This document shows, piece after piece, positions 1 to 64,000 of a stretch of DNA of 64,000 bases; position 1 is the stretch's first letter; each line of letters starts with the position of its first letter. Location of the stretch: positions 92,230,268 to 92,294,267 of the forward strand of contig CM026426.1 of NCBI GenBank assembly GCA_014871385.1. The letters run 5' to 3'. Source of the stretch: Ceratodon purpureus. Its lineage: Eukaryota; Streptophyta; Bryopsida; Pseudoditrichales; Ditrichaceae. A model generated the notes under the pieces. The model searched no databases and was not told the origin of the DNA. It saw only the letters and a program-made list of their open reading frames with translations. The translations under genes and the position numbers were made by a program.

Positions 1-507
1 GCTTTGAATCAGGTGTTCAAGAAATCTAAACAACCTGCAAATACAACACAGAGAATATAATTCAGTCTGCCTTTGTTGCCACCGCCTTTAAAATAATCTG
101 CCTTTGTTGCCGCCACCTGCAAATACAACACAAAGAATATAAACTGCTAGCAACATCTAGACGACATTGATGCGAGTTGCATGCATGTCAACGGTGATTA
201 GAATTGGTCCTTTAATCGCTTATCTTGTCCAATTAGAGTTCACCTATCCTCGGAAAAAAGGCTGATTAAAGCAGTGAAGCAACAACTCCAAAGTATCATT
301 CTTGAGCTGCAAACTCATTCAACAGAAACTAGGTTGTGCTTCATTGGGTAACATAAAAGAACACAATCATACAAGCCAGGCACATATGAACACCGCAAAT
401 CCTTCATTGAAAGATTCTCCAATGCATAGTATGGAGACTGAACTAAATGAATTCGTCAGTAAGCTCGGGAAGAGGAAACAGAGTGTAGAATTGTCACGCG
501 TGAAGTA

Positions 508-575
508 GAAACAAGCGAAGTGGAAACAGAGTGAAGTGGAAAGACCATGGAGTGGAAACAAAGGGGAAGTGGAAA
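508..575. repeat. short tandem repeat, GAAGTGGAAACA-like units
   Basis: About five imperfect head-to-tail copies of a 12-17 bp unit built on GAAGTGGAAACA. It lies just downstream of M1 on the minus strand. No gene is visible from 1 to 770; the rest of that stretch holds GTTGCCACCGCC and GTTTCC words that recur across the window. Confidence 0.6.
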
Positions 576-770
576 CGTCCATGAAGTCATGAAGTTGTGA
601 AAAAATGCCAACCTTTTTTTCATCAAAATGTTCAGTACCAAGGCCACGAAGTGAATGGAGTACAGGCTTAGCTATTATAAACACTACAACCACTTTGGTA
701 CTAACGCCATGATAATAAAACTCGGCCGCTAACATCTTTGAACTAAACACTAGGTTTGTTCAATACATCT

Positions 771-2782
771 CTAAGGGAAACCCTCCACGGTCAATATGCT
801 CTGCTCAACCAACAAATCCAGTGACACTGGGGAGGAATGTGGCGCTGGTGGCAACTTGCCAGTACTTGGCTTGTTGGAAGAACGGCTTGGCACGTCCTCT
901 GCAGCTGTTGGGCATGGTTCAACGTCTCGAACAAGGCTTGTACCTTCATGGAGCCCCCTCTTGAACTCTTCTAGCTTTTGTTTTGCTGTTTAGAGGGCAA
1001 CACATCTAGCATTAGTTCTTATTTCTTTAGAGAGACAACGCTGTTCCAAACGAACACATGGACAATTCCGGCACATTAAATCATAACTGAAATTGTAAGC
1101 ATGATACTAAACTAAAAAGAACCTTGGCTAAAATTCTGAAAAATGCAGGGAGCAAAAAAACACTAAAACTTACTGTGATGCGCCAAGGTTGCAACGGCCA
1201 CATTGACAACTTCACTGTGTATGCTGCCAGCGGGTCGGCTAGCAAGTGGTTTGGGACGTGGGAATGCTCGAATAAATGGAGAAATTGGTGGTTGAGGCAA
1301 TGGACCCTTTACCTTGACCTTCGTTTTGGCCACCTTTGGAGCTGGTCGACCTTGAGCATCGCCAGCATCTTCTCTCATTCGCTTCACAAAGCCAGAGTCT
1401 GGTGGACTCGATAGACATTTGCCTTTGCTGTCACGAGAGACTGGACCAGAGCACTCCAACCCATCAAACCTCCATGATTCCAACCAACTTGTATCACCGA
1501 GTTTGCCGCAGAGAGGGCAATTGCCACGTCCCGAAATCAGCGCTGGAAACAAGCACCAAGGGTGAAACAAACAACCATATGAATATGGCACTGCACAGTT
1601 TGAAACAAAGAGGTAGTTGCAGCATCTACACGCTGAGTCAAGGTTAATTTTTAGAGGGACGCCTGCTTCAGACATATTCTTCCCAACAGGGCGTTTCAGC
1701 TTGATAGAATGCTGTGCAATTCTCTCAAATGCACAATTCTTCTCGAGTTGGCGCAGCTGCTCTTGGGAACTCCGGTAAGCTGAACTATCGCGCTCTAAGG
1801 TTGATGCCACCGTTGCTGCTTCCTCTTGGGCGGCCTCCAATGCATCGTTGTTTGCAGCAATTGCTTTGCTGATCTCCCGTTGCTCCTTGTCTACATCCGC
1901 CTTCTCTTGGAGCTCTCTGGCTGTAGCATGCTTCTTGCTCCTTCTCCGCAAATCTTCCTTCTTAGAGTTCAACCGCTCATCCTCGGTTTCCAACGCCAAT
2001 ATCTGGGCATGCAAACCGAGGTGAGCTAACTTATTCTTGTCTAGCGCAGATGCAGACTGCTGGAGTTTTGAAGTCTGCAACTGCAACTCCTTAAGCAATG
2101 CATCCACTTTCCTAGCACCGGTGCCAACACCATTGTGATGATAATACGTTGCCACCGCCGAGATGATGCCCGCCATCTGTTGCTTCAACGCCGGAGGACT
2201 CAGCTTCTGTGGGTTGTTGGCAGCATGGGCTCGGCGTTCTTGATTCACCTTTGCTGCTGCAGCAGCCCAGTTGACGTTGATGTCTCGCCCACCACTGTAG
2301 TAATACACACATGCGCGTAGAAAAGTTTGGCTAAATGCTTTGTTATGGGGAGCATCGCCATATACTCGTTGGTACATCCTCAGATACAAATCCCGTGCTT
2401 TGGAGTCTTTACACCGGTCCAGCAAGTAGCGCGTCTTGTTTGCACCCTCCCCAAGCGGCCAAGTCTCCTCATATGTTTTCGCTGGAACCATCTTCTCCGT
2501 GACTTCTTTGGGCGTACAACCTTCCTTGCAAAGTCCTACCACTCTATGGAAGAAATCTTGGTCGTGGACAACAGCTGATCGACCCAGCAAGCATGGTGCA
2601 GCCAGGACAAGCTTCTCTCTCAACTCTGTTGGAATCCCCTCTAAGTCAAATGGCGCTTCCCAGGTAGACTCTGTATGACACTGTGATGGCACCTCGGACT
2701 TGACAACTATTGCCTCACGATCAGTTGCTTCAATTCGCAAAACCGCTTTTCCTCTGTTGGGACGTTGGGATCTCTTGCCCAA
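771..2782 (-). CDS. M1: coiled-coil RING-like protein, two exons, intact
   Basis: Spliced from 2782-1174 and 985-771. The donor reads A|GTAAGT, the acceptor CTAAACAG, and the frame is kept across the junction, giving about 607 residues ending in TAG. Residues about 45-200 form an N-terminal domain of unknown function shared with M2. Residues about 220-365 are a charged coiled coil rich in E, K, Q and A. Near residue 390-440 lies a RING-like cluster: CRCC, then CLFHPWC, then CPLC. A basic, proline-rich tail follows. There is no in-frame ATG at the 5' end: the frame is open up to a TAG near 2859 that could also be a splice acceptor, so a short first exon is probably missing here. RING domains usually act as E3 ubiquitin ligases; that role is inference. 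Only M1 of the four paralogues has no internal stop. Confidence 0.6.
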
Positions 2783-2859
2783 GGCATGGTGGAAACTATT
2801 TACCTCGATTACAACAAAGCTACAGCAACCAGATCGACAACAAGGAGCCGCAGCAAGCT

Positions 2860-3196
2860 AGAAGTCTAAAGCAGAGCAGGTGATTGAAACAACTGTGGAA
2901 ACAATGGTGGATATAGTTCAGAGCAAAGCAACACTAAATCTGGCGGGAATGGTTGATGTACCACAAAGGGGCCATGTTTTGAACCTTAAAAAATTGGGGT
3001 TGGTACATTTAGATGATGGAAGCGCACAACGCAGCCGCCAACGAGATGGACACGGCTTGGGACAGTCCTATGACCCCCGTAGACTTAGTGGGGCAGTCGT
3101 TGTCAACTAGGTGAGTAGTACTGGGAGTAGCGTGTTGACTTTCATCCCCTCTCTTACGGCTTGTAAAGAACAGTATTATACTTTGGTGTAAGCCTT
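2860..3196. other. intergenic stretch upstream of M1
   Basis: No convincing gene. It should hold the M1 promoter and possibly a short first exon, but I see no clear TATA box. Confidence 0.3.
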
Positions 3197-3565
3197 TGTT
3201 TCCACCGCCTTGAAATCAGTCTGCCTTTGTTTCCAGCACCTTGAATTAGTCTGCCTTTGTTTCCATTGACCTAAATCAGTCTTGAATCAGTCTATAATGT
3301 TTTTTCTGGTCATTGATCCACCCCTTGATCCAATATATCATCAACAATGATTACCCAAGTATTCTGATGAAGCATAAAGTATTTGGGCATTGAGATCTTT
3401 TAGAGAGATATTTTAGAATTAGTACTGTTGGGAACTCCGGTAAGTTGAACTGTCGAGGGACTCTTGGATTTAGTGAAATGTCAAGGGGCAAAACAATTTA
3501 TTTAGATTAATTACTGCGTAGGAGGTTGTTGTGAAATTCATGTTTGACTTGAAATTTAAAGTGAT
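3197..3565 (+). repeat. dispersed repeat R1, left direct copy
   Basis: A 369-bp sequence starting TTGTTTCCACCGCC and ending AAAGTGAT. It is nearly identical to 4538-4909 in the same orientation. Inverted partial copies lie near 40510-40680 and 41845-42010. It contains the phrase GGGAACTCCGGTAAG, also found inside the M1 coiled-coil coding sequence. Confidence 0.75.
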
Positions 3566-3581
3566 TACCTAAACAAATTAA

Positions 3582-4334
3582 GAATTACCTAATTATGAAA
3601 GATACATTCCTCCACTCATATCTGATCATTACAAATCAGTTAAATTTTTATTGAACCAATCAATGGTTCCAAGTTCTTCTAATTTCTGGACATGGAATGA
3701 GAAAATTGAAAGTCCTATTTTAAATAAGTCCATTGAAATTTTTGCAAAAATTGGAAACTTTAATATAACTTACTATGCTCTTTCAAATGATTCTTTATTT
3801 GTTTTTGATACACCACGCCAAGGAGTTAATGGACGGCATTGGTCCAAGAATGATTATACTTTATTTGGAACAAATTTAAAAAGATGGACTTCTTCAATTT
3901 CACGTTAGAAAATAATTCTCTTATTGCCAATAGACACCTCTGCACATGAGATACTTCCTTATCTTGAAATAAATGAAGAACATATTATACTGCAAGGCAA
4001 TTGGGGGTATCCTAAACAACATGAAGGCGAAATTTTACAAGATAATAATCAACAAAACTCAATATATTTTCAACAAAAATCCGAAATTATTTTTATTTTC
4101 TCTTACCAAAGTCAAAGTGCTCCATCTTTAAATTTTCCATTAAAGTTCTTAAGTGAACCGTTGCCACTCATATTTACTAAAGATGAAGTTCAATACGTTT
4201 CTAGTGAGAGAAGAATATTGAATTTTAATTACTTAATAGAGTGTTATTTACCACAAGATTGTAATTTAATCTTGATTGGAAATACTTTTAATGTAGAAGG
4301 TTTTATAAAATCCCCTTTTTTTTGTAGGAACTAA
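3582..4334 (+). pseudogene. AT-rich ORF of unknown function between two direct repeats
   Basis: One frame is open from 3582 to 4334 apart from a single TAG at 3906-3908, about 250 codons. The encoded protein is rich in I, N, F, S and Y and shows no motif I recognise. Its base composition is much more AT-rich than the neighbouring genes, so its origin may differ (organellar, viral or old transposon DNA). It sits between the two R1 copies, as an internal region would between short LTRs. No ATG is clearly the start. I cannot name it. Confidence 0.35.
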
Positions 4335-4537
4335 AATTTACGTGTTAGATCCCTCTTTAGAAAAAATAGAGAATTTGAAAAACCAAATTTTAAACATTAA
4401 TTGAAATGACTTAATTATCATTTGATAAAATCATTTCAATAACATATTGTATTATTTTTAAGTTGAATTTAATTTCATTTAAAAATACATATATAAACTA
4501 TCATTATTGAGGACAGAGGCTCACGGTTCTACCGTTC

Positions 4538-4909
4538 TTGTTTCCACCGCCTTTAAATTAGTCTGCCTTTGTTTCCAGCACCTTGAATTAGTCTGCCTTT
4601 GTTTCCATCGACCTTAATCAGTCTTGAATCAGTCTATTATGTTTTTTCTGGTCATTGATCCACCCCCTTGATCCAATATATCATCAACAATGATTACCCA
4701 AGTATTCTCATGAAGCATAAAGTATTTGGGCATTGAGATCTTTTAGAGAGATATTTTAGAATTAGTACTGTTGGGAACTCCGGTAAGTTGAACTGTCGAG
4801 GGACTCTTGGATTTAGTGACATCTCTAAGGGGCAAAACAATTTATTTAGATTAATTACTACGTAGGAGGTTGTTGAGAAATTCATGTTTGACTTGAAATT
4901 TAAAGTGAT
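4538..4909 (+). repeat. dispersed repeat R1, right direct copy
   Basis: Matches 3197-3565 almost base for base over about 370 bp, with a few substitutions and small indels. Together the two copies bracket about 970 bp. I could not find a target-site duplication. Confidence 0.75.
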
Positions 4910-5581
4910 GAGTATCGTAAAAACTGATTCTGTATTTTTACTGACTCGTCTGACTTCAAAATTTTCTAATTTTCTTCGAATTGTTTCAAACATTTATTTT
5001 GTGCCTTAGCATGCTAATGTACATAAATTCTGCATCAACATCCGCTACGATTTATCCGAACTGTATTCAATATATACTTTCTCATAAGTCCATTATTACA
5101 ATTCATCCACGTTTAGATTAAACCTCCAAAATTCTACACATAGTAATTTCAAATTCAAGATAACATGAAGAACTATTGAATTCTCAACAGTATGAGCACT
5201 TCAAAACAAAAATGACAACTAGGTGATAAAGCCGATGACTGAAAAGAATGATCAGGAGGTGAATTCAAACCGTGCTTGCTTTTCTATTGCAAGATTGCTT
5301 CAGAAACCAACATGAAGTTCAAGCAAGACATCTACGTTCAAAGTAAAATGTGACCATGATATGTACCAAATCCGAGAATGGTGCTAAAATACTGAAGAGT
5401 CTCTGAAAACCCTACATCAGTCAGAGGTAAAGAAACACCCGAGGGCCAAGATCATAGCAAGTGTACCAAACACAAAACTACTGAAACACTGGTAGACTGT
5501 CCTAGCATACAAAAGGTGTAGACAGTTACATAAAGAAAAGTGATTGTTTGGTGCTTCATTTCTAGAGTCCCTGGCTTCATT
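4910..5581. other. intergenic stretch, no gene seen
   Basis: AT-rich sequence without a supportable ORF, RNA gene or repeat array. Confidence 0.3.
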
Positions 5582-5968
5582 CTACTGTTCATGTTTCGAT
5601 TCAAATTGGCGAAGCTGCTCTTGGGAACATAGGATGGCTGAACTGTCGCGCTCTATGATTGATGCCAACTTCACTGCTTCCTCTTGGGCTGCTTCCAACG
5701 TGGCGATGTTGGCAGCAATCGCTTTGCTGATCTCCCGTTGCTCCTTGTCTACACCCGCCTTCTCTTTAAGCTCTCCGGCTGTAGCAAACTGTCTGCTCCT
5801 TTTCCGCATATCATCCTATGGAATTCAGCCGCTCATCCTCTGTTTCCAACGCCAAAATCTGAGCTTGCAAATGAGTGTGAGCTACCTTCTTCTCCTCTAG
5901 TGCAGATGCAAACTGCTGGAGTTCTGAAGTCTTCAGATCCAACTCCTTTTGAAATGCGTCCACTTTCC
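5582..5968 (-). pseudogene. partial copy of the M1 coiled coil
   Basis: On the minus strand this matches the M1 coiled-coil region codon by codon from the RKVDA..KEL stretch to EQLRQ. A small indel and stop near 5810 break the frame. It lies directly downstream of the M2 RING exon. It is a duplicated fragment or an exon exchanged between paralogues; it is not a full gene. Confidence 0.6.
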
Positions 5969-6080
5969 TTGTACCAGTGAGAAAATAAAACTGTTAGCCA
6001 ATAACTGCAAGAAGCCGCCATTTCTACAAAGAATGCAAATACTCTACATGGCATACCAAGGAGTAGTAAGTGTGACTTAC

Positions 6081-6613
6081 ACGAACTTGAACTTCCACCA
6101 GCTGTTGCCTCCAAACTCTTCTTCACGGTGGAGACATCCTCCTCCATCTCTGCTGTAAGAGGGAGCCCAAACTGAGCCATCCAAGCCCAAGTGAAGGACG
6201 TACAACAGCGTGGACAACTGGGTCGCTTGAACTGTATCAACACTGCAATGCACGTTGGATGAAATCCACACCCACAAGAACCCACAACAATAGCACACGC
6301 TACAAATCCATGTTGCCCACATCCTGCGCACAGTCTCAACTTTGACTCTGTTGGCAACTCAGGCAATGACGTCCCTTTTGGATACAGAAATGGAGCTCTT
6401 GTTTGCAGCATCAAGGTGAAATTCTGAAGGTTCAACAACCTCTTCTTGTTGGCAGCAATGGCACGAGCTGCTCGCTCAACTGCATTGGCAGCCTCTGGCA
6501 ACTTGCTAGTCTCAATGACTAGTATGGATTCCTCCGTCTTCTAATGCGAATCAGACCTTTCAATGAGCTTCTCCAATAAATCCTTTCCCTCACGCCACTT
6601 CTGAGCGGACAGC
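6081..6613 (-). pseudogene. M2, 3' part: coiled-coil end and RING-like domain
   Basis: Continuation of M2 after the 3.5-kb insertion. Removing the element and one 5-bp duplicate (3492 bp, a multiple of three) joins this frame to the one at 10101-11100. An in-frame TAG at 6541-6543 interrupts it. The RING-like cluster reads CAGC, then CGCGFHPTC, then CPRC. The exon ends at a good donor, GTAAGT, at 6080. The next exon is unclear; a partial copy of M1 follows. Confidence 0.55.
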
Positions 6614-6995
6614 AATGGAAAGTGGTTTCCACGGTTTACACACCGGAATACTAATTCCGGTAGGAAAATGATAAAAATTTAAAATTTTTTGTGTTAGGAA
6701 TACGGAAATACTACTTAGATAAGTAAAACAACCGGTTAAGACGGTTGGCCGAATAAAATAGAGAGAATCGGAAGGTCAGCCAGGTGAGATCCGGTCGTCT
6801 GTGGTGAAGGAGAGGAAGCACCGTCCGTGTGACAGAACCCTGACACCGCAGACTTAAGGGTAACCACCGAAAGGTACGCGGCACGCGGGAAGAATGGCTG
6901 CGACCATTAAAGCGCCGCCGGTCGCGACCGTCCAATGATGAAAGGCTACGACCGTCCGTCATGATGAGCTACGAACGGGTGGGCGTGAGGGCAGG

Positions 6996-7003
6996 TATAA
7001 AAG
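6996..7003 (+). promoter_or_regulatory. TATA box of element E1 copy 1
   Basis: TATAAAAG within GGTATAAAAGGAGGA, about 200 bp upstream of the ORF start at 7204. The same box sits at the same place in copy 2 (22382-22389). Confidence 0.6.
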
Positions 7004-7203
7004 GAGGAAGAGCAGCCGTGCTCCTCCTTTCTTTTGTCATTTTGTGGCGCGCTGGGTCCTTGGATTCCACGGCGGAGGGCGCAGTTAGGGTTGGACGGTA
7101 GGAGAGAGACGGTGAGACGGAAGTGTTTCCGTTAGGTGAGGGATTGTGGTGAGGATCGTGCGTGCAGGTGTTACTGGAGTGACGGTGAGGAGGACTTAGC
7201 AGA

Positions 7204-9045
7204 ATGGGTAGAAAGGGGAAGGAACCGGCGGAGGAAGGACAGTTGTTCAGGGTACAACGGGTCATGCCGTTGATGCCGGTAGACGACAGAGAGAAGGAGC
7301 TCCTCCGGACCGCTTTAGAAGCCATGGGCTGTGAGCTCCTACTGGACAAGGCATGGGGTTGGAAACATTCCATTCCGGCCCAGGAGATCCTCGTCAAGAA
7401 TCCCGAAAATCGAGGAACCATCCGGGGAGAACCGGAGCAGTGGACGGCACAACTCTGGAGGGAGACGTATGGTTTCAAGAACGCTGGAGAGATCTCAGCA
7501 CCGGAGACCCGGGAGTTTGTGTGGGGGTATATCAAGGGGCCCGGAGACCGGAGAGAAGGATGGGAGCTAGATGACATCACGGATCCGGAGGCCCGGAGGG
7601 TCGTAGGGTTTATGAACCCTATTTTCCATCCGGAAAAGCCCAAACGGATAACCATCAAGTGGGCGTCCGTTTTCATTGGGGCCATGATCGGTGAGTTCTC
7701 GGTAGACTGGGGCCTCATGATAAAGACGATAGTCGACCGGCAGGTAGCCAATCTCCGGAAGACCAAGAAACAGACCACCTGCCTTCCGTCTTTCCTCATT
7801 CACCTCTACCGTCACCGGGGGCTGTTGAGCCCTAAGGAGATCCGGGAGTACGATGAAATCAAGAGCCTGCAGCAGTACGCCAAACCGGAAGAGGTGTCCG
7901 ATCAGGACGATAATGATGATGTTATCGAGGTCTCTCCCACGCCGGCTAAGAGACCCCGTCCTAGCCCAGAGAAGGGACAGCCGTCCGAATCACCTCGGAC
8001 TCCCACCCCGACCAAGCAAACCTTGAACACGGAAGTCCAAAAACCCACCGGACCACCGGAGCACACCGGAGACCCATGCCAGGACTTAGTTAACCTTTCG
8101 GAGCAGGTGTCGACGTATGCTCGGTTCCTACAGTCGACTAGGCAGACGGAGGGCCAGTTGGCTAAGGAGGTAATTGCCCTTACGGGTTCGGACCGGTTGG
8201 AGGAGTGCCTGAATATTCTTCGCAAGCACCGGGACTTGGCCAGTCTCCAGACCAAGCACATGGACCGGCTAGAGCAGTACCGAGAGAGGATTCACAAGCT
8301 CGAGCAGGAGGTGCGTGACCGGGCATCCGAAGCCATCTAGTCGGTCGTCGAGATCAAGGCCACTTTAGCCCTTCTGGTGGATGTGGCCAATTAGTGCGCC
8401 ATTTACCAAGCCTTCTTGACCCGTCAGCCGGATCCAGTAAGCTCGAAGATCGTGAAATTCATGCACGACCGGACGCAGGTGATGAGGGACACTTGGGTGC
8501 AGATGAAGAACATGGTGGAGATCATCAGTGCCGCAAAGGCCGGTCCGTCAAGACCACCAGAGCCACCGGCAGAGCGGGAGGAGCCCAGACCATCGGCACC
8601 AACCAGGGAACCGGCACACGTGCCACTTCCAGCCTCGCCGGTACGGTCGACCATCCGGTCAGTCCAACAGGATATAGGACAGCCGCTGGAGGATCCTATT
8701 CCGGATACCTTGAGCAGTTTGCACACTGTGCCCAATTTGGCGGGAATCGAGACTGTTAACCCCGGAAACATCCCGCTGGAACCGGACCAAGGCCCACCAC
8801 CGGAAGACTTTATGCCGGTACAGGGATCTCCGGAAAATCTCCTAGTGGATCTGAGCGCAGTTCCGGTGGCGGCACAATCTCCATCCCCGGCGGTTCAAGC
8901 AGGACGATCCTGGAAGGCCAGCGATCCGTCGGCAGCTGATGCTCCGGAAGAAGGCCCCTCGTTGAAGAGGCTGAAGAAGGTCTAGAAGAAGGAACGGATG
9001 GATGGAACCCGGCACAGTCCCCGGTTCGATAAGCACAAGGAGTAG
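7204..9045 (+). pseudogene. E1 ORF, copy 1: unknown element protein, three TAG stops
   Basis: Starts MGRKGKEP and runs about 614 codons in one frame to a final TAG at 9043. In-frame TAG codons at 8338, 8392 and 8983 break it; at the first two, copy 2 has CAG and CAA. The first 230 residues look globular (W- and E-rich). Next comes a disordered, acidic then proline-rich stretch, then a coiled coil near residues 335-400, then a second P/E-rich tail ending in basic KRLKK. A 30-bp in-frame deletion near 8315, at a CGTGA repeat, removes part of the coiled coil relative to copy 2. No protease, RT or integrase motif is visible. A Gag-like or accessory role is possible but not shown. Confidence 0.55.
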
Positions 9046-10100
9046 AAGTTAGGATAAGGACCGGATAAAATGGCAGCGACTAACGATGGGGCTCAAGTGC
9101 ACCCGGCTGCCAATCCGGATAGGTAGCGGCACTAACTAGGAATAGAAGGCGGCCACCGGTCCGGGATTCCCGGATCCAAGATCCGGAATTTCTGGATCTC
9201 GGTGGGCCACTTGGTCGCTTTAGGATCGATAGTGTTAGTATTTAAGCTGGACGTTTTTCCAAGGCCGGGGCCTTGTTTTGTACGCCGTTTTGTTGTTGCA
9301 ATTGAGAATATACCTTTGGAATTGTTGTGTCAACCGGTTGCTGACGGGTCCGTTGCCGTATGGTTTGTTGGTACTATTGTCTTCAGTAGTGTTCCGGAGG
9401 AGTGTTGAACAGTGGGATAATCTGGAGAGCGCCCGGAGAGACTGGAGAGGTGTCAAGCGTCGAGTGTTGACGGTTTCCAGTCCCGGAAGGAGTCCGTAGG
9501 GAAGGAGAGACGTACTGCAGCAGGGCTGGTAGTCTCAAGGACACGGAGAGCCGTGTGTACACCGGGATCCGGAAACGGACCGGTCGCTTCCTGTAGATGG
9601 GATAAAAGCCGGATGTCCTACTGCGAACCAATCCGGAAGGGAGATAGTATAGTAAAATACCGTGCAGCCGTAAGGAGACGTCATTGTAGTATGATTTCCG
9701 TATCCATAACCGGTACTGAGTAGTTATCCGGACCGGTACCTAGTCATACGGAAGGATTATTACTCCACTTCTCGGGTGGTAGATAGGAACAGTGGGGTGT
9801 CCAGCCACTTTAAGTCACGGGACGGTGGAGAATCCAGCCACTTGAAAGGATAGACGGATCAGTGGGAACCGGCCACTAGTCTAAAAAGCCGGAAAATAGG
9901 AACGAGGCAAAAACTACCGGATTCGGCCAACCGGCCGAAAGACGGAATACGGTTGGATACGGGTGGTGATTTCCGTTAGGATCTAAAAGGAGGAAAACTA
10001 TAGGTCTTCGTGGGAACGAACACGGAGTGGTTTACTTCGGAGGGTATTTAGTGTGAATTAAGTGCCTTCCGGAGGAATACGGATACCACGTTGTGCTACA

Positions 10101-11100
10101 ACAGCTGGTTGGTACCTCTTAGTTTTATCTCATTTGCCACTGCATAAGCTTCATTATACTCCTCTTGAATCGCACTCATCTGTTCGCCATTGGAGAGAAG
10201 TCCTTGTTTCAACTTAATCACAGTCTTCAGCAGATCGTCTTGGACAGCCATTGCTTCTTCGTGAAGCTTGTATCTATTTCTCAGGGCTGTCTCTACCTCG
10301 CGTATAGCCTGATCTCTTTGCAACTTAGGCGATTTAGGTCGTTTAAAGGAGCTCCTCTTGAATCTAGTTGCTGCTATTTTGGCAGCAACGACGGCGCAAA
10401 AGGAGGCGAGTTGCTCCCGCATCGCCACAGGGCCCAATTTGTGGCGGTTTAGGGACTTAGTGGACATTCGAATCTTGTGCCTCTTCACAGCCTCTGCCAC
10501 CAAATCAACCTTGACATTGTGCACAAATGTCGCACCGCAAGCCCGTAAAAACCTCATAGGAAAGGAACTGTTGGTCGGGTGGCCTCCATAGACAAGCCTG
10601 TAGTGCTCAGAGAACTGTGCGGCTTGGTCCTGGTCAACACAGTTGTCGATTGCAAACCTGTACTTGTCTGATGAAGGCGACCACTTTGTGAGAATTTCGG
10701 CGTCAGAAACAGCTGCCACCGTCTGGACTTGGTCTACCTCAACACCATGGTTACAAAGTCCACAAACAAGGGTGAAGAATCGCTCGTCATAGACACCCTC
10801 ACGGCCTTTAAACATGGGCGCCACAGCATACATTCGTTGTTGAAGATCTTCCGGAATTCCATCCAACATAATCGGCTCTTGGAATTCATCGCTGCCAATG
10901 TCTCCCCTGCCAATAGAAACAGTGCCGTCTCCAACATCGCTGGGGCCTGTTTCCAACGTATCTGGGCCCATTGCATCTGCTCCATCGTGAGGCTGCATGG
11001 AATCCCCTCTACACTTGCGATGAAGTCTCCTCATATCTGCAACCAGATCCAAGCGACCGCAACTTCTGTTAAAACTAGAAGCCACGACTGAATACAACAT
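10101..11100 (-). pseudogene. M2, 5' part: N-terminal domain and start of coiled coil
   Basis: Begins at an ATG (11100) and encodes about 333 residues before running into element E1. It holds the same N-terminal domain as M1 (shared cores LDGIPEDLQ / LEGIPTELR, RFLRACG / TFLRACV) and the first part of a coiled coil. Together with 6081-6613 it forms one gene split by the insertion. Function unknown; the RING-like partner segment suggests ubiquitin-related activity, which is inference. Confidence 0.55.
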
Positions 11101-11120
11101 CTAATTCAAAGGCCATACAC

Positions 11121-12040
11121 GATGACAACAACACTGTGGCACTTCAACATCTACAACAAGCTGAATGGTTCTAAAATACTATACTAAATAGAATTACCTT
11201 CTGTTGCGTACTACTATCCGCACTCCCCTTCCGCAACTTTAGAAGTTAACAAATGTATTGGAGCCCTAAAGTTTCGGCTGATCAAAATCTGCAGCCCACC
11301 TAAAATAAGTTCGAGGTATATATTGGACTCAGTCTATCACTTACACATCTAGAGCACAACACATAGTGCTGTTAATACGACTGAAGTCCTACCCATCAGC
11401 AACCAACAAGAGAATTCCAACAAAAGGAAAAAAAACAAGAATGGAAACAACCCTGACCTGATTGGAAGGATTACAGCGTCCTAGAGGTTTTTGAGAAGTT
11501 CCAAACAGTCCTGAAATATGAAATGGTAATTAATCGGTATTAAGTGCTCATTGATCAAACCACACAAGAGAACACAAATACGAATTATACCTTTAAAATT
11601 AGTAACAGCGGCAACGATGACAGTTAGCAACAGTGGCAACGATGACAACAAGATTCGAGGCACTTCAACATCTACAGCAAGCTCAATGGTTCTAAAATAC
11701 TATACTCAATAGAATATCTTTGACAATTCTAGCATTCCCAAAACGAATTCAACATCTCAAAAGTTAAAACACATCGTATATGCACCATGTAACATATAAC
11801 AAACCGGTTTGCTGGCAACACCCCATACATTGTCCAACACAGTGGCAATGATCTTTGTTGGGTGCGGCATTAGCAACAGTGGCAACAATGACAACAAGAT
11901 CCAAGGCACTTCAATATCTACACTATCGTTCAATGGTTATAAAATAGTATACTGAATTTGAATATCTTTGCCAGTTCTAGCATTCCCAAAACAAAATTCT
12001 ACATCTCAAAACACATCGTATATGCACCATTACAGAGTAC
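11121..12040 (+). repeat. three spaced copies of a GGCAAC-GATGACAACAAG repeat
   Basis: Related blocks of about 90-170 bp at 11121-11215, 11610-11790 and 11868-12030. They share GCAACAGTGGCAACGATGACAACAAG, CACTTCAACATCTAC, AATGGTTCTAAAATACTATACT and CACATCGTATATGCACCA. No coding frame is convincing here. Confidence 0.55.
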
Positions 12041-12240
12041 TCACTACACCACCAAAAGGACAAGACAAAAATGGAGATAGCAATACCTGCAACATTCAAA
12101 TCCCGCCCATAAAAACAGTCCAAAACACTAGTCTTTGGCTTCAAAGTTCATTGTCCGTTTTGGTATCTAGAATTAGTAACAATGGCAACGATGACAGTTA
12201 GCAACAGTTGCTTCAATTTTGTTTTGAACAAGCAGGGGAA

Positions 12241-12425
12241 CAATTCACACCTTCTTGGCGTTCTTATTCAGTTCGTTCCCATCCTTGTTGTGACTGGGCA
12301 CACCACGGTCATCAAATGTGAAGTCTCCATTGGAACTCCTCTTGAGTCTTAAAGAGTTCACTTGGAGATACGGAAGCTGATTCGTGTTTCTCAAGCAATT
12401 TTGCCAGTTTCAAAGCCAACGGTCC
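12241..12425 (-). pseudogene. possible terminal exon fragment, unknown
   Basis: On the minus strand a good acceptor (TTTATCTCTAG) is followed by a short open stretch beginning GPLALKLAKLLEKHES. With one frame change near 12345 it continues to a lysine-rich end and a TGA near 12250. It looks like a decayed last exon, but I recognise no family. From 12430 to 12900 I see nothing else. Confidence 0.2.
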
Positions 12426-12904
12426 TAGAGATAAATTAGAATCAGGAACAGAAAGTGTAATATTGCAAAGCTAAGCAACAGAAAGGTTACAAGGCACGAT
12501 TCTTTAGACCCAATAGAATTGGATGATGAGTGCAAAGGGCCCAGATGAAAATCAATTTCCAAGACAACCATTGTAAGAACTCACTAGCCAAAACATAATG
12601 TTACGACGTGTAGAAGGTGGGTGTTCTTTCATAAAGAAGCGATCAAACAGAGAAAGGTGAACTTCAAGGAAAACATGAACTTATAACTGAAATTTTGGAG
12701 TCGTCTGATCTCCACTTAGAAATTGTGGGCCATTTGGACCACAACTGTCTCATCTGCTTCACTACAAGTCGACACTCTAGACTCCATCACATATATTAGT
12801 GACTGCTGTATGCCACATGGTGTTGCCACAATTGCTTTGCTGTTGTTGAAAAGTTCCAAACAGTCCAACACATTACGTGATGCGTCGATTCATGTTTTCT
12901 ATGC

Positions 12905-13380
12905 CGTCGGGTCGTGACTATCTCGTCGCGACGTCCTAATGGGTCGTGACGGGGGTCCTCCAACGTCATAATAGGGGTCAGCGTAGGGTCCTTTAGGTCC
13001 TGCGAGTAGCGTGGGTAAAATAGTTACTCGGCCCCGTTACGTGGCGTCCTACTTGGAATTGCGGTGGCCTCGGACGGTTACGTGGATGTGCGGAGGAGTT
13101 CCGACGGCGGAGTCGGGCGGACAGAGACGGGCAACCGATTTAGGGTTCGGGGGCGGACGTGTTTTCTCGTGGCGGACGATTGAGGAGGAACACGAGCGTT
13201 GGATGCCGAGGAAGTCCGCGAGTAGGCCGGACTGGTAGGCGGACATGGCTCGGACGGGCGTGTAGGCGGGCATAATGCGTATCTGGGTGGGCGGACTTGA
13301 TGCCGATCGTATTGCGGACGGAGGTTGTCGGACCGGGCAGACGCGATGTGAACGAACACATATAGGGTGGTCCGCGATGC
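12905..13380. repeat. CGGAC-rich patch 1
   Basis: CpG-rich sequence dense in CGGAC and GGTCGTGAC words. ORFs here are by-products of the skewed composition. It lies on the 3' side of M3. Similar patches recur beside the other units. Confidence 0.45.
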
Positions 13381-13770
13381 AGTGGGGTATTGGAACATAT
13401 TGTCTTCAATTTTCACACAACTCAACTGATTCAGGAGCAAATATGAAATTCGAACCATCCGACACTACTGAAGTGACACACTGACCAACTACTTCTCAAA
13501 CCGATATTGAATTCCATCAGATTATATATTGTAATCGACCTGTATCCATTAAAACATGGCTGTCTTGGTAGAAATTTAGTCAGTGAAAGAATATAGCTCT
13601 GAAAGTTCCTTATAAAAAACAGGACTTCCGTGATAGTAGCTTAGTTATCAAACGAGGTCCGAAAATTCCTTACAATAGTCTGTGATCAAAGTTTTCCAGG
13701 TTCAGGTACACAGTTGGGAGTTTAAAAAAGGTAAATTGTCTAAGCTATTGTACGAAAATTCACTACATAG

Positions 13771-14037
13771 TCACAATGCAATCCATTCCGTCGCTGAGAT
13801 ACAGTCGCAGTCTTCCAAGAAATTGTTGGTGGAAAACACTATTTTGATTTCCGGCGGCATGTAGAGGTCGACTTGTCCTTGCGCGCATAATTCCACCCTC
13901 CAATGTCCGAGTTCAAATGCTTGCGCCTCTTTTCTCCCTCTTCGGTATCCGGCACACTGCCAATCCCCACTCGCGCTGTTGTAGCAAAACTCAGATATCA
14001 GTTCCGGATCAGTGCAATGGACACTCCAAACCCCCAA
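13771..14037 (-). CDS. possible 3' exon of M3, unknown domain
   Basis: Open minus-strand frame of about 89 codons starting near ELGVWSVHCTDPE and ending in TGA at 13771. It follows the M3 donor GAAG|GTACGT (14181) by about 140 bp, and an AG acceptor precedes it, but my phase check across this junction failed. The assignment to M3 is therefore tentative. No known domain. Confidence 0.3.
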   Translation of the reverse strand: MGVWSVHCTDPELISEFCYNSASGDWQCAGYRRGRKEAQAFELGHWRVELCAQGQVDLYMPPEIKIVFSTNNFLEDCDCISATEWIAL

Positions 14038-14180
14038 CTCCATGTCAAAAACAAATTTCAATAAAAAATTGCTTATCCGTTGCAAGATACAAACGCATTC
14101 AGACGGAAGTATGTTATATTTGGTTCCATAACGGATTCAGCAATACTGGAAATCAATGCACATGCGCGACATTGACGTAC

Positions 14181-15318
14181 CTTCGCACTTGAAAAAGCCG
14201 AAGCTGTTCAACCAGTTCTCTTCGAAATGCTCCCCGCATCTTGCGCAGTTCTGACCAAGCGAAGTCCGCACTGCAGCGCACCACGGGTGGTATGGGCAAG
14301 CGCACGACGCAGTCACGAGGTCCATCGCCGGAAATCCTTGGTTACAAAGGGAGCAACCTTGCACTGTAAGGATAATTGAGTCGATGTTCTGCGTGGGCGC
14401 TGCGATTCGAGGACTGGGGGCACGGAACATTGATGTAGACGACCATATCTGAAGCTGGCGGAGATTTTCTTTCAAGCCCTTCACCTTGTCCTTTGCATCC
14501 TGCTTTGCAGAAGACAGGCGTTTCTCATCCTCAATGGCCACTGCGAGATCCCTCGCCGACGTTTCAGTCAAATCCTCCTTCATACGTTGCACTTCCTCCC
14601 CAGCCTCCAAGATTCCCTGTTCTTCGCCGTGGATTTTGTCCTCGAAGAACCTTAGGAATGTTTCATCAGCAGATCCTTCGACGACGGACTTAATTGCCCC
14701 CCACTTCTGTAGTTTCGCCTCCGTGGAGTCTATAGTCTCCTCAATGCACCTCAGCTTGATCTAAAGCTTGTACATGTCCATATCCATGAGCGGTGGCTTG
14801 GCCGTCTGCCTCAGAAGCGCAGCTCGTTCGTGTGCAACATGATGGGTTGCCACGGCCGTCTCGCAGTCCTTCTCAGCGTCCGCAATCTCGGCTTCGAGGC
14901 CCTTGGAGAGGAGTTCGATGTAGGTGGCATTCCGGTCAGGGGTGCGAAACAGGACTGTGAGTTCGTCTCCGCTCTCGGTTTTCTTACCCCTCCAGCGATC
15001 CTCCGCATACTTTGCCCAGTTCATTGGGTAGCGATGGAAAACCTCCAAAACGACCGCTCTCGCGAAGCTCTCCGGGAGGAACAAACCAACAGGAAGCTCG
15101 GGAATTTGAGAGATCGCTGGGTACAGCTCCAACACTCTCGCCTTGACCTTTCCTGATTTCGCTCCGTCGAAGAGATATCCCTTGCCAGGAACCCTCTCTC
15201 TGAATATGGACCTTAGCTCCTCATTGCTGACATGGTTGCAGTCGAAGGCGGGGTCCAAACCTGCATTTGGCAACCCAACCTTCACGTGAAAGTAATTCTC
15301 CTTCCCAACTTCTCCCAT
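14181..15318 (-). pseudogene. M3: coiled-coil RING-like protein with one TAG
   Basis: Starts MGEVGKENYF at 15318 and runs in one frame to the donor at 14181, interrupted only by TAG at 14761-14763 inside a coiled coil. The N-terminal 180 residues resemble the M1/M2 domain only loosely. The coiled coil spans both sides of the stop. The RING-like cluster reads CSLC, then CACPYHPWC, then CARC. A TATA-like TTAAATATGG lies near 15494-15507. With a single nonsense change it may be recently disabled or read through. Confidence 0.5.
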
Positions 15319-15889
15319 TCTGACCCCTCTCACTTGCAACAGGTATATCCCTCCTCTTCGATCAAACCCTTGCAACCTCAGACCAACGAACTACAAATTG
15401 GAACCAGAATGCAATGGCGACTCCAATCAAAACTCTCAGCGATGGCGTGGATTGAATGGAACTGCCCCGGCCATGGCTACCCCTACAAGCAGCCGCCATA
15501 TTTAACGCCAAGGTGGTCATCTCATTATGGTGATTTGAGGGGTTGAGTTCGGATTGGCGACTGTGACTTGACAACATACCTTTCAGGACTTCCTGTCTTC
15601 ATACTCCTCCTTCTACACTCAGTGTATCCAAGTAGGCTCCATCATTGCAACATGAATATGGTGTTTCAAATGTCCTGTAGGCTCTGGGTAATAGATGGTT
15701 TAATAGATGGATTAACACGAAATTCATTGCATTCAAAAAAATCTATGCACCTTGTAATTCTACTGAAGTGTCACACCGATCAACTCTTGTGTTCGTAAGT
15801 TCTATTGGGAATTTTCGTTCATGAGTTGGTCACAGTTTGAATTTCACGTTGTTGAAGAGGATTTCTGACATTGTCTCTGCCTAAGCACG

Positions 15890-16260
15890 GGACACTGGCC
15901 GTATTTCTCGGCCAGTCGTCCGGTCTTTCCGACATTCCTCGTCGCCAAGTTTGAAGATGGATGTGGTTTAATGTAGCGGACAATTGAGGCCGGACAGGCG
16001 GATGCGGATCGGGGTTTAGAGTTGGATGGCAATGATATGCGGACGCGACTAGGGCGTACTGGTAAGCGGGCATGATTCAGACGCGAGTAAGACGGAATGG
16101 AAAGCGGGCACAATGAGTACGCGGAGTGGGCGGACTAGATGTCGGACACTAGTCACTGCGGGAGGGTGTCGGATCGCACGGATTCGAGGTGAACGAGCAC
16201 CATCCGCTGGTGTAGTGGGCAAGGGGGTGGTCCGCGTCGCCGGACCATTTTGAGAGGGTC
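15890..16260. repeat. CGGAC-rich patch 2
   Basis: CpG-rich stretch with many CGGAC and GCGGAC words, lying between the 5' end of M3 and the 3' end of the kinase-like pseudogene. No gene seen. Confidence 0.45.
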
Positions 16261-16499
16261 CGGCGTGGAATAAACGTTGGGTGTTTAGGGCTCTGGTCCC
16301 AATATTGTGGAATTACAATCACTCTATCATGGCTTCGGCGTTAGGAATGTGACAAACAAACTCTATTTACAAATTGATCTGTTCAGAGTCGGTACATGAC
16401 CTCCTATGCGCCTAACCTGGGCGAATGCAAAGTCGGACCCTGGTGTTCAGAATGATATAGTTATATTCAAATTGTCAGACCACTAAGAAGCGGTACGTG

Positions 16500-18398
16500 C
16501 GCGTTGGACAAAACGTTTCTAACGAGTTTTGCATACTCACATGCAATTTATGAATGGGTGTCCCGGAAACACATATTTGGTGTTTGCAGATTGTAAGGTG
16601 GTAACTTCAACGTCCTCACGACGTGTGTGACGGTTTGTCTAGCAGCCGGGTTGATCTTGGTCATTTCGTCTAAACCCTGCTCAAAGCGCATCTTAACCCC
16701 GTTAGAGTCGCGGTTCTGCTAAAATAGAACCGATGTCGAGTCGGGGTTGTAAATCTGCCTTGCGAGTACTCCAACCCTATAGGACTCTAATTTGTACGTG
16801 TGAGGGTGCTGCTTTGCCATGCGACGTGGGGATTGAGATGAGCCTCTAGAGCCATGCACATGGAACAATTCCGGAGCGGCACAATTGTACATTTCCATGT
16901 GATTGTTTATCGCGTCTTCGCTCTGTACTCCGTAGTACGAAGGGGCCGATTCGGGCATGAAAGAAGCCATTCCCCAGTCACATATACCTATGAAAATAGC
17001 TCCGTCGCGGTCTGTTGGAAAGAAGAGCATGACATTGTTAGGGTAGAGGTCGCAGTGTAGCACTTCCTCGTTGTGTACCACATCCACAATGCACATGAGA
17101 GCCCAGGCCAAGTGAGCTCAATTTTTTCGGTAAACGACCAGTTTCTCCCGAGCCTCGAAGTCCAGACCTGCATCTTTGAGAAGTTCCATTTCATGGGTTT
17201 CCCCAAATTTCAAATCGAACGCACGCATGTTCTTCAACGAGCCCCCGTTCCACCATAGCGAGTACGACTCTAGAGTCTTACTCGCTATGGTCATCCCGGG
17301 GTGATCAACTGGACATGACATTGCCGCGATAGAGCGTTGATCGCGACTTGTCTTGAAGTCAGTCATCTTCATAGTCTTCCCTGCAAAATGAAGCCACTCC
17401 GGGATGAAACATGCCTCTGCAATTTGCACCCTTTGCACGATTCCAAACGAACCCTGAAAACTATTTTCGTCTACGGGGATGGCGTAAGAACCCTTCGGTA
17501 GCCACTTCAGACCGTTTCTGTCCCGCGAAGCGATGTCGTCGGTCAGAGCTCTCCCGACGAACTTCGGCAGTGTAGTCCTTCCCTTCCCCTTCGCGAGGAT
17601 AGCACCTCTTTTCCAATTCTTGAGCTTCTGTAGGAGCTCGGAGTTTCCCCCACTACATCCCGAACCAGGTCCACACAACATGTTAAATGGCACTATTGAA
17701 TTGAACAATGCCTCCTGCACCTGTTCCTCCATCCACTCTCCCCAATTGCTCTTCCCTCTATCCTCCTAGAACTCATCCCCCGCCATGCCCTCCTGCAGTA
17801 GTAGCCTCAGAGCATTCGAAGCTTTCTCGAACCTAGCCTCCGTGGAATGCTGGTCACACTCGGCTACCTTCTTCCGATGCTTGTGCTTTCTAACCTCAGA
17901 ACCGGACGCGGTCGACCCAGACTCCGTTCCTTGCGACCCCCATGCCCGCTTAGTTCCCCTACGCTCTTCAGTAGGCGGCGGACACTGGTCGGACGGTGCC
18001 GATGTCCACAATACCCTAGATAGTGGTTTAGGTGGCGGGACAATTTCCATGGCGGGTGCTTGTACTCCGCTAGAACTTCCCGAGCTCGCTGGACCAGACC
18101 TAGTGCCTTGGCTACCGATGTTTTCCGCGCCATGTCGCCCCCCAGATCCATGGGTTGCACGAGAGTCGTTACTCCGGGAACCATGGCCACCCCGCGTTCC
18201 CTGCGCTCTCTGCAAGTGGCCTCCTCCGAGGTTTTCCATCTGGGTAAATTCCTGATTCAACCTGGTTCTCTCTCCGCCACGCCCCCGCCCACCCAGAGTG
18301 CTCCGGTGGGGCTCCCGTCGGAGCGCCATTCCTGATGTATGCGTCCACTCTCGTTTGCCATGGTACCCTGGAAAAGAAGAAAACACAACAATCAGCAA
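16500..18398 (-). pseudogene. protein kinase-like gene with RG-rich N terminus
   Basis: One minus-strand frame continues from a splice acceptor (CTTCTTTTCCAG, near 18367) to about 16500. It is interrupted by TAG (17766), TGA (17118), TAG (16719) and a TAA near 16550. The N terminus is low-complexity (R, G, S, P). The kinase part has a glycine-loop-like GSFGIVQ, a catalytic-loop-like HCDLYPNNV (H.D....N) and ICDWGMA in place of the usual DFG, then an APE-like APELF. The lysine of the N lobe is not obvious. DWG instead of DFG may mean weak or no activity. With four stops it is a pseudogene copy, lying between CGGAC-rich patches as the M genes do. Confidence 0.5.
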
Positions 18399-18689
18399 TT
18401 GGTTTTTGGGTAGGCGAGTTAGTTCAGAACCCTGATATAAATTAGCAAGGGTTTGTCTCTGAAATCGGTCACGTGCTCTACTAACCCTCCGGACCCGCGC
18501 AGTGCTGCTATCCCGACGGACGCAACAGAGTCTCGGATCCCAACGAGAGGCCTAGAGAGGATGGGAAAGTGAGCGGAAAATAAAGGGACACCTTTATATA
18601 GGAGACGAGGCAGATCATTGATTTGAGACGATAATTGATTGCTTGGCAATCACCCTTGGAAGGGATCGGTTGGGTGGCAGACGTAGGAT

Positions 18690-19000
18690 CTAGGCCTGTG
18701 AGCGAATTAGGGTTAGCGGGTTGGTCAGATCGCAAAGTCGGACTTGGCGGACTGTGAATGCGGAGGAGGCGGGTCGTCGGACGGGGGGGTTGCTATGTTC
18801 GCATGGGCTCACAATCTTATGATGCGAGCGGACGGGTCGATCGGTGATTGCACCATGCGTACTCGGACGCATGGGCGGACTCGGACTCGGACGCACGGGC
18901 GGACTCGGGCTCGGACGCATGGGCGGACTCGGACTCGGTCGCATGCGCGGACTGAAGGGATGATACTGCTCAGATGGCATATATCCAGACTTACACGTTG
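18690..19000 (+). repeat. CGGAC-rich patch 3 with tandem repeats
   Basis: From about 18855 to 18955 a unit of roughly 30 bp built on ACTCGGACGCATGGGCGG repeats head to tail about four times. The rest is rich in CGGAC. It separates the kinase-like pseudogene from M4. Confidence 0.6.
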
Positions 19001-19167
19001 GTGACTCTAGCTGAGTCTTCGAGAAAGGAAAAAGCCAAATAAAGTTATGTTTATGCAATGGTTACTATACTTATGAAACAAAATAAAACATTGTTTATGG
19101 TTGTCACTCTATACAGTTCTAGGAGTTTATCTCACTCCGAATCGTCTAATTGCAATGTATCACCTGA

Positions 19168-20394
19168 TCAGGACGCTGCACTACCATGGCCAGGTTGCGT
19201 TGGGCCCTGGGACGGCGGAATCGGCGGTGTCGGGACTCTGGAGGGAGGTGCCGACTGGCTTGGGTTCAAACGGGTTCGTAACGCATTCTTCCTGGAATTC
19301 CCCGGCGGTGTCGCGCTCTTCGGTGTGGCCCCTGAAGTTCCTGAAGTCGAAGCACCACTCGATAACAGGCATTGACGACATGCGAGCTCCTTCGGCTTGG
19401 GCCTCGGTCCTTTCTTATCCAGCCACTTCTTGGTAGCGGGGAGAATTTTGCATAACAATCCTTCTAAAGCGAGAATCTCTAGCCGCATTGTGTGGTAACC
19501 CTGTTCATAAACCTATCGTGCGTACTATTAGCATCCCTATTCCAGTTCGGAAATCCTGCCAATACATCGGAAGGTGTCGCAGGCAATCCTTGTGAATTCA
19601 CTGGATTTGGATTGTCCCATGGGACCAGTTGGCCCTTTGCACGGTCGTAGTAGTGTTTGCACATCTGGTAAAAGTATTGCCTGGTTTCATCATCGAAAGG
19701 CTTCCCTGGGTACAACAAATCGGCCGCTTGCATAATGGCCTTCGGCCTCTTTAGCAAGTCCGTAGGCTGAAATTGGTGCCACATCTCGAGCTGCGACATG
19801 TGTAGTTGCAAGACCCACTCCATTGGTTTATCCTTGATATCCCCGAGCTTGAAGTCCATGTCGAACTCTCTTGGATCGTACGCCCAGCCCCTCGGCATGA
19901 AATCCCTCAATCCGAATGTCAAATACAGGCGAGGATGGAGAGGGGCTGAGCAGATTGGACACGCACGTCTTCTTATCATCATCGGGATTAAACAATATGG
20001 GTGAAATCCATGTTTGCACGTCCCCAGTTGATAGCATCCCTCCGGGCCAAAAGGATTAAAGCACACGATGCAATTGGATCCGTCACTTGTCATTTCGTGC
20101 GGGACGGGCCAAGTCAGCGCCTCCAGCTGCTCTTTGGTCTTGCCCATCCCCCATTACTGATCCCGCTTCCATTGATGATCCACCTCAGCAACATTCTCCC
20201 ACTGAATGCTGCCTAAGCCGGACCGCATCTCCGGACTGTCCTCCCATTCCGGAGGGTACATCGTCTGTAAAGGCGGCCAAGAGGTGAGGAGCAAGTGTCG
20301 CAATCGTCCATTCTCCGTCCACTCTTTCTGAATTGCCTCGAATTCTTTCTCGTACTGAAGTTGCCCCGCTAATGCAAGGATAGCGATCATAACA
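19168..20394 (-). pseudogene. M4, 3' part: RING-like domain and C-terminal domain
   Basis: Continues the M4 frame after the MITE. An in-frame TAA at 20154 is followed in the same frame by a clear RING-like cluster: CIVC, then CKHGFHPYC, then CPIC. After it comes a domain of about 120 residues (FQPTDLLKRPKAIMQAADLL core) and a stop at 19479. A further frame, 19488-19168, is basic and proline-rich, and suggests a frameshift near the end. The RING match is stronger here than in M1-M3. Confidence 0.5.
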
Positions 20395-20642
20395 CCATAT
20401 TCGTTATATCAAGACTTTTCAAAGTCTCAATTTAATGCTTGACTATAGCGTTTTCATTGATTTCTTGATTGATTCTATATTTGTCAAAAACTTTTTGACT
20501 ATATATGGGAAGATTATCCTCGAGTCGAGGATAATCTATAATTAAAAAGTCAAAAAAAAATTCGAATTGTCTAAAAACAATTGCTGAAATTGTAGGCAAT
20601 AAGTCTCAAAAATCTGAAATTGTCTCAAAATAACGAATATGG
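20395..20642. mobile_element. 248-bp MITE-like inverted-repeat element
   Basis: Perfect 13-bp ends CCATATTCGTTAT / ATAACGAATATGG, extending to about 25 bp with mismatches. The inside is AT-rich with nested palindromes, notably 13-bp arms at 20511-20523 and 20525-20537. It interrupts the M4 frame. Removing exactly 248 bp rejoins the frame on both sides. No target-site duplication is evident. Confidence 0.7.
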
Positions 20643-22002
20643 TCTGACATGTACATATCCTCCGTTTTTTGGAGCGCACCCAGGAGTAATGCCTTCTGCT
20701 CCTGAGTTAATGACTCGGACCAGCCCTTGATTGGATCATCGTTGGCACCACCTTCATTCACAGCGCCAGTGGCCTTCCCAAGCCGTGTTACCTCCTCTAG
20801 TAGTCGCTGGTTCTCTGTCTCCAATTCCACCACCTTGGCATTGTTTGCTTCTTTCTCCGCCTCTGCCTCCGCACGTATCAAGTTGTCGCTCGTCTTATCG
20901 ACTTCCCGGAGCTCCTTTAGTTCTTCCTGCGTTTTCTTTGCCAAAGCTATTGCGTCCGAAGCCTTATTCTTATGATCTTCCATTTTGGACTCCATTGACA
21001 GGATGATCACTCCTTGCTTCGATGAATTCTTCTTCTCCTCCTCCAGTTGGCGAGACAGTCTCTGACATTCGTCTTCCATTGCCTTCGCACGTATCTTGGA
21101 TTCCTTTAGTCGGACACCCCGCTCCGTGGATCTGGCTTCCGCCGCTGTTGCTCGTTTTTCCGCATCTTCGAGTCGGACGCTCATCTCCCTCGATTCCGTT
21201 TCCAACGCCAGAATGCGTTCCTCAGCGTCCGTGAGTTGGCCATTTAACTGCGTGGTCAGGTCCTCGGCCGATTTTGCTGCGTACATGGAGGCTTTCATAT
21301 CCTTTTTCCATGCATTAGCCCGTGCCTCTACTCTATCGGCGGATCTCAACGCCTCGTCCCTTTCTCGCATCAACTCTGTATCCGGCGTTCCTGCGATCTG
21401 GTCCCCGCTGTCGGACACGCGAAGAGCCTCTATCTTCAGTTCCAAACCACCTATTGTTGCTTTTAACTCGCGAACGTCCGCGTCATGTTTGGCAAAAACT
21501 TCCTCTAGCAGTCGCCGCATTACCAGGTCTGCTCCCAATACAACATTTGGCGCACCTCTTGACTGAGGAGGATCGTGATGAGCAGTGCTAGTTGTCGCAC
21601 ATTGTCCGAATAACCCGTGTTCCAACCCGGGCATCCGCAAATCCCATGAGGTTGTCGGAGCGATTCTCCCATCGAATTTGTGGTCCTACCCACCTAAACC
21701 CTCGTCCGACGCACCCAAACATTCGATCGACCTACCTAAACCCGGGTCCGCATTCCCGATCCCATCGTGCGCCATGTCAAGGTCTATGTCAGCTCCAGAA
21801 CATGAGGCTACTGACGCGTTGACGACTTCTTCCAATCCGACCATAGCAACATCTGGCCCGGAACTCTCCTCACCTGCCTCGGATGGTCCCCATGCCGATC
21901 CCGTCCGATTGTTCCCCCCATTCCTCGCATGGGATGCAGTCGCCGCGCCCGACCCTTCTCCCGCACTCCCGCCAATGATGGGGTCCGACCCACTTCCCTG
22001 CC
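20643..22002 (-). pseudogene. M4, middle part: acidic linker and long coiled coil
   Basis: Frame runs from the E1 insertion site down to the MITE with one TAG at 21686-21688. The first 100 residues are Gly/Ser/Asp-rich and likely disordered. From about 21500 to 20700 it is a long coiled coil rich in E, A, R, K and L. It joins in frame to 25300-25813 once element E1 and one duplicate (3297 bp) are removed. Confidence 0.55.
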
Positions 22003-22381
22003 TGTGGAAAGTGATTTCCACGGTTGGCACACCGGAATACTAATTCCGGAAGGAAAATGATAAAAGTTTAAAAATTTTGTGTTAGGAATACGGAAGTACT
22101 ACTTAGATAAATGAAACAACCGGTTAAGACGGTTGGCCGAATAAATAAGAGAACCGGAAGGTCAGCCGCGTGAGATCCGGTCGTCTGAGGCAAAGGAGAG
22201 GAAGCACCGTCCATGTGACAGAACCCTGACACCGCGGACTTAAGGGTAACCGCCGGGAGGTACGATGCACGCAAGAAGAATGGCTGCGACCATTAAAGCG
22301 CCGCCGGTCGCGACCGTCCAATGATGAAAGGCTACGACCGTCCGTCATGATGAGCTACGAACGGTCGGGAGTGAGTGCAGG

Positions 22382-22389
22382 TATAAAAG
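22382..22389 (+). promoter_or_regulatory. TATA box of element E1 copy 2
   Basis: TATAAAAG, in the same context and at the same distance from the ORF start (22593) as in copy 1. Confidence 0.6.
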
Positions 22390-22592
22390 GAGGAAGGGCA
22401 GCCGTGCTCCTCCTTTCTTTTGTCATTTTGTGGCGCGCTGGGTCCTTGTGTTCCACAGCGAAATGCGCAGTTAGGGTTGTGACGGTAGGAGAGAGAGACG
22501 GTGAGACGGAAGTGTTTCCGTTAGTTGAGGGATTGTGGTGAGGATTGTGCGCGCAGGTGCTACCGGAGTGACGGTGAGGAGGACTTAGCAGA

Positions 22593-24239
22593 ATGGGTAG
22601 AAAGGGGAAAGAACCGGCGGAGGAGGGACGGTTGGTGAAGGTACAACGGGTCATGCTGTTGCTGGCGGCAGACGAAGAAGAGAGGGAGCTCCTCCGGGCC
22701 GCCTTAGATGTCATGGGCTGTGCTTTACTATTGGACAAGGCGTGGAGTTGGAAACATTCCCTTCCGACCCAGGAGATCCTCGTCTGAAACCTCAAAAATC
22801 GAGGAACCATCCGGGGAGACCGGAGCAGTGGACGGCACAAGACTGGAGGGATACGTACGGCTTCACCAACGTTGGAGAGATCTCAGCACCGGAGGCCCGG
22901 GAATTTGTGTGGGGGTATATCAAGAGGCCTGCCTGACCAAGAAACAGACCACCTGCCTTCCGTCTTTCCTCATTCACCTCTACCGTCACCGGGGGCTGTT
23001 GAACCCTAAGGAGATCCTGGAGTACGATGAACTGAACGCTGAACCGGAAGAAGTGTTTGATCAAGACGATGATGGGGATTGTATGGAGGTCTCTCCCACG
23101 CCGGCTGAGAGACCCCGTCCCAGCCCGGAGAAGGGACAGCCGTCTGGATCACCTCGGACTCCCACCTCGACCAAGCGTACCCTGAATACGGAAGTCTTCA
23201 AACCCACCGCGGACCACCGGAGCACACCGGGGACCCGTGCCAGGACTTAGTAAACCTTTCGGAGCAGGTGTCGGCGTATGCTCAGTTCCTAAAGTCGACT
23301 AGGCAGCTGGAGGGCCGGTTGGCTAAAGAGGTAGTTTCCCTTACGGGCTCGGACTAGTTGGAGGAGTGCCTGGGTATCCTTCGCAAGCACCGGGACTTAG
23401 CCAGTCTACAGACCAAGCACATTGACAAGATAGAGGAGTACCGGGAGAGGATTCACAAGCTCGAGCAGGAGGTGCGTGATGCCCAGAAGGATTACAGTGA
23501 CGCTCGTGACCGGGCATCCGAAGCCATCCAGTCGGTCGTCGAGGTCAAGGCCACTTTAGCCCTTCTCGTGGATGTGGCCAATCAATGCGCCGTTTACCAA
23601 GCCTTCTTGACCCGGCAGCCGGATCCAGTAAGCTCGAAGATCGTGAAATTCATGCACGACCGGATGCAGGTGATGAAGGACACTTGGTTGCAGATGAGGC
23701 ACTTTGTGGAGATCATCAGTGCCGGAAAGGACGGTCCGTCAAGACCACCTGAGCCACCGGCAGAGCGGGAGGAGCCCAGACCATCGGCACCAAACAGGGA
23801 ACCCGCACACGTGCCACTTCCAGACTCTCCGGTACGGTCGACCATCCGGCCAGTGCAACCGGAGTTAGGACAACCGCAGGAGGATCCTATCCCGGATACC
23901 TTGAGCAGCTTGCACAATCTGCCCACCCTGGCTGGAATAGAGACTGTTAACCCCGGAAACATCTCGCTGGATCCGGACCAGGGCCCACCACCGGAAGACT
24001 TTGTGCCGGTACAGGGATCTCCGGAACATTTCCAGGTGGATCTCAGCGCTGTTCCGGTGGCGGCACGATCTCCATCCCCGGCGGTTCAAGCAGGACGATC
24101 CTGGAAGGCCATCGACCAGCCGGCAGCTCATACTTCGGAAAAAGGCCCTTCGCTAAAGAGGCTGAAGAAGGAATTACAGAAGAAGGAACGGATGGATGGA
24201 ACCCGGCACCGTCCCCGGTTCGATAAGAACAAGGAGTAG
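22593..24239 (+). pseudogene. E1 ORF, copy 2: unknown element protein, broken
   Basis: Same protein as in copy 1, starting MGRKGKEP. It is broken by TGA at 22785, by a 214-bp deletion near 22930 that shifts the frame, and by TAG at 23355 (copy 1 has CGG). The 3' half from 23358 is open for 293 codons and keeps the coiled-coil segment that copy 1 lost. The two copies have independent lesions, so both came from an element that was once intact. Confidence 0.55.
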
Positions 24240-25299
24240 AAGTTAGGATAAGGACCGGATAAAATGGCAGCGACTAACGATGGGGCTCAAGTGCACCCGG
24301 CTGCCAATCCGGATAGGTAGCGGCAGTAACTAGGAATAGAAGGCGGCCACCGGTCCGGGATTCCCGGATCCAAGATCCGGAATTTCTGGATCTCGGTGGG
24401 CCACTTGGTCGCTTTAGGATCGATAGTGTTAGTATTTAAGCTGGACGTTTTTCCAAGGCCGGGGCCTTGTTTTGTACGCCGTTTTGTTGTTGCAATTGAG
24501 AATATACCTTTGGAATTGTTGTGTCAACCGGTTGCTGACGGGTCCGTTGCCGTATGGTTTGTTGGTACTATTGTCTTCAGTAGTGTTCCGGAGGAGTGTT
24601 GAACAGTGGGATAATCTGGAGAGCGCCCGGAGAGACTGGAGAGGTGTCAAGCGTCGAGTGTTGACGGTTTCCAGTCCCGGAAGGAGTCCGTAGGGAAGGA
24701 GAGACGTACTGCAGCAGGGCTGGTAGTCTCAAGGACACGGAGAGCCGTGTGTACACCGGGATCCGGAAACGGACCGGTCGCTTCCTGTAGATGGGATAAA
24801 AGCCGGATGTCCTACTGCGAACCAATCCGGAAGGGAGATAGTATAGTAAAATACCGTGCAGCCGTAAGGAGACGTCATTGTAGTATGATTTCCGTATCCA
24901 TAACCGGTACTGAGTAGTTATCCGGACCGGTACCTAGTCATACGGAAGGATTATTACTCCACTTCTCGGGTGGTAGATAGGAACAGTGGGGTGTCCAGCC
25001 ACTTTAAGTCACGGGACGGTGGAGAATCCAGCCACTTGAAAGGATAGACGGATCAGTGGGAACCGGCCACTAGTCTAAAAAGCCGGAAAATAGCAACGAG
25101 GCAAAAACTACCGGATCAGGCCAACCGGTCGAAAGACGGAATACGGCTGGATATGGGTGGTGATTTCCGTTATGATCTAAAAGGAAGAAAACTATAGGTC
25201 TTCGTGCGAACGAACACGGAGTGGTTTACTTTTGAGGGTATGTAGAGTGAATTAAGTGCCTTCTGGAGGAATACGGATACTACGTCGTGCTACACTGCC

Positions 25300-25813
25300 A
25301 ATCGGATCCGAGCATGCCAGCCATCTGATCGTCGTACGTCGCATTCTGTATTGTGCGTTGCCGTGGTCTCCCGGCCCTCGACAGTTCCCTGTCTGTCGGT
25401 ATCGGACCTCCTGGATCTTCAACGAGGGAAGGATTACGCTTGAACAATTTGGGCACATCTATATAAGGTATGTGCACCGGCTTCTTCGCTGTCAATTTCT
25501 CTCCTAAACCTCCGAAAGAGGTGCCTGGAGTCTTTAAGGTAGACCAGTCGACCTTCTTCTTCAACACATGCTCGGCATACATCAGGGAAAGAACAGTCTT
25601 CGGGATCTCGTTCTTGGGCCACTTCGATTCATTAGAAATTGCCCGAAGAATGCAGAGGAATCTCCACTTCACGTCCACGTCTGTCAAGGATGCATATTTC
25701 GCGTTCTTCGACTTACAGTGTTGTGCGTGCAAACTATCTGGCCAAAGCCGATCGAAATGAGGAAAGTCGACAAAATGCATAGCCGTCGCATCGTCCCAAG
25801 GCTCTGGCACTTC
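25300..25813 (-). pseudogene. M4, 5' part: N-terminal domain
   Basis: About 170 codons beginning VPEPWDDATAM and ending at the E1 insertion. An in-frame TAG lies just upstream near 25820, so the true start is further up or lost. The segment includes a well-structured WRFLCILRAISNE region unlike M1/M2, so M4 is a divergent member of the family. Confidence 0.45.
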
Positions 25814-25899
25814 CTCCTAGCCATCACCAGCCAGTATCGCTCAATTGTGGAAAACGTCCTGGTGCAATTCCAATTCTTTGCGGGCTCTCTTCCAGGAAC

Positions 25900-26660
25900 A
25901 AGTGGCAGACTGCGATCCGCCGGCGGACTCATCTCCGCCCGGTCTGCTCGGCCTCCTTCTAGAGGGAGTGTCCGATCCGCCGGTGGACATCCTCGTGCTG
26001 CGAACTTTGGACCTGCTCGTAGTATCTTGGTTAGCTCCTGATACGATTACTCTTAAACCCTAAACGGACACTTCGCATATGCTGGGTTCCGGGGGAAAAA
26101 TTAACATTAAGTATATAATGTGACAAGGGAAACGAATAGGGTCAATTTAGTACTTATTGAATATTAAGGTCGTACAAGGACCCTACGCTCACCCCGCACC
26201 CCGCGCGCCCGTACACTCAGAGAGAGGCATACGGTCTGGGCGCAGAAGTTGAGAAGTGTGGAGAATGAATGTGCGTGCGAACTTGCCTTTTATACGAGTC
26301 CGCTTCTCCGTTCCGCATCCGCCCGACCCACTGCCCATCCTGCTCTTTCCCTTCGCATTACTCGCTCCCTTCCACATCCCGCGCTCCCTGTCAAGTGCAC
26401 AACGTTCCCTTTCCGTTCGACGGCGGTTCGGACCAAGAAACCGACGTCCAGCCCGACTACTGATCCGCATTCCGATTCGGAATTGTCAGTCCGTCTTGCA
26501 GTCCGCAATCCGCGCTACAATCCGGATTGTAGTCCGCTGTATCGCCGACATGCGCGAACGTTCGAGTGTGACCTCGTCCGACCTCGTCCGTCGTATCGCC
26601 CTTCCAAGCTTTGGTGCTCCCCAATTATCACGCCATCCGGAATAGGGTTCTGCTGCGTTG
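25900..26660. repeat. CGGAC/GTCCG-rich patch 4
   Basis: CpG- and pyrimidine-rich stretch with many TCCGC and GTCCG words, in the opposite orientation to patch 3 on the other side of M4. ORFs here are composition artefacts. Confidence 0.4.
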
Positions 26661-27768
26661 GTCCGGCTTGTTTTTTAATCGATTAAAGTATTCCTTATTA
26701 TTTCTTCATTATCTTTCTTGGCTGTTTTTTGTGCCAAAGAGCAAACTTCATCTCAAAGACCCGATTGAGGTCCTCGTCGGACGACTTTTCACATAGAAGA
26801 TAGGATACTGGAGCATTGTACATGTACAAAACTATCACCAGTTCGGAGGTATTCCTCAAGTTTAGAGTTCCAGATCACGATGAGGATGAGTTTGAATTGC
26901 AAGGATGTGTCCGAACGGGTGTTGGATTAATCATTATACAAGTACTCTGTGATGATCAGCTCTACAGTGAGTTCTTACTAGACAGTTGCACATTCAGAAT
27001 CGTGTTCGAGAAAAAAAAAAAGGAACCATATAGATGGAGGTTGCATGCAAGAGTTTTTTTTATTTTTTGACGCAAAGGAATTCAATTGCAAAAGATAGAT
27101 TACAAGCCCGCATGCAAGAGTCTTTCATGCATTGCCCTGGCTAGAACACCAGTATCGTACATGGAGAGGATACACAACATACGCAAAAATTAATTAGGGG
27201 TAAGGCAGGCACATGACAGCCGTCAGAGCCAGAATTCCATAACGCAACGCGGAGTCCATATCACGACAATGAATGATCCGAGATTTAATGCACGCCGCCA
27301 ACTCCATTGGACGAGAATCTTATAAAATTGGGACTTATTGGACGTTGCCGGAGCACTGTTTGATACATAGTAAAAAGGGACATAAACCGATAGTAACAAC
27401 ATGTCTAGCAAAGGTTCCTGCAGGATTAAAAAAGCCGAGTAATCCAACCTAGGATCACTTTTCGTAAATCAAAAATAGGAACTGCAAAAAAGGGATCTGT
27501 GAGACGTAAGTTACAGTGAAGAAAAGTTCTCAAAATGGAGCTTAAAAACTGCAAAGCTCATTATGCACCGCAGCTCCAGCAGACCCTGAGAAGAGGCGGA
27601 TTCAAAGGAAGTTGCATTGCATTGCATCGCTGGCGGATTCATACTTCAACAAAATTCTTCGTTCGAATGCAGGTCCACCCCTTCCATTGCGCGGATACCC
27701 GCTCCATTCTAATAAGCCCATAAACTGTTCCACTTCATATGGCTTCGTAGTGTCCACTTACAAATAGA
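26661..27768. other. intergenic stretch, no supportable gene
   Basis: AT-richer sequence. A plus-strand open frame of 84 codons at 26816 has no motif or homologue in the window and is not supported. Confidence 0.3.
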
Positions 27769-28383
27769 TTAATAGTTACACGTACAATCCGGCTCCGACA
27801 AAAGATCCAGGAAATCGGTCTGCGTTCCCTGCTCGCGAGTGACGCGCCGGGGCGTCGTGGATCCGCGAAAAGCAAGAAATGGAAGAGGGATACCTTCGTA
27901 ATCGCGACTAAGCCGCCGTTCACGACTTCTCCGTTGCCGTGCGACTCGGCCACCTTTGGCGAGGGTCCGTGTAGATGTGCCCGGTCGAATTGGAGCAAGG
28001 ATGACCGTCTCGCGATGCGCGCTTGTGGGTGATCCGGTCAGCGTGTTTGTGGGAGTTCCGCTCTGCGCGTGAGCCGAGACGTGTGCAGTTTGATCTCCCG
28101 AGTTCGCAGCTCTGGCTGCGACTAAACTCCGTGGCACCCACGTGTAGTTCAACACATTGTTGACGTTGGTGAACTGCTCCTGCATAATGGGCGTCCACTG
28201 GAAATCACGAGAAGTATTCAACAAAGACCTCACAATATCCTGGTGATCTGGTAAATACCGGAAATCTCTAATCTCGTGCATCACGCGGGTTACAAGCAGC
28301 CACTGCAAAACATCCGTGGCGGTCTCAGGGTGCGGGGAGGACTCTGTCGGACTAGGCATTCTAAACGAGGAGCTCCCGGCCAT
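27769..28383 (-). CDS. unknown 205-residue protein
   Basis: Open frame starting MAGSSSFRMPSPTESS at 28383 and ending TAA at 27769. The first 100 residues look folded and partly helical (TDVLQWLLVTRVMHEI, FQWTPIMQEQF). The C-terminal half is Ser/Thr/Pro/Arg-rich and likely disordered. It lies 3' of the hAT gene on the same strand, with a GTCCG-rich stretch upstream. No family is recognised. It may be a passenger or accessory gene of a transposon. Confidence 0.35.
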   Translation of the reverse strand: MAGSSSFRMPSPTESSPHPETATDVLQWLLVTRVMHEIRDFRYLPDHQDIVRSLLNTSRDFQWTPIMQEQFTNVNNVLNYTWVPRSLVAARAANSGDQTAHVSAHAQSGTPTNTLTGSPTSAHRETVILAPIRPGTSTRTLAKGGRVARQRRSRERRLSRDYEGIPLPFLAFRGSTTPRRVTREQGTQTDFLDLLSEPDCTCNY

Positions 28384-28689
28384 GCTACGAGACGATGCGG
28401 AAATCAAGAGAGTCAAGTGGGAGTCTCAAATGACAGTCTCAAAAATACGCACCCTGTTCATTCTAAAACGAGAGTCTCAAGAATAACCAAAAATACTATA
28501 CGCATATCGTGGAAGAGCCTAGGTAATCTACCGTGTAGACAGTAGACTGCCGTTGTAGAAGAATGAGTGAATAATGACTGAACAATGCATTTGACATGAT
28601 ATCCGAGAGCAGGGAAAGAGTGACAATGATTAGATCAAGCATGGTAATGATAAGTACTGATGTTTTTGTGGGAGTGGAGACATATTAGT

Positions 28690-30060
28690 GCATGACTTAA
28701 AGAAGAACGTCCACTCAAATCCGACATTGCAATCCGTCGTTCGACCTTCGTATCCGCGCTCTCCGCATCCCGTCCGCTTTAACCCGACTGCATTTGGATC
28801 CAACGAGAGCACGCTCCCGACCTGTCCGACCCACTGACCGCGTAATTCCCAATGTTGAACGCAGATTCCGATGGCTCAATCGCTCCGATTCTCCGATCAC
28901 AGCGATTGTCACGGACCACGCAGCCAAGAATAAACAAAAATACGAAATTCATGGAGAAAAGAAAACGCTATGAATGAAGAAGGATGAATACGCGTTTACT
29001 AAGTAAAAAAAATTAAGGAAATGTTATAGAGATATTATGAAATAATGTTTAAATAAGGATGATAAAGAAACAAATTTGTGAATGATAAAGGAATGAGGTG
29101 GGAGTACAGAACAGATTACTGAGAGCTAAATAATATATTAACCCCTAAAGTTCTGAGGGTATTTTTCATCAAAACTGCCTGAAAACAGCTCCTCTTCAAA
29201 GCAAGGTCGATTCTGCAAACTTGGGGTTTTTTTTTGTACATCTAACGAAAAGATCTTGTAGCTAACTTCTATGTCTACATGTACACCAAATCTCACACAC
29301 TCATTCTTCACCAATTGCAAGATCATAACGTTCAAAGTAGGAAAACAAGTTTAGATTCTCACTCTGTTTGTAAATCAAGTACAATTACATCGAGATGTGG
29401 AATACTATACCAAATGGGACTTCCCACAATGCATGCTCTACGAAATAATGATATTTTTATTATTCGGAACAGGATAAAATAGACAAAATTGAGGGACGTA
29501 CTGCGGAGGGTGCAATCTAATACGCACGGAAGGGAACTGAACTGTACACAAACGGGGACGAAGATTACAATGCACCCCGTCCGACCTGCAGCGGACATCC
29601 GGCAACGGGATCGGACAAGTAGCCTCCGAGATTATCCAATCAGTCTAGGCGTTAGACAGTGAGTCGGACAGTGCCATATCTGGGGAAGCCAAGAGTGCAT
29701 GTCCGACACAGAAGTGAGGATGGCGCGAGGGGAGTGCGACTAGGGGGAGTGGGAGTGGGAGAAGTTTCCATGGTCGCGGGACGCGAGGGGCAAGACACAG
29801 AACACTAAAGGGAACATGGCGTACGAGGTCGGAGAGCCACCAAACGGGGATATTAATCGTGGGCGGACAGAGGTCGCACATTTGTCGCGGAGCAGACCGA
29901 TTCATGCGCGGACGGGTCACGAGGTTGTCGGACACAGCTCGGATAAGTACGGAATGGAGGTCTCCTCATATCGTAGTATGAAGACTAGGCGAGCGTTCAC
30001 TCTCGGATCCGAACAGTTGGGTCGTTGGCTTCGTCGCAACGTCGGTCCTCTTCGGATTCA
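28690..30060. repeat. GTCCG/CGGAC-rich patches 5 and 6 around an AT-rich core
   Basis: 28690-28930 is rich in GTCCG and 29570-30060 in CGGAC, with AT-rich sequence without genes between them. The reversed orientation at the two sides resembles the subterminal regions of a small transposon or of two neighbouring ones. Confidence 0.35.
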
Positions 30061-30299
30061 TCTGTGCTCATGTCGTCATCAGACCACGGACTTCTAGTGC
30101 TTAGACGTAACTCATCGTCTCTAGTGATAACTAGCTTTTTCGTTGGACGGGATCCTTCGGTGTCGCGTATTCCATTTTCATCAAGCTCTGGTCTACCTTC
30201 GTAGTTGTCAAGTTTGGACGGGGCGAAGCGCGACGCAGTCCCCTGGAACCTTTTCTTTCGCTTTACACCTCTTGTTGTTCTTTGGATAACACTTCCCCT

Positions 30300-33242
30300 T
30301 CATGGACCACTGGACACTCTTTCCCCAGTCGTGCAACTAGATGCACGTGCCGCAACGTCCCGGATCGACGTAGATGGAACCCCTCTCCGCACGGGCCGGC
30401 TGCGTGAAGAAGACGCGGTCAAAACAACGGACTGGCTACCGTTGGTTACAGCAGATCCTACTGCTCGGCGTCTGCGTCCCCGGCCGGAGGTCTGCTGCGG
30501 AAGGATGTGACCCCTATTAACGGGGGTGGAGAGCAGGGCAGAAGCTTGCTGTTGCTGGTTTACAGCCATACTTCCGGACGTACTAGCAAGGCTTCGAGTT
30601 ATGGGACGGCGTATTTCCTCAGACGGGGTCTGAACTTCCTGATCGGCCATCCTCCTTCTCGAATCTTCCTCCGTTATTTCATCTCTCCGGCAATTGATAG
30701 GTGGTAAATCCTCCTGAAAAACTGTTCGAATCTCTCCCTCCATGTTCGCCAGGTTCTCGTCAAAATCCCTCTGGCCGAATGACAAAGAATCACTCCAAGG
30801 CTGCAAGAAGTCCGTGTCGACGATAGGTATCCTCCGGGCAAGACTACCATCTCCTCTGTCCGACTGTATTTCTGCTGCGTTGATCGGACTCAAAGCTCGA
30901 CGCTCACCTCCAGCATACGCCTGCCGTCCGACGCGATTATCCTGGCGGAGGATATCTTCAACCGCATCCCGGCGGTGTCCTTCGTCGAACATATTGTGGA
31001 AGAGCTCGGCAATCCGGACATCGCCACCGTCGTCACCGTTAGATCCTTCGTCTTCCGATCCGGATTCCTCAAAGTCGCTCTTGGGGGGATCGTCGTCCGC
31101 AAGTCCGACACCCCCCATGCCAAATCCGCCCTGTCCGACACCATCCATGCGGGCATCGTCCGCCACATTGTCCACCACATGGTCTCCTCCCTGTCCGAGT
31201 TCTTCCTCCTCGTCGTCCTCGTCCGGATCCTCGCCATCGAGGTCATCGTCGCAATGAACCTCCTCTAAGCCATACCACTGTGCCGGACGCGGAGCCCGGC
31301 GGTGACAAACGAGTCTACTGTTCGTGTAGATATACACGAGGTCCTCCGCTCGTACATGTTTCAATCTATTGCGCACCTTGCTGTGCACGTAGGAGTACAT
31401 GCTCCAGTGGCACTCACACGCAGACACGGAGCATACCTGTTCAAGTATACGTCTAGCTATTGTTTGGAGAGCCCGGGCTCCACCTCCCATTGCATCCCAC
31501 CATTCGTGGATAGTAGTGCCGTGCGCCTTGGGATCGGTTGAATCAGCAAATGCCCCCCGATTCTCGAGGAAATCCTAATACTGGACAAGGATCTGGACGT
31601 AATTCTCCTCGTTAGACGATAACTTGCGAAAAACCCGGTTTAAAATGATCCTCGACTCCTCGTGGTTATGAAGTGGCGCCCATCCACGTAGGGTCGGGTT
31701 CAGCATCGCACCTGCCCAATGAAGATCTGTCAACATCATAGCCCATCTGTGGTCGAATGCGAGCATGGCGTCTGCTGCCAGGTCCGCGTTCAATCTAAAC
31801 GGATGGGAGGAAAAATTGGGGATGTGGTTTTTCAAATCGTACATCGCCCTCCAAGCTAGGCCCATTGCAGGTGCCTTCCCATCAAAAAGGCGTAATGCCT
31901 TCACCACTAGGATGACCATGTATAAGAAGTTATGGCACGTGTTCCAGAAACCGTCCGCACGCACATACTTCCGCATCAGGCGGACCTTCTTCCCGGCTGA
32001 GCTGTTCACATCAAGATAGGTTGCTAAAATACCTGCAAACGCCGGATCGATGACCATTCTCTCAAATGCATTACGAAGTTCCACAAGACGCTCGATCATA
32101 ATGAAATTGGTCGCGAACCGCGTCTCAACGGGCAAACGGATGGTCAGATTGGGACACATCCTGCGAAATAAAGCCATTGATGAATGATGATTTCTAACCC
32201 ATAGACAAATAAGTCTCGCCTTTCGGACTATGTGCTTCACCCAATCCTCCTTCCCCCAATCTTCGAGTAACAGATCCAAGCAGTGTGCGGCACACCCTTG
32301 AACATAAATGTGAGGATATCGTGTCTAGAGCATCCGATTGGATCCAAGCATGTTCGGAGCATTGTCAGTGCAAACTTGGACAACATGTTGCGGTCCGACC
32401 CGATCCACAAACGGACGGATCTGAGAAGCGCTATAATCGCTATCTTTGTAATGTCCCGTCGTGTCTATGGTTCCAAGGAAAACGTCGCCCCTGGTCCCAC
32501 TCTGGATAACATTCAGAAGAGGACGACTCTGGACGTTGTCCCAACCGTCTAAACATATCGTAACACCGTATTTCTCTGTGGAATTGCCCGTGAGTTCCTT
32601 TACTTGTCTCACCATTTCCGCCTTTCTTGCGGTCAACAATTTTGTGCCAATAGCATTCATCGATGGCGGCAGGTATGCCGGGAAGCGTGATCGCACTGTT
32701 TCCCAAACAGAGTTAATGAAGGCAGGATGCTTAACAACGTTGAATGGGATATTGGCTTCGTAGAATGCCGTCGCCCACACTTTATCTAATCGAAGCTTCG
32801 TGGAAGCATTGAATCCTTGCACAATATTCAGTTGACGCATTTCCTTGGGTGGAGAACCCTGGGGTGCCATATCGGGCTCCTGCATAGCTGGCCCATCATT
32901 CCCGCGCGCCCCCTCGTTATCGGGAGCTTGAGGTATTACCGGATCTAGGACCCCGTCACCTCCCAAGCCAATGTCATGAACATCATTGGGCTCTCTTCTA
33001 GAAACTTCACCTCCGCAGTCTACGAACAACCTCCTCACCCGCGCACTCAGTAATCTGCAAATTTGTATACCGTAGTTACCTGGACCACCTAAAGGTCTGT
33101 ATCCAAAGTGGGCGAACATTCTATCCCGACAGTACACAATAGTCACATTACAAATTCTACACCTAACCTGTCTCTGAGGCCTCGCACCCACCACGCCCAA
33201 GTCTTGCCACCACTGATCCCAGGCCTCTACACTTCGCGGCAT
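30300..33242 (-). pseudogene. hAT-family transposase (BED finger, DUF659, dimerisation region)
   Basis: One frame from ATG (33242) to TGA (30300), about 980 codons, broken only by TAG at 32325 and 31575. The N terminus has a BED-like CRIC..H finger (residues about 20-45). The DUF659/RNase H part has CLDGWDN and VCTDNAPNMLGSN, which hold the catalytic aspartates. CAAHCLDLLLEDW follows the first TAG. The dimerisation region near 31500-31350 contains WSMYSYVHSKVRNRL. An acidic, then Arg/Ser-rich tail of about 300 residues follows. Both stops lie where glutamine is plausible. A TATA-like CCTTAAATAG lies at 33281-33290. It would bind element ends and cut DNA in the nucleus; it is one of the least decayed elements here. 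Confidence 0.75.
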
Positions 33243-33299
33243 GCCTGCGACAGAAAGCAAGAATCTGGAGGGTGAACGCACTATTTAAGGCGAGATGGA

Positions 33300-34250
33300 C
33301 CTATTACAGAAATTGCGCCCGACAACGCACTTCTAGCGTTGTTGAACGAGGGTGGATGGATGGACTTGCCCTGATTATGTTCCAGATCTCCGATAGAGTT
33401 CAGACGGTCCGTTCCAGTGGGCTATGCTTGACCCCTCGCGCACACTTGGGTCTCATGCAGAGGAACCTCACACGAGACCCCAAAGTCCTGAGACACGCAG
33501 TGCAAAGAAGGGAGAACAGATCGTGGTCGATCGCATCTTTTATGGCACTCCCCGAGCGTGTCCGGGACCACGAAGCGGAACATCGCGGAGTTGTTCCGGG
33601 TGTTGCGGACAAGGACGGACGAGGGCGGGATCGATGGCAGTCCAGTAACCAGATTCGATTTTGGTCCGCGTTGTAGGAAAAAGATGGTCAGGATCTGCAT
33701 ATATATGGCACTCGTGTGCTGACATCGAGGAGGTGGTTCGCACTCCCTGAGATTGGCCCATGTACGGAGATGGATCAACAACGGACGGGCGGACTACCTG
33801 AAATACGAACGATTTCCGGAATGTCGTCACTCCGCAATCGGACATGGACGAGGTACCCCAATGGATTAGAGGCTCGGACGTGGTCCGCCGATCGAAACGT
33901 GCGCGTCGTGGAATCGGTCGGACGCGACCTCGGTGCAAGACTGCGGCGAAGGCGGACATAGTTGATTACAGGGACGATTAAACAATATCGCGTCTAGAGC
34001 ATAGGACAGGGGTCGGAACTTTGCGAAACGTAATCCGACTTCAGACAGGCGGATTGTGTCTGGACAGTGGAAACGGCGCCGGATAATACAATCCTCGCAC
34101 ATCCGGCCTTTGGCAGGAGATTGTGCCGATCCGGTCTAGCGCCGATGGTGATCCGGTACGGTCGGATAGGGGCAGCAAGCAACGTACGTTCGGATTCAAT
34201 CCGAGGCAGCATCGTCCGGCAAAGGGCGAATGGCGGACTATAGTGCGCGA
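33300..34250. repeat. CGGAC-rich patch 7 upstream of the hAT gene
   Basis: About 950 bp with very frequent CGGAC, TCGGA and GTCCG words. It lies between the divergent hAT gene and the small gene at 34350. This could be the subterminal region of the hAT element, whose transposases bind short repeated motifs there. Confidence 0.45.
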
Positions 34251-34262
34251 GGTATGCCATGA

Positions 34263-34270
34263 TATATAAA
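34263..34270 (+). promoter_or_regulatory. TATA box of the 34350 gene
   Basis: TATATAAA 80 bp upstream of the ATG at 34350, a usual spacing for a plant core promoter. Confidence 0.5.
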
Positions 34271-34349
34271 TGGGAAGTGCGATAACACAGGTCCGTTCTG
34301 ATGCAGTTAGCCCGCAAGTTATTGTGGACGAGTCCTTCCCAGTTTCAAG

Positions 34350-34808
34350 ATGGATCCTTGTGACATAACTAGTCTAGAGGATGAGGTATTAGAGTTCTTG
34401 CTCTCTTGGAATCCCAAGAGGAACGAAGTCGTTGGGGACACTGATAGAGAAACTGCTCTAGGAGCGGGCAGTGGAGACAAGGACATCGGCGTAGACAAGG
34501 TACAAGTATTGGGGGGAGGTCTATGCATTCCAACTAATGAGGGATGCAAGTGGAAGGACAACAATGAGTACGGGAAGCGCGGAGGAAGTAGTAATGGGAG
34601 GTCATCCCCAGCACAGGGAAGGAAGCATTCCACCGCTGCTACGACCGCGATAGGTCCGATACGAAGGAACACGTGGGGGAGACCAGCCGCATCCGTAGAG
34701 ACCAAAACTTCAAAGCCTAAGACTTACGTCGAGGAACTGGAGGCGATTTGGCCATCCAAGTACCTGAAACTAAAGAATGGCATCGAACAAGCTAGGAAAT
34801 CTAGGTAG
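34350..34808 (+). CDS. unknown 152-residue protein
   Basis: Starts MDPCDITSLEDEVLEFLLSW and ends in TAG at 34806. The N terminus is an acidic helix, the middle is Gly/Ser/Asn-rich, and the C terminus has a short helix (YVEELEAIWPSKYLKLKNG) and basic end. A TATA box lies 80 bp upstream. No family is recognised. From 34810 to 35180 I see no gene. Confidence 0.4.
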   Translation: MDPCDITSLEDEVLEFLLSWNPKRNEVVGDTDRETALGAGSGDKDIGVDKVQVLGGGLCIPTNEGCKWKDNNEYGKRGGSSNGRSSPAQGRKHSTAATTAIGPIRRNTWGRPAASVETKTSKPKTYVEELEAIWPSKYLKLKNGIEQARKSR

Positions 34809-35183
34809 TTCAGAAGTATATAGTGTTCGGTTAAACACGGAGAATCTCCGTTATCGACGCAATGCATTGGCAATTAGATAAGAGGTTGGAAGATGCATGT
34901 GTGCTTAGAAACTGCACTGGATGGATATTTCCGAAACAGTAAGGAGATATCAAACTACGGGGGACGTTCGGAATAGCTCCGTCAATATAAAACATAAATA
35001 GACTCTGATCATCGGAAGATCAGCATAATAATAAACGGGGAATAATATTATAGTAAGGCTGAAAATTTACGAAAATTCTCGTCCCATATATAAAATAGTC
35101 AGAGAAAGAGAAGGCGAGAGTTAAGCATTCCAAGATTGGTAGTGAGCAGAATCATTATCAGCGGCAACACTCGTCTATTAAAA

Positions 35184-35987
35184 TCAAGCGTTTTCCCAAA
35201 AATCCTGCGAAAAACCCTCCTGTTTGTTCACAATATCTGACATCTCACCGAGATAAGGCATCGTTCTCCAGCAATACCGTTGGAACTCGTAGTCCGTCAT
35301 TTCGCGAGTCTCGTCACTTTCATGCTCGGAGTGGTCTTCCTCCTCGTCCACCTTACGCTTCTTAGCATCACCGGAGGATCCGCGTGTCGCATTAGGGGAT
35401 TCTGCATCCGCCCTTATGGATCTACGAGATTCCAGCGCAGCGCCTCCCGCTTCCATATGCAATGAAACCTGGCCAAGTCCCCTGATTCTATCCCGGCGGA
35501 GTGGCGTCGTCCTCGTCCGACTTCCAGCCCTCCACCATCGGGCATGCGCGCATGCACACCCCTCACGCACTCGATCGCTCGATGGACCCCCAGTCCGTGT
35601 CCGCACGATCTTCCGACCCTCCTCGTCCCCCCAGACCCCACTTTGCACCACCCGTTCCGCTGGAATGCACACGCGTATCGGATGCATGATGCCTGTGCAG
35701 TTTGCCACGGATTGGAACTGCAACACTGCGACTAGGTCCCAGTTCGACGCCCACAGGCGGGTCTCCATGAGGCGCACGGCGGAGAAGTCGGGACACAAGA
35801 GGCCATACTCTTTCTGAAACGCGTCGACGGATTCGAGCCAAGTCCGTAGACATTCCTTGGATTTTGGCACATCTCTCGCATGTTGATACTCCCCTCCCCT
35901 TCTCCTCGCTGCATCAACCCACAGTGGCAAATCCGCGGATTCGTAGTCCGATCGGAGAAACTCGCTTAGGCACCGGCTACTCCCTTC
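35184..35987 (-). CDS. unknown 268-residue protein
   Basis: Open frame taken from MEGSSRCLSEFLRSD (35987) to TGA at 35184. The first 120 residues look folded (LPLWVDAARRRGGEYQHARD; WLESVDAFQKEYGLLCPDFS). The middle is Arg/Gly-rich; then comes an acidic stretch (KKRKVDEEEDHSEHESDE), with a KKRK that could serve as a nuclear localisation signal. A final helical segment ends the protein. No family is recognised. Confidence 0.4.
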   Translation of the reverse strand, partial: EGSSRCLSEFLRSDYESADLPLWVDAARRRGGEYQHARDVPKSKECLRTWLESVDAFQKEYGLLCPDFSAVRLMETRLWASNWDLVAVLQFQSVANCTGIMHPIRVCIPAERVVQSGVWGDEEGRKIVRTRTGGPSSDRVREGCACAHARWWRAGSRTRTTPLRRDRIRGLGQVSLHMEAGGAALESRRSIRADAESPNATRGSSGDAKKRKVDEEEDHSEHESDETREMTDYEFQRYCWRTMPYLGEMSDIVNKQEGFSQDFWENA

Positions 35988-36714
35988 CATACAAGATGGC
36001 GGGCACTCGCGCGAGCAAGCCATCGGCCACGGCTCGAAATGAGTTGAGGTTGGTGCAGGTCAGCGTGCGGAGAATAGGCAACGCTACACCACCCAAGAAG
36101 AACGTTTTCCGCAATGGTGTTGCATTACCAATGGCGCTCAACACATAGAAGAAGGGAGGCGATGATCATCATAGTTCCAAATAGGCATTTAATTTTCCCT
36201 CTCAGATGCAATAAAACTAATAATCCACCTAGATTTTGGATTATGAAATCAATCCCAAGTTGCGAACAGACGTACACACAGTTATAACAGGGCCGACGGT
36301 ATAATCATAAAACGTAACACGCTCGATACATCTAGGGATTATGATATCATTCATAATACACCCTATCACACGAGTATCACTCGAGAACAGAATTGATAGT
36401 CGCTCCCGGACATGTATTGGCATTATGAACTTATTAGTGACCACGCATGTACAAGTATGATTAGAGTATCATCAATGCTTTAACAATTAAAGTTTCATGA
36501 TTCCAATACTTAAGGATTCGATATCATGATAAACCAGCCTTATTCGGCTGCAATGCAATGTCCGACCCGTTGTCCGATAGGTGCCGGACAATGGTCGACA
36601 CCAATCCGACCATCGCAGACCTGCAAGTACGCTAAACCCTAAGCCTTGCAGGTCTTGATGTACTAAACTGCGATGTTCGGTACCCTACACCTTAGTGTTT
36701 CAACGAACAATATC

Positions 36715-37062
36715 CTAGGACACGTCTTCAGAATCCATAAAAGGCCGCAGGTTGAATGCAAGTCGGCTCTGGTACCAACGTGGCTGAATATCCACAAAGT
36801 TCCTCCACCCCCTGCAAACACAACGGAGAACAGTGCATGTTCTGTAGTTCTCGATGTCGTCATCCTCGACCATCAACATCTTCCAGATGATGCCCTCCGA
36901 GACGTCTCCCGGGATGGCAGGTAAGAAACTCGGCCTGACTCTCGTCCCCATCTCCACGATCGCCAAATACTCTTCATCATCGCTAAAGTCAGAATCGTTC
37001 CTAAACTGGGCTGGCTCGAACAAGGCGATAGGACTCCCTGGAATCCCAGCACTATGAGCCAT
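36715..37062 (-). CDS. F-box-like small protein
   Basis: 115 residues, starting MAHSAGIPGSPIALFEP. Residues about 48-100 resemble an F-box: IPGDVSEGIIWKML, then LRCVCRGWRNFVD, then a W a few residues on. F-box proteins normally link substrates to SCF ubiquitin ligases through Skp1; that is family knowledge, not shown here. There is no substrate-binding repeat, so it is either truncated or spliced. GTCCG/CGGAC patches lie on both sides (36540-36610 and 37190-37740). Confidence 0.4.
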   Translation of the reverse strand: MAHSAGIPGSPIALFEPAQFRNDSDFSDDEEYLAIVEMGTRVRPSFLPAIPGDVSEGIIWKMLMVEDDDIENYRTCTVLRCVCRGWRNFVDIQPRWYQSRLAFNLRPFMDSEDVS

Positions 37063-37189
37063 CGCTGAAATGCACTCAAAGTGTCACGTTTCAACGAGCC
37101 GTTGCCGAAGTGGAAGATAATGCACCGATTCCTAGAACGACCATGAAGATAAAGCAGGCGTAGCATAGTACGCCAGTCCATTTGATGGG

Positions 37190-37740
37190 AGGCTAACTGG
37201 GATATGTTGCCGGACATCGGAATTCGATATGCGTCGGACCCGAACTCAGGTCGGAACTTGGCAGTCGAAGGTATGATGTCGGGATAGTGGCGGAACCAGG
37301 GTCCGACGACGAGGAGTGCAGGAGAATGTGGCGGACTTCATCGGAGCCGACAGCAATCGGATGGCGGATAAGCGCATTGAGGGATGCCGGAATGCGGACG
37401 AGATCACGAAGGCCCGTCGGACGACGTGGCATCGATCCGGCGGAAAGCGGTTTTCGGATCGGACATCGGACTGGGTATCGGATCGTACAGGGTGGCGCGG
37501 ACGAAGCGGACTGGTACTGAGGCCCACTAGTATCAGACCACCTTTACCGCAGACGTGGACATCGACTGTCCGAGGTGTCGCCGGGGCGGAAATGTTAAAG
37601 TGAAAATGTTGCCGTAAATATTTGGGCCGTCGCGATAAAGACCAAATGGGACGTCCGGTCGTGACTGTAAACCGTCGTGACGTCCCGACATTATGAAGCG
37701 AGAGGGTCACGCCGCGACCGAATAGAAAACCCTGTTTAGA
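37190..37740. repeat. CGGAC-rich patch 8 with GGTCGTGAC motifs
   Basis: Dense in CGGAC and TCGGA words. It ends with GGTCGTGAC and CGTCGTGACGTCCCGAC, similar to GGTCGTGAC motifs at 12910-12950 in patch 1. Confidence 0.4.
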
Positions 37741-37756
37741 ACGCATTGTACTCAAT

Positions 37757-38288
37757 TCATACAGGCTCGTTGTCAGCGCCATTGCTGTCCACATTGTTGC
37801 CAGCATCGTCACCGTCAGTGGAGTTGCATCCTTCCTCAGGATCCACATTGTTGCCATCCTCACCGAGGTCATCTTCGTTGGCAGATCCTCTTGCTTGAGC
37901 ATTGTTGGCTCCATCACCTCCAACGGTGTTATCACACACCCAAGCCCTGCCAACACGCCGTCGCCTTAACCGCCAACTCTCCAAAGCCCTAGCAGCATTT
38001 AATCGATGCCACTGTTCTTGCCTTCTACGTGTAGCCTCCATGCAGGCCTCATCATCCGGGGTATTGAGAACCCTGGTGCACTCTAATTTCTTCTTATACC
38101 GATGCTGTATATTTCGGTACCAATGCTGGAATTGTTGCAAAATAACACTAATGTGCTCTTTGCCACCACCGTGAGCTGTATGCGCTTGATTCGCTGCCTT
38201 CGCTTGGTGATGGAATTTCTCCATACCGTGGCAACTCCATACGGCCAGACTACCGTATTCCTTCACAAACCAACTGCCATGCCTGATT
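37757..38288 (-). pseudogene. 3' exon fragment of the 42-45 kb transposon family
   Basis: Follows an acceptor (AAATCAG, 38288) and encodes a segment closely related to 42056-42520: YGSLAVW..GMEK.HH.AKAANQ.HT, QHWYRNIQHR and RVGRAWV are shared. It ends in an acidic Asn/Asp-rich tail. No upstream exons remain; AT-rich repeats follow. A truncated copy. Confidence 0.6.
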
Positions 38289-38289
38289 T

Positions 38290-39840
38290 TTAAAAAGGAT
38301 CTAGTGATTACTTGTTTAAGTAGCTTTTGGCATGGTTGAATATCATTAATGCAATTCATGCTTTTCATTTTCAAATATCAAGTTGATGCTTTAGTGTATT
38401 TTTCATTATTCTTTTCAATCATTCAATGATTATTTTTTTATTTTTTTTAAATATTATTTTTTGCATTTCATACTTTTATTTAATTTACATTTTTTTAAAA
38501 AGGATCTAGTGATTACTTGTTGAAGTACCTTTTAGCAACTTTGACTCTCATTGATGCAATTCATGCTTTTTATTTTCAAATATCATTTGATGCTTTTTTA
38601 ATCTATCTTTGTGCATTTTTCTCAACTTCTCAATTCCAATTTTATATTTCTAATGCTTCAATAATCTAACATTTGGGTCGCAATGGATCTTCGTGAAGTA
38701 GTGTATTTTGAATTTTGTTAATTTTCTATCTTGCGCATTTGTCTCAACTTCTCAATTCCAGCTTTACATTTCTTTTTAAGCTTTTTAAAGTTTTAATTGT
38801 TTGACCATAGACATTTGTGACATCATTTTTCTAGATGTGGATTATTTGAGAGCGATAAAATGCTTCTTCATTTGCGCCGAATCACTAGTAGATGTTTTCA
38901 TCACATTACACATAACAACTCTCACTCTAATGCTGTCGATCATATTACACTTAACACCTCTCTCACCATTGAAGTCTTTGTAGAGCCGGCAATTCTTGTT
39001 GTGGGATGGGCATGGAGATGTTAGAATGCTTGACTAAATCATCCTGTTATCTCGTCAACACTCTCACTTTCGATGTTTATTGATTCATTTGCAACTCCTT
39101 GTTTATTTTACAGGGCTCCATGCAAGAGGACACGGACACAGGTTCTTAAGCCAAGTTGTGTTTATTTAGCTTCACTTCTTAATCCTCACTTCTTAAACTA
39201 ATACACCAAGTATTGCAAAAAATCAAAACACTAATTAATGCAAAAGTTCTTGCGTAAATCTAAGCACGAATTGATACATAAGTTATTGCAAACTTTTTTG
39301 CATACATTTCTAATCAACTTGGTACATAAATTAATGCACTAACTAGTGCATAAATTAATGCACTAGTTAGTGCATAAATTAATGCACAATTTAATCATAG
39401 ATTATTGCATATTTTGTGCAAATATTAATGCTCAACTCAATGAAATGATTTTTTGCACCATTTAAAGCAAAAATTATTGATCAATTAAGTGCAAAAATTT
39501 ATGCAACCTTTAGTGCACAAATTAATGCAACCTTTAGTGCATAAATAAATGCAACATTTAGTGCAGATCTCTAATAATTTTGCACTTCTATAATTTGAAG
39601 CAATTTCGATTTGAAATTGTTTACCATTTCATTCTTTTAGTTTTTGGCAACAACTAGTTAATTATAAATTGACGAGTAGATCTTTCAATATCATAGCTAT
39701 GTAGATTGTATTTCTATTTTAATAAAAAATGTAGTCAAGTTATCATTAATATTTGATAATCAATTTTCAAAATTGTTTAATTAAAATTTTGTAATGAATA
39801 GAATGTAAACAAAATTCTTTTGAAGGTTGATTAGAAAGTA
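38290..39840. repeat. AT-rich region with TGCATAAATTAATGCAC repeats
   Basis: No gene is seen. 38290-38340 and 38495-38560 repeat AAAAAGGATCTAGTGATTAC with its flanks. From about 39230 to 39560 the words TTAGTGCATAAATTAATGCA recur many times, including palindromic arrangements around 39340-39390. Confidence 0.55.
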
Positions 39841-40239
39841 TAAACTTATACATTAGGATATTTTGACTTTGCAAAAGCAACTTGACATAGTTGTGACATT
39901 ACCCTTAAAAATCCTTATACAAATCGTAGCCATTCGGTATAAAAATTTAAAGAACATAGAATTTTCATTTGATTGACGAAAACATTTAAATCTACTATTG
40001 ATAATTAGATGGCTAGAAATCAAGGCGGTGGCAACAAAGCAAATTGATTTGAAGGTGGTGGCAACAATGAATGCAAACTCCAAAACTTAGAGTACTGTTG
40101 GAAACTCCGATAAGTTTAGCGATTCCTAAATGACTACATTCCATAATTACCAATTTTTGAATGAGTACGGTTGGAAACTTCTTAATCACACTTTGGCAAT
40201 TTTTTTAATTTCCTTTCAAAAAAGGACTAATTACTGTAT

Positions 40240-40420
40240 GAAAACGGAAAAAGAAAAAAAAATTAAAAAAAGGAAAAATTTGCACCGTCAACTGCGCATC
40301 GGAAAGCGTGGTGGGGTGGGTGTCGGAGGGTGGATTCGAACCCGGCACTAGCACCTTGGGGTTGCCACGACAGTTCAATCCCGAAGCCTCGGATCACCAA
40401 GCCACCAAGGCTTTCACTGA
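40240..40420 (-). mobile_element. tRNA-derived SINE
   Basis: On the minus strand an A-box-like TGGTGGCTTGGTGATCC (near 40410-40391) is followed about 50 bases later by a perfect B box GGTTCGAATCC (40342-40332). The sequence then runs to a T-rich end at 40280-40240. This is the layout of a Pol III-transcribed plant SINE. I cannot fold a complete cloverleaf, so a working tRNA gene is unlikely. Confidence 0.55.
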
Positions 40421-40509
40421 TGATGTGAACTTTGTGATTGTAGTTATATCCAAACCGAGTCAGTAAAAATACAGAAAAAATAAAAAGAATTAAAAAAATT
40501 CAAATTTGT

Positions 40510-42010
40510 TGCCACCGCCTGCGTTCAGTAAATTGTTTTGCCCCTTGACATTTCACTATATCTAAAAGTCCCTGGACAGTTTAACTTCCCGGAGTTCCCA
40601 ACAGTACTAATTCTAAAATATCTTTCTAGAAGATCTCAATGCGAAAATTCACCAAAAGTATAACAATATAAGCACATATAAAGGGATCAAGGTTTAAGCT
40701 TTAGACTCCAATGTGAAACCTCAAGAGCCGTATAACCACTTTTACTCAGAATTTGGTAGTTTAGTAATTACTAAATGAGAAAAGTACTGATTTCCTTGAT
40801 TGATTAATGTTGCTTGATTAATTTTAAGTTCTAAAAAGTAAAAAGTCCCAGCTTTAGGGGTTGGGGTCCACGAATTAGGTCAAGGGTTTAGCAGAGGGTT
40901 GTGGCCGTCATTATTAAATAACCATAGGGTTTTACCACAGCGTTGAGTTCGGGCCGTGTGTGTTGCTACCAAAGGGTTGTGGCGGTGTGTGTTGCTACCA
41001 GAGTAATGTGGCCGTGCGTGTTGCTACCAGAGGCTTTTGGCCGTGTGTGTTGCTTTATTTAGCATAGTATTTTAGAACCAGGTTTACTCAAGGTGTACAC
41101 ATGACAAGGGTAAAAATACCATCCACGAATTCGCTTAACGTAACATTTGCTGTGGAAGCTTTGTAGTAAACTGAAGGAAGAATTCAAGGAATACAATTTG
41201 TAATGAAATCAATGCATTCAGTAATGAAATGAATACAATCTGTAATGAAATAAACAGTATGAATTAAATGAGAAGGTGATATTCCTAGCAATAGTTGGCG
41301 TTCTTTTTTTTTTTGGCGTTTTGTTTAGAGACCGCTACTCTGTTCTACAACTGAATTCTAATTGAGAATGGTACATGAACGACAAAAAGAAGATTAAACA
41401 TAATGTTTTGGAAAGATTAAACAGAATTTTAGTCTAAAAACACCATCCATGAAACTCCTAGTCAATTCTGCACGATGTTGATAAGCGCCATGAACTCATT
41501 TTTGCAAAATGAACTATTCAAGTGCAGTGAACATTGTTCCAAGTCTGAAGCAGATCTATATTTCAAGTAAAGGCATCTTCGGAATAATAGATAATTCGGA
41601 TTCATATTTGACATTGGCATTTGCTTGATGGGGAAATTAGTACATGAATTAGTACATTAGCAGGATATGCGTTGGAAACCTGCCAACACAAGAATTAAAT
41701 CTGGAAACAAGACTTTTGCATATTGTAATGCAATTTCATATTCCAAATAACAAACTGAAAACCACAAAACCAACCTGCTCTTGTTTGTCATGAACAGTTC
41801 CTAACGCGAAATTAGTAGCCTCACGATTCCACCAACTAAATCCAAGAGTCCCTCGACAGTTCAACTTAGCGAAGTTCCCAACAGTACTAATTCTAAAATA
41901 CTCTCTTAAAGATCTCAATGCCAAAATTCACCAAAAGTATAACCATATAAGCACATCCAAAGGGATCAAGGTTTAAGCTTTAGACTCCAATGTGAAACCT
42001 CAAGAGCCCT
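40510..42010 (-). repeat. two inverted partial copies of repeat R1
   Basis: 40530-40680 and 41845-42010 match, in reverse, the R1 core of 3197-3565 (GTTGGGAACTCCGG, TTAGAATTAGTACTG, CATTGAGATCTT). Both continue with AAAGTATAACNATATAAGCACAT and CTTTAGACTCCAATGTGAAACCTCAAGAGCC, so they share a longer unit. The sequence between them has no gene. Confidence 0.6.
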
Positions 42011-42055
42011 TCACTTCAATGGTAAACAGTTTGCAACCTTGAGGTAAACTTTAGA

Positions 42056-45000
42056 CTAAGTATCATCAGCGCTATTTTCTATGTGGCTTTGTTGATCTTC
42101 GGAGGACTCCACGTTGCCAACAACATTGTTATCGACGGAATCTTCTCTCACGTCCACCCTAACCCAAGCTCTGCCAACCCGTGTTCTATCTTCCCTCCAC
42201 CTTCTTGATTCCTTTACCGCATCTGATGCGTTATATGCCATCCTCTTTTTCTGCAATGCTGCTGCTATGAACTCGTCATTTTCCACTGACCTAACGTTGT
42301 TGATTCTTTGCAGTCGTTCCTTCTTTGCAAACCGGTGCTGTATATTCCGGTACCAATGTTGATATTGCTGAACAATAGCACTTGTCCTGTCCTTAGTGCC
42401 GTTGTGTTGAGTGTGGTGTTGATTAGCAGCCTTAGCTGCATGATGCAATTTTTCCATACCTTGATTGTTCCAAACAGCAAGGCTCCCGTATGTTTCCACA
42501 TACCAAGGACCGTGCCTCACAAGGTTATGCTACAAAAAAAGCCAGTTTCATGAATTATTAGTACATCCTAAACAACAAGGTAGTAATGACTAGAACTGTT
42601 GGCAACAATTAAGATCAAATAGTAATGGTGGTTCAAATCCAAAATCCTACCATATAATGAGTGACGTGGTCTTCCCCAAAACACTTCAAGTAAAGGCGCC
42701 CCCATTTCTCAATTTTAGGCCTAAAAGTGCTGATCTGCTCCTGATTCAAGGTAAGGCCCACCAGATATGGAAACACTTGTTCCAACGCTTCCCACATTTC
42801 CACCCTATCTAGATATTGCCTACCCTGATCGAGGGTGTTGTTTTCCGAGCGCAAAACATCCTTCCACACTCAATCTTGCCCTGACCAAGTGGACGGTTGG
42901 AACATCCTAGCTGCAGTCACGCCACTGAGAGAAGGTTTGATAGGGACACTGTTGGAAGCACCGCTGAGTGTTGCATCCTTCATTATGCGCACGTTCCCAC
43001 CATGAAGCCCAGCTGCAGACAATGTCTTTTCCATATTCTCTATAGCAGCATGTTGACGGACTTCACTCTCCATGTTCCAAATGAACATGAAGTGCATGTG
43101 AAGAATTTTCTCAATCATTCTTGTCAAAGCATGCAATGTACAAATATGGACTCTTTCAAGTGGAATAGGCAGTATAGGTTTCCATTGCGATTCTTCTACA
43201 ATAGGAGACGGGTTGGATCTGATATTACTTGCAAATAGACCTCCATGCCACGTATGTTTTCTTCTCTTTGCCTCAGAGGTGGCACCTGCCGCTGTTTCCA
43301 TCACAGGTTTTGTCCTCTCTTGGTTAGAGTAGATGCAAGAATGTTTCGCGTTGGCACCATGCTTCAATCCATACAAGCATTTGATTGTCTTCATATCTGC
43401 AGATAAGTGCCACTCGACTTTGAAGTTGCCAACACCCTCAACAGAAAGCAGCTGGCCCCCTTCTTGAGCTTTGATCAATGCTGGGAACGCCGTAAGTTCA
43501 AACACCCATTTGAGGACCTCATGTGATTCTTTGGCAACCTCAAAGCAAGCAACAGGCCATATTTCTGTTTCTGACTGAACCGAAAAATACCTATCGTCGC
43601 TTTTTTCAATGGTGGTGTTTAAGGCACGATTCATAGTTGTCAAACTAACCCTTTCATACTTCCTTCCATGCATAATCTCAGCTTCGTCCATCTTCAACAC
43701 AGAGACCAAAGGCGTGTTTCCAACTTCTGCACATCCCAAGTTCCCAACAGCTACCACATTTGAGCACGATGCAATCATGACAAAGCGTAGAATTGCCAAT
43801 CAATAAGAAACCCGTTGGGAACACATAGCTAACTGTCCATACTTGTCTACGGTTGCTTCTGAATGAAGTAGTTACCTTCGGTGGTAAAACCGTACAGCTT
43901 CACCATACTCCGTTGCACAGCTTCGATGTCAACAAACAAAGAATTTTTTGATGTCAAGACAACTCTTTCAATCTCTGATTTCTTCTTCTTTCCTTTGGTC
44001 GTTGGAACTTGTGTTACCAGCTCCCATGTATTATCTATAAATTAATAGTCACCAACAAGATCTTTCAACTTTGAATTTAATTCTGTTCGCAACAAACTGA
44101 CCTGTTGAATGCATTGCCCAGAGTTCAATTTTAAAAGTTACACAACAATCACATGCATGCATGTTATTTGATTAGAACCAATAAAATGGCAAACCAGATG
44201 ATTTTTTCTCACAAATTCTAGTTCCCAAGAGTGTTCTCAACAGTAAGACTAGTATCAAGGTTAACTAGTACTCTGCTTCAAAATCAGTGTTCCCAACAAG
44301 TGTTACCACATACCTTGTGAGGATTTGGCAAAAATGTTGCCTTTAAGCGTTTGTCAACAAGCTGCACCCTCCCTTTAACTGTCTTATAGATCTCACCGTA
44401 TCCTTTTTGAGAGACTCCAGTCATATCACATGCTGCCAGAACCGCTTCTGTTCCTAGCTCCTTCCCAATTCTCTCAAGGTAGTAGTTGCTCATCCTGGTC
44501 GCAGCAAAACTATTTCGCGGATTTGACACCAATGCCACTGTTTCTCCTTGTGACATTATTTGAGCAAGAGCATGGCCTGTCCCCTCTTGTATGTCCCTGT
44601 CGCCACACAACCGCTTCCTACCTTTTGATGTCTTGTTTCCATCATGTATGGATTGAACTACCCTGGGTTGCAACAAGCTTCTAATTTTGGCTATACGAGC
44701 TCTTGCAGCTCCACCAGTCTTGGCTAATTCAGATAAACCCTTGGATGCTCTCAATTGTGCTCCTAGTGGAGTACTAATCATTCGTTCAATATTCTTCCTC
44801 AACTTCGACAAAGCCCTCCTCGCTTCTGTCAGTTCATGTTGCCCATCCGCAAGTTGTTGTTGGTGCGCTTCACGTACTTGTCGCAAACCATGGGTTGCTT
44901 GCAACATTGCCAACGATATTTCTTCTGCATGTTGATCAGCCGCTTCTTGTCCCTGCTGTCGGAGCTGTAGTAAGTTGTTCCTATAATTGTACTCCTTACG

Positions 45001-45576
45001 CTCCAACTGATCTTCCAGTGCTACACATCAAGACCTCAAAGATTCAGATTCGCTCTTCAACATATTAATCTCCTCTGTACTACCGGCAAGAAGGTCAGCT
45101 GAATGCATTGCCCATCTGCTATTTGCAGCATCAAGTTCGGACTTCAGATTGGCAACGGAATTTTGCAAGCCAACCTTTTCACGGATACAATGAGTCCTTG
45201 CCTTTTCTAGCTCTTGTTCCAACCCCACTATTGCATTGTTGGTGCTAACGAGGCGTTTCGTATATCCTAACAGGCCAGATTCGCCATGACAAAGGAATTT
45301 CAAACAACTCTTCAACGTCCCAAACTGCGGTGGCTTCCTAGTGAGTGGATCTGTTGGGTACAAATTTCCATCCAACCACAGATCCAAGTTGGTGGCACCA
45401 GATGCTCTCAAGACTGGAAATTGTAATCTGGAGACTTGTTGATCAAGTCGAACCCCTTTCTTGACAATAGGTGCGAACTTGCTATCAAGAGCTACAGATG
45501 CCGTGTATCCACTACCCCTTCCCCTGTTGGCAACATCCTGAAGCGCCATCTCTAACAACAAAACTGAGACAATCAA
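42056..45576 (-). pseudogene. multi-exon transposon gene of an unnamed DDE-like family
   Basis: Segments, in order: 45576-44314 (N-terminal domain, coiled coil, then a TRMSNYYLERIGKELGTEAV domain; TGA at 45028), exon about 44034-43880, 43799-42870 (core with VEWHLSADMKTIKCLYGLKHGANAK and HICTLHALTRMIEKIL; TGA at the end), 42869-42633, and last exon 42520-42056 (GMEKLHHAAKAANQHH, QHWYRNIQHR). The W..S.D.K.......G....N.....C order resembles uncharacterised transposon proteins from invertebrates and protists; that link is from memory and not firm. A second, truncated copy lies at 37757-38288. The stops and uncertain exon phases suggest decay. Confidence 0.45.
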
Positions 45577-45750
45577 GTGGCCACCTGGAAAGAACCCTGT
45601 ATAGGGCGGGAAAGAATTCTATTTGTAGAACAAAGTCTGGACATGGCTGGGATTTGCCGGGAAACATTTTCATTGGTTTTGTCCCCAATGGCGGGAAATT
45701 TTTACATGTCCACAACAGTACGTCAACCTGTCCACATCTCTCGGCCATTC

Positions 45751-45960
45751 TGTTGGTGGCAACACACACACGTATTGGCACCATGTGTACCATATACAAT
45801 ACACTCATGTCTCCACATGACCACATGGTGCCAACATAAATAATCCCAGATTAATGTTGGTGGCAACACCCACGCACATATTGGCACCATGTGTACCGTG
45901 TATAGTACACTCATGGCCCCGCATGGCCACGCGGTGCCAACATAAACTAATCCCAGTTTA
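45751..45960. repeat. two tandem 104-bp units, each with a long hairpin
   Basis: Units start at TGTTGGTGGCAACAC (45751 and 45855). Each carries the inverted pair TTGGCACCATGTG / CACATGGTGCCAA (in unit 1 at 45775-45787 and 45822-45834; in unit 2 slightly diverged). They lie just upstream of the 42-45.6 kb transposon gene, where promoter or subterminal binding sites would be. Confidence 0.65.
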
Positions 45961-46188
45961 ATCCGAATGTACATCTTCCCAAAAACTATGTATCAAGGTT
46001 AAATACATAATATATTTGGCTTGATATTATATTTTATCCCAGGTTCTCATTACTATTACCAATGCAGTACATGCGGGACAACCCAAATGCTGCCAACAAG
46101 GCCCACTACTTTTCCACACAGTGCCAACTTCCCCATGGCTCTACATTTTGAGTGGTCGATGGATTTGATGGCAACTTGCTGCAAGTAC

Positions 46189-49100
46189 TCAAACTGGCCA
46201 ATTTCTTTGATTTTCGGAAAAGTTTAATTGCATTTCTAAGCCAAAAGTACTGGACACTCCTTCACCCGAAATTTTCTCTAATGTGGTTTGAGGAAACTGT
46301 TTGGCCTTCCTCTGCTCAATGAGACTTCTGGTGATCTCGAAAGCACTTATGGATGAAGGCACAATTGCAGTGGTCGAAGATGGCTTGGGGACGTCTGCAG
46401 TTGGAGAAGCGTTGGGTGTCTCCTTCCTTGGTGCGGAAGACTCCGCCCCAGTATCCTGTGAGGCCTGGAACTCCAAAATCAGAGGTTGCAATCGCCACCC
46501 TCTCCCTCTCTTTGGTGGAGGTGCACATGACTGATCCTGCAGGCCTTCAACCTCATCTGAACCATCTCCAAAATCCTCGACAATCCCTGATCCACCATCA
46601 AGTTGAAACTTCAGCTCCACTTCTAACTCTATAACGAAACCACGAATGCAATTGAGATACCAAAAACCAGCTTCAAGGTGCTGAGGTTTGAACCTCTTCA
46701 ACTGCTGAGGAGTATAGATCACTGGTCAGAGCCTTTCTGAATCCACACTGCGAAATACTTGGAGAGCTTCTGAAGGTCAATTGCACCTTTTTCAAGCAGC
46801 TCTCTCTTGAAGTACCTAATCAAGTTCAACCGTCATAGATCTGAATTATACACGTCGAATTGAATGAATGGAAAATGTAAATGGAATGTAAAGACGGAAA
46901 TAATAATCATCATAGCGGTATGTCACACGCTTCACAACGTCTGCAGCTCCCGGGAATTTGGACAAATCCGACTTCTTCTCAAAAGCCTTCTCTACGCGGG
47001 TACCAAGAAATGTGGGGAATGCCTTCTCCCCTAAGAGAATACGCCAACTCTTTACATATTCGTCGGGCTGCAAGACACCCGGGATAGACTTCCACTTGAT
47101 GACAAGGTTCTCAGCCTTACGAATACCTTCAAACTCACGGGAGACGGCTTCCTCCAGCTGCAACATGAAAGTGAAGTAGTAAAGGTTCAGAAATATATGC
47201 TACAAAGAAAGAAAATATACATAATTCAGTATAATGTTTGAAGGTACAACACCCCAGCCCAAAATGATGCCTTGTTCAACCAATGTTCGAGGTCCGCCTC
47301 TTTGAATTCTGGGGCAAAAATCTGTAAGAAATCTAGGAACTAGGTGAAGAGTTCCACCACCTCAGCCAACGCGCTTTGAATTTGGCATCCACAGATGCGG
47401 GGACAATCTTTTGAAGCTTGTCCACTGTCATCTCCGGTTTAGCAACGTCACTATAATGCCGATTGATTTGGGAATAGAATAGCACGTACAGGATTAGATG
47501 AATTATTTGAAATTGCAATTCTCATGAATGAACTAATGAAGAAGTGTTTAAAATCTTACCTCGGCAAGGAAGTCATCACCATTTTTGGGATTGGCAATGG
47601 CCAATAAGTTGGTGAAGTCCTTTTTCTTAATGGTGTCGACCATGTTGTTTGAAGCCGCAGTCATAACATCCCAAACACCTGCCGCAGTTTGCACTAGAAT
47701 GGGTGTTTTCTCCTTGTAGATCCTAGCTGCTTCGTCAGATGCAACCGCAATTTCTCGCTGTAAAATAGAGTCACAATTTAGTTACTTCTAAAAAAGGGCG
47801 AGTAATAAGTTTAAAGGAAATGTAAAATATAAATTAACAAGTGCTTACGCGGTAAAGAAATGCGATGAAGACTTTGGTTGGCAAGGTAAACCACGATGGA
47901 GTAGATGGTTTCTGATACAAACATATCTGATACTCCTCTGGATTAAGTAGATCCTTGAATTCTTCCAATTTCATCACACCGAAGGAGCGAATACGGAAAA
48001 GTTTTGCCGGAAGATTACTCTTCACATGATCATTTTCTGTAGACCGGTACGAACAGACGGTAGTTAATAATATGAATAAAGTTCAAGTTGAACCAGCTAC
48101 AAGTAGTATAAACAAAATAGCGGGAGCAAATTCTTACTAGTTCATGTCGTGCATAGCATGAAGAAGGTTTCCCACATGATCGGATGGGTCAAGAACAATG
48201 CAATGCACAGAGATGTGCCACGCTGGATCCTTGGTATGATGATTGTTGATATGCCTTAACCATGCAGCAAGGCGATGGTTACCTTCCCAGACGTAGAACA
48301 TCTTCCCAAAGAATTGCTTCCAATTGAAATCGCCTTCAATCTCCAATTCAAAAGCATCATTCACTTTTTACCAACACGGGCTCGAGTCGGCCTTAATCTC
48401 CTCAGTGACATCCGCTGTCTTCTCTTTGTGGTTGTATAAGGAAATGTACATAACCTGATCTCCATCTCTGTACCCCCTAACAAAATCTCGCTCCAAATGT
48501 TGAACTTCCATTTCTCCAACAGGTCGCACTTTTGCCATTGAGTGCATCCTACACAAGGGAACAAGGATACGGGACTTCCTCTTAGGGAGAATTCGAAGGC
48601 TGTTGATGACGCCTATGGAGTCGACCTTGTGCTCTTTCCGATGAACCAATTCACTGTCTACTGCATTCGTCAAATGAGTAGGACAAGATGGAGCCGGTAA
48701 CACATCCTGTGTTTGAGTTCCCTGTCAAAATTCTTGCAAGTTTAAACTAGAGTTGAAGGCAAGGAAATTAAAAATGAAATAAACAATTATGAAGACGAAG
48801 AAAACAACTTATTTTCATACTTAAACATCTCTTTTAATAACTCAATATTAATCACAAATAATAAGTAGCACAATAGAGCTACTATCTACGTGGTGCACGC
48901 ATATAATACTCCCTAGACTGTCTACAGTTCCGATGACGGCTTCTCCTCCAAAGTCGCCTGGTTTGTTGGACAGGGCATGGCTGTATTGCCGGAAGGGCGA
49001 AGACCACATGGGCTGGCCTCCTAACTCTAATCGGCGAGGAAAGAGAAGGTGGAGACATTGGCGGAGTTCCAATCCGAGGGGATGTGGGCATGTAGCCTGG

Positions 49101-51142
49101 CAAGGCGGGCTCATAGACTAGAGAGGTAACCTGGTAAACATGGGAGGTAGGCATGTACTGTGGAGAATGGACCTCGAAAGGTCCACTACCTAAACCTATA
49201 GGGTTTGCTAAATCACACCTACAGTTTGGCTAATCAAATGAATCAAAGAGGTCTGACACGTTGATCACTGTGATTGGGGAAGTGATGGAAAGTGGTGCAT
49301 CAAAACAAACCTAGAAAAAAAGAAACACAAACCAGGTCAATTCACCATTTAATATTATGTTGTCAAGGAATCTAATCTATAATAACTTTCAAAATTAAAA
49401 ATAAAGTACCTCAGTCTCTACCGGAGTCAGGCCATCAGTTTCGGTCCCTGTATTTATTGTGGTGTCCTCCTACAGCAAATTCAGAATGAACAAATTAGAA
49501 TTTATACAAAAATCCCAAAGATATATTCAGAAAGGAATGAGTGCAATATAAACCATGATCCCCTCTCCCATAACGAGCTCTCTCCCCTCCTCGCGGTCAT
49601 CATCCAATCCTCGCCATTCTAATAGTCCCCCTCTCCATTCTATTCCTCCACTTCCCCCACATCGGCTGCAAGCATGGCATCAGGCTCCGAATGGGGGGTG
49701 GGTCGCCCTCTCTCTTGCGGCCATGCCCATCCTCCCCGCGGCCTTGGTTGCCTCCTCCACCTCCAGTGGAACCGCCATGCCCTTCGTCCTCGCGGTCCGC
49801 ATCGAATCCTCCTCTTCCCCGAGCTGAAAACCCTCGACTGAGACTACCTCGACCCTATCCCTGTCCATAGCCGCGACGGCTTCCCCCTTATCCTCTTCCC
49901 CCCACTTTCCCTTTCCTCCCAGATCCACCAAGTCTGCCCATAAAGCATCCATAAACCCACCACCCAAAACCCTGCTATGTGAATCCTTACCTCCTCCCTT
50001 GCTGCGCCGCGGTTTGAGTCGCCCTCGTCAGTCTTCATCTCGCGGTCGCCGCGGTCGTCTCTACCTGCGTCCATCCTCTCCAGAGTTGCCTCCACCTCCA
50101 TAGCCGCGGGTGCAAGTTGCAATGTTGCTTGAGTTGATACCCTCCCTCTCCCATGTCGTCCCCTACCCCTCTCTTGACCACCTACTTTCCCCCCAATAGC
50201 GGGCCCTCGGTTCGATACCTCATCCTCTCCATAGTCATGGTCGTCTCCGGGGCCTAAAGTTGGACCTAGTGAATGGACATCCTACGCACTCGTCTCATTA
50301 GGACTTCCAGGGTCTCCTCTACCTGCCCGCCTAGCATCGTGCCCCAAAGCCATCGCCTCCTCACCTTCACACGTCTCCATAATTTCTCGCCTTGCTCTAC
50401 GAGCCAAGGCTCTCAATGTCTCAGTTTCGGAATCCTCGCTGGGATCAACTAGTGCTCTCCTCGCACCTTTTACCTCTTGTTCAACCTTAAACCAATTGGC
50501 TCTCTTCACAAAGATTGAAGACGGTGACGAGTATGACAACTCAGAGTCCATTTACACTAAACAGCACAATGGCTAATGCGGCATTACATTCTAAACCAGT
50601 AAAAAATTATTCACGCAGCAAAGACACTGAATTGATTTTATAATGTTATAGCACGCAAGAAAACATGACTCACATCAACCATACTTTGAACAAGTATGAA
50701 GGAAATTTACTTCATCGGAGTTAGAGTGGCCACCCGGTTGTGAATTAGTCTCTCTTGTCGATGAGTCCTTAAAACCGAAAGAAGGTTGTGGTGTCTCCAG
50801 ATTCCGACTTGAATTGAACCCTAGTCCTTACGTCATCTCGTTCTTTTTTTCCGCGCTACTTATTACCTCATGCTCCTGAGGCTCTACCTCTAAAGCCTCA
50901 TCTCTTATCTCCAGTATGGACTCTAGTAAGAGTTTATGAATGCTACAAAATTTAAGAGCCAAAGGCAGCCCAGCTCCCCGGGCCTTCAGTGGTGCACTCA
51001 AAAGGTTACCTTTTGTGTCTACCCTCCTCCAAGACGCTCTCCTCTTTCTCGCTCTCCTATTCGTAAAGTCTGTGGAATAAGGTTTCCTTCTCCGTTTAGA
51101 AGTGACATAAGTGGAGGGGGTAGACCCTCCACTATCCTTCAT
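46189..51142 (-). pseudogene. copy A of the ParB-like gene, decayed and lacking the methyltransferase end
   Basis: Exon-by-exon match to copy B: N terminus MKDSGGSTPSTYVT (51142), acidic exon (50551-49980), short exon (near 49540-49410), CTD-like exon (49320-48895), ParB-like exon (48720-48137; conserved YVWEGNHRLAAWLRH and WHISVHCIVLD), then homologues of copy B exons 6-10 down to 46189. Lesions include TAA after EMT near 50833, TAG in the CTD-like exon, TAA before KVNDAF, a lost donor (CGCTATG for CGGTATG) near 46912 and a frameshift near 46725. Homology to copy B stops near 46310, before the methyltransferase exons. The neighbouring transposon starts 3' of that point. Confidence 0.6.
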
Positions 51143-51202
51143 GTGTCTAAGTAACCTAATGAACCTCCTCACAATAAAGGACTCTTTGGAACTTCAACCC
51201 TG

Positions 51203-51210
51203 CTTATATA
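51203..51210 (-). promoter_or_regulatory. TATA box of copy A ParB-like gene
   Basis: TATATAAG on the minus strand, about 65 bp upstream of the ATG at 51142. The identical box with flanks GAGTATATAAGCAGGG is found at 63032-63039 in copy B. Confidence 0.6.
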
Positions 51211-51974
51211 CTCCAAAATCAATCCATTCCTCAACAACTCCTCATGAAAAGATAATAGTGCACATTGACTAGAATCTTCCACTTGCTAGACTCTGAGGAA
51301 CTAAAAATAATTTCATTTTGAATTAAAGTTGATGTACAAATAAATAAAATTAAAATTAATTCAAACATCAATAAAAACAAAACTATAATTGAAATGAAGA
51401 CAAAGGATAACCCATCACAGATGGCCAGGCCAAAATTCCAGAATGAAAGACGGCTTAAACTAATCTTGGACATGCTCTTTTAAAAATTAAATCAGACAAC
51501 AATCTAAACTACCACTAAAATGAGTTAATATAACAAGACTTAAATTCTCATTTCGGCGCAAAAGATAACTTACACTGTTACTGAGGGTCTAAATAACATC
51601 TGTTACCCCTAAATCTCATTCATTTTGTATAATGCTCCCAGAAGCAGCATTAAAAAAGATGAAGCAAAGGACGACATGTTCTAATCTTATAAAACTTCTT
51701 AACAAATAGAATCTGCTCCACAATTCAAGTAATTAAAGTACTAATCTATAAAAACTTACCTCATATACTTAGCCTTGCACAAAGCAGCATTCTAATAAGT
51801 CAGCACCGTCTCTCTTTAATCATACATCCGTTATCTAACAGAATGGATTTTTATTTAGTCGTTCAGACTGTCATTCCAACTTGAATAAAATGATCAACAA
51901 CGATGCATCATTCCTCTCACTTTGCTTTCGCAACACCCCTTCGATAGTACATTCACTCCTCTCCTCTTTCTACT

Positions 51975-54143
51975 ATAGCTGCGTTGCCTGCAAACATGGG
52001 GAAGGTCTGTCTATATGCCCAAAGCATCGGAATCCATCTAAGGTTTTGCGTAGATGACGATGGTCTAGCTACAGTGTCCTCTCTTTGCCTGAGTCTTAGA
52101 TTCCATTTTCGTGAGGATACCAATAGTATTGAGGAGGACATCTTTGATGACGTTACTGCCGAGGTTACCCTCGGCCAACTTTCACCAAGAGATGAGAACA
52201 ATATGTTGTAGTGGAGACTTCTCCCTGAATCCTATAGAGTCTACGGTCTCACTCATTCTCTGATGGCTACGTCCACTGAGATCCTCACCCCCCGTCGCTC
52301 TTCTACATGCACAGTTTAGACTCCCTTACATCCTGATGTCAAGGTCAAAATCGAGCTTGGAACCGAGACCTCAGATGTCATAACACCTCATCGGGAGCTA
52401 CCTGCTACAGCCCGAGGATGCACCATCGAGGAAGCTAACGATGGAGGAGCTGGTTCCTCTTCTGGATCGATGCAAAGACATGGCGTCACCAAACATCCGC
52501 AACAAAGTCGCGACATTCAAAAAAATCACAAGGTACGGAATCATGGAAGGTATCACCAAGCTCCGTGGAAACAGTCTCTCGGCCTTTGTCCAAGAGAATA
52601 AGTTTCCTAGTCAGGGAGCTATGCGTCTCAAAGTCTTCGTCTTCAAGATGTCGGAGGTTGGGCCGGAAAGTGGTGTCGACTTGGTCAGTCGAATGCAACC
52701 TGGCGGAGGTCAGGAAAACACCAGGATCATTTTTGACCATGTAAAACGCGTGAAAAAGTGGTCGACGATGGCCTGCCATGTGTACGACGCCACTTACTGC
52801 CGCGTGATGACAATCGCCAGTTGCGACATGCAGTCCGAGGACACGGAGGCCCATCTTGTCTTCTGGAAAAACCTTAACTTCGTCATGGAGAACAATGGTG
52901 TTGCAGCGCCAAACTTCAAGGGGTTCATGGCCGATAACGCACAAGCGAATTGGAATGCAATGCAAATTCCATACGGCAATGGCAACAAAGAAGACCAAAT
53001 AGAGGACTAGGAGAGGTTGTGCTTGTTCCAGTGGACACAGAACATGGTCCAGTATACGCAAAAGCACTTTCTCAAAGAACTCTGAGAACAGCACAAGAAG
53101 ATGTGTAATCAGTACAGGAAAGCGACTAGCATGGCGGAGGCGGACACTCTGTATCACGCGTTGCGAGCTTGCTGGGTATCCACCGGGGTTGTGGGCGAGA
53201 GCGGACTTATCAAGCTCGATCAGTGGCTGTCATTCTAGCACTACCGCTTTCGCCAGTGGGGGGAATTTATGTCCACGGTATAATTTCTCTACTATGTTTT
53301 GATTTTTTTTGATACTGGTTTCCTAGCCCTAACCTACAAAACTCTAATCGGTGAATCTAACGGCACCTGTTGTCTAAAATGCAGAAATTTACGGAAGAAG
53401 AACTCACAGAGATGCCGACCTATAACCTCGCAAAAACAGTTCATAACAAGTGGCTCCAAGCTTCACGAAACAACGAGAACGACCTCTACGTTGCTACCGT
53501 GGACGATTTCGTTCGGGCTTTTCTACAGGTTGTTAACTACTACCAGTTCCTCAAAGGTGACGTATGCGGAACAGGACCATCGAAGAAGGAACAGAGGCTC
53601 CGGATGGCGGAACGCAACGCGAAGAAATGGGGAAATCCTAAACTACTCAAAGACCCCATGCTCGATATGCCAGGAGCGGATGAGTTCTGCACCCGTCAGC
53701 CTATCATGCTTGGAGCGGAAGTGTTTAGTTCACAGAAGCGAAAAGCCGACGTCCCCATCGGAGCTGACGAGGAGTCTCATTGCCCGGACAAGACAAACTT
53801 CTCTCGCCCAAGAGGCCCAAGACGTGCCGTCAGGGCTCGCCCTATGAAGATGCCCGTCATTGTAGAAGACGACTCTAAACACGACGCCGAGGTAGAAGGT
53901 ACCCAATCTCCTGCCGAAGAAGTTGATTCCCCTTTACCTTCACCTGTGAACAAGGGCGGCATTCGTCATGTCAACGCGGTTGAAGAAACGAAGGTCAACG
54001 TGAAGGAGTGGCACATTTCGAGACTTCACAAACTTTCTGCGAAGTGCTGCCGAGCCCAAAGAGCTGAAACAAAAAAGAAGTGCACTGAGAGAATCGTCAG
54101 GGGGCCTCATTGCACAGCTGCCCCAACCTACAGTGGGCTTTAG
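51975..54143 (+). pseudogene. copy A MULE-like transposase gene
   Basis: Plus-strand gene, divergent from the ParB-like gene. The start codon seen in copy B (ATG 63572) is ATA here (51975). A beta-rich N-terminal domain (51984-52320) has TAG at 52209 and 52317, then a frame change leads into 52441-53277. That part has the MULE-type layout: VYDATY, then FMADNAQANW, then CLFQWTQNM, with TAG 53008, TGA near 53083 and TAG 53235. An intron at 53278-53384 (GT..AG, phase 0) joins it to 53385-54143, with a NLAKTVHNKWLQAS motif and a basic tail ending in TAG. The D, D and C/W positions fit a MULE catalytic core; the E is not clear. Confidence 0.55.
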
Positions 54144-54151
54144 ACTAACTA

Positions 54152-54322
54152 TCGCGGAAGGTCAGGTCTTACATCCGATTGAACGTCAACATTTGTTGTC
54201 AAAGGACGCCCTTGGCTGTTGGCCATCACCTCTTCTTTGTCCTCCACCTCAACATATGGTTGAAATGGGCCAACATCGTTAGCGAGTGAAACAACAATAT
54301 CTCTAACGTCTTCCATAACCGC
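54152..54322 (-). CDS. small ORF, unknown, convergent with the transposase gene
   Basis: 56 codons from MEDVRDIVVSLANDVGPFQP to TAG at 54152, just past the end of the plus-strand gene. No known motif. It may be a first exon or chance. Confidence 0.2.
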
Positions 54323-54984
54323 TGTCCGCCACTACGGAAAAGAGCTTCACAAAACACCTACACAAAAGAGGAAGAGACATTCGATAATCTAATCCTAAAT
54401 ATCCCTAAAGAAGATGTTTGGTGGGGAAAGTTTGTATGTGAGCGGAGAGCGGAGAGCACAGAATGGAGAGCACAGAAAGGACAATTACCCAAATTTTCAA
54501 AAGCAAAGTAGACCCTATAACCGTGGAAAATTACAAAAGTAAGGCATGAGTTTGTTACTTTTTTTAAGAAAAGAGTATATTATCGTGAAATTCAGGGTTA
54601 TCGCTGGTAATAATTTCTTACGTTTATTTATTGAGGTACAAATTAGGGCTGATGTTTTGATGACGTCACGCATACAATCCTTTAGATTTGGTCCCTTATT
54701 GGATATAGATACGAGTATTCCAGCATGATGTTTTTAGATAATATAGATAATTCTAGGAATAAGAAAACTCAAAACCAGCAAAAAAGAAATGGTCTTAAAA
54801 CTTCCTGGAATATTTCAGAGTTTGTGTACAATAATGGAGTAGGTGAAACCAAGATGTACACCAAGTCAGAGTGCTTGTCTTCGTCGAAGAATTCTCCGTC
54901 TTTACATAAGACCATTCTTAGCTTAAGTGTCAAGCAACAATCTATATAAACCTCAGCAGACGTCCTTGAAGTTGTATTAGTTCA

Positions 54985-55548
54985 ATGATTTATGTAGAAC
55001 TTAAGCTTGTACTTGCTAGGAAGTTGTTTGAAGGTATCGGAGATTCATTTGAGGTCGTTGTCTGTGAAACGATTTTACAGGATTTGCTTAAGCGGATGGC
55101 GGATGGGCCTAACCCCTGGGATCATATAGATAGTAGTGCAACGCAGGGTTGGACTCTTCCGACGGTAATCACGTTTGAAGACGTCGAGAACGCTCGTGCT
55201 ATGTCGAAGAGGTGGAACCGTGAGATTGACAACAGTCCTGAATACGCATGCCTTCGGCTAGCGAGGTGGGATTACTTATCGTACAAGGGTCGCCATTGGA
55301 GTCCAAAGGACGAATACAAAGTTAATTGGTTCAACATCAACTGGAGTGTTTTTAGAAGTTCGTGGAAACTTGCAACTCCAATTTACAACGAGAGGTTAGA
55401 GACAGCGTCCCTTGGAGAACTTAGTTGCGTTGAGTTAGATCAGTTGAGGACATTGCTATTGGCCAATGGGAATCAGGTCTTGGATGTGCCGGAAGGAGAG
55501 AAAATTTCTCCAAGAGATGGTATCCGGATCTCTCTCAAGAATAGATAA
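54985..55548 (+). CDS. unknown 187-residue protein
   Basis: Starts MIYVELKLVLARKLFEG and ends TAA at 55546. It is Trp- and Asp-rich, with a regular, globular-looking sequence (WDHIDSSATQGWTLPTVITF, ARWDYLSYKGRHWSPKDEY). It lies between copies A and B on the same strand as the transposase gene. An upstream first exon is possible. No family is recognised. Confidence 0.4.
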   Translation: MIYVELKLVLARKLFEGIGDSFEVVVCETILQDLLKRMADGPNPWDHIDSSATQGWTLPTVITFEDVENARAMSKRWNREIDNSPEYACLRLARWDYLSYKGRHWSPKDEYKVNWFNINWSVFRSSWKLATPIYNERLETASLGELSCVELDQLRTLLLANGNQVLDVPEGEKISPRDGIRISLKNR

Positions 55549-55824
55549 CATGGCTATGGTTAAAGGTGAGAGTTTGAATGATTAAGAATTAAATTACAGC
55601 GCAATGTAAATTATAAGCATTTCTTTTGTAACATTTCATTCTTCAAGTTATATTTTGAGCATTACAGCTGTGACATTTCATCCTTTACATACACGGAAAC
55701 GAATTGGAAATGAGAATCATATCTACTTTAGGGTGTTTGGAGTAGAGTAGACGAAAGATTATGCAATCAATTCCAATTAAATCAAATCGAATCAGATGAA
55801 AACAATAAAAGACCGAAGCCTCCT

Positions 55825-58800
55825 TCAAATTCTAAACATGCTACAATCGCTACTTCCACTCTCAGAACTAGATGACTCTGAATCTCCTTCTACAGCCTCT
55901 GCATTGACGAATAGAAGGGCCCTGGGATCAAAAGAAGTTGGTCAACTAGAAACATATGTAAGGGCTCCAAATTGAAACGCCTGTGCTAAGCCCTCTGCAT
56001 AGTCCGGAAGTATAAAAGGCTGAATCGGGCTGGAATGAGGACGCCACGATGGAGTGGACACTGCTCTTGGCCCACGTGGCGGTGTTGCTGAAACTACTCT
56101 GCAGTAGAGAACCGATTGTGGTTAGATCGAGTATGTAGAGCTACAAAGAAAAGCAATGCTTGGATAATTTGAACAAAGAATAGAAGACTTACACCACTTA
56201 TGAGGTCTTGCTCTCTTTGGAGGCGCTTCGTCGGTGCTGCCGGCCTAGGATGTTTAGGAGGGCCCATGGCGGATGGTCTAGCCATGTACGGTTTGAGAAT
56301 GGCGTTGAATATGGCTTCGTCATCCTCAAAAGCTAGAATGTGACGACCAATAGTCTGGCAAGCCTTGACGGAGGCCCCTGAAACTCGGAGAGTAACGAAG
56401 AAATGAGAAACTGTGGAAACAATGATAGTAATAACTAAGTAGACATATGTATGAAAAGTTACCTAATCCGGCATTCCAGTTGAGGACTATGTCTCCGGGC
56501 TTTGAAAGTTCTCCAATTATGCTCTGCATCATCTCATGTGTTTTCTCCCTTGGCCCTCTCCACGGAATGTCCCCATTCATTTGTTGCGACTCCGCATCGG
56601 TCCAGTTAAAAATGGCATCACTCTCGGTAATGTTGAGGACCCCATGTATCAACTGGGATTTCTTTGTCTGGAAGGAGAAATTACTGCCACTACGAATGTA
56701 GACGCAAATCCAGAACCGCATAGTCTGCAGTCAAGGACAAGTAGTGAGTAAAATTAAGTAGAAGGGTTATCAGTAAGTAAAGAGAAGGAAATGTTTAGAT
56801 GAAATTACCAAGTTCTCGGGGTTCGTAGGAGAAGTCAGGCCGAGTACATTGACGCCCCACCAGTCCTTGAAAAGCACGAAGTCACCATCCTCAGCTTCTT
56901 CCTGGATATCCTTAGCCAGCTTCTGATGAGTGTTGTAGATGAGGCAGAGGGCACCATCTTTCTGCAGGTATTGATCTGCAAAATGGAAGATGTCGTACAC
57001 ATAACCCTTGTAGCGAGAGTTCCAAGGCGGAATACTCGCGGAGGAACGGAAACGGAAGGGACGGGAAGATTCTCAGGGATGTCCGCAATGATCAAGTCGA
57101 CTCCCAGATTGTCCTCTTGTTTGCATCCGTCCGGAACTCTGTTTTGACGGCATGCTCCAAACTAGAGGAAACAAGAAAGCAGAGTTAGAAACTATAAAAC
57201 GAGTAGAGGTGGATGTATCCAAGAAATGTCAAATTATCGGAACATACCTTGCGAATGAAGTCTTGAGTCTTGATCCAATCTGGGTCGCCTCCACCTTTTC
57301 TCTCCAGTCTCTTATTTCCCCGCAACACTGAATCCACAGATGAGTTGAAGATCCAAACCTGTGTGGAAATCAAAGCTCCAGCGGAAGAAATTGTTGGAGG
57401 ATAGAGTTTGGCCTTCCTCTGCTCAATGAGACTTCTGGAGATCTCAGAAGCACTAATGGATGAAGGCGCATTCGCTGTGGTTGAAGTTGATATTGGGATG
57501 TCTGCAGTTGGAGAAGCGTTGGGTGTCTCCTTCCCTGGTGCGGAAGACTCCGCACCAATATCCTGTGAGCCCAAGGACTTCGATCCCAGAGTTCGCAGTC
57601 GCCACGCTCTCCCTCTCTTCGGTGGAGGTGCAGATGATTGATCCTCATGTGCTTCGTCATCCTCTGAAGCTTTGGTGGAGTCTTCGACCACCGGCGCCCG
57701 GGTATTGAGTACTGATTTCACCTCGGCCTCAGAATCAACTGTAAAACCACGGAGGCAATCTAGATACCAACATCCTGCCTCCAAGTGGGGGGCTTTGTAC
57801 CTCTTCAACTCCTGAGGAGAGTAGATACACTGGTCCGAGCCTCTCGTGATCCATGAAGTAAAGTACTTCGGGATATGTTGGACAGTGATGGCGCCTTTTG
57901 GAAGAAGCTCTCTCTTGAAGTACCTAGTGAGGGCCAATTTTGAATGACTTAGTATGTGGGAGAGAGGAACGGCAGGAGTCAAAATGCACATATGTTTGAG
58001 TAAAGAATCATACCGGCAGGTGACTCGCTTGACAACATCTTCCGTTCCAGGGAATTTCGTGAAAATCGTCTTCTTATCAAAAGTCTTCTTAGCCTTGGAT
58101 CCAAGGAATGCCGGGAATGCTCTGTCCCAAAGGAGAATATGCCAACTCTTCACGTAATCGCCTGGTCGCTGAACATCAGGGGATGCATTCCAATTGATGT
58201 CCAGCTCCTCAGCCTTACACATGTCCTCGAACTCTTGGATGACCGCTTCTTCCAACTACAAGAGAAAGACAGCAGAATTAGACTACGACAATAAAAGTCG
58301 TAAAATGATAACAACATTTTCTATTTTGTAAATCAAGAAGCATACCCCTGCCCAGAATGAAGCCCTGTTTAGCCAACGGTCGAGGTCAGCTTCCTTGAAC
58401 TCTGGTGGTGGGAATCTATAAGACTGCCTTGAAGTCGGGGAGGAGTTCCACCACCTCAACCAACGAGCTTTGTACTTGGGTTCAACTGCCGCCGGCACAA
58501 TCTTCTGCAGCTTGTCCAATGTCATCTCAGGTTTGTTGACATCGCTGAAGTGGCGGTTAATCTGCAATTAGAAATGAACAGTTAGCACTAGGTTATTAGG
58601 AGTACAATGACATGGAAACAAATTAGCTAAAGTATTAGTGGATAACGAGTCACCTCAACAAGGAAGTCGTCACCATTTTTGGGATTCGCTATTGCCAAGT
58701 ACTTGGTGAAGTCCTTTTTCTTGATGGCATCAATGAAGTTGTTTGATGCCGTCGTCATTGCATCCCAAACTCCAGACCCAGATTGATCTTCTTTTGGCGT

Positions 58801-61800
58801 GTTCTCCATGTATGCTCTTGCTGCCTGATCCAAGGCGACCGCAATCTCCCTCTGTACAAAGAGAATGTATTATAATCAATGTATAAACTACTTGAAATGC
58901 ATTAGTTAAAGAAAGTAACATAACGAATGTATTAGGGGATTCATGGAAAAAAAATTCTTACTCGGTATAGGAACGCAATGAAAACCTTCGTTGTCAAGGT
59001 GAACCATCTATCCTTTGCGTGTTTGTTCTGCACACAGATTTCAAACTCTTCTGGACTTAGAAGATCTTTGAATTCTTCTAACTTCATGACACCGAAAGAG
59101 CGGATACGGAATAACTTCGCTGGAAGATTACTCTTCACATGGTCATTCTCAGTAGACCTGTGGACAGAAAAAACTGTTTAGAAAACATTTCATAAAAGAA
59201 GAATGACCCAAAATCAAATTTGAGAAATTGTGCAACAAAAATTCTTACCAGTTGATGTCGTGCATGGCATGGAGAAGATTGCCCACTTGGCCGTGGGGGT
59301 CCAATATGATGCAATGCACGGAGATGTGCCAAGCTGGGTCGTCGGCATGATGCTTGTTGATGTGTCGTAACCAAGCTGAAAGGCGATGATTACCTTCCCA
59401 TACAAAAAACATTTTGCCACTGAATTGATTGAGGTCATCGTCTCCTTGGAGGTCGGCTTCGAAGGCTTCGTTAGCCTCGCGCCAGCATGGGCTCCACTTG
59501 GCCTTCACTTCCTCCGTGACATCCATTGACATCTCTTCAGTGTTGAACATGGAAATGTACATCACGCGGTCCCCATCTCTGTAACCCTTTACAAACTCCC
59601 TCTCCAGATGTTGCACGCCCATTTCGCCAACCGGTTTGACTTTTGCCATTGCGACCATTCTACACAATGGGACAAGCAGGCGAGACTTCCTCAAGGGCTG
59701 AATACGAACGCCATTGATGACGTTGATCGAGTCAACTTTATGCTGTGTTCGATGAAGCAATTCTCCTTGTACAGCGTCTTTCAAATCCAGAGGCTTTGAT
59801 GATGATGGCAACACGTCCTCTGTTTGAGTAAACTCAGGTACCTGCCATCAGCCATAGAAATGAACAATCAAACTTTACAGCGCAGATTCTGAAAAATAGA
59901 ATTTACCAGTCACTTAGAGATTTTCTCATAAATGAAAGGGTAAAACAACAAGACAACTGGAATTTAATCCAAGACACTAAGCATCAAGACCGTGCCACTC
60001 TACGAGGAGCCCTTCCATAGTACTGTCTAGCCTCTCTACTATTCCAATGATGGCGCCTTGTCCAAAACCGCCTCGTTTGACGGCAAGCGCTGGGCAAGAT
60101 TGCCGGAAGGGCAAAGACTACATGGGCAGGCCTCCTCAACACCAAAGGTGAAGTTGGGGGATTTGGCGAAGACGGCGGTGTACCAAGACGTGGCGAGGTG
60201 GGCATGTACACCGGAGAGGTGGGCTCATAAACAGGCGATGTAGGCATGTATTGGGGTGACTGGACCTCGAAAGGTCCAGAATCTAAACCTAAAGGAATGG
60301 TTAAATCACAGGTACAAAGGCGCTCATCCTCTGGGTCTGACAGGTCTAAAAGGTTGATCATAGAGACAGGAGAATTGACAGACATGTCGGGAGTATCAGA
60401 GCCTACCTGAATGTACAAAACATATGAGAAAGTTAGAAGGCATGTATATTTGAATGATCTTTCTATTCCTTTACTTAAATAATGAAAGATAATTTGAGCA
60501 TGTGAAATGTAAACATTATTACAGCAATAAGAATACCTCACTCTCCTCAAGCCCCTTGCTTTCACTCTCGGTGCCCATGTTATCCTGTGAAGTACCCTGA
60601 AAATGAAAAGAAATAAAATATGGTCAATTATTAAAATCATTTGATGTCTCTTTTTTGAGTATTGAAACTATTATCAAAGAAGTAGAGAAGTTCTCGTACA
60701 AGGAGAAGTTGCATTCATTAAAGAGGAATCATGTTCAATGATGAATGAAAACAAATTAAAGTTGAAAATTAAAAAACGGACAAGGATAGGGAGACGGACA
60801 GGGACTAGGAATGTGAGGGAGAGAGAGAGGGGCAGGGACAGGGAGAGACAGGGAGGGCTAGGGAGATGGACAAGGAGAGACTGCGCGGGACATGGATGTG
60901 GACAGGGAGATGAACAAGGAGTAACGATTAAAAAAACAAATTGCATGGTTCATTGGGCGCTGGCACTCGTGTTTGCTCCGAAAGCAGACACGGTGCCGGC
61001 TTGGTGCAAATGACTTAAAAAAAAAAAAGCCCGCGGCCTCAGTGGAGGGAGATCCCTCCTCAGCCATCGAGCTCACATTGGGCGCTGGCACTCGTGTCTG
61101 CTCCGAAAGCAGACACGGTGCCGGCTTGGTGCAAATGGCTTAATAAATTAAAACAAGGCCGCGGCCTCATTGGAGGGAGATCCCTCCTCAGCCATTGACC
61201 TTGCATTGGGCGCTGGCACTGCGCCTTGGTGCAAATGGCAAGAATAAAAACAACAAGGCCGCGGCCTCATTGGAGGGAGATCCCTCCTCAGCCATTAACC
61301 TTGCACAGGGATAGGGAGACGGACAGGGATAGGGAGACGGGTAGGGACTAGGAATGTGAGGGAGAGAGAGGGGCAGGGACAGGGAGAGACTGGGAGGAAT
61401 AGGGAGATGGACAAAGAGAGACCGCGGGGGACAAGGATGTGGACAGGGAGATGAACAAGGAGTAACGATTAAAAAAAAATTCAAGGCCGCGGCCTCACTG
61501 GAGGGAGATCCCTCCTCTGCCCCTCCTCAGCCATCGAGCTCGCATTGGCGCTGGCAACGTAACGAATCTTACAGTGACGAATTTGTACACCCTCGAAACC
61601 AAATTCTTAACACTCCCCTGAAATTTCTAAGCCGAATCCACAACAATTTCGAACACCCAACATTCCCCAACATCCAAAACCAAATCCCCAACAATTTCCG
61701 ATACCCACACTCTGCATTTCTCCCCAACACCTGCAAATCCCCAACACCAGCAAATCCCCAACATCCTCCAACGAACCCAACATTCCGAACAGTCCCCAAC

Positions 61801-62971
61801 AATCCCGAATCCCAACAATTCAAACAAACCCACCAATCACAAATTTCCATCAAATCCGAGCAAGCAGCATATCCATTAGCAACCAAGACGCACCCAAGAT
61901 ACAACAAGTACGCACCGACATCAAAATTAATCTAGATACCGACATTAGAACTTTCATACCTGATGGTCGTCGTTGTCGTCGTCCTCGAGCTGGTTCTCCA
62001 GCTGCTCCTCCGGCTGCTCCTCTTCGAACTGCTCTTGGACCTGCTCCTCGAGGTGCTCCTCTAGCTGCTCGATTCCCTGCGCGACATTTCCCTGCGCTCA
62101 CGGAACTACCTCCAGATCTCCCTCTTGACCGCGTTCTGCAATGTTTGCCTCTCTCTCCGCCATGGCAACTCCTCCTTCACCTGCCTCCATTATCCCTTGC
62201 CTCGCCCGCCTTGCTTTGACTCTCAGATGCTCAATTTCGATACAAGCTCCAACAACAGGGACTCAACGCTTATCTCCCACCCCTCTTACCCACTTGTTGC
62301 TCTACACAGGAATAGAATTAATTTGAATCTAGGCTCGCATAGAGGGCCGCGGCCCCTACCATTACGTCATTCAGTTAACGTTACACCATTGAAGCAAACA
62401 ATTCTAAAACACTGCTGAGAATATAATAAATTTCATTTTTTATCGGGTATACTTTAATTCGGGACACTACAATAAAACATTTAATTCACGATACCCTGGT
62501 TCAAGACGGTTGAGGAAGACTTACCTCATCAGAATTGAAATATGGATCTGATTGAGAGTGTGGCCCGCTTGAAGAAGAGTCATTAAATTTGATTGAAGGC
62601 TGCGGTGACTCTTCTCTTTGACTACAATTAAACTCTAATTCATCCGTCATCTCGTCATGCGCAACCCCACTTAAGAATACGTCTTGATCCTCCTCCTGAA
62701 CCTCGAGGACGGTGTCCTCTAAAAATTCGTGCTTTACCTCCACTATAGAGTCTAGGATGACTTTACGAATGCTACAAAACTTCAAGGCAACAGGCAAACC
62801 CGCTCCTCTCCTCTTCACAGGTGCACTCAAGTGATCAGCTTTCAAATCTACCTTCTTATGTGATGCTCTTCTCTTTCTCGCTCTCCTATTCGTAAAATTT
62901 GTCTTACATGGTTTCCTTCTCGGTTTAGGAGTGACATAAGTGGAGGGAGTAGACCCTCCACTATCCTTCAT
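55825..62971 (-). CDS. copy B: ParB-like and class-beta methyltransferase gene, multi-exon
   Basis: About 14 exons with good GT..AG sites: 62971-62525, about 62330-61960, 60596-60537, 60406-59985 (ends in a stop), 59841-59249, 59160-58963, about 58855-58654, about 58562-58346, about 58256-58018, 57923-57248, 57162-56809, 56724-56463, 56377-56193, about 56101-55825. Skipping the stop-bearing fourth exon keeps phase 0 and gives about 1,300 codons. Domains: basic N terminus; acidic exon; ParB-like domain (exon 5); unknown middle; class-beta methyltransferase (exons 11-13) with DLIIADIPEN (motif IV position), GALCLIYN, PREKTHEMM (motif X) and KPGDIVLNWNAGLG (motif I); then a Ser/Glu-rich tail. 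Faults: TGA in exon 2 and in the last exon, and a one-base frame change in exon 11. It may be recently dead, or some faults may be sequencing errors. Confidence 0.6.
56193..57162 (-). other. exons encoding the class-beta amino-methyltransferase domain
   Basis: Three exons hold, in order, motif IV (ADIPE in place of the usual D/N-P-P-Y/F/W), a RYKGYVYDIFHFADQYL helix and GALCLIYN strand, motif X (PREKTHEMMQSII), the SAM-binding motif I (PGDIVLNWNAGLG) and GRHILAFEDDEAIF. The order IV-X-I defines the beta class, which includes N4-cytosine and N6-adenine DNA methyltransferases. The altered motif IV casts doubt on catalysis. The frame before PPWNSRYKGYVYD is shifted by one base relative to motif IV. 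Confidence 0.6.
59249..59841 (-). other. exon encoding a ParB-like domain
   Basis: About 197 codons. The layout fits the ParB/Srx fold: PLCRMVAMAKVKPVGEMGVQ (strand and helix), then a GYRDGDRVMYIS strand, then FFVWEGNHRLSAWLRH matching the G-x-H/R-R-x-x-A core, then WHISVHCIILD. Bacterial and phage proteins often fuse ParB to a beta-class DNA methyltransferase, which supports the call because a methyltransferase domain follows in the same gene. Copy A has the same exon with one TAA. Confidence 0.5.
59985..60406 (-). other. CTD-like exon: YxPTSPx heptads, alternative last exon
   Basis: An exon of about 140 codons with three consecutive heptads, YMPTSPV, YEPTSPV, YMPTSPR, then SPNPPTSP, close to the RNA polymerase II CTD consensus YSPTSPS. 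It ends ..YYGRAPRR plus a few residues and a stop; copy A also ends at ..RAPRR and a stop. The exons on both sides fit each other in phase 0, so this one is probably an alternative terminal exon giving a short protein without ParB or methyltransferase. Confidence 0.5.
60940..61560. repeat. structured tandem repeats in an intron of copy B
   Basis: Three to four degenerate units of about 100-130 bp containing CATTGGGCGCTGGCACT, CCGCGGCCTCATTGGAGG and GAGATCCCTCCTCAGCCAT. Two short hairpins recur: GTGTCTGCT-CCGAA-AGCAGACAC and GGAGGGA-GA-TCCCTCC. GGGACAGGGAGA-type purine repeats flank them (60780-60920 and 61305-61460). Copy A has no counterpart at this position. Confidence 0.65.
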
Positions 62972-63031
62972 GTGTCTAAGTAACCTAATGACCCTCCTCA
63001 CAATAAAGGACACCTTATAACTTATGCCCTG

Positions 63032-63039
63032 CTTATATA
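63032..63039 (-). promoter_or_regulatory. TATA box of copy B ParB-methyltransferase gene
   Basis: TATATAAG about 60 bp upstream of ATG 62971, in the same context as in copy A. Confidence 0.6.
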
Positions 63040-63481
63040 CTCATCATTCCTAACAACTGCTGAACAACTCCTCCTACCATCATGACAGCGATCACTGACA
63101 TATACCATTAAGATTGGTCTCTGATATTGTAGAACTAAATATAAATAAATAATGAATTAAAGTTGATGTGCAAATGAATATAAATAAAATTGATCGATTC
63201 ATCAATACAATCTCCACTAAAATAGATAAGGTGACAAAGGGTCACCTATCACAGAGGGCCTGCCTATTAGTCCCAAAACAAAAGGCGGCTAGTGCTAATC
63301 CTATACATGCTCTCTTGAACAAAAAATCAAACCACGATCTAAAGTGGTACTGACATGAGTTAATATAAGTACTCTTAAATTCTCATTACGGCGCCAGTGG
63401 TAACTGACTCTGTTACTTACAATCTAACTAACTTCCGTTACTCGTGATTCAGATTCATTTCCTAAGATGCAACTACAACTG

Positions 63482-63488
63482 TATATAA
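63482..63488 (+). promoter_or_regulatory. TATA box of copy B transposase gene
   Basis: TATATAA about 85 bp upstream of ATG 63572. With the minus-strand box at 63032 it defines a divergent promoter of about 450 bp that is partly conserved in copy A (51200-51970). Confidence 0.5.
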
Positions 63489-63571
63489 TCATTGTACTCG
63501 ACCACATCAGTCTCTCATTCTTGTGCACCTTCACTCGATTAGTGTCATATTCCCCCACTCTACGTTTCACT

Positions 63572-64000
63572 ATGGCGTACGCAGCTCCTCGGGAAGTCCA
63601 AGGCACAGTCGTCCTTTATGCTCACGGCCTTGGAATCCCTCTCTCTTTTCAGACCAGTGCCGATGGTATGGCTAGCCTGTCCTCCCAGCACCTAAGTATG
63701 AGATTCACTTTTAGAGAGGATACAGTCAGGGTTGAGGAGGAGATTTTTGACGAGATAACAACTGAGGTCACTCACACTCTAGGTCAGTTGTCCGAGAGGG
63801 GTGACGATGGAATTCTGTACGGCCACTTGTATCCAGGTACATATAGAGTTTATGGACTTACCAATTCGCAGATGTAGACGTCTACAGAGATTCTTACTCC
63901 TCGTCAATCCTCCACTTGCACTGTTCAAAATCCGCTTCCTCGTGACGTGAAGGTCAAGGTAGAGTCTGGCGTGGATGCTACTCTTCAAACTCCGGTCATC
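63572..64000 (+). pseudogene. copy B MULE-like transposase gene, 5' part, cut by the window end
   Basis: Starts MAYAAPREVQGTVVLYAHGLG. The first 100 residues form the same beta-rich domain as in copy A (conserved LSMRFTFREDT / LSLRFHFREDT and LGQLS). TAG at 63875 sits where copy A has GCT; the frame then continues open (TSTEILTPRQSSTCTV) to the edge. The catalytic part would lie beyond 64000. Confidence 0.5.

Follow-up and report, generated by a model that had tools for sequence, protein, structure and literature searches.

The stretch of DNA analysed here (the window) comprises 64,000 nucleotides of the moss Ceratodon purpureus. It contains an intron-rich, probably spliced gene on the minus strand which extends from 62971 to ~55823 and sits within a DNA transposon of ~14.5 kb, Mutator-like in type, of which this species carries hundreds of copies. 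Both properties, the intron-rich gene and its being transposon-borne in a plant lineage, had been claimed by the initial annotation and hold. The features are as follows; the exons are supported by copy comparison, E4 in addition by its predicted fold.

46285..51142, minus strand: second copy of the gene, with E1, E3-E9, stops and a truncated E9
51948..54155, plus strand: transposase-like gene of the second copy, without the SWIM-like part
54423..64000, no strand: upper transposon copy, from the gene-side TIR GGGGAAAGTTTGTATGTGAGCGGAG (TIR match) to past the window end
55823..56087, minus strand: E14, acidic C-terminal tail rich in Ser; start tentative
56193..56377, minus strand: E13, remaining SAM-site half (GRHILAFEDDEAIF), 3' end tentative with two possible donors
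56463..56724, minus strand: E12, holding motif X (WRGPREK) and the first part of motif I, which reads NWNAGLG in this copy
56809..57161, minus strand: E10/E11, methyltransferase motif IV (DLIIADIPENLPVP), here one base out of frame
57248..57923, minus strand: E9, CWYLDC... followed by a low-complexity linker
58014..58255, minus strand: E8
58346..58561, minus strand: E7
58654..58851, minus strand: E6
58962..59157, minus strand: E5
59249..59841, minus strand: E4, ParB/sulfiredoxin-fold exon (predicted) with WEGNHRLSAW (FVWEGNHRLSAW)
59984..60406, minus strand: E3, Pol II CTD-like YMPTSPVYEPTSP, basic C-terminus, terminal stop
60537..60596, minus strand: E2, 20 codons, phase 0 at both ends
60776..61538, no strand: noncoding repeats within intron 1
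62525..62971, minus strand: E1, first coding exon (MKDSGGSTPS...), no Pfam domain
63572..64000, plus strand: start of the divergent transposase-like gene, continuing at L037:236-1801 (L037 is the adjoining stretch)

Gene architecture and the transposon

Exons and GT-AG sites were found again in six further copies (L031-L036) with some exceptions: L032 lacks the E8 donor and L033 the E2 acceptor, the E14 acceptor is altered in L034, and in L031 the end of E5 is altered and E10-E14 are missing. In the copy comparison, E2 was found in L031-L033 and not in L034-L036. E1 was not found in the examined stretches of L034 and L036; its GT donor is present also in L031-L033 and L035. E10 and E11 form a single exon in the five other copies containing it. 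The window copy is a pseudogene, because a one-base frameshift disrupts E10/E11 and a stop interrupts E14 in its conserved frame, which is open in the four other copies compared. In L034, the reading frame from E4 on is open over ~965 codons, and the intron phases of E4-E13 are compatible with one frame. From this conservation, the exons are probably spliced into one mRNA. The E13-E14 junction is tentative. The E13 donor GTGTAAG misfits the E14 frame in some copies, and the adjacent GTAAGT may be the true donor. An alternative E14 reading frame was rejected due to a stop in L034.

E3 ends with a stop in all five copies compared (window, L032, L033, L034, L036). This means, E1-E3 cannot be read straight through into E4. 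As the E2 donor and the E4 acceptor are both phase 0, E1-E2-E4 splicing would be possible. Judged by its reading frames, the E1-E3 part may be a separate gene or an isoform. In E3, the Pfam match to the Rpb1 repeat (E 0.01) is below cut-off.

The far end of the upper transposon copy is located near L037:5049, based on homology to a full-length copy on C2. The C2 copy has TIRs and a 9-bp target-site duplication (ATGATTAAG), in line with the ~9 bp typical of MULEs; the duplication was seen in this copy alone, the one copy in which two matching ends were read. The two flanks of the window copy differ from one another. In the C5 copy, homology ends before the second element end is reached. The transposase-like gene has a SWIM-like CxC-CxH part at L037:3046-3405 (Pfam SWIM: E 0.13, 12.2 bits vs. 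a cut-off of 19.6), and no Pfam match to a MULE transposase domain was found in the genes of the element. The CxC-CxH and D..CxxH patterns in this gene were recognised by eye. In the second gene copy (46285..51142) the methyltransferase (MTase) exons were not found. Positions 52382-54154, within its transposase-like gene, are 99.7% identical to L037:909-2681. Intron 1 contains tandem arrays, 224-bp in L032 and 212-bp in L033.

In the whole genome, 641 exact sites encode VWEGNH[RS][LF] and 774 encode D[IV]PE[NDSG][LF]PVP, a pattern that requires Glu so that copies that lost it are uncounted; the reversed-pattern controls yielded 0 in both cases. Among the matches listed for contig C1, 40 of 44 VWEGNH sites are followed, in the same orientation and at a distance of 2280-2325 bp, by a motif IV site, and the other four have none at that spacing. 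In the genome sequence searches, 140-150 of 1647-3277 candidates were scored each, so the copy lists are lower bounds. The joining of a ParB-like to an MTase-like part, as initially annotated, stands as a linkage of exons and falls as a compact phage-style fusion: In L034, 508 residues lie between E4 and the MTase exons. Between old subfamilies dN/dS is far below 1 and many copies are open. This purifying selection suggests that the protein probably does something.

The ParB-like exon

The AlphaFold model of E4 (pLDDT 87) matches ParB/sulfiredoxin folds, which supports a place of E4 in the ParB/sulfiredoxin fold superfamily. The same fold is shared by DUF1015/SerK, sulfiredoxin and the ParB N-domain. 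In alignments, the moss EGNHR falls opposite DGHHR of DUF1015. Sequence similarity to these families lies at the edge of detection, with no family profile above cut-off. PF02195 (ParB_N) matched neither the 26 and 62 aligned E4 members nor the whole genome at E<=10. Copies with stops or partial cover are omitted from the E4 alignments A1 and A3; stops are present in 13 of 67 E4 matches. In hhalign, E4 scored below decoys against 30 ParB domains, the canonical ParB profile being built from those 27 of 32 ParB frames that contain the motif used for trimming. Hence, canonical ParB membership was rejected. The ParB-type core that had been proposed is retained as a predicted fold and abandoned as a sequence signature.

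Kinship with GmrSD_N/DUF262 was likewise discarded: The score was 19.0 with 15 sequences (best of 15 decoys, 18.2) and 18.9 vs. 20.1 for the best of 40 decoys with the core alignment. Single members among the 62 gave weak matches to DUF1015 (E 0.048) and CB_ParB_C (E 0.25), which were not leaned on. No Pfam match above cut-off to HTH or C-terminal dimerisation domains was obtained in E5-E9, and no phage relatives of the ParB exon at E<=10.

The methyltransferase domain and its relatives

The joined exons of L034 match N6_N4_Mtase (PF01555) with 41.1 bits (cut-off 26.7); E11-E13 of the window copy, when joined, reach 20.9, below cut-off. In the profile-profile comparison with five bacterial/phage enzymes, hhalign yielded a probability of 98.2 over 191 columns and a score of 95.5, with 20 decoys at <=20.7. 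The motifs follow the order IV - X - I of a permuted beta-class domain (IV: 57161-56809; X and I: 56724-56463 and 56377-56193), an order that the initial annotation had given. The structure and profile check recommended at that time returned a match on both sides, ParB/sulfiredoxin by the AlphaFold model and beta-class MTase by profile-profile comparison.

The catalytic motif IV [DNS]PP[YFW] is present in none of 26 moss copies and none of the 17 database relatives covering motif IV. All 26 moss copies carry a DIPEN-like motif and none DPPY. The aromatic position is occupied by Glu in 24 of them, by Lys in the other two and by Glu in all 17 relatives. The 26 copies correspond to 27 rows, since the split exon of the window copy takes up two. 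The 17 relatives remain from 22 examined of 42 matches, five being short of motif IV; three of the 17 share 70-93% identity with the query, and one comes from Ceratodon itself. Compared with the SAM-binding motif I FxGxG, GxG is retained and Phe is lost: 21 of 26 moss copies have D-W-[NK]-A-G-T(G), two EWSxGTG, the window copy NWNAGLG and one DWNART, and one copy was unreached. The SAM-site half is mostly retained (GxG and the acidic residue after beta-2). DIPENLPVP and WRGPREK are conserved among relatives down to ~30% identity. A phage enzyme (L091) carries DIPYN, suggesting that the Pro-to-Ile change might by itself be tolerated. Judged by the motifs, writing of conventional 4mC/6mA is doubtful, and canonical catalysis appears to have been lost. 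The idea that the gene brings a prokaryotic-type DNA mark into the plant is not supported in its initial form, the missing catalytic motif speaking against it.

By alignment search of public sequence collections, 42 matches to the MTase part and 179 to E4 (the best 120 listed) were identified, so that the gene belongs to a family and is more than a one-locus oddity. No relative turned up among 7992 candidates when the joined L034 product alone served as query; this is a limit of that method, as the alignment searches did find relatives. Bacterial or viral carriers were sought in viral contigs (A1, A3, A4) and genome contigs (A4) with scans that depend on short peptide patterns. These scans gave two loci only, in each of which the match is confined to residues 176 to ~225, and such carriers were rejected. 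The four phage matches examined (H1-H4, among 101 records) are stand-alone methyltransferases. A literature search with most subscription papers and all preprints outside its scope revealed no ParB-MTase gene in a MULE or a moss.

Proposed role, alternatives and known systems

The best explanation, held with moderate confidence, is an accessory transposon gene whose ParB-fold and altered MTase-fold protein engages DNA and helps the element. In a large Mutator-like transposon with many copies, it would be the second gene, oriented away from the one that resembles a transposase. The product, ~965 residues from E4 on, would comprise an N-terminal ParB/sulfiredoxin fold of the NTP-pocket type, ~500 family-specific residues in the middle and a C-terminal beta-class MTase fold with a largely retained SAM-site half and the catalytic motif D-[IV]-P-E-N. 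The product is predicted to bind NTP and SAM. The ParB-like module might be NTP-controlled, and the MTase fold might serve DNA/SAM binding in place of ordinary amino-methylation. The protein would target noncoding DNA of the element itself to the transposon's benefit, by analogy either through anti-silencing, as VANC does for VANDAL elements, which are MULEs, or through help with transposition. VANDAL elements with VANC resemble the moss element in being plant transposons with an extra gene and noncoding intronic tandem repeats; in VANDAL elements, the tandem repeats are binding targets (PMC5735166, in excerpt). The function of VANC was experimentally tested (same excerpt); the moss protein is likened to it by arrangement, not by sequence. 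Anti-silencing of the VANC type works through an element protein that strips host methylation by way of tandem-repeat targets; of this scheme, the tandem repeats in intron 1 were observed in the moss element.

The consistently altered active site makes a transposon helper likelier than a new DNA-marking enzyme. An active DNA amino-methyltransferase (6mA/4mC) that marks the transposon's own DNA with an unusual motif IV is unlikely, though to be taken seriously: The SAM-site half is well retained, the entire domain aligns with bacterial/phage beta enzymes and is conserved across subfamilies, most copies retain, of DPPYN, the Asp, a single Pro and the final Asn, and a phage relative with DIPYN exists. 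Yet the place of the aromatic residue, taken by Glu or Lys, is never aromatic, and in rotifer N4CMT exchange of Ser and Tyr for Ala (SPPY to APPA) abolishes activity (PMC8885841, in excerpt). That the fold acts on a substrate other than a flipped base (RNA, protein, free nucleotide), with the conserved Glu as new catalytic residue, is quite improbable. DIPENLPVP and WRGPREK are stricter than a decayed enzyme would show, but there is no clue to a substrate, and a conserved binding-only domain could look alike.

More doubtful still are separate transcripts, with the ParB-like and MTase parts as two genes on one strand. The conserved stop of E3 already hints at such a division for E1-E3, subfamilies have exchanged the 3' block that begins near the E9-E10 intron, and 19 of 59 listed MTase sites on C1 lack a ParB signature at the expected spacing. 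On the other hand, the E4-E13 phases fit one frame, open in L034, the spacing is constant at 40 of 44 listed C1 sites, and P0017 and P0020 join E9-like sequence to the MTase in frame, as judged by eye. That the gene is a piece of a host or bacterial gene, passively captured in the manner of a Pack-MULE and functionless for the element, is scarcely credible: Capture of gene fragments by MULEs is known (PMC6431247, in excerpt), but hundreds of copies, many of them open, and a dN/dS far under 1 in comparisons of old subfamilies speak against it.

Bacterial/phage ParB-N6_N4 MTase fusions (L127, L128, L130) have the same order, a ParB fold followed by IV, X and I. In these three, the linker is short, the ParB motif is of the GHTR/GHGR type and motif IV reads DPPY, whereas the moss gene has ~500 residues between the domains, EGNHR and DIPE and is spliced. 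Marchantia DN4MT1 is a bryophyte 4mC-type enzyme, to which the moss gene is likened by description. ParB-MTase fusions are enriched in prophages (survey PMC12704722, in excerpt). Bdelloid rotifer N4CMT is, like the moss protein, a eukaryotic permuted N6_N4 MTase of bacterial origin; its motif IV is SPPY, it contains a chromodomain, and its task is the silencing of transposons (PMC8885841, in excerpt), whereas the moss protein is transposon-carried and has DIPE.

Transposons with DNA-modification genes form a known, small class. TET/JBP DNA transposons of fungi likewise carry such a gene, which moved between transposon lineages, likely for silencing escape; they differ in encoding a dioxygenase, being fungal and belonging to other superfamilies (PMC12730594, in excerpt), while the moss element encodes a methyltransferase fold. 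To this class, the moss element adds a plant DNA transposon with hundreds of copies and a protein that combines two folds, a combination otherwise known from prokaryotic mobile elements. The fixed departure from the catalytic motif makes it testable whether elements recruit MTase folds to write marks or to occupy DNA. A rather speculative reading goes further: An undescribed, apparently eukaryotic clade of the beta-class MTase fold, combined with an NTP-switch ParB fold on plant DNA transposons, might by new chemistry let the element govern its own silencing. The clade would be marked by invariant D-[IV]-P-E-N-L-P-V-P and W-R-G-x-R-E-K; novel nucleobase modification, another modification or NTP-gated clamping would be the options.

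Exon structure and copies of the gene

The gene under study runs on the minus strand from 62971 to about 55823, and manual splicing at GT-AG sites predicts 14 pieces, E1-E14; E10 and E11 form a single exon in other copies. Per-exon tblastn recovered the same exons, with some exceptions, in six other genomic copies (L031-L036). The eukaryotic spliced gene proposed in the initial annotation is partly confirmed, as a predicted intron-rich gene. In E4, the exon with the predicted ParB/sulfiredoxin fold, the subfamilies to which these copies belong show ~97% and ~75% identity. E2 and E4 share phase 0. Since E3 closes with a stop in 5/5 copies read there (window, L032, L033, L034 and L036), E1-E3 may represent either a small gene of their own or an alternative version. 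In L034, the reading frame stays open across E4-E13, over about 965 codons, and the acceptor of E14 is altered; the position of the E13-E14 junction is tentative. E9 contains a stop in L032 and L033. The window copy is broken: The reading frame of E10/E11 is off by one base, and E14 carries a stop within the conserved frame. Its motif I reads NWNAGLG. An E4 copy encoding a 100% identical protein lies on the opposite strand 30 kb further along (G000:C6:92319400-92319993).

Methyltransferase domain, selection and block exchange

The class-beta DNA-methyltransferase-like domain also stood up to database comparison. The joined L034 exons match PF01555 (2.5e-10) and PHROG DNA methyltransferases (up to 4.5e-11), and hhalign against five bacterial/phage enzymes aligned 191 columns at 98.2%. 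Alignments with CcrM and DpnA chains are weak and place DLIIADIPENLPV opposite DLIFADPPYNLQL. Among 26 copies, motif IV reads DIPEN (18), DVPEN (2), DIPED (2), DIPKN (2), HIPEN (1) or NIPEN (1), and all four copies with an altered motif IV Asp or Glu have a stop in E12. In 17/17 database relatives that reach the motif, which share 28-93% identity with the query, Glu occupies the aromatic place. Neither bacterial genomes nor viral contigs, when scanned, yielded a relative spanning motif IV. In a phage methyltransferase of human faecal origin (L091, 1684-2499), motif IV is DIPYN, which is intermediate between DPPY and the DIPE of the moss copies.

Purifying selection on E4 is strong: of 16 pairs with finite dS, 15 give dN/dS values of 0.08-0.16, with synonymous sites near or beyond saturation. 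The methyltransferase exon is selected less strongly (0.16-0.68, 28 pairs). L033 and L036 are 75-80% alike in E4-E9 and 87-95% alike from the E9-E10 intron on, and L032 and L034 reach 90-98% from there. Because identity jumps at this intron in both exons and introns, the 3' block including the methyltransferase was swapped between subfamilies long after their split. Across L032-L036, the sharp increase marks a recent block exchange of the element's 3' half.

The transposon and its genomic setting

Transposon-related features (window coordinates unless prefixed)
54423 to near L037:5049 (past the window end): window element, start and end
51142-46285, minus: second copy of the gene, with stops, methyltransferase exons lost
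30300-33284, minus: hAT-like frames, transposon-like by eye
1163-2857, 5833-6540, 14137-14760, 19479-20153, minus: recurring RING-like Cys/His frames, transposon-like by eye

By eye, parts of the gene running divergently from the ParB-methyltransferase gene show an N-terminal region rich in Cys and His, a segment of the form D...CxxH and a CxC-CxH resembling SWIM, for which Pfam gives E 0.13 only. A copy on contig C2 measures 14,415 bp between imperfect terminal inverted repeats (TIRs; 45/56 nt alike), with ATGATTAAG duplicated on either side. Comparison of the window element's two flanks gave no match between them. Genome pattern searches found 877 TIR ends at <=2 mismatches (backward control 0), 641 exact VWEGNH[RS][LF] sites (control 0) and 774 exact D[IV]PE[NDSG][LF]PVP sites (control 0). 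On contig C1, 40 of 44 VWEGNH[RS][LF] sites are followed on their own strand by D[IV]PE[NDSG][LF]PVP at a distance of 2280-2325 bp, and 36 of 59 D[IV]PE[NDSG][LF]PVP sites have an inward TIR end <=6 kb away. The transposase segments 52382-54154 and L037 909-2681 are 99.7% identical, the elements' other parts about 55-80% alike; we read this as probable recent conversion or nested duplication.

The genome comprises 362.5 Mb in 151 contigs, contig C6 110.5 Mb; the window occupies C6 positions 92230268-92294267. A review gives 360 Mb for Ceratodon, with U and V chromosomes each >100 Mb (PMC8000587); on our reading, the window belongs to one of the Ceratodon sex chromosomes, U or V. The database relative P0011 (hypothetical protein KC19_N032100 [Ceratodon purpureus]), whose two exons match contig C45 at 98% and 99%, represents a further methyltransferase subfamily with a separate many-copy set.

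Proposed role

From this anatomy, one element-encoded protein would pair a fold of the NTP-pocket type with one of the SAM type and have an altered active site. An anti-silencing or transposition-helper role would fit best. A mark-writing role is weakened by DIPE, because N4CMT activity is reported to be abolished once Ser and Tyr of SPPY are changed (PMC8885841). In VANDAL elements, VANC is described as binding motifs that occur as tandem repeats, also within introns, and causing methylation loss (PMC5735166); the moss element has noncoding tandem arrays in intron 1 (224 bp in L032, 212 bp in L033), which form part of the anatomy behind the proposed role. TET/JBP genes are reported as cargo of fungal DNA transposons, where they probably serve escape (PMC12730594).

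A 187-aa open frame (MIYVELKL...; 54970-55548, plus strand) between the methyltransferase gene and the TIR has a single Pfam match, a weak one to DUF6314 (E 0.064), and is missing at the corresponding place in L032-L036, where the sequence differs. A transposon exon (60406-59987, minus strand) encodes the RNA polymerase II CTD-like YMPTSPVYEPTSPVYMPTSP, its Rpb1 repeat match (E 0.01) being below the cut-off. The large intron 1 contains GC-rich palindromic repeats, GGCCGCGGCC and GGAGGGAGATCCCTCC, at 60951-61538.
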